Source of the DNA: a virus
IMG/VR virus record: IMGVR_UViG_3300046450_002841
Coordinates: 1 to 24,679 of that record
Reading direction: 5' to 3' (one strand)
Length of the DNA: 24,679 nt
In this document: piece after piece, positions 1 to 24,679 of the stretch
Numbering within the stretch: position 1 is the first letter of the stretch
Layout of the letters: every line of letters begins with the position of its first letter
Program-made: the position numbers and the translations under genes
The notes under the pieces: model-generated
Seen by the model: the letters and a program-made list of their open reading frames with translations, nothing else
Database searches by the model: none
What the model was told of the DNA's origin: nothing

Positions 1-419
1 CGTTCTTGGTCGCTCACGGAATCACGAAAAGGAAGCTTACAGAAGGAAGGTATTGGATCGAAATTCTTCATGACAAGATCATAAAAGACGACTTCAACGG
101 CGTAAAGATTATTACAGATATTCGCTACGACGACTATGAGGGCGATGAAGTAGGTTGGCTCAAGGATGAACTTAACGGGGTATTGGTACATATTTCCCAG
201 TTCTCTTACCGCAGTGACGCAAACGAAGGAGCCTTGGTTAAGGAGGTAAAAGCGGCTGCAAACTCCGAGGAGGAAAGGAACGACCCTAAAGTTAAGGAAA
301 AAAGTGACTTTCAAATCGAATGGGAACTCCTTGAAAGTGGTCATATTGATGAATTATCTCCATATGTGGATAATTTCATGAAATGGCTGCAAGAAAAAAA
401 CCAGAAAGGAAACCGTTAG
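1..419 (+). CDS. Deoxynucleoside monophosphate kinase-like protein, 3' part
   Basis: The reading frame is open to the left edge of the window, so only the C-terminal ~139 residues are present. The pattern of an Arg-Tyr-Trp segment (GRYWIEIL), followed by a strand and IITDIRYDDYEGDEV, resembles the C-terminal half of phage dNMP kinases. In that family a VISDVRF-type strand is followed by an acidic helix and another strand (here GVLVHIS). Such enzymes phosphorylate dNMPs to dNDPs in the cytoplasm, which fits the ribonucleotide reductase genes downstream. The P-loop would lie upstream and cannot be seen. The end overlaps the sigma-factor ORF by 37 nt. A TTG at position 6 is an available start codon but is unlikely to be the true start, because the frame stays open before it. 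The assignment is by pattern only. Confidence 0.5.
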   Translation, partial: FLVAHGITKRKLTEGRYWIEILHDKIIKDDFNGVKIITDIRYDDYEGDEVGWLKDELNGVLVHISQFSYRSDANEGALVKEVKAAANSEEERNDPKVKEKSDFQIEWELLESGHIDELSPYVDNFMKWLQEKNQKGNR

Positions 420-1015
420 TAGATAATACTCTTGTGAGGAGAGTAAAGGACAACGGTTGCAACGACAGTTTCGTGGAGATTCTCAGTAGACACGAGAAGC
501 TGTACTACAAAATCTGCCAAAGGTATATACCGGTAGTCATCGCGAAAGGGTTAAGGAAGGACGACCTTCTTGACGATAGAGATTTCGTAATCTTCAGGGC
601 CGTTTTGTCCTATAAAGCTAACAAAAAGTGTAAATTCTCTACATGGCTGGGTAATTGCACAAAGTACCACTGCTTGACTTTCATAAATTCAAACAGCAAG
701 GAAGTAGACTTGGAAGACGAAACCATTAACCTGTACCTAACCGATAAAAGCAAGCAAGACTTTGACACTGAATGTTCCTTGAAGGATGAAAGGGATTACG
801 TATTCAAAATACTAAACCAATTAAAAGATAAAAGAATATCTAAGGTTTTTAAATTAAGGTACTTCGACAGAAACACCAAAAGGAAGAAGGTGACATGGAG
901 CGTAATAGCCTCCCAGATAGATACCAGCACCCAAACAGCCATTAATTTGCACCAAAGGGGAGTTAACATTCTTAATAAGAAATTGACATCGAAGGAGCTT
1001 TATGACGATATCTAA
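383..1015 (+). CDS. Phage RNA polymerase sigma factor (sigma-70-like)
   Basis: This 210-residue protein has the layout of a small sigma factor. A region-2-like block runs from about residue 36 to 105: HEKLYYKICQRYIP, then KDDLLDDRDFVIFRAVLSY, then KFSTWLGNCTKYHCLTFIN. It matches the DL...G...A...FD...FSTW...I pattern that binds core polymerase and the -10 element. A region-4-like helix-turn-helix lies at about residues 155-203 (ISKVFKLRYFD, then TWSVIASQIDTSTQTAINLHQRG). It probably redirects host RNA polymerase to phage promoters, like T4 gp55. The ATG at 383 lies inside the preceding gene. A GTG at 434 downstream of AGGAAAC is an alternative start that would remove the basic N-terminus. The GTGTAAT motif found elsewhere in the window is a candidate target, by inference. 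Confidence 0.75.
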   Translation: MAARKKPERKPLVDNTLVRRVKDNGCNDSFVEILSRHEKLYYKICQRYIPVVIAKGLRKDDLLDDRDFVIFRAVLSYKANKKCKFSTWLGNCTKYHCLTFINSNSKEVDLEDETINLYLTDKSKQDFDTECSLKDERDYVFKILNQLKDKRISKVFKLRYFDRNTKRKKVTWSVIASQIDTSTQTAINLHQRGVNILNKKLTSKELYDDI

Positions 1016-1024
1016 AATTAGTTG

Positions 1025-1052
1025 TTGACAGGAGCTAAAAACAAAGTATACT
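1025..1052 (+). promoter_or_regulatory. Sigma-70-type promoter, near-leaderless
   Basis: A perfect TTGACA at 1025-1030 is followed by a 16-nt spacer and TATACT at 1047-1052. Initiation about 7 nt after the -10 would start the RNA near 1059, and the ATG is at 1062, leaving almost no leader and no ribosome-binding site. Confidence 0.8.
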
Positions 1053-1061
1053 TAATCTAAC

Positions 1062-1367
1062 ATGAGTGAACAAAAAAATAAAAATGATTGGTCCGAAAGA
1101 GAAGTCGGCGCCCTATGGAAAAAACAGTCGTCTACGCAAAAATTCCTTTCAGGACACATTAAGATTGATGACGGCATGGGCGGTGAGGAAACGCTGCAGG
1201 TCGTTATCTTTAACAATAAGCACAAACAGAAGGACAACCATCCTGATTTCCGAATCTATAAGTCGATCCCCCGCACCCAACCCACTACAAGCGGTCAAAC
1301 CCCCCCTGCCGAAGACGTCGGCGTATCCTCAGGAGTGCAGGAGGTTTCTGAAGAGGACGTGTTGTAG
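1062..1367 (+). CDS. DUF736-like small protein of unknown function
   Basis: This 101-residue protein contains REVGALWKKQ, then FLSGHIKIDD, then a hydrophobic strand with VVIFNNKHKQ, and finally HPDFRIYKS. The order 'IGALWKK...GKI...VVVFxNK...PDFRIYK' resembles small phage and bacterial proteins grouped with DUF736, whose function is unknown. The last ~35 residues are rich in Pro, Thr, Ser, Glu and Val and are probably disordered. It stands alone between its own promoter (1025-1052) and an intrinsic terminator (1391-1420), so it is a single-gene transcript that may be strongly expressed. No catalytic motif is visible. The start is set by the first ATG after the promoter. Overlapping ORFs in other frames lack these patterns. 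Confidence 0.7.
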   Translation: MSEQKNKNDWSEREVGALWKKQSSTQKFLSGHIKIDDGMGGEETLQVVIFNNKHKQKDNHPDFRIYKSIPRTQPTTSGQTPPAEDVGVSSGVQEVSEEDVL

Positions 1368-1390
1368 TTGCCTCCCTCAAAAAAAACAAG

Positions 1391-1420
1391 CCCCCCTTTT
1401 TTTAAAGGGGGTTTCTTTTT
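1391..1420 (+). terminator. Rho-independent terminator
   Basis: An 8-bp stem is formed by CCCCCTTT (1392-1399) and AAAGGGGG (1404-1411) around a 4-nt T loop. It is followed by TTTCTTTTT. It ends the 1062-1367 transcript, and its U-tract overlaps the -35 of the next promoter. Confidence 0.9.
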
Positions 1421-1446
1421 GCTTTTCTCTAACATGGTGCTATAAT
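1419..1446 (+). promoter_or_regulatory. Extended -10 promoter, near-leaderless
   Basis: TATAAT at 1441-1446 is preceded by TGC (extended -10) and, 16 nt upstream, by TTGCTT at 1419-1424. The expected start site near 1453 lies about 4 nt before the ATG at 1457. Confidence 0.75.
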
Positions 1447-1456
1447 AAACTTCGAT

Positions 1457-1816
1457 ATGCCACTTTACGAATTCGTAAGCCCAAAGACAGGAGAAATTGT
1501 ACAGGTAATGCAGTCGATGAAGGAGGATCACGTGTTCTTCGATGAAGCTGGCAATGAGTGGGAAAGGGTATGGCATTCCCCAAACGCTTCCATAGATACA
1601 GAAATCGACGCTTTCTCCGAGAAGGACTGGATGAAACGCACAGCTAAAAAAGGCATGACAGCCGGGGATATGTTTGACTTATCAGCAGAACTATGCAACA
1701 AGAGGGAAAGATCCGCCGGACTCGACCCTGTTAAGCAGAAGGCTGTAACTAGCTACGAAAAGAAGACGGGGAAAGCTCACCCAAATAAATCAGGAAACAA
1801 GAAAAGGACATTATGA
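1457..1816 (+). CDS. FmdB-like small protein lacking zinc-ribbon cysteines
   Basis: The N-terminus MPLYEFVSPKTGEIVQVMQS follows the opening of FmdB-family zinc-ribbon proteins (MPxYEFxCxxCG). Both zinc-binding cysteines are replaced, by Ser9 and Thr12, so this fold probably binds no metal at that site. The central part (about residues 30-45) has FDEAGNEWERVWHSPNA, a 'pattern then Pro' block also typical of the family. The C-terminal 30 residues are Lys-rich. The 119 residues give no enzymatic motif. The gene has its own promoter at 1419-1446 with a leader of only a few nucleotides, and it overlaps the next gene by 4 nt (ATGA), so translation of the two is probably coupled. Confidence 0.5.
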   Translation: MPLYEFVSPKTGEIVQVMQSMKEDHVFFDEAGNEWERVWHSPNASIDTEIDAFSEKDWMKRTAKKGMTAGDMFDLSAELCNKRERSAGLDPVKQKAVTSYEKKTGKAHPNKSGNKKRTL

Positions 1817-3147
1817 AATTCTCAGTATTCACTCCCACTCACGACATTAAGGACATAGACCAGCCACTGCAAAGCCTCAAGAACCAAACGCTTAAAGACT
1901 TCGAATGGGTCATTTTACTGAACAAGGGGGCCCTTGATTCAGAAGCAGAACTAAAGACCAAGTTGTCTGGTTCTGAAATAAAATTTAAAATTATCCGACA
2001 AGAAGAACAGCCGCCCGCCTCACCCGAGGACAAAAAGGAGGAAGCTGTGGAGAAAAATATCGGGTTCCTTAAAAAGAAGTGTTGCAGTGAAGCAGAGGGG
2101 GAGTACTTGGTCGAGCTGGATCATGATGACGCCCTTATGCCAGAATGCCTAGAGCAGCTCTCCAAAGCTTTCAACGAAGGGTACGATTTTGTCTACTCAG
2201 ACGACTATTTTCTGACGGAAAGAAAGAACGAATCAGGGGCGATTCCTGAAGCAAGAGAATGGGACTACGTTACGCCATTCTCTTCTGATTTCGGATGGAA
2301 GGTCGAAATAGACGAAGAGGGAAACCGATACCATCCCTCTCACGACCCCTCCGCGTTATCGCTCTCTTACATATGGTACGCCCCAGACCACGTTCGCGCT
2401 TGGAAAAAATCTTTCTATGACAAGATTGGCGGTCACGAAGAAAAACTGGATGTATGCGACGATTACGAACTCTTATGCAGGACGTACATAAAAGGCAGCT
2501 GTCACAGAATTCCTAAACCCCTATACAAATACCACGCCTTCGAGAAGCGAACTTCCGCTAACGAAAAAAATAAGAAAATTCAAGAACTTACTATGCAGAT
2601 ACATGACGTGTACATACTCGAAGTAGCGAGTAAATGGGCAGACATTAACAATCTCAAAAAAATCGACCTAGGGTCCGGCTCGTCTACGTACTCAGACTTT
2701 ACAGGCGTAGATAAAAAAGAAAACGGCAGCAACGTAGTGTTTGACCTAAACGAGCCCAACTGGCCCTTCGAAGACGGCTCCGTAGGCGTATTCAGATCTT
2801 GGAACTCCCTCAACTTCCTCGAAGATCCAATCCACGTAATGAAAGAAGCCTATAGGTGCTTAAGCGATTACGGCTGGTTCATAATAGACGTACCAAGCAC
2901 AGACGGTAGAGGAGCCTTCATGGATCCCCTTAAAGCTAGCTATTGGAATTCGAACAGCTTCTGGTACTACACTAAGAAAGATTGGTCAAGGCTCATAGAC
3001 ACCCCAGTCAAGTTCCAACTTAACAGGATCGACAACTACCACCCCAGTCAGTTCGAAGAGTATCATAAAATATTATTCACCAAAGCTCACCTAGTTAAAC
3101 TTCCCGAGAAGGGATTCGCCGTCCCCATTAACGGGAGGGAGATCTAA
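1813..3147 (+). CDS. Fused family 2 glycosyltransferase and SAM methyltransferase
   Basis: This is a two-domain protein of 444 residues. Residues 1-250 look like a GT-A family 2 glycosyltransferase: FSVFTPTHD at the start, SLKNQTLKDFEWVILL, a DxD-type metal and nucleotide-sugar site in VELDHDDAL, SDDYFLTE, and a late CDDYELLCRTYI with PLYKYHAF. From about residue 284 a class I methyltransferase-like domain begins with IDLGSGSS (glycine motif I), GVDKK, FDLNEPNWPFEDGSV, then HVMKEAYRCL and WFIIDVPS. This suggests a protein that builds and methylates a glycan, either on the virion or on the host surface. The substrate cannot be told from sequence. The gene starts by a 4-nt overlap with the FmdB-like gene and shares its promoter. 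No terminator follows. Confidence 0.75.
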   Translation: MKFSVFTPTHDIKDIDQPLQSLKNQTLKDFEWVILLNKGALDSEAELKTKLSGSEIKFKIIRQEEQPPASPEDKKEEAVEKNIGFLKKKCCSEAEGEYLVELDHDDALMPECLEQLSKAFNEGYDFVYSDDYFLTERKNESGAIPEAREWDYVTPFSSDFGWKVEIDEEGNRYHPSHDPSALSLSYIWYAPDHVRAWKKSFYDKIGGHEEKLDVCDDYELLCRTYIKGSCHRIPKPLYKYHAFEKRTSANEKNKKIQELTMQIHDVYILEVASKWADINNLKKIDLGSGSSTYSDFTGVDKKENGSNVVFDLNEPNWPFEDGSVGVFRSWNSLNFLEDPIHVMKEAYRCLSDYGWFIIDVPSTDGRGAFMDPLKASYWNSNSFWYYTKKDWSRLIDTPVKFQLNRIDNYHPSQFEEYHKILFTKAHLVKLPEKGFAVPINGREI

Positions 3148-3174
3148 CTTTAAGCTTCCATTTTAAAAAAGATC

Positions 3175-3195
3175 CGTTACTCTAATACAGTAACG
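3175..3195. repeat. Perfect inverted repeat upstream of nrdA
   Basis: CGTTACT (3175-3181) and AGTAACG (3189-3195) form a 7-bp palindromic arm pair around a 7-nt centre, 21 nt before the nrdA start. No T-run follows on the plus strand, so it is more likely an operator or mRNA hairpin than a plus-strand terminator. On the minus strand a T-run lies a few bases beyond it. Confidence 0.55.
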
Positions 3196-3216
3196 AAACC
3201 CCCCTCTCAAGGAAAA

Positions 3217-5700
3217 ATGAACAAAGAGCCCACGAACGTAAAGAAGAGAAACGGCCGCCTTCAAAAGCTAGACATAAACAAAATTAACCTTTGTGCAGAA
3301 AGAGCCTGTCAAGACATAAACAATGTCTCAGCAAGCGAGATAGTGCTAGACGCTCACGTACAGCTGTACGACAAGATGACGACAAAGGAGATTGACCAAG
3401 CCTTAATCTTATCTGCTAGGCAAAAAATAGAAAAGGAGCCCAATTACAATTACGTCGCGTCAAAGCTTTTGCTGTTCAACATTCATAAAGAAGTCTTCGG
3501 AAGCAGTGTCGACAAGGACGCCTTTGACCACCAATACAGGTTATCATTTATCAAAAACGTAAAGTTCTTGATCAAGAAAGACGTACTAACCCCAAAGTTT
3601 CTTGACTTCGACCTAAAGAGGCTCTCGGAGCACCTCTCCCTCAGGAGAGACTTCAAGTTTAAATACTTAGGCCTACAAATACTTTACGACAGGTACCTCT
3701 TGAAGTTAGACGATAGGAGGCTAGAGGCTCCACAATCTTTCTGGATGCGAGTAGCGATGGGGCTCGCATTGAACGAGGAAGACAAAGAAAAGAAGGCTAT
3801 GGAGTTTTACGACTCGATTTCTCAATTCCATTTATGCTGTTCGACGCCCACCCTCTTCAATAGCGGGACTACCCACAGTCAGCTCAGCTCTTGTTACCTC
3901 AATACTTTTGATGACAGCATTGACGGCATATTCGAAGGAGCTTGGCAAGAGGCGCGGAAATCTAAGTTCGCAGGAGGATTAGGTTTTGATGTTACTAATT
4001 TTCGCTCTTCCGGCTCTCACATTAAGGGGACGAACGGTACCTCTAGTGGTCTTGTCCCTTGGCTTAAAATTTACAACGATTTACTTGTGGCAGTTAATCA
4101 GGGGGGCAAGCGCCCCGGCGCTGGCTGCGCCTACCTTGAGCCTTGGCATCTAGATATAGAAGACTTTCTTGACCTTAAGAGGAATACGGGCGACGAACGC
4201 CGGAGGTGTCACGACCTAAACACAGCGAACTGGCTACCCAACCTATTCTTGGACCGCATCAAAAAAGACGAAGATTGGTATCTGTTTTCCCCCTCAGACG
4301 TTCGTGACCTACACGAACTGTATGGTGCGGACTTCGATAAACGCTACAAGGAATACTGCAAGATGGCTGACTCGGGGAAAATAAATAACCACAAAAAAGT
4401 TAAAGCTAAAGACTTATGGAAAAAAATGCTTCGAGTTTTATTCGAGACAGGCCACCCTTGGATGACCTTTAAGGATAACGCAAACATGCGTTACTCCAAC
4501 TCCCACGAAGGGGTAATACATAGCTCCAACCTCTGCACGGAGATATTCCTCCACACTAAGCCGTCTCAATTCTCCAATGGAGTCAAAACGGAAGTTGGCG
4601 AAACGGCCGTATGCAACCTAAGCTCTGTAAACTTGAAAGAGCATCTTAATGATAACGGCGAATTAGATTTTGAAAAGCTATCGAAAACGATAGCCATCCA
4701 AATGCGAATGCTAGACAACGTTATTGATTTAAATTTTTACCCCACCGCTGAAGCAGAGAAGGCTAACTTATCCCATCGCCCAGTCGGCGCGGGCAGCATG
4801 GGTTGGGCGGACGTGTTTCACTCCTATAAGGTTAATTTCTCCTCAGACGAAGCTGTAAAGTTTTCGGACGAACTCTATGAATTCATTTCGTACCACTGCA
4901 TACTTAACTCAAGTAAGCTGGCCAAAGAAAAAGGCAAATACTCCACATACGAAGGCTCCCTATGGGACCAGAACATTCTCCCTATTGATTCGTACAAAAC
5001 CCTCATGAGTTACTTGAACGAAAAACCAATATTACATAGAGGTAAAAAATTCTGCCCAGAGGTGGACTGGAAAGGGGTCCGCGATCACATAAAAGACAAC
5101 GGGATGAGGAACAGCAACACCATGGCTATTGCGCCGACGGCAACCATATCCTACATACAGGGATGCTCCCCCTGTATCGAACCAGACTTTTCGGTTCTAT
5201 TTGTATACGAAAACAAATCTGGTAATTTAACAATAACGAACGAATGGTTCGTAAAGGAATGCAAAGAGGCGGGGATTTGGGGCCAAAACTTGATAGACCT
5301 TATTAAGTCGGTTGACGGAGACGTGAACAGGTTAAACGGAGAATTAACAGCTGACATAAAGGACAGATACAGAACAGCGTTCGATCACGATCAATTCAAA
5401 CTGCTAGAATGTGGAGCGGCTAGGCAAAAATGGATCGACATGGGACAAAGCTTGAATTTATTCAACAGCAGCACTTCATTAAAGTATTTAAATGATTTAT
5501 ATTTTCACGCCAACAGGCTAGGCCTCAAAAGCACCTATTACCTAAGGAACAGATCGGCAAGTGAAATCGAAAAGTCGACAGAAGTTAAAAGAGATAGCTC
5601 CAACAACAACAACAACAACAACCAAGACCCCCTTGACGGCGATAAGACCCTCCCCGAAGCTTGTTCCATCCTAGACCCAACCTGTGAAAGCTGCCAATAA
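3217..5700 (+). CDS. nrdA: Ribonucleoside-diphosphate reductase alpha subunit, class I
   Basis: The catalytic subunit reduces ribonucleotides to deoxyribonucleotides. An N-terminal ATP-cone is present (about residues 7-95, from KKRNGRLQKLDINKI), so allosteric control by ATP/dATP may be kept. Active-site residues are visible: Cys226 (LSSCYL), Asn438/Cys440/Glu442 (SNLCTEI), Cys466 (AVCNLSSVNL), and the radical-relay pair Tyr774-Tyr775 (STYYLRNR). The C-terminal tail ends in CESCQ, the cysteine pair that is reduced by thioredoxin or glutaredoxin. At 827 residues it is somewhat longer than E. coli NrdA (761). A run of seven Asn residues lies in the flexible tail linker. AAGGAAAA just before the ATG is a plausible ribosome-binding site. 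The gene is followed by a small ORF and nrdB, forming one operon. Confidence 0.95.
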   Translation: MNKEPTNVKKRNGRLQKLDINKINLCAERACQDINNVSASEIVLDAHVQLYDKMTTKEIDQALILSARQKIEKEPNYNYVASKLLLFNIHKEVFGSSVDKDAFDHQYRLSFIKNVKFLIKKDVLTPKFLDFDLKRLSEHLSLRRDFKFKYLGLQILYDRYLLKLDDRRLEAPQSFWMRVAMGLALNEEDKEKKAMEFYDSISQFHLCCSTPTLFNSGTTHSQLSSCYLNTFDDSIDGIFEGAWQEARKSKFAGGLGFDVTNFRSSGSHIKGTNGTSSGLVPWLKIYNDLLVAVNQGGKRPGAGCAYLEPWHLDIEDFLDLKRNTGDERRRCHDLNTANWLPNLFLDRIKKDEDWYLFSPSDVRDLHELYGADFDKRYKEYCKMADSGKINNHKKVKAKDLWKKMLRVLFETGHPWMTFKDNANMRYSNSHEGVIHSSNLCTEIFLHTKPSQFSNGVKTEVGETAVCNLSSVNLKEHLNDNGELDFEKLSKTIAIQMRMLDNVIDLNFYPTAEAEKANLSHRPVGAGSMGWADVFHSYKVNFSSDEAVKFSDELYEFISYHCILNSSKLAKEKGKYSTYEGSLWDQNILPIDSYKTLMSYLNEKPILHRGKKFCPEVDWKGVRDHIKDNGMRNSNTMAIAPTATISYIQGCSPCIEPDFSVLFVYENKSGNLTITNEWFVKECKEAGIWGQNLIDLIKSVDGDVNRLNGELTADIKDRYRTAFDHDQFKLLECGAARQKWIDMGQSLNLFNSSTSLKYLNDLYFHANRLGLKSTYYLRNRSASEIEKSTEVKRDSSNNNNNNNQDPLDGDKTLPEACSILDPTCESCQ
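5602..5622 (+). repeat. AAC trinucleotide microsatellite within nrdA
   Basis: Seven tandem AAC units encode a run of seven Asn residues in the linker before the C-terminal Cys pair of NrdA. The tract is in frame, so slippage by whole units would change linker length without breaking the gene. Confidence 0.9.
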
Positions 5701-5701
5701 C

Positions 5702-5977
5702 ATGAATGAAAAAAAACTAATAATCAAAAGCCCGAAAGATAAAATCGAAACGTTAGCTAAAGAGCTGGAGACTAACCCGGATACCCGTGAGTTATCCGTC
5801 GTTATGTACGTCGTTGCAGGAGCAACCCTCCTAGGGCAAGAAGCTCAAAAATCTTTAGCGTTATGGAACGCTACGTGGGCGGATAGCGTCATCAACGAAG
5901 TCAATAAAATCAGGGAAGAGGACGCCGTGGAAGCCCTGACTGATAACATACTAGAAAAGGACAATGAAAATGAGTAA
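5702..5977 (+). CDS. Small unknown protein between nrdA and nrdB
   Basis: This 91-residue protein starts at an ATG one base after the nrdA stop. An in-frame start at 5684 would overlap nrdA and is less likely. It begins with KLIIKSPKDKIETLAKEL, has a hydrophobic stretch LSVVMYVVAGATLLGQEA (about residues 33-50), and ends in a charged helix rich in Glu and Asn. I do not recognise a family and see no cysteine pair, so it is not a glutaredoxin of the type often found beside phage RNR genes. The position between the two RNR subunits and the overlap with nrdB suggest co-expression and possibly a role with RNR. That role is inference only. Confidence 0.65.
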   Translation: MNEKKLIIKSPKDKIETLAKELETNPDTRELSVVMYVVAGATLLGQEAQKSLALWNATWADSVINEVNKIREEDAVEALTDNILEKDNENE

Positions 5978-6980
5978 GGACGGAATGCTTTTAGGCGAAG
6001 ATGTGGCTGGGGTTAACCAAATACTCCCGCACAAACACCCGTTCGCTTGGGATCTTTTTATTAAAGGTACGGCTAATAACTGGTCCCCCGCAGAAATAAA
6101 CATGGGGGACGATGTTAGTCAATGGAAAAGCGACTCCTTGACAGGCGACGAAAAACTTTTAGTGAAGAGATGTCTCGGTTTCTTCGCCGGAACAGAATCC
6201 TTAGTGGGAAACAACCTCTTACTCACTGTTAATAAGTGGATAACCGACCCAGAATGCAGACAATACATCCTTAGACAAGCCTACGAAGAGTCGCTGCATA
6301 ATTGGACCATCGTAACTTGTTGCGATAGTTACGGACTAAAGACTTCAGAAGTCTATGAAGCGTACGCTAACATTCCGAGCATAAAAGCCAAGGACGACTT
6401 TCTCATGAAGATAACCAGCAACGTAAACAGACAAGGCTTCTCTACTAAAACCCTCGAAGGCAAAAGAGAGTTTCTGAGGAACTTAATCACTTACTACATC
6501 GTATGCGAAGGGACCTTCTTCTTTAGCGGTTTTGCTATGTTGCTGGCTCTTGGCAGGCAAAACAAACTACCCGGACTCTCCGATCAAATTAGGTATACCC
6601 TCCGAGACGAGACCCTACACATTCAGTTTGGCACCTACCTCATTAACACTATTAAAGAACAATACCCCTCAGTGTGGACGAAAAAATTCGAGCAAGAAAC
6701 CGTCGACCACATTAAAGAAGCGGTCGGCCTTGAGGTGGAATACGCGCACGACGTGCTACCAAGGGGAATCCTAGGCTTAAATGCGGACATGTTCGTCGAC
6801 TACATGCAATACATAGGCAACAGGCGGCTCGAAGGCATTGGCATCGATTTCCGCTTTAACAGTGACGAAAACCCATTCCCATGGCTTTCTGAGGTCGTCG
6901 ACACAGGAGCGATGACCAATTTCTTTGAAAGAAAAGTGAAGGACTACCAGAGCTCAGGCGTCTTAGAAGACGATTTTTAA
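5970..6980 (+). CDS. nrdB: Ribonucleoside-diphosphate reductase beta subunit, tyrosine-less radical site
   Basis: The radical-generating subunit has all six carboxylate/histidine metal ligands with spacing equal to E. coli NrdB. Numbered from the ATG at 5970 they are Glu76 (GTESLVGN), Glu107 and His110 (YEESLHNW), Glu180 (VCEGTFFF), Glu214 and His217 (RDETLHIQ). The first ligand is Glu where E. coli has Asp84. The residue four after the first His, where Tyr122 carries the radical, is Ile114. This combination recalls class Ic enzymes (Chlamydia has Glu89 and Phe127), which use a Mn/Fe centre instead of a tyrosyl radical. A C-terminal Tyr326 could serve in radical transfer to NrdA. AAAAGG at 5955-5960 fits the ATG at 5970 better than the one at 5964. 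Length is normal at 336 residues. Confidence 0.93.
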   Translation: MSKDGMLLGEDVAGVNQILPHKHPFAWDLFIKGTANNWSPAEINMGDDVSQWKSDSLTGDEKLLVKRCLGFFAGTESLVGNNLLLTVNKWITDPECRQYILRQAYEESLHNWTIVTCCDSYGLKTSEVYEAYANIPSIKAKDDFLMKITSNVNRQGFSTKTLEGKREFLRNLITYYIVCEGTFFFSGFAMLLALGRQNKLPGLSDQIRYTLRDETLHIQFGTYLINTIKEQYPSVWTKKFEQETVDHIKEAVGLEVEYAHDVLPRGILGLNADMFVDYMQYIGNRRLEGIGIDFRFNSDENPFPWLSEVVDTGAMTNFFERKVKDYQSSGVLEDDF

Positions 6981-6986
6981 TTCGAA

Positions 6987-7187
6987 ATGAAAACACTAGT
7001 AACATTAACTGTAGGGACGCTGCTTTTCGTGGCGTCAGGTTGTTCGAGTACAATGACGGTCGGTCCCCAAGCCAACAAGGATGGTGTACTAGGCGCGAGC
7101 CTTAGCACTGAAAGTGTCAGCGTGACACTTCCTTTAATTAAAGGCACCGTTGGTACCGCCCCAACCACCACAAAGAAGAAAAAGTAG
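6987..7187 (+). CDS. Small lipoprotein (possible outer-membrane spanin-like)
   Basis: This 66-residue protein has a basic start (MKT), a hydrophobic core (LVTLTVGTLLF) and a lipobox VASGC with the lipidated Cys at residue 19. The mature part would be about 48 residues, rich in Thr, Ser, Val and Gly, and ends in four lysines. It is predicted to be exported, cleaved by host signal peptidase II and anchored in a membrane. Phage lipoproteins of this size are often outer-membrane spanins, and a spanin-like inner-membrane protein is encoded nearby on the other strand (8196-8696), but the two are not adjacent as is usual. It lies 6 nt after nrdB and before the terminator at 7211, so it is co-transcribed with RNR. 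Confidence 0.7.
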   Translation: MKTLVTLTVGTLLFVASGCSSTMTVGPQANKDGVLGASLSTESVSVTLPLIKGTVGTAPTTTKKKK

Positions 7188-7210
7188 ATAACTACATTCT
7201 CATTGTGCAC

Positions 7211-7238
7211 CCCCCTTTGTAAGAAGGGGGTTTTTTTT
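7211..7238 (+). terminator. Rho-independent terminator of the RNR operon
   Basis: CCCCCTT (7211-7217) pairs with AAGGGGG (7224-7230) around a 6-nt loop, followed by eight T residues. It closes the nrdA-nrdB-lipoprotein transcript and lies at the convergent junction with the minus-strand genes. The minus-strand side lacks a T-tract after the stem. Confidence 0.92.
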
Positions 7239-7737
7239 ACCTCATAACCTTGCCTCGTATCTTGGAAACCTTAACCAAGCCGTACCAAGAAGACTCCCTG
7301 TTGTCGCCTATAACCCAAACGTGCCCCTTGGGTACTTTCACTTTGCTTCCATTTTCGTTAAACCATAACGTCTCACCCTTATTAATATAAAAAATAATTG
7401 CTATGCCAGAAAATTCATCTTTTAGCTCGTGGTCATTTAAAAATATTTTACCATACTTAATCTGAACGGTGTCCCCCTCGATAGCTATTACTCTCTTAAG
7501 TAGTTCGTCGCTTTCTTCTTCAGGATCACTCAATATAACAACCTCACCCTTTTCCGGCCTGAAGAACCTGTAGGTCCATTCGTCGACAAGAAGCCTCTGC
7601 CCTTGTTTGAAAGTGGGATCCATACTGCTGCCCTCCACCTTGGAGAAACTATATCCCAAGTGAAAAAACACAGAAAAGACTATGAAGAGAAAAAATATCC
7701 TCATATCCCTACAAGACCTATCTTTCTTCATCTTCAT
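7237..7737 (-). CDS. Signal peptidase I-like protease (S26 family)
   Basis: This is a membrane-anchored serine/lysine protease with the type I signal peptidase boxes in order. An N-terminal transmembrane segment (IFFLFIVFSVFFHLGYSF) is followed by box B VEGSSMDPTF with the nucleophile Ser, LLVDEW, box D LLKRVIAIEGDTVQI with the general-base Lys, and box E WVIGDNRESSWYG. The usual 'SDSR' of box E reads SSWYG here. The ATG at 7737 (MKMKKDRS) overlaps the upstream gene by 20 nt. ATGs at 7731 and 7704 are alternatives, and 7704 would start directly at the membrane segment. It is the last gene of a four-gene minus-strand operon of membrane proteins. It probably cleaves exported phage or host proteins; the substrate is unknown. 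Confidence 0.85.
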   Translation of the reverse strand: MKMKKDRSCRDMRIFFLFIVFSVFFHLGYSFSKVEGSSMDPTFKQGQRLLVDEWTYRFFRPEKGEVVILSDPEEESDELLKRVIAIEGDTVQIKYGKIFLNDHELKDEFSGIAIIFYINKGETLWFNENGSKVKVPKGHVWVIGDNRESSWYGLVKVSKIRGKVMR

Positions 7738-7945
7738 TTTGCACAACATCCACGCCAGCTGGATTACCACAATGCCATTCGGCTCCTTGCTTGTAATATT
7801 TAATTATCTTATATTGATATGCGTTAAGAGCTAGGCTTATAACTAGCAATAAAGCTACCGAAAATTTTATCCAACAGGAATTCCTCTTTAGCCAGCCTTT
7901 TACTCCTGAAAAAACATCAATTTTTGGAAAGAAACAATGGTTCAT
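7718..7945 (-). CDS. Small membrane protein of unknown function
   Basis: This 75-residue protein has one clear membrane segment (WIKFSVALLLVISLALNAYQY, starting near residue 25) after a basic stretch (GVKGWLKRN), and a C-terminal tail with one Cys (AEWHCGNPAG) ending in an acidic cluster (NEDEER). By the positive-inside rule the N-terminus should be cytoplasmic and the tail outside. It overlaps the previous gene by 4 nt (ATGA) and the signal peptidase by about 20 nt, so the genes are probably translated together. I do not recognise a family. The context suggests a part in envelope or lysis functions, by inference. Confidence 0.65.
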   Translation of the reverse strand: MNHCFFPKIDVFSGVKGWLKRNSCWIKFSVALLLVISLALNAYQYKIIKYYKQGAEWHCGNPAGVDVVQNEDEER

Positions 7946-8199
7946 AATATTTTAAATAAAAAAAATAAATTGACTACATTAAACGCCAAACTAATACCAA
8001 GAAGCGTGCTTAAAACCATTACAGCATACCCCTTAGGGGAAATGACGTTAGACCTGCTCAGGCACTTGCGCTTAGGAACTTCAGTATCCACTTCTTTGCC
8101 CTTTAATACCCACCAATTACCACTTCGGTCCTGAACACACCAACCGGTCTCCTGACCGACCCACCACCGTCCGTCCCCATCGACCTTGGTCAGCCTCAT
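7942..8199 (-). CDS. Small C-terminally anchored membrane protein
   Basis: This 85-residue protein has a Trp-rich soluble N-terminal part (GRWWVGQETGWCVQ and SGNWWVLKGKEVD) that could be a small beta domain. It is followed by a basic stretch (PKRKCLSRS) and a C-terminal hydrophobic helix (GYAVMVLSTLLGISLAFNVV then NLFFLFKIL). The topology is that of a tail-anchored protein. It overlaps its neighbours by 4 nt on both sides, within the four-gene minus-strand operon. No family is recognised and no catalytic motif is seen. Confidence 0.65.
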   Translation of the reverse strand: MRLTKVDGDGRWWVGQETGWCVQDRSGNWWVLKGKEVDTEVPKRKCLSRSNVISPKGYAVMVLSTLLGISLAFNVVNLFFLFKIL

Positions 8200-8696
8200 T
8201 GAGCCGAGTCTCCCTGATTGACCTTAATCCACTTACTGGGATCCACCGGTCCGGGAGGGTCAATCTTAGGCGGCCATTCCCCTAGCTTCTTTAAGTACCC
8301 CACAAGGGCGTCAATCGTCGCCTTATAAGAGTTAATTATATCCCTAGATCTAATTAGAGCAGTCTCCTGAGACTCAAGAGACTTCCTCCAGTTCCCCATA
8401 ACGTCTCCTTGAAACTTTATAACCTCATCCTGCTCAACAAGTCTCCTTTCGTAATCCTTCAATACGTATTGAATTCTTATATTATCCTCCATTAATAAAA
8501 ATTTCTCCCGAGAATGCTTGAAATCCTTACGTGTACTAAACAGAATAAAGGTAATAGTTATAAGTAAGATCAAACACACAGAGAAATAATTTTTACGCAA
8601 TACACCGCAGATGCCCTTGCAGCTTTCTTTAATCCAATTCAAAAAGCCGCACAAACCTCTCGTTATTTTAACCCATAAACCGCCAAGAGCCTTCAT
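8196..8696 (-). CDS. Inner-membrane coiled-coil protein (i-spanin-like)
   Basis: From the ATG at 8696 this is 166 residues: a Gly/Trp-rich amphipathic start (MKALGGLWVKITRG), a membrane segment (YFSVCLILLITITFILFS), then a long charged helix with coiled-coil character (KDYERRLVEQDEVIKFQ to SYKATIDALVGYL), and a proline-rich end (EWPPKIDPPGPVDPSKW). This order, one N-terminal membrane helix, periplasmic coiled coil and Pro-rich C-terminus, is that of Rz-type inner-membrane spanins. Several internal phage membrane proteins look similar. A GTG at 8765 would add 23 residues, but ATG 8696 is preferred because the GTGTAAT motif lies exactly 7 nt before it. It is the first gene of the minus-strand operon. 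Confidence 0.6.
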   Translation of the reverse strand: MKALGGLWVKITRGLCGFLNWIKESCKGICGVLRKNYFSVCLILLITITFILFSTRKDFKHSREKFLLMEDNIRIQYVLKDYERRLVEQDEVIKFQGDVMGNWRKSLESQETALIRSRDIINSYKATIDALVGYLKKLGEWPPKIDPPGPVDPSKWIKVNQGDSAQ

Positions 8697-8703
8697 GTAT
8701 ATA

Positions 8704-8710
8704 ATTACAC
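8704..8710 (-). promoter_or_regulatory. GTGTAAT motif, candidate phage-specific promoter element
   Basis: On the minus strand GTGTAAT is followed by 7 nt (TATATAC) and the ATG at 8696. Two plus-strand genes (8852 and 9192) have the same motif at the same distance. No convincing -35 is seen. Confidence 0.5.
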
Positions 8711-8837
8711 CCTTTACTTCGGTTAAGGATCTTTTAAAAGGGCACGCCAGCCTACACTTTTTCACTCAAAAATAGAAAACCTTCAAGTTAGCTCTCTATA
8801 AAATACAACAAACCAACGGGCAACATCGGCAATAAGC

Positions 8838-8844
8838 GTGTAAT
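8838..8844 (+). promoter_or_regulatory. GTGTAAT motif, candidate phage-specific promoter element
   Basis: GTGTAAT is followed by 7 nt (TACAGGC) and the ATG at 8852. The motif sits in the ~155-nt divergent region between two sets of membrane-protein genes, which also contains a TATAAAATA stretch near 8798. Confidence 0.5.
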
Positions 8845-8851
8845 TACAGGC

Positions 8852-9157
8852 ATGAAACTATGGAACTGGTTAAAAAACAAACTCAAATGCGCAAGAAACT
8901 GCAAATGCCCCAAGTGCAAGCTCTCAAATTTAGCTAAAAATTGGCACAAATCCCTCAAGGCGGCCTCATCCAAAGCCCGTGATTCATTTAAAAAAATAAT
9001 CCTACAATACATGCCTAGCACCCGATTGATTAAGGCCCTAGTAGCGATCGGGGGCTCTTTCTGGCTCATTCTAACGGGCAGCCTTGAGTGCACCATGTCA
9101 ATACTATTGCTAGGGTGGGGCGCAGCAGAATTAATTGAATGGTGGTCGTGGAAATAA
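8852..9157 (+). CDS. Small cysteine-containing membrane protein (holin-like topology)
   Basis: This 101-residue protein has a very basic, Cys-rich N-terminal third (KCARNCKCPKCK, four Cys in a C-x3-C-x-C-x2-C arrangement). A basic amphipathic middle part follows, and then two hydrophobic stretches (LIKALVAIGGSFWLILTG and MSILLLGWGAAELIEWW) near the C-terminus. Two close membrane helices in a small basic protein fit a class II holin, but holins are too variable for this to be firm. The Cys cluster could bind zinc. A 102-residue ORF on the opposite strand covers the same DNA and lacks a sensible composition. The GTGTAAT motif 7 nt before the ATG supports this frame. Confidence 0.6.
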   Translation: MKLWNWLKNKLKCARNCKCPKCKLSNLAKNWHKSLKAASSKARDSFKKIILQYMPSTRLIKALVAIGGSFWLILTGSLECTMSILLLGWGAAELIEWWSWK

Positions 9158-9177
9158 TTACCTTTTTTAAGAAATTA

Positions 9178-9184
9178 GTGTAAT
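9178..9184 (+). promoter_or_regulatory. GTGTAAT motif, candidate phage-specific promoter element
   Basis: GTGTAAT is followed by 7 nt (AGGATAC) and the ATG at 9192. A weak -35-like TTACCT lies at 9158-9163. The AGGA in the 7-nt gap is too close to the ATG to be a normal ribosome-binding site. Confidence 0.5.
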
Positions 9185-9191
9185 AGGATAC

Positions 9192-9476
9192 ATGGACTAT
9201 CAAATTTTCGTGAACGTATCCGTCGGTGTAGTTACCTTGATGGGGGGATGGGTATTCAAGATGCTCCTTGGCCACATTAACGAAATTAAATCGGAACACA
9301 ACGACTTAATGGCAAAGCACCACGAAGACGTTGAGAAAGTCACCTCTAAATACACTGACCTTGCCCTTTCGATGCCAGAAAAATACGTCAGCAAAGACGA
9401 CTTTAGAATGTTTTCTGAAAGAATGAACGACAGGTTCGACAGAATAGAAGAAAAGCTCGACAACATGAACAAATAG
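9192..9476 (+). CDS. Membrane-anchored coiled-coil protein
   Basis: This 94-residue protein has an N-terminal hydrophobic helix (VSVGVVTLMGGWVFKMLLG, about residues 9-27) followed by a charged helix (HINEIKSEHNDLMAKHHEDV). The C-terminal end, YVSKDDFRMFSERMNDRFDR then IEEKLDNMNK, has the heptad look of many small phage and bacterial membrane proteins in which a YVxKDDF segment precedes a trimeric or dimeric coiled coil. The function is not known. Holin accessory, spanin-like or structural roles are possible. The GTGTAAT motif precedes it, and it follows the holin-like gene by 34 nt. Confidence 0.65.
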   Translation: MDYQIFVNVSVGVVTLMGGWVFKMLLGHINEIKSEHNDLMAKHHEDVEKVTSKYTDLALSMPEKYVSKDDFRMFSERMNDRFDRIEEKLDNMNK

Positions 9477-9477
9477 C

Positions 9478-9505
9478 TTGCCTTTAACCAAAAGCATGTT
9501 AACAT
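9478..9505 (+). promoter_or_regulatory. Sigma-70-type promoter, leaderless
   Basis: TTGCCT (9478-9483), a 16-nt spacer and TAACAT (9500-9505, preceded by TGT as in an extended -10) lie 6 nt before the GTG start at 9512. The predicted RNA start coincides with the start codon. Confidence 0.6.
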
Positions 9506-9511
9506 TAAGTC

Positions 9512-9886
9512 GTGAACAGCTTCAAGAGATCAGATTATTCCACGCTTGTGCGTCTGTTCCTAAAGGAGCCCACTAAGATAAACTACCCAAGAGAGTACGG
9601 CGTAGCCAAGAAGTTGCTCAGCACCTACAGCGACTTCACCTTTTGGAAATCAACCCTCCTAGACCCAAAGCGTTCCATCTTGAATTCTTTAGCCTACTTC
9701 TTAACTGAAGACGGTAAATATTTTTTAAAATATAATTACAGCATCCACAAGAAGAGGGAAAAGCTTTCCTTAGTTTCACCTGAGTCCAAGAAGATACCGC
9801 TAAGCGAAAACAAAATAGGAAAAGACTTGTCCCCGAAAATCGAAGTTAAGTTATCATTAATGGATTTTATTAAAAATGACACGTAA
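9512..9886 (+). CDS. Unknown protein, first gene of the recombination-replication operon
   Basis: This 124-residue basic protein starts with GTG. The N-terminal part (NYPREYGVAKKLLSTYSDFTFW, with leucine and aromatic residues) looks like a small folded helical domain. The part after residue 80 is Lys/Ser/Pro-rich (KKREKLSLVSPESKKIPL) and ends in a short hydrophobic segment LSLMDFIKN that could be a peptide docking motif. I do not recognise a family. It overlaps the recA-like gene by 11 nt and shares its promoter, so a role in recombination or replication is likely by context. The start is fixed by the promoter at 9478-9505. Confidence 0.6.
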   Translation: MNSFKRSDYSTLVRLFLKEPTKINYPREYGVAKKLLSTYSDFTFWKSTLLDPKRSILNSLAYFLTEDGKYFLKYNYSIHKKREKLSLVSPESKKIPLSENKIGKDLSPKIEVKLSLMDFIKNDT

Positions 9887-10970
9887 AAAACAAGAAAAAA
9901 CCGGCTCAGGCCCAGTGGACCAGATCCAAGCCTACCTTGAACAGAACAAGGGCGACCATTACAACTTCGAGGAAGACAGGGTATACAACGTCTCGAGCGG
10001 TAGCCTTCTCTTGGATATAGAGCTAGGCGGAGGAGTCAAACCCGGAGTAATTAGGGCTACAGGCGTAACCGAAGGAGGCAAGACGTCGTGCGCTTTAGCT
10101 TTCGCTAGGAATTTTCAGAAGATGGAAAACTCAATGGTAATTTATGTTAAGGCAGAAGGAAGACTGTCTGGTGACTTAATCGAAAGAATGGGCCTCGATA
10201 CTGATCCAAGAAAATGGCAAATCATAAAGTCTAACGTTTATGAAACGGTAATTAACCTAATGAGACAGATGGTGAAAGATAACCCGACGGACTCACGCTA
10301 CATGTTTATCATCGATTCCATGGACGCCTTAATCCCCAAAGGGGACCTAGAGAAGGGATCAGAGGAGGCGCTAAAGGTCGGTGCTGGAGCGCTATTAAGC
10401 TCAGACTTTCTCCGCAGGATGGCCCTCGCGCTAGCCACACGCGGCCATGTCTGCTACATGATCTCGCAAGTGAGGAGCACCATCAAAATAAACCCGTACG
10501 AAAAAACCAACCCCCAAGTAACCAACGCTTCAGGAGGTAATGCTGCGCTCCACTACAGCGATTGGATTTTAGAATTCCAACCAAGGTATGTAAAAGATAT
10601 AATTTCTACTCAGCCAAACGGAAAGGGAGACGTCCTTGGACATTGGTGCAAGGTCGTGTTCAGAAAAACCCCTAACGAAAAAACAGGAACCACCGTCAGA
10701 TACCCCATTCGGTATGGCAGGGTTGGGGGCAAAAGCATCTGGGTAGAGTATGAGATAGTAGACATGCTTCTTCAATGGGAAATGGCCACAGCTAAGGGCG
10801 CGTGGGTTACTGTGTCAGACGAAATTATCGAAGAGGTCAAGAACGAAACGGGCTTAGAGTTTAAAAAGCAACACCAAGGCATGGACAACCTAAGAAAGTA
10901 CTTCGAAGAAACGCCAGATATAGGTAAGTACTTATTTCGCAAGTTCAGAGAAGCTCTAAAGAAAAGCTAA
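9876..10970 (+). CDS. RecA/UvsX-family recombinase
   Basis: This is a strand-exchange ATPase of 364 residues, close in length to RecA. It has SGSLLLDIELGGGVKPGVI, a Walker A GVTEGGKTS (residues 63-71, unlike the GPESSGKTT of most bacterial RecA), a catalytic-Glu segment VKAEGRL (IDAEHAL in RecA), Walker B MFIIDSMDALIP, and the L1/L2-like region with ISQVRSTIK and SGGNAALHYSDW. It would form filaments on ssDNA for recombination-dependent replication and repair. The divergence of Walker A and of the Glu segment suggests the phage UvsX/RecA-like branch. It overlaps both neighbours (11 nt upstream, 1 nt downstream), so it is in an operon driven from 9478. Confidence 0.9.
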   Translation: MTRKKQEKTGSGPVDQIQAYLEQNKGDHYNFEEDRVYNVSSGSLLLDIELGGGVKPGVIRATGVTEGGKTSCALAFARNFQKMENSMVIYVKAEGRLSGDLIERMGLDTDPRKWQIIKSNVYETVINLMRQMVKDNPTDSRYMFIIDSMDALIPKGDLEKGSEEALKVGAGALLSSDFLRRMALALATRGHVCYMISQVRSTIKINPYEKTNPQVTNASGGNAALHYSDWILEFQPRYVKDIISTQPNGKGDVLGHWCKVVFRKTPNEKTGTTVRYPIRYGRVGGKSIWVEYEIVDMLLQWEMATAKGAWVTVSDEIIEEVKNETGLEFKKQHQGMDNLRKYFEETPDIGKYLFRKFREALKKS

Positions 10971-11575
10971 TGCAACAATTTTTCCCGTTTAATGACGACG
11001 CTCGCGTCACGATTAACGATGGAGGCATAGACCTCTCAGCCGTACCGCCGATGGATTTCACTTCTCAAAATCCCAAATTCAAAAACCTTCAAAGGGGGGT
11101 TAAGACTAAGAAAATGAAAAAATTATCACTGCTCCCCTCTGGAAAATACACAGCACACCCGACCGGAGCTCTACACAGACTCAAGGAGTATCACGACCTC
11201 GGACCAATTTTCCCGTACGTCCTTAACGTAAAGAAGGGTAAACACCTCAAAATAAGGGTAACCAGAAATCAGTACCCGTGCTTGGCAATCCAAATAGGCG
11301 CAGCTACAAAACTAGACTACGCTGCTCATGAAATTTTTGCAATATTATTTATAAAAAATTTACACCCGAGCATCTTCTGTATGGTAGACCATGGAGACGA
11401 CGATAAATTAAACTACCAAATCAGCAATTTATCTTGGGTTACCCAATCATACAATCAAAAGAAAGCTTTCGTGGCCTCGAAAGACTCTACCGACAGGATA
11501 TTATCTATCGGAAGCCATCGCATCAAGTACAGAACTAGCGATACAAGCGAAGAATTATGCGACTATATGATATAA
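10970..11575 (+). CDS. HNH endonuclease-like protein
   Basis: The 201-residue protein has an HNH-type core in its second half: AAHEIFAILFIKN, then VDHGDDDKLN with a candidate catalytic His141, and SNLSWVTQSYNQKKA. This follows the phage HNH pattern 'HRLVAxAFIxN...VNHxDGxxxNN...NLEWVTxxxN'. The glycine/asparagine spacing is altered (DHGDDDKLN), so it may be active or degenerate. The first 100 residues carry no motif that I recognise. It starts on the recA stop codon and ends inside the next nuclease gene by 19 nt. It could be a free-standing homing endonuclease or a DNA-processing nuclease of the phage; the tight operon fit favours the latter slightly. Confidence 0.65.
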   Translation: MQQFFPFNDDARVTINDGGIDLSAVPPMDFTSQNPKFKNLQRGVKTKKMKKLSLLPSGKYTAHPTGALHRLKEYHDLGPIFPYVLNVKKGKHLKIRVTRNQYPCLAIQIGAATKLDYAAHEIFAILFIKNLHPSIFCMVDHGDDDKLNYQISNLSWVTQSYNQKKAFVASKDSTDRILSIGSHRIKYRTSDTSEELCDYMI

Positions 11576-11973
11576 AAGGGAGGCTCCGAAGCAAGAACGT
11601 AAGCAAGTATTTAATCGACTGGAACAAAAAGTCTAGATCTAAAATTCAATTTACGACAAAAAAATTTCTTGAAACGCGCTGGAGAAAGCATATAGTTTTC
11701 GAGGAATTCCCGGTCTACGGAACCAGAATGAAAGTCGACATACTAAACGCGACAATAAAGGTCGCCATAGAAGTCCAAGGAAACCAGCACAGCTCCTTCA
11801 ATAAGTTCTTCCACGGCAACTCGCGAGCGAAGTACCTAGAGTCCATCAAGAGAGATGTGCTGAAAAGCGAATGGCTCAGCAAGAACAACTACAAGCTAAT
11901 AGAAGTCGAAGAGAACGAAATAAAACTACTATCCGAAGACTTTTTCCTAAAAAAATTCGGACTCAAATTTTAA
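11557..11973 (+). CDS. PD-(D/E)XK-like nuclease (Vsr/DUF559-like)
   Basis: This 138-residue basic protein has the core of a restriction-type nuclease. A WRKHIVFEEFPV strand and KVDIL (Asp61) are followed by VAIEVQGNQH (Glu72-x-Gln74, then His78) and a helix with Lys/Arg, ending in KNNYKLIEVEENEI. This is the order of Vsr-like and DUF559-like enzymes (VDFxI...AIEVDGxxH...LxxxGYxVI.ix..EI). Gln replaces the usual Lys or Asp after Glu. Possible roles are Holliday-junction resolution, mismatch-type nicking or homing. It sits between recA and the helicase and overlaps the HNH gene by 19 nt. I cannot distinguish these roles by sequence alone. Confidence 0.65.
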   Translation: MRLYDIKGRLRSKNVSKYLIDWNKKSRSKIQFTTKKFLETRWRKHIVFEEFPVYGTRMKVDILNATIKVAIEVQGNQHSSFNKFFHGNSRAKYLESIKRDVLKSEWLSKNNYKLIEVEENEIKLLSEDFFLKKFGLKF

Positions 11974-11975
11974 CG

Positions 11976-12003
11976 TTGCCTCAGCAAAAAGGACCCATAT
12001 ACT
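11976..12003 (+). promoter_or_regulatory. Sigma-70-type promoter before the helicase gene
   Basis: TTGCCT (11976-11981), a 16-nt spacer and TATACT (11998-12003) match the other promoters of the window. The first ATG downstream is at 12013, 9 nt after the -10, and opens a 5-codon minicistron. The helicase ATG follows at 12034. Confidence 0.7.
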
Positions 12004-12012
12004 TGTCAGAGA

Positions 12013-12030
12013 ATGAACGGAGGAAAGTAA
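12013..12030 (+). other. Possible 5-codon leader minicistron (MNGGK)
   Basis: ATG AAC GGA GGA AAG TAA begins 9 nt after the -10 of the promoter, the usual place for a start codon in this phage. Its GGAGG (12018-12022) also serves as the ribosome-binding site of the helicase ATG at 12034. Translation of the minicistron could therefore compete with, or couple to, helicase initiation. Confidence 0.35.
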
Positions 12031-12033
12031 AGC

Positions 12034-13521
12034 ATGGATTCAATATATTCAATTAAGATAGAGAAACACGTATTAGGAGGACTAATAAAAGAGCCAAAGA
12101 TATTCGCGGATGTGGAAAAATTCGTTTCAGAAAAAGACTTCATAAACGAAGTCCATCAAACTATTTTTTGCGTTATAAGAAATTGCTACCTAAACAACGA
12201 AGGTATTGACCCCGTTGTTCTAGCGGAAAAAATTAAAAATATCGGCATATCATTTAAGGACGATATAGACATTTACGATTACATAGAAGCGATCTCGTTC
12301 AATACCATGAACAAAAACGGCGTACTGGAAGCGTGCAGGGAGTTGAAAAAGCTCACGGTCAGGAGGGACCTATATCATAAGTGTGACGATATCAAGAAGT
12401 ACCTGAAAGAGAATGGCGAAAAAGCCGTAGATGAAATCATCACGACGGCAGACCATCTTTACGGTGACCTCATAAGAGACTTCGAATGCGCCGAGAAAGA
12501 GCCGGAGAACCTTTACGAAGGTCTCCCAGAGCTAATAGAAACCATCGGGGAAAACCCGCAAGACGACTTCGGGTTCTCAACGCCATACGAAGAGTTCAAC
12601 AGGCTATACGGAGGGCTAAGGCCCGGGAACCTTTACGCTGTGGTGGCGAGACCGGGACAAGGTAAGTCTACGTTAATACTTGATATTTGCAGAAAAACCG
12701 CAAAGAAGCACGGGATTAAAACCCTGTTGCTAGACACAGAGATGAGCACCAAGGACATTAAACTCAGAGTAGCCGCTGCGGAGTCCGGTGTATCTTTGTG
12801 GCATCTCGAGACGGGCAACTTCAGAAAGAACACAGAGCTGACCAAGAAATGGAGAGAGTCGAGCGCCTCAATGAAGGAACAATGCGTTTACCACTACCCT
12901 GTCGGAAACAAAAATATAGACCAAATCTGCTCCTTCGTTAGAAGATGGTACTACACAAATGTAGGAAGGGGAAACCCCTTTATTCTGGGATACGATTACG
13001 TAAAACTAACAGGAGAACACGTCGGCAACAACTGGGCAGAACATCAGGCCATCGGTGACAAAATTGATAAACTAAAAAAACTGTCCGAAGAGCTCAACTG
13101 CCCGATTGTAACGGCTATGCAAATGAACCGCACAGGTGAAAGTTACAACAGAAGAGCGGGAGCGGTCGTCGATGATAGTTCCGCCATAGCCCTGTCAGAC
13201 AGGCTTCAGTGGTTTGCGTCATTCGTGGCCATTTTCAGGAGAAAAACGTTAGACGAAATAGCTGAAGATGGCGAAGACTTCGGTACACACAAACTAGTCC
13301 CCCTGAAAACTAGATTCCAAGGAAGAGACGCGGCGGGTCATCACGATTTAGTTAGAAGACCCATGGCGGACGGAACAGTTAGGTTCACCAACAACTTCCT
13401 TAATTTTTCAGTTCAAAACTTTAACGCTGAAGAAGTGGGCTCACTCAACGATATAGTCAATAGGGAAAGAGACCAACATAACCTAAACGACCCCGCTCAA
13501 AGTGACGGAGAACTTCTGTAA
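12034..13521 (+). CDS. DnaB-like replicative DNA helicase
   Basis: This hexameric 5'-3' helicase has 495 residues, near the length of bacterial DnaB. The N-terminal helical domain (about 1-110) has IEKHVLGGLIKEP, FVSEKDFINEVHQTIFCVI and the helices that bind primase. The RecA-like domain starts near 190 with YGGLRPGNLYAVVARPGQGKST: Walker A is Gly208-x-Gly210-Lys211-Ser212-Thr213. It is followed by LLLDTEMSTKDIKLR (H1a), a Walker B region FILGYDYVKL, and MQMNRTGES (H3-like). The Gly-Tyr-Asp-Tyr Walker B differs from the usual IDYLQ. It sits directly before the primase gene (1-nt overlap), so the two are made together. A GGAGG ribosome-binding site lies 11 nt before the ATG. Confidence 0.93.
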   Translation: MDSIYSIKIEKHVLGGLIKEPKIFADVEKFVSEKDFINEVHQTIFCVIRNCYLNNEGIDPVVLAEKIKNIGISFKDDIDIYDYIEAISFNTMNKNGVLEACRELKKLTVRRDLYHKCDDIKKYLKENGEKAVDEIITTADHLYGDLIRDFECAEKEPENLYEGLPELIETIGENPQDDFGFSTPYEEFNRLYGGLRPGNLYAVVARPGQGKSTLILDICRKTAKKHGIKTLLLDTEMSTKDIKLRVAAAESGVSLWHLETGNFRKNTELTKKWRESSASMKEQCVYHYPVGNKNIDQICSFVRRWYYTNVGRGNPFILGYDYVKLTGEHVGNNWAEHQAIGDKIDKLKKLSEELNCPIVTAMQMNRTGESYNRRAGAVVDDSSAIALSDRLQWFASFVAIFRRKTLDEIAEDGEDFGTHKLVPLKTRFQGRDAAGHHDLVRRPMADGTVRFTNNFLNFSVQNFNAEEVGSLNDIVNRERDQHNLNDPAQSDGELL

Positions 13522-14438
13522 TGGATGTAAAGAGCATACTCTTAGACGTCGGCTACTCTAACATTAAAGATAACGGCCGAGAACTAAGAATGAGACCCAT
13601 TTACAGGGACTCAGGAAACGACTCAGTGCTTTCTGTAAGGAAAGACACCGGGCACTTCATTGACTTCAGTAAATCCGTTAGCGGTTCCTTCGAGTACCTA
13701 ATACAATTGTCCTTGGGGCTTAAAAGCGTTGACGAAGCCAAGCGGCACCTTCAAGACAAATGGTCTATTACGACTATAGAAAGAGATCACAGACCAACGG
13801 TAGAAAGTTTAAAAATTTTTCCACAGACCTACCTTACCAAACTCATCCCTAATCACAAATACTGGAAAGACAGAGGCGTTGCCAAGGAGACCATAGAGAC
13901 CTTCGAGGGTGGAGTCGTAGAGAACGGCACCATGGCCAATAGATATGTATTTCCTATTTTCAATTCAAGGCGAGACCTCATTGGACTGACCGGCAGGGTA
14001 ATCAATGAACCCCAAAACAAAAAAACCCCGAAATGGCTACACAAAGGTAAGACTTCTGAATGGAAATACCCACTTCAGTATAACTATAACTCCATAAAAG
14101 AAAAAAAAGAAATCTTCCTTATAGAAAGCATCGGAGACATGCTGGCAATGTGGGGAGGCGGAGTGAAAAACACCCTGATAGTCTTTGGCCTTAACCTGTC
14201 CCCCTCAATAATGAGTTTATTAATTAAATTGAACTTAAATAAAATTTTTATTTCTTTTAATAATGACTCCTATAATAACAACGCAGGGAACAAGGCTGCG
14301 GTAAAGGCTAAAAAGAAACTAAGCAAACACTTTGACCCTGAAGACGTAGAAATTCACTTGCCTAAGAAAAACGATTTCGGGGAAATGAGCCCTGAAGAAA
14401 TACAAGAATGGATGATAAGCAATTTTGCGAAGAAGTAA
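13521..14438 (+). CDS. DNA primase (Toprim-type), cysteine-free
   Basis: The 305-residue primase makes RNA primers for the helicase encoded just before it. The N-terminal part, from about LRMRPIYRDSG to HFIDFSKSVSG, occupies the place of a CHC2-type zinc ribbon, but the whole protein has no Cys, so no Zn is bound by cysteines. The middle region (NHKYWKDRGVAKETIETF, YVFPIFNSRRDLIGLTGRVI) is the RNA-polymerase-like N-domain. The Toprim core shows FLIESIGDMLAMW (acidic Glu in place) and FISFNNDSYNNNAGNKAA in place of the usual DxD loop (DNDxxG), so the metal site is partly altered. Overlap with dnaB is 1 nt and with the next ORF 31 nt. Confidence 0.85.
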   Translation: MDVKSILLDVGYSNIKDNGRELRMRPIYRDSGNDSVLSVRKDTGHFIDFSKSVSGSFEYLIQLSLGLKSVDEAKRHLQDKWSITTIERDHRPTVESLKIFPQTYLTKLIPNHKYWKDRGVAKETIETFEGGVVENGTMANRYVFPIFNSRRDLIGLTGRVINEPQNKKTPKWLHKGKTSEWKYPLQYNYNSIKEKKEIFLIESIGDMLAMWGGGVKNTLIVFGLNLSPSIMSLLIKLNLNKIFISFNNDSYNNNAGNKAAVKAKKKLSKHFDPEDVEIHLPKKNDFGEMSPEEIQEWMISNFAKK

Positions 14439-14647
14439 GGAGGGTCCTTAAGGAAATTGGGCCAGAAGGCAAGAATATCCTTAGGAAAATATTAAAAGAA
14501 CAAGACAGGCACAACAGCCACAGTATCTGGAGATACAAGACTCAAAAACACGAAGAAGCCTACAACCGAATACTGAAGTTTAGAAGGCTCAAAAATTTAG
14601 TTGAATACCTACTTAATCTAGGCGAGGATAACAAAGAAGAAAGATGA
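14408..14647 (+). CDS. Small charged unknown protein
   Basis: This 79-residue, highly charged protein (MDDKQFCEEVRRVLKEIG, then KHEEAYNRILKFRRLKNLVE) is probably all helical, with one Cys. It overlaps the end of the primase gene by 31 nt and the VOC gene by 4 nt (ATGA). I do not recognise a family, so nothing more than co-expression can be said. Confidence 0.55.
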   Translation: MDDKQFCEEVRRVLKEIGPEGKNILRKILKEQDRHNSHSIWRYKTQKHEEAYNRILKFRRLKNLVEYLLNLGEDNKEER

Positions 14648-15201
14648 GACTAGACCACATAGCCTACAGAGTAGACGATAGGCGTAAAAGCGTCGCTTTT
14701 TTTACTGAGGCTTTTGGGTACAAGCTTGGCACAGAATTCCAAATTGAGTTCGACGACAGATCTAAAGCAGATTGCGTAGCTCTAGTGCCGCCAGAGACGA
14801 GGAGCGCGAACACCGAGCTTTGGGCTTACTTTTCCCTGCAAGCCACTTCCCATAAGCCCATTAAGTCTGAATACCATGCTCCACCAGAAATTTTCGTAAG
14901 CGACGGCTCTGAGGGTTCAATCGTCGGGAACTGGGTGAAGGAAAGGGGAGGGGTCGGAGGGATACACCACATAGCTTATCAAGTAGATGACGTAAAGGCA
15001 GTCATGGCCGAATGGAAAGAGAAAGGGTACGCCGAGTTCTACACGGAAGAGCCTATTACCTGCAAAAACCCAAACCTCACCCAAGCGTTTACCAAGCCAT
15101 CAAAACTAACGGGAGTAATGTATGAATTCATCGACAGGGAAGGCGCAGGATTTTGCGAAGACAGCGTTAAAAAACTTATGGAAAGCACCAAGAAAACTTG
15201 A
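14644..15201 (+). CDS. VOC-family metalloenzyme, HPPD-like
   Basis: This 185-residue protein has two VOC repeats. The first starts MRLDHIAYRVDD (His5 as possible metal ligand), and the second GGIHHIAYQVDDV (His109). The end reads LTQAFTKPS, then MYEFIDREGAGFCEDSVKKL with Glu161. The His-His-Glu set and the 'LxQxFT...FEFIxREGxxGF...KxL' C-terminal block are those of 4-hydroxyphenylpyruvate dioxygenase and hydroxymandelate synthase, Fe(II)-dependent oxygenases of 2-oxo acids. It is about half the size of HPPD (~350), so it is a minimal member and its substrate is not known. Glyoxalase-type chemistry is an alternative. It opens a metabolic island; the stop is 1 nt before the aldehyde dehydrogenase ATG. 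Confidence 0.7.
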   Translation: MRLDHIAYRVDDRRKSVAFFTEAFGYKLGTEFQIEFDDRSKADCVALVPPETRSANTELWAYFSLQATSHKPIKSEYHAPPEIFVSDGSEGSIVGNWVKERGGVGGIHHIAYQVDDVKAVMAEWKEKGYAEFYTEEPITCKNPNLTQAFTKPSKLTGVMYEFIDREGAGFCEDSVKKLMESTKKT

Positions 15202-15202
15202 T

Positions 15203-16741
15203 ATGAGAGACTACGAAGGAAGAAACTACATAAACGGTGAATGGCGTAAGCCCGAACACGAAACATACTCCAAGGTTAACCCGTCAACCGGAAAACATAT
15301 GGGGCTTTTCCCTGATAGCAAAAAACCAGTAGTACATGACGCTTATGTAGCAGCAAGAGAAGCTTTCGATGACTGGAGAAAAGTTAGCAGATTTACTCGA
15401 TCAGACTACATGTATCGAGTCTCTCAGATAATTGAGAGAAGAAGGGAAGATTTAGCTAAAGCTATCTCTCTAGAGACTGGAAAAAATTATAACGAAAGCA
15501 TCGCTGAGGTGAACGAAGCTCTTCATATGGCCCAGTTTACATTCGGGTCGGGTCGATATTCTCACGGCGAAGTCGTGTCGTCAGAAATACAAGATAAAGA
15601 TTCTTACATGTTAAGAAGGCCCAAGGGGGTTATCGCCATCATTTCCCCCTTTAATTTCCCCCTAGCTATAGGAGCCTACTGGTGTGCAGCACCAGCTATA
15701 GTAGAAGGAAACACCGTTATCCTAAAGCCATCGGAAGACGCTCCCTTGTCCACCGAGTTGGCGGTTCAAATCTACGAAGAAGCCGGCTTACCCAAGGGGG
15801 TGGTTAATTTAATTCACGGCAAAGGCGAGACGGGTGACGCATTAATACATGAAGACGTTGACCATATCTGTTTCACCGGAAGCGCCGAAGTAGGCCAGCA
15901 CATAAGGAAGACTGCTGCGGAAAGCTGGCATAAAACGACCTCTTGCGAAATGGGAAGCAAGTCCGCTTGCATTGTTTTCGATGACGTTGAAATTTCCCTA
16001 GCGTTAGAAGCCACGATAGCCAGCGCCTTTAAGCTTTCCGGACAGAGGTGCGTCTCTTCTAGTAGAATATTAGTGCAGCGAACCATCTATGACGACTTTT
16101 CCAGAAGATTCGCAGAGGAAGCTTCTAGGCTGAAAACCGGAAACCCACTTAAACCTAACTCAGGAACCTCTGGCTGCCCAGACGGCACAATCTGGGAAGA
16201 GGTAGTCCCCAACGACGACATATATTACGGCCCAATCATAAACGAGCAAGGATTCAATAAAGTTAAACGCTACAACGAATTAGTAGCGGAGGACAGCCGG
16301 GTGGAGGTTCTATTAAGCCCGACCTACAGCGGAAGTGACCGGTCTTACTATTCTACACCAATGGTGTACAGGTGCGAATGGCTAGGTCCTGACGCTAAAT
16401 TTCTTAGAAACGAAGTCTTCGGCCCTCATGTAGCTATTGTACCTTTTGACACCTTAAGCGATGCAATTAATATTTATAATGATACAGATTACGGTCTTGC
16501 CGTAGGCGTGCTTACGAACGACTTTCGCAAAGCGCGAGTGTTACGAGACGAATGCGAAGCGGGAATGATTTATTGGAACGGCGGATCCATAGCTGCTGAG
16601 TCCCACCTTGCTTTCGGCGGAGTTAAAAAATCAGGAAACGGATTCCCCAGTGCAGCCAGAACATTCAGATCGGTAACCCACGAAATAAGCTGGACTGTTA
16701 ATCATGCGGACAAGCTCACGTTTCCCCAAGGAATGAAATAA
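15203..16741 (+). CDS. NAD(P)-dependent aldehyde dehydrogenase, probably aminoadipate semialdehyde-type
   Basis: The 512-residue enzyme has full ALDH motifs: IISPFNFPLAIGAYW with the oxyanion Asn, GNTVILKPSEDAPLS, GKGETGDAL, CFTGSAEVGQHI, CEMGSKSACIVFDD with Glu249, SGQRCVSSSRILV with catalytic Cys283 (34 residues after Glu249, as in ALDH2), NEVFGPHVAIVPFD, and HLAFGGVKKSGNGF near the end. It would oxidise a semialdehyde to an acid. The paired lysine 6-dehydrogenase-like gene suggests alpha-aminoadipate semialdehyde (ALDH7-type reaction), but glutamate or succinate semialdehyde cannot be excluded. The ATG at 15203 is chosen because upstream codons overlap the VOC gene. There is only one nucleotide between them, so they are co-transcribed. 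Confidence 0.88.
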   Translation: MRDYEGRNYINGEWRKPEHETYSKVNPSTGKHMGLFPDSKKPVVHDAYVAAREAFDDWRKVSRFTRSDYMYRVSQIIERRREDLAKAISLETGKNYNESIAEVNEALHMAQFTFGSGRYSHGEVVSSEIQDKDSYMLRRPKGVIAIISPFNFPLAIGAYWCAAPAIVEGNTVILKPSEDAPLSTELAVQIYEEAGLPKGVVNLIHGKGETGDALIHEDVDHICFTGSAEVGQHIRKTAAESWHKTTSCEMGSKSACIVFDDVEISLALEATIASAFKLSGQRCVSSSRILVQRTIYDDFSRRFAEEASRLKTGNPLKPNSGTSGCPDGTIWEEVVPNDDIYYGPIINEQGFNKVKRYNELVAEDSRVEVLLSPTYSGSDRSYYSTPMVYRCEWLGPDAKFLRNEVFGPHVAIVPFDTLSDAINIYNDTDYGLAVGVLTNDFRKARVLRDECEAGMIYWNGGSIAAESHLAFGGVKKSGNGFPSAARTFRSVTHEISWTVNHADKLTFPQGMK

Positions 16742-16765
16742 ACGACAAGAAGTATAACGCAAAAA

Positions 16766-17134
16766 ATGAATTTTCATGAATCAGACAGGCTGGCCCCAAA
16801 AGGAGAAGAGAAAGTGGTCCTAGTAGACATAGACGAAACGGTTTGTTGCTATGGAAAAAAACGCCAATACGATTTAGCTATCCCAATCGATAAAAATATA
16901 CAAAAAATAAACAACCTGTACGACGAAGGCTGGAAAGTCATATACTGGACTGCCAGAGGCGGATCGCCTAAATCCAAGGCCGCAGGTAGATGTTATTATG
17001 ATTTTACTTGGAGACAGCTTGAGCAGTGGGGGTGTAAATTCCACGAATTGTCTACCGGAACAAAAGGAAACTTCATTAAGCCCCCCTTCGACCTAGTGAT
17101 AGATGACAAGGCCAAGCGAATAGAAGAGGTCTAA
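16766..17134 (+). CDS. HAD-superfamily phosphatase
   Basis: The 122-residue protein shows HAD motif I LVDIDETVC (Asp21 and Asp23), motif II VIYWTARGG (Thr), a TWRQLEQWG segment, and a C-terminal DLVIDDKAKRI (motif IV-like Asp-Asp). This is a compact, cap-less HAD of the type phages use as nucleotide or sugar phosphatases. The substrate cannot be read from sequence. It follows the aldehyde dehydrogenase by 24 nt. The TATAAC 7 nt before the ATG lacks a -35, so I take it as part of the same transcript. Confidence 0.8.
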   Translation: MNFHESDRLAPKGEEKVVLVDIDETVCCYGKKRQYDLAIPIDKNIQKINNLYDEGWKVIYWTARGGSPKSKAAGRCYYDFTWRQLEQWGCKFHELSTGTKGNFIKPPFDLVIDDKAKRIEEV

Positions 17135-17194
17135 CGTCTATTCGTAAAAATAACCTAAGAATGGAAGAGAGTATTTCAAAAAAAACGAAACGTC

Positions 17195-17338
17195 ATGAAC
17201 AAAAAGAGCTGGAAAGACCTATTTATTGGGACATCGCTAATGTCTTTATCTATTTTTTTATATTTTAATAGCCTGTACACGACTGAGGTCGCCCTGTTAA
17301 TAGTAATACTGGCCCTATGGGGGTTGGAATTTTTCTAA
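17195..17338 (+). CDS. Small membrane protein, 47 residues
   Basis: This short ORF begins MNKKSWKDLFIGTSLMSLSI, has a first hydrophobic helix over about residues 10-28, and a second (EVALLIVILALWGLEFF). It is probably a two-helix membrane peptide with a basic N-terminus facing the cytoplasm. Its stop is 1 nt before the next ATG (17340), an operon-like fit. A second ORF, 17161-17268 (MEESISKKTKRHEQ...), overlaps it in another frame with a hydrophobic end. The present one is preferred because it ends exactly at the next gene. Function unknown. Confidence 0.5.
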   Translation: MNKKSWKDLFIGTSLMSLSIFLYFNSLYTTEVALLIVILALWGLEFF

Positions 17339-17339
17339 A

Positions 17340-17573
17340 ATGAAAAAAGAAAATAATTTCATCAATAAGCTCAAGTCCCCCATCCCTCCACACTTGACCC
17401 CCGAAGAAAGGGAGCAGTGGGAAAAAGACGCGGAATGGGAACGACAGGAGCGCCAAAGAAGAAAAAGAGAAGGGATGTACTCAGGCCGGCGAAGCGATGG
17501 TTTTGTTTCTAGAATCTTCAAGAAACTAGCTCCCAACGACAAAAAAGATGGAAACATTGGATACGGACCCTGA
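17340..17573 (+). CDS. Small charged protein of unknown function
   Basis: This 77-residue protein has an LKSPIPPHLTPEEREQWEKD segment, a short run of Arg/Glu-rich helix (WERQERQRRKREG), and a basic Gly/Ser/Arg tail ending NIGYGP. It looks like a partly disordered nucleic-acid- or protein-binding peptide. No family is recognised. It starts 1 nt after the small membrane protein's stop and is followed after 17 nt by the dehydrogenase gene. Confidence 0.55.
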   Translation: MKKENNFINKLKSPIPPHLTPEEREQWEKDAEWERQERQRRKREGMYSGRRSDGFVSRIFKKLAPNDKKDGNIGYGP

Positions 17574-17585
17574 TACAGCGATAAT
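17557..17585 (+). promoter_or_regulatory. Possible promoter of the lysine-dehydrogenase-like gene
   Basis: TTGGAT (17557-17562), a 17-nt spacer and GATAAT (17580-17585) lie 5 nt before the ATG at 17591. The spacer differs by one from the 16 nt of the others and the -35 is weak, so this is tentative. Confidence 0.3.
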
Positions 17586-17590
17586 AAAGC

Positions 17591-18748
17591 ATGGAGCAAA
17601 AACCTAGAGCAGTAGTCTGCGGCGTTGGCCACATCGGAAAAGCTATCATTTTTTGCATGACCAAGCTAGGGTTTCACGTAATCGCCTTAGACCGAGACAA
17701 AGATGCGGCTAAGCACTTGCCCGACCAGTTGTTCGATTTCCTAGTGACTCCCAATCAAGAATCCATGGAAAAGGCTATTTTACTATCCCAACCCCACGTA
17801 GTAATATCCTCCCTGCCCTACCACCAGACGCAACAGGTTGCAGAATACTGCATAAGAAACAAACATAATTACTGCGACCTAGGAGGGAAAGTCAGGGTAT
17901 CTCAAAAAATTAACCAACTCGCCAACTCAAGCGGAAATTCTCCCGACGGCTTTCACGTCTTTACCGACCTAGGGCTAGCTCCGGGATGGGTTAACATTTT
18001 AGCCGAACACGGAAGGAAACAATTGCATGGAAAATTTAAAGATATTAAAAATATAAAAATGATGGTGGGAGGCATACCTGATCAACCCCGAAACCCACCG
18101 TTGAATTACGTCATGACTTGGTCGCTAGATGGACTAATAAATGAATATAAAGATAAATGTAAAATATTAATCAATGGTCAAGAAAGCTGGGTTGACGGCA
18201 TGGAAGGCCTTGAAGAAGTTAACACTAAATCTCGCGGCGATCTGGAAGCGTTCTACACTAGCGGTGGAGCGTCCCACTCAATAGAATCAATGAAATCCGC
18301 GGGTGTACAAAACTGTTCCTACAAAACCCTAAGGTATAAAGGGCATCGTGACATAGTGCGATTCCTAATAAAAGATTCCAAACTCAGCCAAGAATGCCTA
18401 GGGGAGCTATTCAAAAATACCGTTACTCATGGCGTTAGAGTTTTAGATATAGTCATAATTAAGGTTACGATAGACGCGGGAGACACGTCTTGGGATCAAG
18501 AACTCTTAATTCCTAACGGTAGCGTGTTCTCCGCTATGCAAAAATCTACCGCCTTCGCGATATCTTCTGTTGCGAAAATGATGGCTGAAAATTTCTTTAA
18601 AAAAAACGCGGCACAACACGGGGACCACCACGACGAAACACCGATAGCTTTATCCTACAAAGACGTAGACTATAAAGAATTCATGAAGAACGTAAACTTC
18701 TTGAGGGTAGAGACAGATGTCCTCGACGGCCCCTATGAGCAGGATTGA
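17591..18748 (+). CDS. Lysine 6-dehydrogenase / saccharopine dehydrogenase-family enzyme
   Basis: This 385-residue NAD(P)-dependent oxidoreductase has an N-terminal Rossmann motif CGVGHIG and LDRDKDA (acidic residue after strand 2, favouring NAD). These are followed by VVISSLPYHQT, NYCDLGGKV, FTDLGLAPGWVNILA, MVGGIPDQP, FYTSGGASHSIES and KTLRYKGHRD. The order and length fit L-lysine 6-dehydrogenase (about 385 residues) and its saccharopine dehydrogenase relatives. The 'DLGxAPGxxNIL...VGGIP' and 'TSGGxS...KTxRYxGH' blocks are the best support. The product would be aminoadipate semialdehyde, the substrate suggested for the aldehyde dehydrogenase 0.8 kb upstream. Carboxynorspermidine or saccharopine dehydrogenase activities remain possible. 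A 41-residue membrane peptide overlaps its end by 14 nt. Confidence 0.82.
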   Translation: MEQKPRAVVCGVGHIGKAIIFCMTKLGFHVIALDRDKDAAKHLPDQLFDFLVTPNQESMEKAILLSQPHVVISSLPYHQTQQVAEYCIRNKHNYCDLGGKVRVSQKINQLANSSGNSPDGFHVFTDLGLAPGWVNILAEHGRKQLHGKFKDIKNIKMMVGGIPDQPRNPPLNYVMTWSLDGLINEYKDKCKILINGQESWVDGMEGLEEVNTKSRGDLEAFYTSGGASHSIESMKSAGVQNCSYKTLRYKGHRDIVRFLIKDSKLSQECLGELFKNTVTHGVRVLDIVIIKVTIDAGDTSWDQELLIPNGSVFSAMQKSTAFAISSVAKMMAENFFKKNAAQHGDHHDETPIALSYKDVDYKEFMKNVNFLRVETDVLDGPYEQD

Positions 18749-18860
18749 CTCGGGCCTTTCCTTCGTCTGGATTACGCTACTTACCGCTTTCTACTTAGTG
18801 GCTTCAATTTTTTGTTTTTTTTATGTTGCAATTAAAGAAAACCTTGGTAGACTTAAATAG
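18735..18860 (+). CDS. Small membrane protein, 41 residues
   Basis: The ORF reads MSRIDSGLSFVWITLLTAFY and on, with a single hydrophobic helix (FVWITLLTAFYLVASIFCFF) and a short basic tail (IKENLGRLK). It overlaps the dehydrogenase stop by 14 nt, and its stop is 6 nt before the nuclease ATG. The -35/-10 of the next promoter lies inside it. Function unknown; it could also be non-coding, but the codon pattern and membrane character support it. Confidence 0.45.
   Translation: MSRIDSGLSFVWITLLTAFYLVASIFCFFYVAIKENLGRLK
18826..18853 (+). promoter_or_regulatory. Sigma-70-type promoter before the RecB-like nuclease
   Basis: TTGCAA (18826-18831), a 16-nt spacer and TAGACT (18848-18853) lie 13 nt before the ATG at 18867. 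AGGAGG (18859-18864) directly before the ATG could be a ribosome-binding site, though it is only 2 nt away and RNA starting near 18860 would lack part of it. Confidence 0.45.
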
Positions 18861-18866
18861 GAGGTT

Positions 18867-19850
18867 ATGATAGAAAAAAATAAAAGAATCCTGTCTGCGT
18901 CAAGGATCAAAACGCTCGAAAGCTGCAGTTGGTCGTACTGGTGTAACTATCACCTTAAAGTGCCCCAGAGAGGCAATGACGGCGCAAGGAGAGGCACCGT
19001 GTGCCACTTAATCTTCGAGTGCCTACTGAAGCAGAGACATAAAAAACACTACGATTTAATAATGAAAGAGTCTAACACGGAAGCTAGTAAGTCCGTGGTA
19101 GCCTTGGTTAAAAAAGGCCTCAAGAGAGAGGGAGCCTTCTCCAAGGAAAACTTTGAGCTATGCATGAAGATGATCTTAGTAGCCTTAAACCAAGACTTCT
19201 ACGGCACAGGAGAAGAGCTGGAGCCAGCCGCCCCAGAGCTAGAGTTCCTCTTGGAGAATAAAAATCCCAAATACAGGATAAGGGGATTCATAGATAAAAC
19301 TCTCAGGTATAAAGATAAAGTAAAAATCATAGATTACAAGACGAGTAAATACAAGTTTAAAGGCGATGAACTTACGGCCAACGTCCAAGCGATGGCATAC
19401 ACTCTGGCTTCTAGAAAAAAACTATTTCCTAAAATAAAAAACGTGGAGGTAGAGTTCCAATTCCTAAAATTCCCCAGACAACCACTCCAGCAAGTCAAGA
19501 GCTCTGAGGAGCAACTAAAAGGTTTCGAACACTACTTAGCTCATGTTTATAAAATTATAAATAATTTTGATAATGACACGGCTAGGACAAATTTCGCCGT
19601 AGATTCGAACAAAAACAGATGGCTCTGTAAGGCTGGAGCGACATGGAGATGCCCTTACCTTGACCCCGTAGACTACTACGCCATTAAAAACGATTTTGAC
19701 GAAGTGGTAACAACTGCTTTCGAGGAGAAAGGTCTTCGCCCCTTAAGGAAAGGGGAAAAGCTAGTTAAACTAAGGTACGAAGGGTGTCCGGCTCACACCT
19801 ACTCAGATACATCCTTCGGAACAAAAGACGACCCCTTTGATTGGGCTTGA
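18867..19850 (+). CDS. RecB/Cas4-like PD-(D/E)XK exonuclease
   Basis: The 327-residue protein has SASRIKTLESCSWSYW at the start (the RecB-type S/T-xSRI motif with Cys20), RRGTVCHLIFE (helix with the conserved His), RGFIDKTL with Asp143, KIIDYKTSKYK with Asp156-x-Lys158 as the catalytic D-x-K, and ANVQAMAYTLA (QAxxY motif). Late cysteines (WLCK, WRCPYLD, YEGCPAH) with Cys20 could hold a 4Fe-4S cluster as in AddB, Cas4 and related phage exonucleases. It probably resects DNA ends for recombination or degrades host DNA. It starts a block that runs directly into the polymerase genes, with the next promoter overlapping its stop codon. Confidence 0.8.
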   Translation: MIEKNKRILSASRIKTLESCSWSYWCNYHLKVPQRGNDGARRGTVCHLIFECLLKQRHKKHYDLIMKESNTEASKSVVALVKKGLKREGAFSKENFELCMKMILVALNQDFYGTGEELEPAAPELEFLLENKNPKYRIRGFIDKTLRYKDKVKIIDYKTSKYKFKGDELTANVQAMAYTLASRKKLFPKIKNVEVEFQFLKFPRQPLQQVKSSEEQLKGFEHYLAHVYKIINNFDNDTARTNFAVDSNKNRWLCKAGATWRCPYLDPVDYYAIKNDFDEVVTTAFEEKGLRPLRKGEKLVKLRYEGCPAHTYSDTSFGTKDDPFDWA

Positions 19851-19874
19851 CATTCTAAAAAAAAATAAGACAAT
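19847..19874 (+). promoter_or_regulatory. Sigma-70-type promoter of the split polymerase operon, leaderless
   Basis: TTGACA (19847-19852), a 16-nt spacer and GACAAT (19869-19874) lie 7 nt before the ATG at 19882. The -10 is weak at two positions but the -35 is perfect. It overlaps the stop codon of the nuclease gene. Confidence 0.5.
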
Positions 19875-19881
19875 AGAAGCA

Positions 19882-20631
19882 ATGGATGACTTAATTCCTT
19901 TATTCAAAACCCACTACAGTCTAGGGAAATCTATATTAAATTTAAGCTTATCAGAAAACGGTCCTGATGAGTCGGACTCTGTTTTCCTGATCTTAAAGGA
20001 AAAGAAAATGAAAGAACTGGTTCTGGTGGAGGACTGCATGACGGGATTCCTAGAGGCCTATAATAATTGCAAGGAGCAAGGAGTGAAGTTGGCCTTCGGT
20101 CTTCGCCTTACGGTCTGCTCAGATATGGAAGAAAAGTCTCCCGACTCACTTAAGACCAACAACAAGGTGATAATTTTTGCAAAGAATAACTCTGGATACA
20201 ATAAATTAATAAAAATATTCTCGCTCGCAGCTAGGAAAGGTTTTTATTACGAGCCCAGAATAGACTATAAACATCTAAGAGATAGATGGGACGACTCAAA
20301 ATTAATGATGGCCATACCGTTTTACGATTCTTACATCTTTAAAAATACTTTAGAGAACAACATGTGTGTTCCGGAGTTCGACTTCACTGACCCTACGTAC
20401 TTTCTGGAAGACAACAACCTCCCCTTTGACGAGTTAATAAGCGACAAGACGACTAACGTAGCAAGCAAAACGCAAAAGACACAAAGCGTTTACTACAAGA
20501 ACAAAAAAGACTTCAAAGCTTACCTAACGTTCAGATGCATAAATAATAGAAGTACCCTAGATAAACCTCAACTAGAGCACATGACTAGCAATGAGTTTTG
20601 CGTGGAAGGATGGATGGAAAAGAATGGATGA
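19882..20631 (+). CDS. DNA polymerase III alpha PHP-domain fragment gene
   Basis: This 249-residue protein corresponds to the N-terminal part of DnaE-type polymerases. It has PLFKTHYSLGKSIL (PHP start), LVEDCMTGFLEAYNNCKEQ, VKLAFGLRLTV, IIFAKNNSGYNKLIKIFSLA, GFYYEPRIDYKHL, and ends in a DFKAYLTFRCINNRSTL, NEFCVEGWMEK segment. This last matches the region that in DnaE is followed directly by the polymerase part. The normal PHP metal site is degraded (Cys instead of His in VEDC, few His), so it probably has a structural role. The gene stops with an 8-nt overlap into the exonuclease gene, so the alpha subunit is split here. The start at 19882 is set by the promoter; TTG at 19837 is unlikely. Confidence 0.85.
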   Translation: MDDLIPLFKTHYSLGKSILNLSLSENGPDESDSVFLILKEKKMKELVLVEDCMTGFLEAYNNCKEQGVKLAFGLRLTVCSDMEEKSPDSLKTNNKVIIFAKNNSGYNKLIKIFSLAARKGFYYEPRIDYKHLRDRWDDSKLMMAIPFYDSYIFKNTLENNMCVPEFDFTDPTYFLEDNNLPFDELISDKTTNVASKTQKTQSVYYKNKKDFKAYLTFRCINNRSTLDKPQLEHMTSNEFCVEGWMEKNG

Positions 20632-21262
20632 ACAATACCTAAGGTTCGATAAAGAGAAGGAATACGTTTTCCTTGACTGCGAGACGCTCAATCTCTGTCT
20701 TAATTCATGCCACAACCTGCCTTGGCAGATAGGCATGATCAAGCTAAAAGCCGACAAAATTATTGCAACCAAAAATTTTTACATAAAATGGGACACCCAA
20801 TTGAAGATTAGCGCAGACGCAGCAAGAATAACTAAGTTCAGCCCTAAAGCGCTAGAGGAAAGGGGGCTACCCCCAGAAGAAGTCTTCCCAACAATGCAGG
20901 ACTGGCTAGATAATTGCGACTACATAGTAGGGCACAACTTTCTTGGATTTGACTTATACTTACTTAAGGATTTCTATGAATACATGAACGAACCATACAG
21001 GCACCTTGTAAGAAAAGTCATAGACACGAATTGCATAGCCAAAGGGTTGAAGTTCGGTCACTACTACAAAGCTGGAGACGATTTCCTAGAATATCAGTAC
21101 AAAATGTATTCCCTAAGGAAAAAGGGGGTAAGAACCAACCTCACTTCCTTGGGTAAAGAATACGAAATTAAACACGACTACGAAAGCCTTCACGATGCGG
21201 TGGTTGATCTTGAGCTCAACGTTAAAGTATGGAATAAAATAAAATGGATGGTCGAACTATGA
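20624..21262 (+). CDS. DnaQ-like DEDDh 3'-5' exonuclease (Pol III epsilon-like)
   Basis: This 212-residue proofreading-type exonuclease has Exo I VFLDCETLNL (Asp18 and Glu20), Exo II IVGHNFLGFDLYLL (Asp after Asn-Phe), and Exo III LHDAVVDLELN (His and Asp). The alternative start at 20591 would lie further inside the PHP gene. The gene sits exactly between the two halves of the polymerase: its start overlaps the PHP gene by 8 nt and its stop overlaps the polymerase ATG as ATGA. That resembles PolC of Gram-positive bacteria, where the exonuclease is inserted in the PHP domain, but here it is a separate protein. It would proofread for the split polymerase. Confidence 0.9.
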   Translation: MDEQYLRFDKEKEYVFLDCETLNLCLNSCHNLPWQIGMIKLKADKIIATKNFYIKWDTQLKISADAARITKFSPKALEERGLPPEEVFPTMQDWLDNCDYIVGHNFLGFDLYLLKDFYEYMNEPYRHLVRKVIDTNCIAKGLKFGHYYKAGDDFLEYQYKMYSLRKKGVRTNLTSLGKEYEIKHDYESLHDAVVDLELNVKVWNKIKWMVEL

Positions 21263-23802
21263 CATCTGACTTTACAGATAATTTTGAAGAACTCGATCTC
21301 GGCATTCACGGAGTAAGACTCCCTTCCTTTAATGTTAGCGATGAGGACAAGCGCAAACTTGGCGTTAGCGAAGACATAAAGAACGAAGACTTTCTGCGTA
21401 AACTCTGCGAGGACAGCCTTATCGAAAGAAACCTCGACAAGGAAAAGTATAAAGAAAGGCTTGATTATGAATTCAATACAGTTAAAGACTTAGGGTTCAT
21501 TGATTACCTCTTGCTGGTCTGGGAGGTTATCAACTATTGCAAAAAAGAAAAAATTCCGACGGGCCTCGGGCGCGGTTCAGCAGCGGGAAGCCTTCTCCTT
21601 TTCCTAATGGACGTAACAAAGATTGACCCCCTGAAATACGATTTATATTTTGAGCGTTTCATCTCTAAAATTCGCGCCAAGAAAAATATAGTAGACGGCG
21701 TAACCTATCTAGACGGTTCGTTGATGATGGATGTAGATTTAGATATTTGTTATTATAATCGCCAAAAAGTATTAAAATTTTTAGACGACAAGTTCTCAGG
21801 CAAGACAGCTAAGATTATCACGCTGAACACACTAAGCGGCAAGCTTTGCATGAAGGAGTGCGGCAAGGTAGTTTCGTCGAAATCCGAACAAGAAATGAAC
21901 AAGGTGTCGTCCCTTATTCCAAAAGTATTCGGACAAGTAAAAGACTTAAAAGAAGCCTACGCCGAGGTCCCAGAGCTAAGAGAATGGTGCGACGAGAATA
22001 GAGAATGCTATGATATCGCCCTCAAGATAAAAGGGCTTAATAAAAACAAAGGAGTGCACCCCTCGGCGATTTCCCTTTCTTACGACATGATGGAAGACAC
22101 CTGCCCAACAGAACTTACCTCAGATAAGAAAAGCTTTGTTTCTTCTTACGATATGAACTGGGTGTCCATGTTCAACGTAAAGCTTGACATACTTGGACTC
22201 AGGGCGGTCTCAGTAGTTAATGACGTCTGCAACAATGTAGGCATTCAAATCTCCGACATAGATCTAACTGACAGCTTGATTTATGATAATTTGCAAAACC
22301 TCAGGACGCCTCACGGGTTATTCCAAATCGAGGCAGACACGAACTATAGGGTGTGCCGGAAAGTTAAACCCAAGAACCTAGAAGAGCTCAGCGGTGTTTT
22401 GGCCTTGGCAAGACCCGGCGCGTTAGCTTTCGTGGATCAATACGCCGAGTACGTTAACACAGGGGAAACAAAATCCATCCATCCATTTTTCGACGACATC
22501 TTATCGGAGACGGGAGGGGTCGCTCTATATCAAGAGCAGTTAATGAAAATGGCGAACAAAGTCGGGTTCAGCCTAGACGAAGCGGAATTGCTCCGACGGA
22601 TTGTCGGTAAGAAAAAGGTAACAGAAGTTAGAAAGTGGAAGAAAAAAATCAAAGACAAGGTAAAGACGAACAAAATAGACCCAAAAGTCGGAGAAATACT
22701 GTGGAAACTTCTCGAAGATTCCGCGAATTATTCGTTCAATAAATCCCATTCCATATCTTACGCAGCCTTAGCGGCGATCACGGTCTACTTAAAATTCAAA
22801 TACCCCCAACAGTTCTTTCTGAGCTTACTTAAGATGACTAGGCATGAGCCAGACCCAATTCAAGAGATATCTAAAATACAAAGGGAAATGTCTCACTTTG
22901 GCGTGGAGCTACTTAGCCCACACATAATTAAATCCGACATGGATTTCAACACCGAAAACGAAAACATAAGATTTGGACTGTTGTCCATAAAGGGGATTTC
23001 CGAAAAATCTATTGAAAAATTAAATAATTTTAAAAATAATTACTCAGGCAAATTCGAGGTCTTTGAAGGAGCGAAAGAATCAGGGCTTACCATCGGCATT
23101 CTTTCCGCATTAATCCAAGCAGGTACCTTCGAGGGCTTCCATTCGTCCAGAAGCAAGATAGTCTACGAAGCTCAACTCTGGAACATTCTTACCAAAAAAG
23201 AAAAAGCTGCAGCATTGTTAATGGACGGGAAGCACAACTCCGATTTAGTCGAAATAATAAAGTCTTTATCCGGTAAAAAAGACGACAAAGGTAAACTGAT
23301 AATTAAGGACACGAGACTCAAGACAATAAAAACAAAGTCTGAGCCATATAAACAGATTTACTTTAAAAATAAATACTCAGAATCCTTTGCGAATTGGTAT
23401 TACGAAAACCACCTATTAGGTTATACTTGCGGTAAAACTCTTATAGATATTTTTGAAAAGAAAAGGAACGGCTTAATGACGCTAAGAGAGGTCGAAGACG
23501 CGGAAGTTGACGAAAGCGTATCGTTTGTAGGCACTATAGAAAGCAAGCCGTATTTTGGCAAATCCAGAAACGATAACCAGTACATGAAGGCCTTCGTTAA
23601 AGACGAGACGGCCAACATAAAAGTAATGATCTTTTCTAAGAGGTTAGAAAACATGCTGTCAGAAAATGCGCAGAACCCACCCTCAGAAAATAACATCATA
23701 ATTGTAACGGGAAAGAAAAAGGAAGAGGTAGTCTTCGCGGACAGAATAGCAATACAAACCAACAGAATTTACACTAAATTGTCCGACCTGAAAGATGCTT
23801 GA
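21259..23802 (+). CDS. DNA polymerase III alpha catalytic fragment (DnaE-like, without PHP)
   Basis: At 847 residues this carries everything in DnaE after PHP: LPSFNVSDEDKRK, RLDYEFNTVKDLGFIDYLLL, PTGLGRGSAAGSLLLFLMD (fingers/palm), DVDLD at 158-162 (the Asp pair of the PDIDIDF motif), KLDILGL with Asp310 (third catalytic Asp), YQEQLMKMANKVGFSLDEAE with LLRRIVGKKK, and YSFNKSHSISYAALAAI. Near the C-terminus VSFVGTIESKPYFGKSRNDN is an OB-fold domain. It would be the replicative polymerase. The ATG at 21259 overlaps the exonuclease stop by 4 nt; an upstream ATG at 21244 is less likely. No helix-hairpin-helix segment was confirmed by eye. Confidence 0.95.
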   Translation: MTSDFTDNFEELDLGIHGVRLPSFNVSDEDKRKLGVSEDIKNEDFLRKLCEDSLIERNLDKEKYKERLDYEFNTVKDLGFIDYLLLVWEVINYCKKEKIPTGLGRGSAAGSLLLFLMDVTKIDPLKYDLYFERFISKIRAKKNIVDGVTYLDGSLMMDVDLDICYYNRQKVLKFLDDKFSGKTAKIITLNTLSGKLCMKECGKVVSSKSEQEMNKVSSLIPKVFGQVKDLKEAYAEVPELREWCDENRECYDIALKIKGLNKNKGVHPSAISLSYDMMEDTCPTELTSDKKSFVSSYDMNWVSMFNVKLDILGLRAVSVVNDVCNNVGIQISDIDLTDSLIYDNLQNLRTPHGLFQIEADTNYRVCRKVKPKNLEELSGVLALARPGALAFVDQYAEYVNTGETKSIHPFFDDILSETGGVALYQEQLMKMANKVGFSLDEAELLRRIVGKKKVTEVRKWKKKIKDKVKTNKIDPKVGEILWKLLEDSANYSFNKSHSISYAALAAITVYLKFKYPQQFFLSLLKMTRHEPDPIQEISKIQREMSHFGVELLSPHIIKSDMDFNTENENIRFGLLSIKGISEKSIEKLNNFKNNYSGKFEVFEGAKESGLTIGILSALIQAGTFEGFHSSRSKIVYEAQLWNILTKKEKAAALLMDGKHNSDLVEIIKSLSGKKDDKGKLIIKDTRLKTIKTKSEPYKQIYFKNKYSESFANWYYENHLLGYTCGKTLIDIFEKKRNGLMTLREVEDAEVDESVSFVGTIESKPYFGKSRNDNQYMKAFVKDETANIKVMIFSKRLENMLSENAQNPPSENNIIIVTGKKKEEVVFADRIAIQTNRIYTKLSDLKDA

Positions 23803-23826
23803 CATTAATAAAAAAACCCCTATACT
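23799..23826 (+). promoter_or_regulatory. Sigma-70-type promoter, leaderless
   Basis: Perfect TTGACA (23799-23804), a 16-nt spacer and TATACT (23821-23826), the same boxes and spacing as the promoter at 1025. The ATG at 23833 is 6 nt after the -10, where transcription should begin. Confidence 0.8.
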
Positions 23827-23832
23827 TGTAGT

Positions 23833-24417
23833 ATGATAAGCTTTTACAAGCCCACGGAGAAAGTGACAGGCACAGCCATGTCCTTCTACCTTAACAAAAG
23901 AGACAATTCATTTTTTTCTAACATGATCAAGCAGGACTCTTGGGATGCTTCTCGCAAAATTGGCTCCTTCCAAAAGAACAAAAAGGTTGAAGGCAAGAAT
24001 GTAAACATTAAGTTTAACCAAACAGAAATAGCCGCCATGGTTGATGCCGTAGACAGAAACGCCGAGGTTTCTGGTTACCACGGAAGCAATCAGGTCGTAA
24101 GATTTTCCTTTGGCCCATACGTGCCTAAGCAAAAGACAAGCGATGGTGAATGGATCGAAGGAACAAAACAAAAGGGCTTTTCTTTCAGAGTTACCAGAGA
24201 AGCTAAAGAAGACTCGACGAATAGACAAAGCTATATCATAGGCTTAACTTTTCCAGAAGCGAAACTCCTCAGAGAGCACTTAGTGTATCTCCTAAACGAA
24301 AGCTTTGCTTTAACAGATAAAATAATGGAAGCCTCCTTCAAGAAAAAGCAAGAGCGAAGAGACGAAGAGGCTTCTCATGTTCCCGTCAAAACAGAAGATG
24401 AAGACGACCTTTGGTAA
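23833..24417 (+). CDS. Putative single-stranded DNA-binding protein with acidic tail
   Basis: This 194-residue protein has a KVTGTAMSFYLN strand, FFSNMIKQDSWDASRKIGSF, KNVNIKFNQTEIAAMVDAVD, YHGSNQVVRFSFGPYVP, and SFRVTREA with YIIGLTFPEAKLLREHL, a beta-rich fold with several aromatic and basic residues. The last part is charged and ends TEDEDDLW, an acidic tail with a final aromatic residue like bacterial and phage SSBs, which use it to bind replication partners. I do not recognise the OB fold clearly; a PC4/Whirly-like ssDNA-binding fold is possible. Its strong leaderless promoter, right after the polymerase, fits an abundant SSB. Confidence 0.5.
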   Translation: MISFYKPTEKVTGTAMSFYLNKRDNSFFSNMIKQDSWDASRKIGSFQKNKKVEGKNVNIKFNQTEIAAMVDAVDRNAEVSGYHGSNQVVRFSFGPYVPKQKTSDGEWIEGTKQKGFSFRVTREAKEDSTNRQSYIIGLTFPEAKLLREHLVYLLNESFALTDKIMEASFKKKQERRDEEASHVPVKTEDEDDLW

Positions 24418-24420
24418 ATT

Positions 24421-24679
24421 ATGAAACTAAAAAAAATTAAAAGAGACGACAACGGTTTAATAACCGACAAATCTGTTGACTACGTTTTTAACGAGGGAGG
24501 GTTCATTGACTGGAGAAAAATGGTCAAGCCCGAACACCTTGTGTCCAACAGGCAAAAAACCTCCGAAACAGACGTTTCGAAGCTAGAAGACAGCCAACTC
24601 ATCGTCCTCCTCGGGGGAATTAAGGAGTTGGCTCAAATCAGAGGCTACACTGATGTGACATATACAGTAACCTCCCCCT
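24421..24679 (+). CDS. Conserved-looking unknown protein, 5' part
   Basis: The start is ATG at 24421, 3 nt after the SSB-like gene's stop, and the frame is open at the window edge. The visible 86 residues (MKLKKIKRDDNGLITD, GGFIDWRKMVKPEHLV, DSQLIVLLGGIKELAQI, RGYTDVTYTVTS) show a helix with a leucine/glycine run and a Trp-Arg motif. I do not recognise the family. Its close fit to the SSB-like gene suggests the same transcript and a replication role. Confidence 0.6.
   Translation, partial: MKLKKIKRDDNGLITDKSVDYVFNEGGFIDWRKMVKPEHLVSNRQKTSETDVSKLEDSQLIVLLGGIKELAQIRGYTDVTYTVTSP

Follow-up and report, generated by a model that had tools for sequence, protein, structure and literature searches.

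Three small genes in an uncultured virus of bacteria are each preceded by the heptamer GTGTAAT at one and the same distance from the ATG, which raises the question of whether this heptamer is a promoter and, if so, which factor reads it. The window, the whole stretch of DNA analysed here, is a 24,679-base virus record and is probably itself a fragment. From comparison of its sequence with those of its relatives, we consider it likely that GTGTAAT(T/A)A is the late promoter core of a large uncultured phage clade, read without a −35 element by a phage sigma factor of the family encoded at 383-1015.

GTGTAAT stands at a fixed distance from three membrane-protein genes

Counted over both strands, the window has three copies of GTGTAAT and no more, at 8704-8710 (−), 8838-8844 (+) and 9178-9184 (+), each before a small gene:

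8694..8710, minus strand: putative late (class-2) promoter for gene 8196-8696, reading GTGTAAT-N7-ATG; transcription predicted to begin with the A of the ATG (8696)
8838..8854, plus strand: putative late (class-2) promoter for gene 8852-9157; transcription predicted to begin at 8852
9178..9194, plus strand: putative late (class-2) promoter for gene 9192-9476; transcription predicted to begin at 9192
8196..8696, minus strand: gene for 166 aa; hydrophobic stretch near residue 37, charged coiled-coil-like part, Pro-rich C-terminus
8852..9157, plus strand: gene for 101 aa; Cys/Trp-rich, hydrophobic stretch C-terminal
9192..9476, plus strand: gene for 94 aa; N-terminal hydrophobic segment, then a coiled-coil-like part; phrog_462

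A sequence-only reading had noted the heptamer exactly 7 nt before the ATG of genes 8852 and 9192 on the plus strand and 8696 on the minus strand, with no further copy on either strand, and both observations hold. It had also judged the copy number to be near chance and the identical placement to be beyond it, which the counts bear out, with three copies observed against 2.33 expected, whereas GTGTAAT-N7-ATG is found at 3/3 copies against an expectation of 0.02, and none of 100 shuffles contained three. A single-mismatch GTGTAAT-type site at 9226-9242, inside gene 9192, is probably due to chance. The description of the targets as membrane-protein genes agrees with the one hydrophobic stretch in each of the 166-, 101- and 94-aa ORFs; the 166-aa product, possibly spanin-like, has no match in Pfam or PHROG, and the 101-aa product has no family match in either. 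The minus-strand cassette that holds gene 8196-8696 also encodes a signal peptidase S26-like protein at 7237-7770 (−) (PF10502, 6e-27).

The viral collection contains 30 relatives of the 94-aa product, and GTGTAA lies just upstream of 27 of these homologues, in 22 at exactly N8-ATG, as counted from printed sequences among which some loci are near-identical. Similarity among these relatives starts exactly at the ATG, and 5′ of it only the GTGTAA block is kept, the rest being mostly unalike. The motif also stands before neighbouring genes, divergent or codirectional (L006, L014, L015 and others): the arrangement at 8694..8710 recurs at a divergent gene in L006, L015 and L016, and that at 8838..8854 in L006, L014 and L015.

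A strict GTGTAA core recurs in the relatives without a −35 element

We compared the window with 15 longer relatives (one of them, G006, without its last 489 bases), calling genes as simple longest ORFs with no trained gene finder. In an unprompted scan of 1731 gene starts, GTGTAA at −14 was among the strongest position-specific hexamers, beside CTTGAC at −36. GTGTAA-N8-ATG was found at 41 sites where the ATG begins an ORF of 50 codons or more, compared with about two for each other offset, and single-base variants of the hexamer were barely enriched, the mild exceptions being ATGTAA and GTGTAT. Spacings of 9-12 nt gave smaller excesses, which suggests short leaders. GTGTAA also recurs 41 nt upstream of an ATG that lies in frame in a 356-aa ORF, a conserved coding stretch that was set aside.

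The sites of this class read GTGTAA-TTAT. Removal of homologues left 77 leaderless sites from many contigs, and at none of the 45 positions upstream of them did the signal exceed 0.15 bit, consistent with the sequence-only proposal of a promoter without a −35; the same procedure applied to TATNAT-N6-ATG sites does recover a −35. The base before the ATG is T or C in 77/77 of these sites, compared with 48% in other genes. A pyrimidine-purine step is expected at transcription starts, so that the invariant pyrimidine is as expected for a start at the A of the ATG. Together with the GTGTAA spacing, the pyrimidine-A step fits a leaderless promoter with the start codon at the predicted +1.

Class-2 sites precede tail genes and class-1 promoters most replication genes

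GTGTAA is not confined to leaderless positions, as 29 sense copies in non-coding DNA stand 21-53 nt ahead of the gene they precede; in 22 of these cases the leader is Shine-Dalgarno-like, as in GTGTAATTATAGAAGGAAAAAGGAGA-ATG. Whether the motif precedes structural genes had been put forward as a check on the late assignment, and among the relatives these leadered sites head the tape measure gene (G003, G005), a tail fibre gene (G002) and minor tail genes (G003, G014), the G003 operon continuing with genes that match lambda-type minor tail, tail assembly and central fibre J proteins. G003, an otherwise unfamiliar aquatic phage, has its tail-tip genes in the lambda-type order (minor tail L, K, then I, J) at G003:12959-21384 (−), equivalent to L063:12962-20000 plus L064:839-1384. 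In G001, several class-2 sites lie in a long operon around and after the terminase, which includes a tail protein. Shortly after the terminase, this 162-kb relative also encodes a 385-aa tubulin/TubZ-like protein (PF00091, 1.5e-11; L036:9305-10459, G001:29305-30462). Leaderless class-2 sites stand mostly at the head of small genes.

Replication genes carry promoters of sigma70 form, CTTGAC-N17-TATAAT, here called class 1. Where TTGAC lies 35 nt ahead of the ATG, positions −12 to −7 carry TATAAT, which puts the A of the ATG at +1 of a sigma70 promoter. Class-1 promoters in the window include:

1025..1064, plus strand: class-1 promoter TTGACA...TATACT before gene 1062
19847..19884, plus strand: class-1 promoter of the PHP-domain gene 19882-20631, with TTGACA 35 nt before the ATG and a weak −10
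23799..23835, plus strand: leaderless class-1 promoter TTGACA...TATACT before gene 23833

The nearest upstream promoter was class 2 for 18 structural markers and class 1 for none, whereas for replication genes it was class 1 in 89 cases and class 2 in 13, a contrast whose Fisher value overstates its significance because the genes of one operon are not independent. This separation accords with the earlier remark that the target genes differ in type from the replication genes, and it is the pattern of a late promoter, with GTGTAA upstream of structural genes and class 1 upstream of most replication genes. The replication genes with class 2 as the nearest promoter count against this assignment; of these 13, no fewer than 8 are found downstream of the cassette that holds gene 9192. 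Also against it, the strict motif was absent at the terminase operon heads of G001 and G002 and at many other operons. No major capsid or portal gene was recognisable in the records examined, and the structural targets named above are of tail type. A G010 match to the PHROG 'head maturation protease' is a ClpP-type protein and provides only weak evidence for a structural gene.

A phage sigma factor accompanies the motif

The window was also noted to encode its own sigma factor, the probable reader of the motif:

383..1015, plus strand: phage sigma factor, 210 aa, sigma70-like regions 2 and 4

The window protein alone matched Sigma70_r2 weakly (E 0.00029; 21 bits, under the Pfam cut-off of 24), and a profile of the family, aligned from 10 members, matched SigA regions 2 and 4 with an E of 1e-6, which places it in the sigma70 family. 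The predicted structure (pLDDT 78.8, pTM 0.51) consists of two helical domains and, between them, a linker of poor prediction quality, and its best Foldseek matches are sigma factors, but with high rmsd over the two domains. The family is present in 14/16 records, the window included; the two others, G006 and G017, contain the motif with no sigma detected, and both records are incomplete. No relative was found in the bacterial genomes or the cultured-phage records searched, no near DNA match of the window was found among phages, and no cultured member of the clade was found.

The tie between sigma factor and motif that the sequence-only reading had suggested can be seen in loci selected without regard to the motif. 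The 80 loci retrieved by the sigma alone contain 77 GTGTAA-N8-ATG sites, compared with 11 for the next-best anagram, although many of these loci are homologous to each other and the 77 sites are not independent events. Per 100 kb, sigma-retrieved loci with sigma identities as low as ~32% carry 8-16 sites (N8-N12), compared with 0.8-1.4 in T4-like control loci; three still more distant loci hold one site among them. An NrdA-based control yielded mostly members of this clade and so was uninformative. This co-occurrence points to the 383-1015 family as the probable reader.

Besides the motif in G006 and G017 with no sigma detected, two observations count against that assignment. Sigma region 4 normally reads a −35, yet none is conserved here despite a region-4-like helix-turn-helix in the protein, and several relatives encode one or two further sigmas. 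The same late promoter might thus be read by a second phage sigma, of the RpoD-like type at G001:159316-160134, or by host sigma70 redirected by a phage activator. An RpoD-like sigma is indeed present in G001, G002, G010, G011 and G012, and G001 has a third, but these are 5/16 records against 14 for the 383-1015 family, loci chosen by that family only are rich in the motif, and one-base GTGTAA variants are barely enriched, unlike the usual sigma70 promoters. We regard another reader as unlikely, though as the alternative that best withstands the data. The sigmas of G001 lie at 22796-23464, 143757-144350 (−) and 159316-160134 and comprise a window-type, a phrog_1740-type and an RpoD-like protein (272 aa), the RpoD-like one at 159316-160134.

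Explanations other than a promoter

The strict conservation of the core would also suit an operator, bound by a phage regulator and overlapping an unrecognised host promoter. However, the core is not palindromic, no other promoter element such as a −35 lies nearby, terminator-like hairpins stand immediately 5′ of 9/165 class-2 sites and leave little room there for another promoter, and the strict pyrimidine before the ATG suggests a start at a fixed distance from the motif, making an operator very improbable. An element guiding the ribosome to the ATG, which the fixed distance in the commonest arrangement might suggest, appears more improbable still, since the hexamer also lies 21-53 nt upstream of genes with mostly Shine-Dalgarno-like leaders, as befits a promoter and not a translation signal, and marks the heads of structural but not replication operons. 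Chance or local duplication within one cassette, compatible with three heptamer copies being roughly the chance number, is ruled out for practical purposes by the spacing (0.02 expected), by conservation in relatives and by the 77 non-homologous sites across many contigs.

A putative late transcription programme

On the favoured reading, that of a late promoter read by the 383-1015 family, an RNA polymerase, most likely the host core, together with this sigma would recognise GTGTAA at −14 to −9 and start ~8 nt downstream, with no need for a −35. At the small membrane-protein genes the start would coincide with the A of the ATG and yield a leaderless mRNA, while at tail structural genes it would lie further upstream and produce a leader, usually with a Shine-Dalgarno sequence. 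Replication genes would depend on sigma70-type promoters, as would the sigma gene in most cases in which a promoter is seen (nearest promoter class 1 in 6 records, class 2 in one), giving a cascade from host sigma70 through the phage sigma to the structural and envelope genes.

With somewhat less assurance, we also favour the view that this is a late system separate from the T4 lineage, spread through a broad uncultured aquatic clade, in which a two-domain sigma acts on a strict GTGTAA whose placement sets leaderless membrane-gene or Shine-Dalgarno-led structural-gene mRNA. The hexamer, its spacing and its strand would provide a ready rule for calling late operons in this large clade, and whether leaderless mRNA at envelope genes is a deliberate setting becomes a testable question. 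A laboratory use of the short element with one small sigma, as an orthogonal promoter pair, is also conceivable.

Comparison with known late and leaderless promoters

T4 late promoters lack a −35, and the class described here resembles them in its short strict element in the −10 region, in the absence of a −35, and in its predicted phage sigma and late genes. The T4 element, TATAAATA, lies at −13 to −6 and is used with the sigma gp55, gp33 and the clamp gp45 (PMC1524935), and TGTAATTA would occupy the same register (−13 to −6) if the start is the A of the ATG. By contrast, the core here is GTGTAA, and TATAAATA is not comparably concentrated upstream of the clade's gene starts; many transcripts here are predicted to be leaderless; and the sigma has sigma70-like regions 2 and 4 with no detectable similarity to gp55. 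Homology to gp55 (phrog_234) was rejected at an hhalign probability of 0.1%, the window sigma matching phrog_36 and phrog_351. No bacterial-type clamp (DNA_pol3_beta) was found in 8 records, and the T4 clamp model matched nothing anywhere, controls included. The second, late promoter class originally proposed is supported in its lack of a −35 and its tail targets, but the sigma is not homologous to gp55, so that the comparison with T4 holds for layout only. In the GTGTAAT class, late promoters without a −35 seem to have arisen independently of those of T4, and with a sigma that retains region 4.

Among other phages, AR9 late promoters (AACA-(6N)-TA/G) and phiKZ late promoters (TATG) likewise have a minimal element close to the start, but these are read by phage multisubunit RNA polymerases with no sigma factor (PMC5312081). 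A literature search for the heptamer returned no phage late promoter of this kind among the matches listed. Mycobacterial leaderless genes use a canonical −10, whereas the late class here has GTGTAAT and it is the early phage class that has the canonical sigma70 form. The likeness to the leaderless transcripts of mycobacteria (PMC4633059), which come from cellular genes, lies in the predicted start at the start codon.

In the window and its relatives, early genes have sigma70-type promoters whose predicted +1 coincides with the A of the ATG, a leaderless arrangement, or differs from it by no more than a few bases.

Follow-up and report, generated by a model that had tools for sequence, protein, structure and literature searches.

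The replicase of the virus analysed here is probably a DNA polymerase III alpha subunit of the DnaE type that underwent one old fission between its PHP and palm domains, with a catalytically dead PHP protein docking on the polymerase core and scaffolding proofreading by a DEDDh exonuclease. There is also a good chance that PHP acts in trans as an independent, non-catalytic subunit of Pol III, and that a large clade of uncultured tailed viruses has kept this arrangement. The window, by which we mean the whole stretch of 24,679 nucleotides of IMG/VR record IMGVR_UViG_3300046450_002841, carries the three genes in series on the + strand.

The first gene (19882-20631; ATG start, 249 aa) encodes a PHP-only protein (Pfam PHP, 2.4e-13), and a TTG in frame with it is found at 19837, ahead of the ATG. 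The second (20624-21262; ATG start, 212 aa) encodes the DEDDh exonuclease (Pfam RNase_T, 5.6e-15) and the third (21259-23802; ATG start, 847 aa) a DnaE-type polymerase core without PHP. The initial annotation had described these open reading frames with overlaps of 8 nt between PHP and exonuclease (ATGGATGA) and 4 nt between exonuclease and polymerase (ATGA), and these overlaps proved exact. Its claim that DnaE is cut at the boundary of PHP and polymerase, with the DEDDh gene in between, was also borne out: in the alignment the break maps between residues ~248 and ~262 of E. coli DnaE, at the PHP/palm boundary. The polymerase chain contains no PHP domain. General DnaE models match it only from about position 278 on, and each of the 142 complete loci encodes PHP in an ORF of its own.

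The same arrangement was observed throughout the family. In 142 of 142 distinct relatives, counted as loci in which PHP, exonuclease and polymerase genes are all present, order and strand are identical and nothing is fused. PHP is invariably upstream of the exonuclease and polymerase genes, on the same strand and within ~2.3 kb. Family polymerases down to 42% identity still show the split layout. Since every relative examined repeats this arrangement of three ORFs, a frameshift or sequencing error at this locus is ruled out. An outward walk through the relatives in search of a fused ancestor near the family met split members only; the nearest fused relatives are distant DnaEs at ~30% identity. 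In every bacterium surveyed PHP and polymerase core form one chain. The description of the three as coupled genes fits this locus and a minority of others but is not a family trait, since both junctions are tight in only 22 of the 142 loci, and elsewhere the parts are separated by as much as 2-3 kb of cargo genes.

Ten family loci are without PHP, and in each of them no more than 1.4 kb of sequence precedes the exonuclease or polymerase gene; the idea that some members truly miss PHP was rejected. L129, also without PHP, has 2.6 kb of upstream sequence and is a weak family match (27 bits). Purifying selection acts on all three genes, with a median dN/dS of 0.07 for PHP, 0.034 for the exonuclease and 0.030 for the polymerase; PHP is therefore no decaying remnant. 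Protein distances are strongly correlated (PHP and polymerase, r 0.95; exonuclease and polymerase, r 0.97), much of which shared descent alone would explain. The MAGs that contain members disagree in their labels (Flavobacteriaceae, Halobacteriovorax, Verrucomicrobiales, Woesebacteria and Lokiarchaeota). The members therefore look misbinned, and we assign no host.

The polymerase is a C-family enzyme of the DnaE type with a Pol-beta-type palm and with thumb, fingers and HhH domains. It matches Pfam DNA_pol3_alpha (7.4e-56), DNA_pol3_finger (1.4e-32) and HHH_6 (5.2e-14) as well as the DnaE models PRK05673 (3e-136) and TIGR00594 (442.5 bits; cut-off 434.35). Its structural model matches DnaE structures with TMq up to 0.68, and the catalytic residues D158, D160, D162 and D310 are invariant in the family alignment. 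A C-terminal OB domain is probable at residues 754-822, where Pfam tRNA_anti-codon matches below the cut-off (E 0.014); the weak Foldseek matches of the model beyond polymerases are SSB-type OB folds. The chain ends after this candidate OB, and no tau-binding domain was recognised in it.

According to its AlphaFold2 model (pLDDT 84.8), the viral PHP protein has a DnaE-type PHP fold, the top 18 matches in the PDB all being DnaE (TMq up to 0.73). Active PHP nucleases possess the nine-ligand metal motif HHDHEH[C/H]DH (PMC12926913), which the viral protein does not satisfy: in the alignment the ligand positions HxH, H of DH, E, H, C and DxH are replaced and at most one D is left. Judged by these replacements the protein is most likely catalytically dead, and we propose that it is a structural subunit. 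PHP domains are often catalytically dead and their non-enzymatic role is debated (PMC3666897, PMC12926913). The exonuclease, on the other hand, has its DEDDh active site, with D18, E20, D110, H190 and D195 invariant among 31 aligned sequences, and we propose this putative 3'-5' exonuclease as the viral proofreader. Degenerate PHP domains have been reported for bacteria with a separate exonuclease (PMC3666897), and the viral pattern, an invariant DEDDh site together with replaced PHP ligands, is the same. In all 31 sequences only 17 residues follow the last catalytic Asp (motif III); the C-terminal tail that attaches E. coli epsilon to PHP has no counterpart here. As a result any contact with PHP must be of another kind.

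That PHP can serve as a free exonuclease-binding module follows from work on E. coli alpha, of which residues 1-270 alone were well-behaved and showed full exonuclease binding (PMC3642679). The viral PHP ends at about E. coli residue 248. Since truncation at 255 made E. coli alpha insoluble (PMC3642679), the viral protein on its own may depend on its partner or have a different last element. We envisage that a DnaE-type Pol III alpha split once, long ago, at the PHP/palm boundary. The dead PHP protein would bind the palm/thumb side of the core non-covalently, and this scaffold would seat the separately encoded DEDDh exonuclease for proofreading. In other words the three chains would form one complex, with PHP holding the exonuclease. 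The lost covalent link to PHP might be replaced by a conserved N-terminal motif of the polymerase, F-x3-F-x4-L-x-L-H-GVRLP (21271-21324, + strand; residues 5-22). Its residues stand out in an otherwise variable tail (F5 is kept in 101 of 122 loci and F9 in 110 of 123), and pLDDT is low there (44-57) in the lone-chain model. From its sequence this segment is a candidate docking site for the PHP protein.

It might be thought that PHP has left the polymerase altogether for another job, be it regulation, host interaction or another scaffold, and that the core replicates without it, helped by the exonuclease alone. This would suit a PHP that is encoded separately, sometimes at a distance of over 2 kb from the other genes, that has lost its metal site and evolves faster than its neighbours (dN/dS 0.07 against 0.03), and an exonuclease without the PHP-binding epsilon tail. 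We nevertheless consider it unlikely, because PHP keeps its upstream position on the same strand in all 142 loci, retains the DnaE-type fold and has no second copy of its family in 12 large contigs, and because bacterial C-family polymerases are reported to possess PHP universally, as an integral part of their structure (PMC12926913, PMC3666897).

The three genes lie near others for DNA metabolism. A gene for a PD-(D/E)XK (Cas4/RecB-like) nuclease (18867-19850, + strand; Pfam PDDEXK_1 2.8e-21; exonuclease in PHROGs) adjoins the PHP gene upstream and belongs to a replication/recombination cluster. Pfam and PHROGs further identified a RecA/UvsX-like recombinase, HNH/homing endonucleases, a DnaB-like helicase and a DnaG-like primase at 9876-14438 (+ strand). 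Directly downstream of the polymerase a 194-aa protein without Pfam or PHROGs match is encoded (23833-24417, + strand); by sequence resemblance, a homologue also follows the polymerase in L027. The linked helicase, primase and recombinase genes, the strong conservation and the lack of any DNA_pol_A or DNA_pol_B match in 12 contigs of 97-178 kb, possibly incomplete, all speak against the polymerase being an accessory enzyme of repair or recombination instead of the viral replicase. Such a role is improbable in our view, even though host enzymes could copy the viral genome, a search of the same 12 contigs for a beta clamp of bacterial type was negative, and a split Pol III coexists with a family B enzyme in the jumbo phages of group 2.2 (PMC7824862). 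Ten of the 12 contigs gave a terminase match; a search for T4-type capsid proteins gave none, but neither did its control search.

The initial annotation saw in the three genes the order of PolC, and either an intermediate between PolC and DnaE or a derived fission. The PolC of Firmicutes likewise combines PHP, DEDDh exonuclease and polymerase, but it does so in one chain, with an N-terminal OB and the exonuclease inside PHP (in the PolC that was checked RNase_T, 432-583, falls within the PHP match, 346-697). Here the exonuclease follows a complete PHP, so the claimed identity of order fails. No PolC model matched the viral polymerase, neither an N-terminal OB nor the NI/NII domains of PolC were found in the viral proteins, and the family exonuclease profile matches the exonuclease of flavobacterial DnaE and not that of PolC. 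In a C-family tree the viral family forms one clade (100*) with a long stem on the DnaE side of the PolC root, distant from PolC. The domain order, the profile matches and the tree therefore speak strongly against the intermediate. A derived fission of DnaE is the reading favoured by the tree and in keeping with the DnaE-like core, probably as a single old event at the PHP/palm boundary. An ancestral state in which the three were still separate genes is very doubtful, although the domains stand in series, an 'ancestral minimal version' has been suggested for split Pol III in the jumbo phages of group 2.2 (PMC7824862), and the C-family tree resolves its deep branches poorly.

Phage polymerase genes are often interrupted; in Rossellomorea phage phiT1 and Alicyclobacillus phage KKP_3916 the break in DnaE lies within the core. 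It is nevertheless hardly conceivable that an intron, intein or recoding rejoins the parts here after transcription or translation. All three ORFs start and stop independently, and what lies between PHP and polymerase is a conserved exonuclease gene (in the window in a different frame). The spacer ranges from an overlap of 8 nt to kilobases of DNA with unrelated genes, and a search of the window and five relatives returned no Rfam intron.

If derived fission is the correct reading, the family offers a natural dissection of a domain reported to be universally fused to C-family polymerases. Effects of PHP on stability, polymerase activity and proofreading become testable by adding or omitting one protein. 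The locus also brings to light a large group of viruses in which annotation of the replicase will overlook its PHP component. No free-standing PHP of Pol III was found for phages in the literature searched, which did not include the survey of Kazlauskas and Venclovas (2011).

Several known systems share part of this design. Like the viral set, E. coli DnaE1 with epsilon (DnaQ) comprises PHP, palm, thumb, fingers and HhH, a degenerate PHP and a separate DEDDh exonuclease. In the virus, however, PHP is a separate product, the exonuclease lacks the epsilon tail and its gene sits between the two DnaE halves, and the polymerase has no recognised C-terminal tau-binding domain. Flavobacterial DnaE1 (L217 and L218) associates the same three domains, and the family exonuclease profile matches it with 27 and 24 bits (2.7e-11 in a two-sequence test), but it carries them on one chain of 1461-1476 aa, with the exonuclease first, then PHP and the polymerase. 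In the Pbunavirus phage SN a DEDDh gene overlaps the start of the DnaE gene, as here, whereas PHP and polymerase are fused in its DnaE of 1036 aa. Cyanobacterial DnaE is encoded in two genes whose products, cut inside the core, are rejoined by an intein (PMC3919608 and general knowledge); in the virus a separate exonuclease gene lies between the parts, and the Rfam search revealed no splicing element. The group 2.2 jumbo phages also distribute Pol III alpha over separate proteins, but there the core is cut between its NTP-binding and template-binding parts into two genes far from each other, PHP is lacking, and a family B polymerase is encoded as well (PMC7824862). The cuts met with in other phages fall inside the core, whereas in the family described here the fission runs along a domain boundary: the catalytic core is whole in one ORF and only PHP is cut off.

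The three open reading frames lay on the plus strand exactly where the initial annotation had placed them, and the claimed overlaps of 8 nt (ATGGATGA) between the first and second and 4 nt (ATGA) between the second and third were seen directly in the window sequence. The first (19882-20631) encodes a protein of 249 aa for which PHP was the sole family matched. The second (20624-21262; 212 aa) gave an RNase_T/DEDDh exonuclease match and the third (21259-23802; 847 aa) matched the NTPase, finger and HhH domains of DnaE, with a weak OB match at its end. General DnaE models from NCBIfam matched the first frame with model positions ~30-246 and the third from ~278 onwards, so together these two frames represent one DnaE minus a short linker. 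When the viral ORFs were aligned with the N-terminal parts of 14 C-family polymerases from bacteria and phages, the break fell between E. coli DnaE residues ~248 and ~262. The proposal that a DnaE is split around an exonuclease gene is thus borne out by the alignment and by the model positions, with the break at the PHP/palm boundary. Directly 3' of the polymerase gene we observed a conserved 194-aa protein (23833-24417) without a family match, whose homologue also follows the polymerase in the related locus L027.

The simplest account of the three-gene layout is a single derived fission of DnaE. In a quick-method tree with PolC as outgroup, 40 sampled members of the viral family formed one clade (SH-aLRT 100) on a long stem on the DnaE side; long branches caution against placing the clade more precisely among DnaE1, DnaE2 and phage DnaEs. 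The structural model of the polymerase chain matched DnaE better than PolC (E 3e-35 vs 1e-12). In a two-sequence test the family exonuclease profile picked up the exonuclease fused to a flavobacterial DnaE1 (2.7e-11) and gave no match to that of PolC. The layout had been likened to the PolC order carried by separate genes. This does not hold, because in an enterococcal PolC control the exonuclease (432-583) is inside the PHP match (346-697) and the OB domain is N-terminal.

A first scan of viral contigs gave 80 loci at 60-83% polymerase identity. Later scans, from a divergent member, with a polymerase alignment against genome contigs and with a PHP alignment, widened the range to 42%. After removal of duplicates, 142 loci had all three genes, invariably in the order PHP, exonuclease, polymerase on one strand and with no fusion of any two. 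A frameshift or assembly error is therefore excluded; the initial annotation had named a frameshift or sequencing error, along with absence of the order from close relatives, as a threat to its reading. In family loci lacking PHP the contig ends shortly upstream. In one locus (L125:5971-8955) the polymerase appeared as two ORFs that both cover profile positions 498-567, the result either of partial duplication or of faulty assembly.

The exonuclease residues D18, E20, D110, H190 and D195 (DEDDh) and the polymerase catalytic Asp residues were invariant in 31 aligned sequences. The PHP metal site is lost: the alignment shows other residues in place of HxH, the H of DH, E, H, C and DxH. Median dN/dS over close pairs was 0.07 for PHP, 0.034 for the exonuclease and 0.030 for the polymerase. 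AlphaFold2 modelled the PHP chain (pLDDT 84.8) with the fold of a PHP domain, and the model's best 18 PDB matches were DnaE throughout, including E. coli alpha-PHP/epsilon chimeras.

Tight coupling by overlap is not a family trait, since both junctions were tight in only 22 of the 142 loci. PHP-exonuclease spacing was <=30 nt in 64 and >1 kb in 16; exonuclease-polymerase spacing was <=30 nt in 49. The gaps contained nuclease-like ORFs, a cupin, glycosyltransferase- and carbamoyltransferase-like genes (several names come from reading of the sequence, without profile support) and a small acidic ORF. The latter (~70-116 aa), absent from the window, occupied the exonuclease/polymerase gap in 81 loci (e.g. 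L188:7719-8069, L027:5760-5981), and the longest member tested had no Pfam match. In relatives the PHP/exonuclease gap held a number of ORFs that look unrelated and in which a PD-(D/E)XK-like pattern was read by eye (e.g. L012:4142-4636, L157:5807-6382). This gap seems to be a hot spot for insertions, which also takes glycosyltransferases and a cupin.

Most likely the three-gene polymerase is the replicase of a tailed virus, because no family A or B polymerase was found in 12 contigs of 97-178 kb, 10 of these had a terminase match, and genes for a RecA/UvsX-like protein, a DnaB-like helicase, a primase and a PD-(D/E)XK nuclease are present in the window as well. Each of the 12 carried one PHP of the viral family. 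The RecA-like and DnaB-like genes are separated by an HNH endonuclease gene and a homing-endonuclease-like ORF, together at 10970-11973. Further on, the interval 14644-18748, which follows the primase gene and precedes those for the nuclease and polymerase, holds probable auxiliary metabolic genes: glyoxalase/dioxygenase-like, aldehyde dehydrogenase and saccharopine dehydrogenase-like.

The PHP, exonuclease and polymerase chains probably assemble as a trimer. The polymerase begins with a tail that is variable apart from a conserved phenylalanine pair and, after it, an L-x-L-H-GVRLP motif; the lone-chain model has low confidence there. This segment would dock on PHP, substituting for the covalent link. 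Published work lends such a mechanism plausibility: PHP is a structurally integral part of E. coli alpha, and the domain degenerates when the exonuclease is a separate protein (PMC3666897); residues 1-270 of E. coli alpha form a well-behaved protein by themselves, with full exonuclease binding, whereas 1-255 was insoluble (PMC3642679). In the viral family PHP stops at about the equivalent of E. coli residue 248. The exonuclease is without the epsilon tail, so any exonuclease-PHP contact differs from that in E. coli.

All C-family polymerases contain PHP, according to a survey of the bacterial enzymes (PMC12926913). The literature searched, which did not extend to the main viral replicase survey (Kazlauskas and Venclovas 2011), contained no account of a PHP of Pol III as a protein of its own, so novelty is provisional. 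Among the phages examined, Pbunavirus SN, NootNoot, Lannister, Astraea, Taylor and others encode DnaE as one full-length chain, whereas in phiT1 and KKP_3916 the chain is cut within the core. In these unrelated genes (Rossellomorea phage phiT1, L255, 3206-6491; Alicyclobacillus phage KKP_3916, L265, 4833-10034), as in the DnaE loci L221/L238 and L229 (MAG labelled Lokiarchaeota), PHP stays on the N-terminal half, and the cuts fall at nearly one place (family profile ~316-353), which marks a second split site that recurs. Group 2.2 jumbo phages are also reported to split Pol III alpha, but their cut runs through the catalytic core, and they lack PHP and have a family B polymerase (PMC7824862). 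In contrast, the viral family described here has no family B polymerase in the 12 contigs, a whole core and a separate PHP gene.
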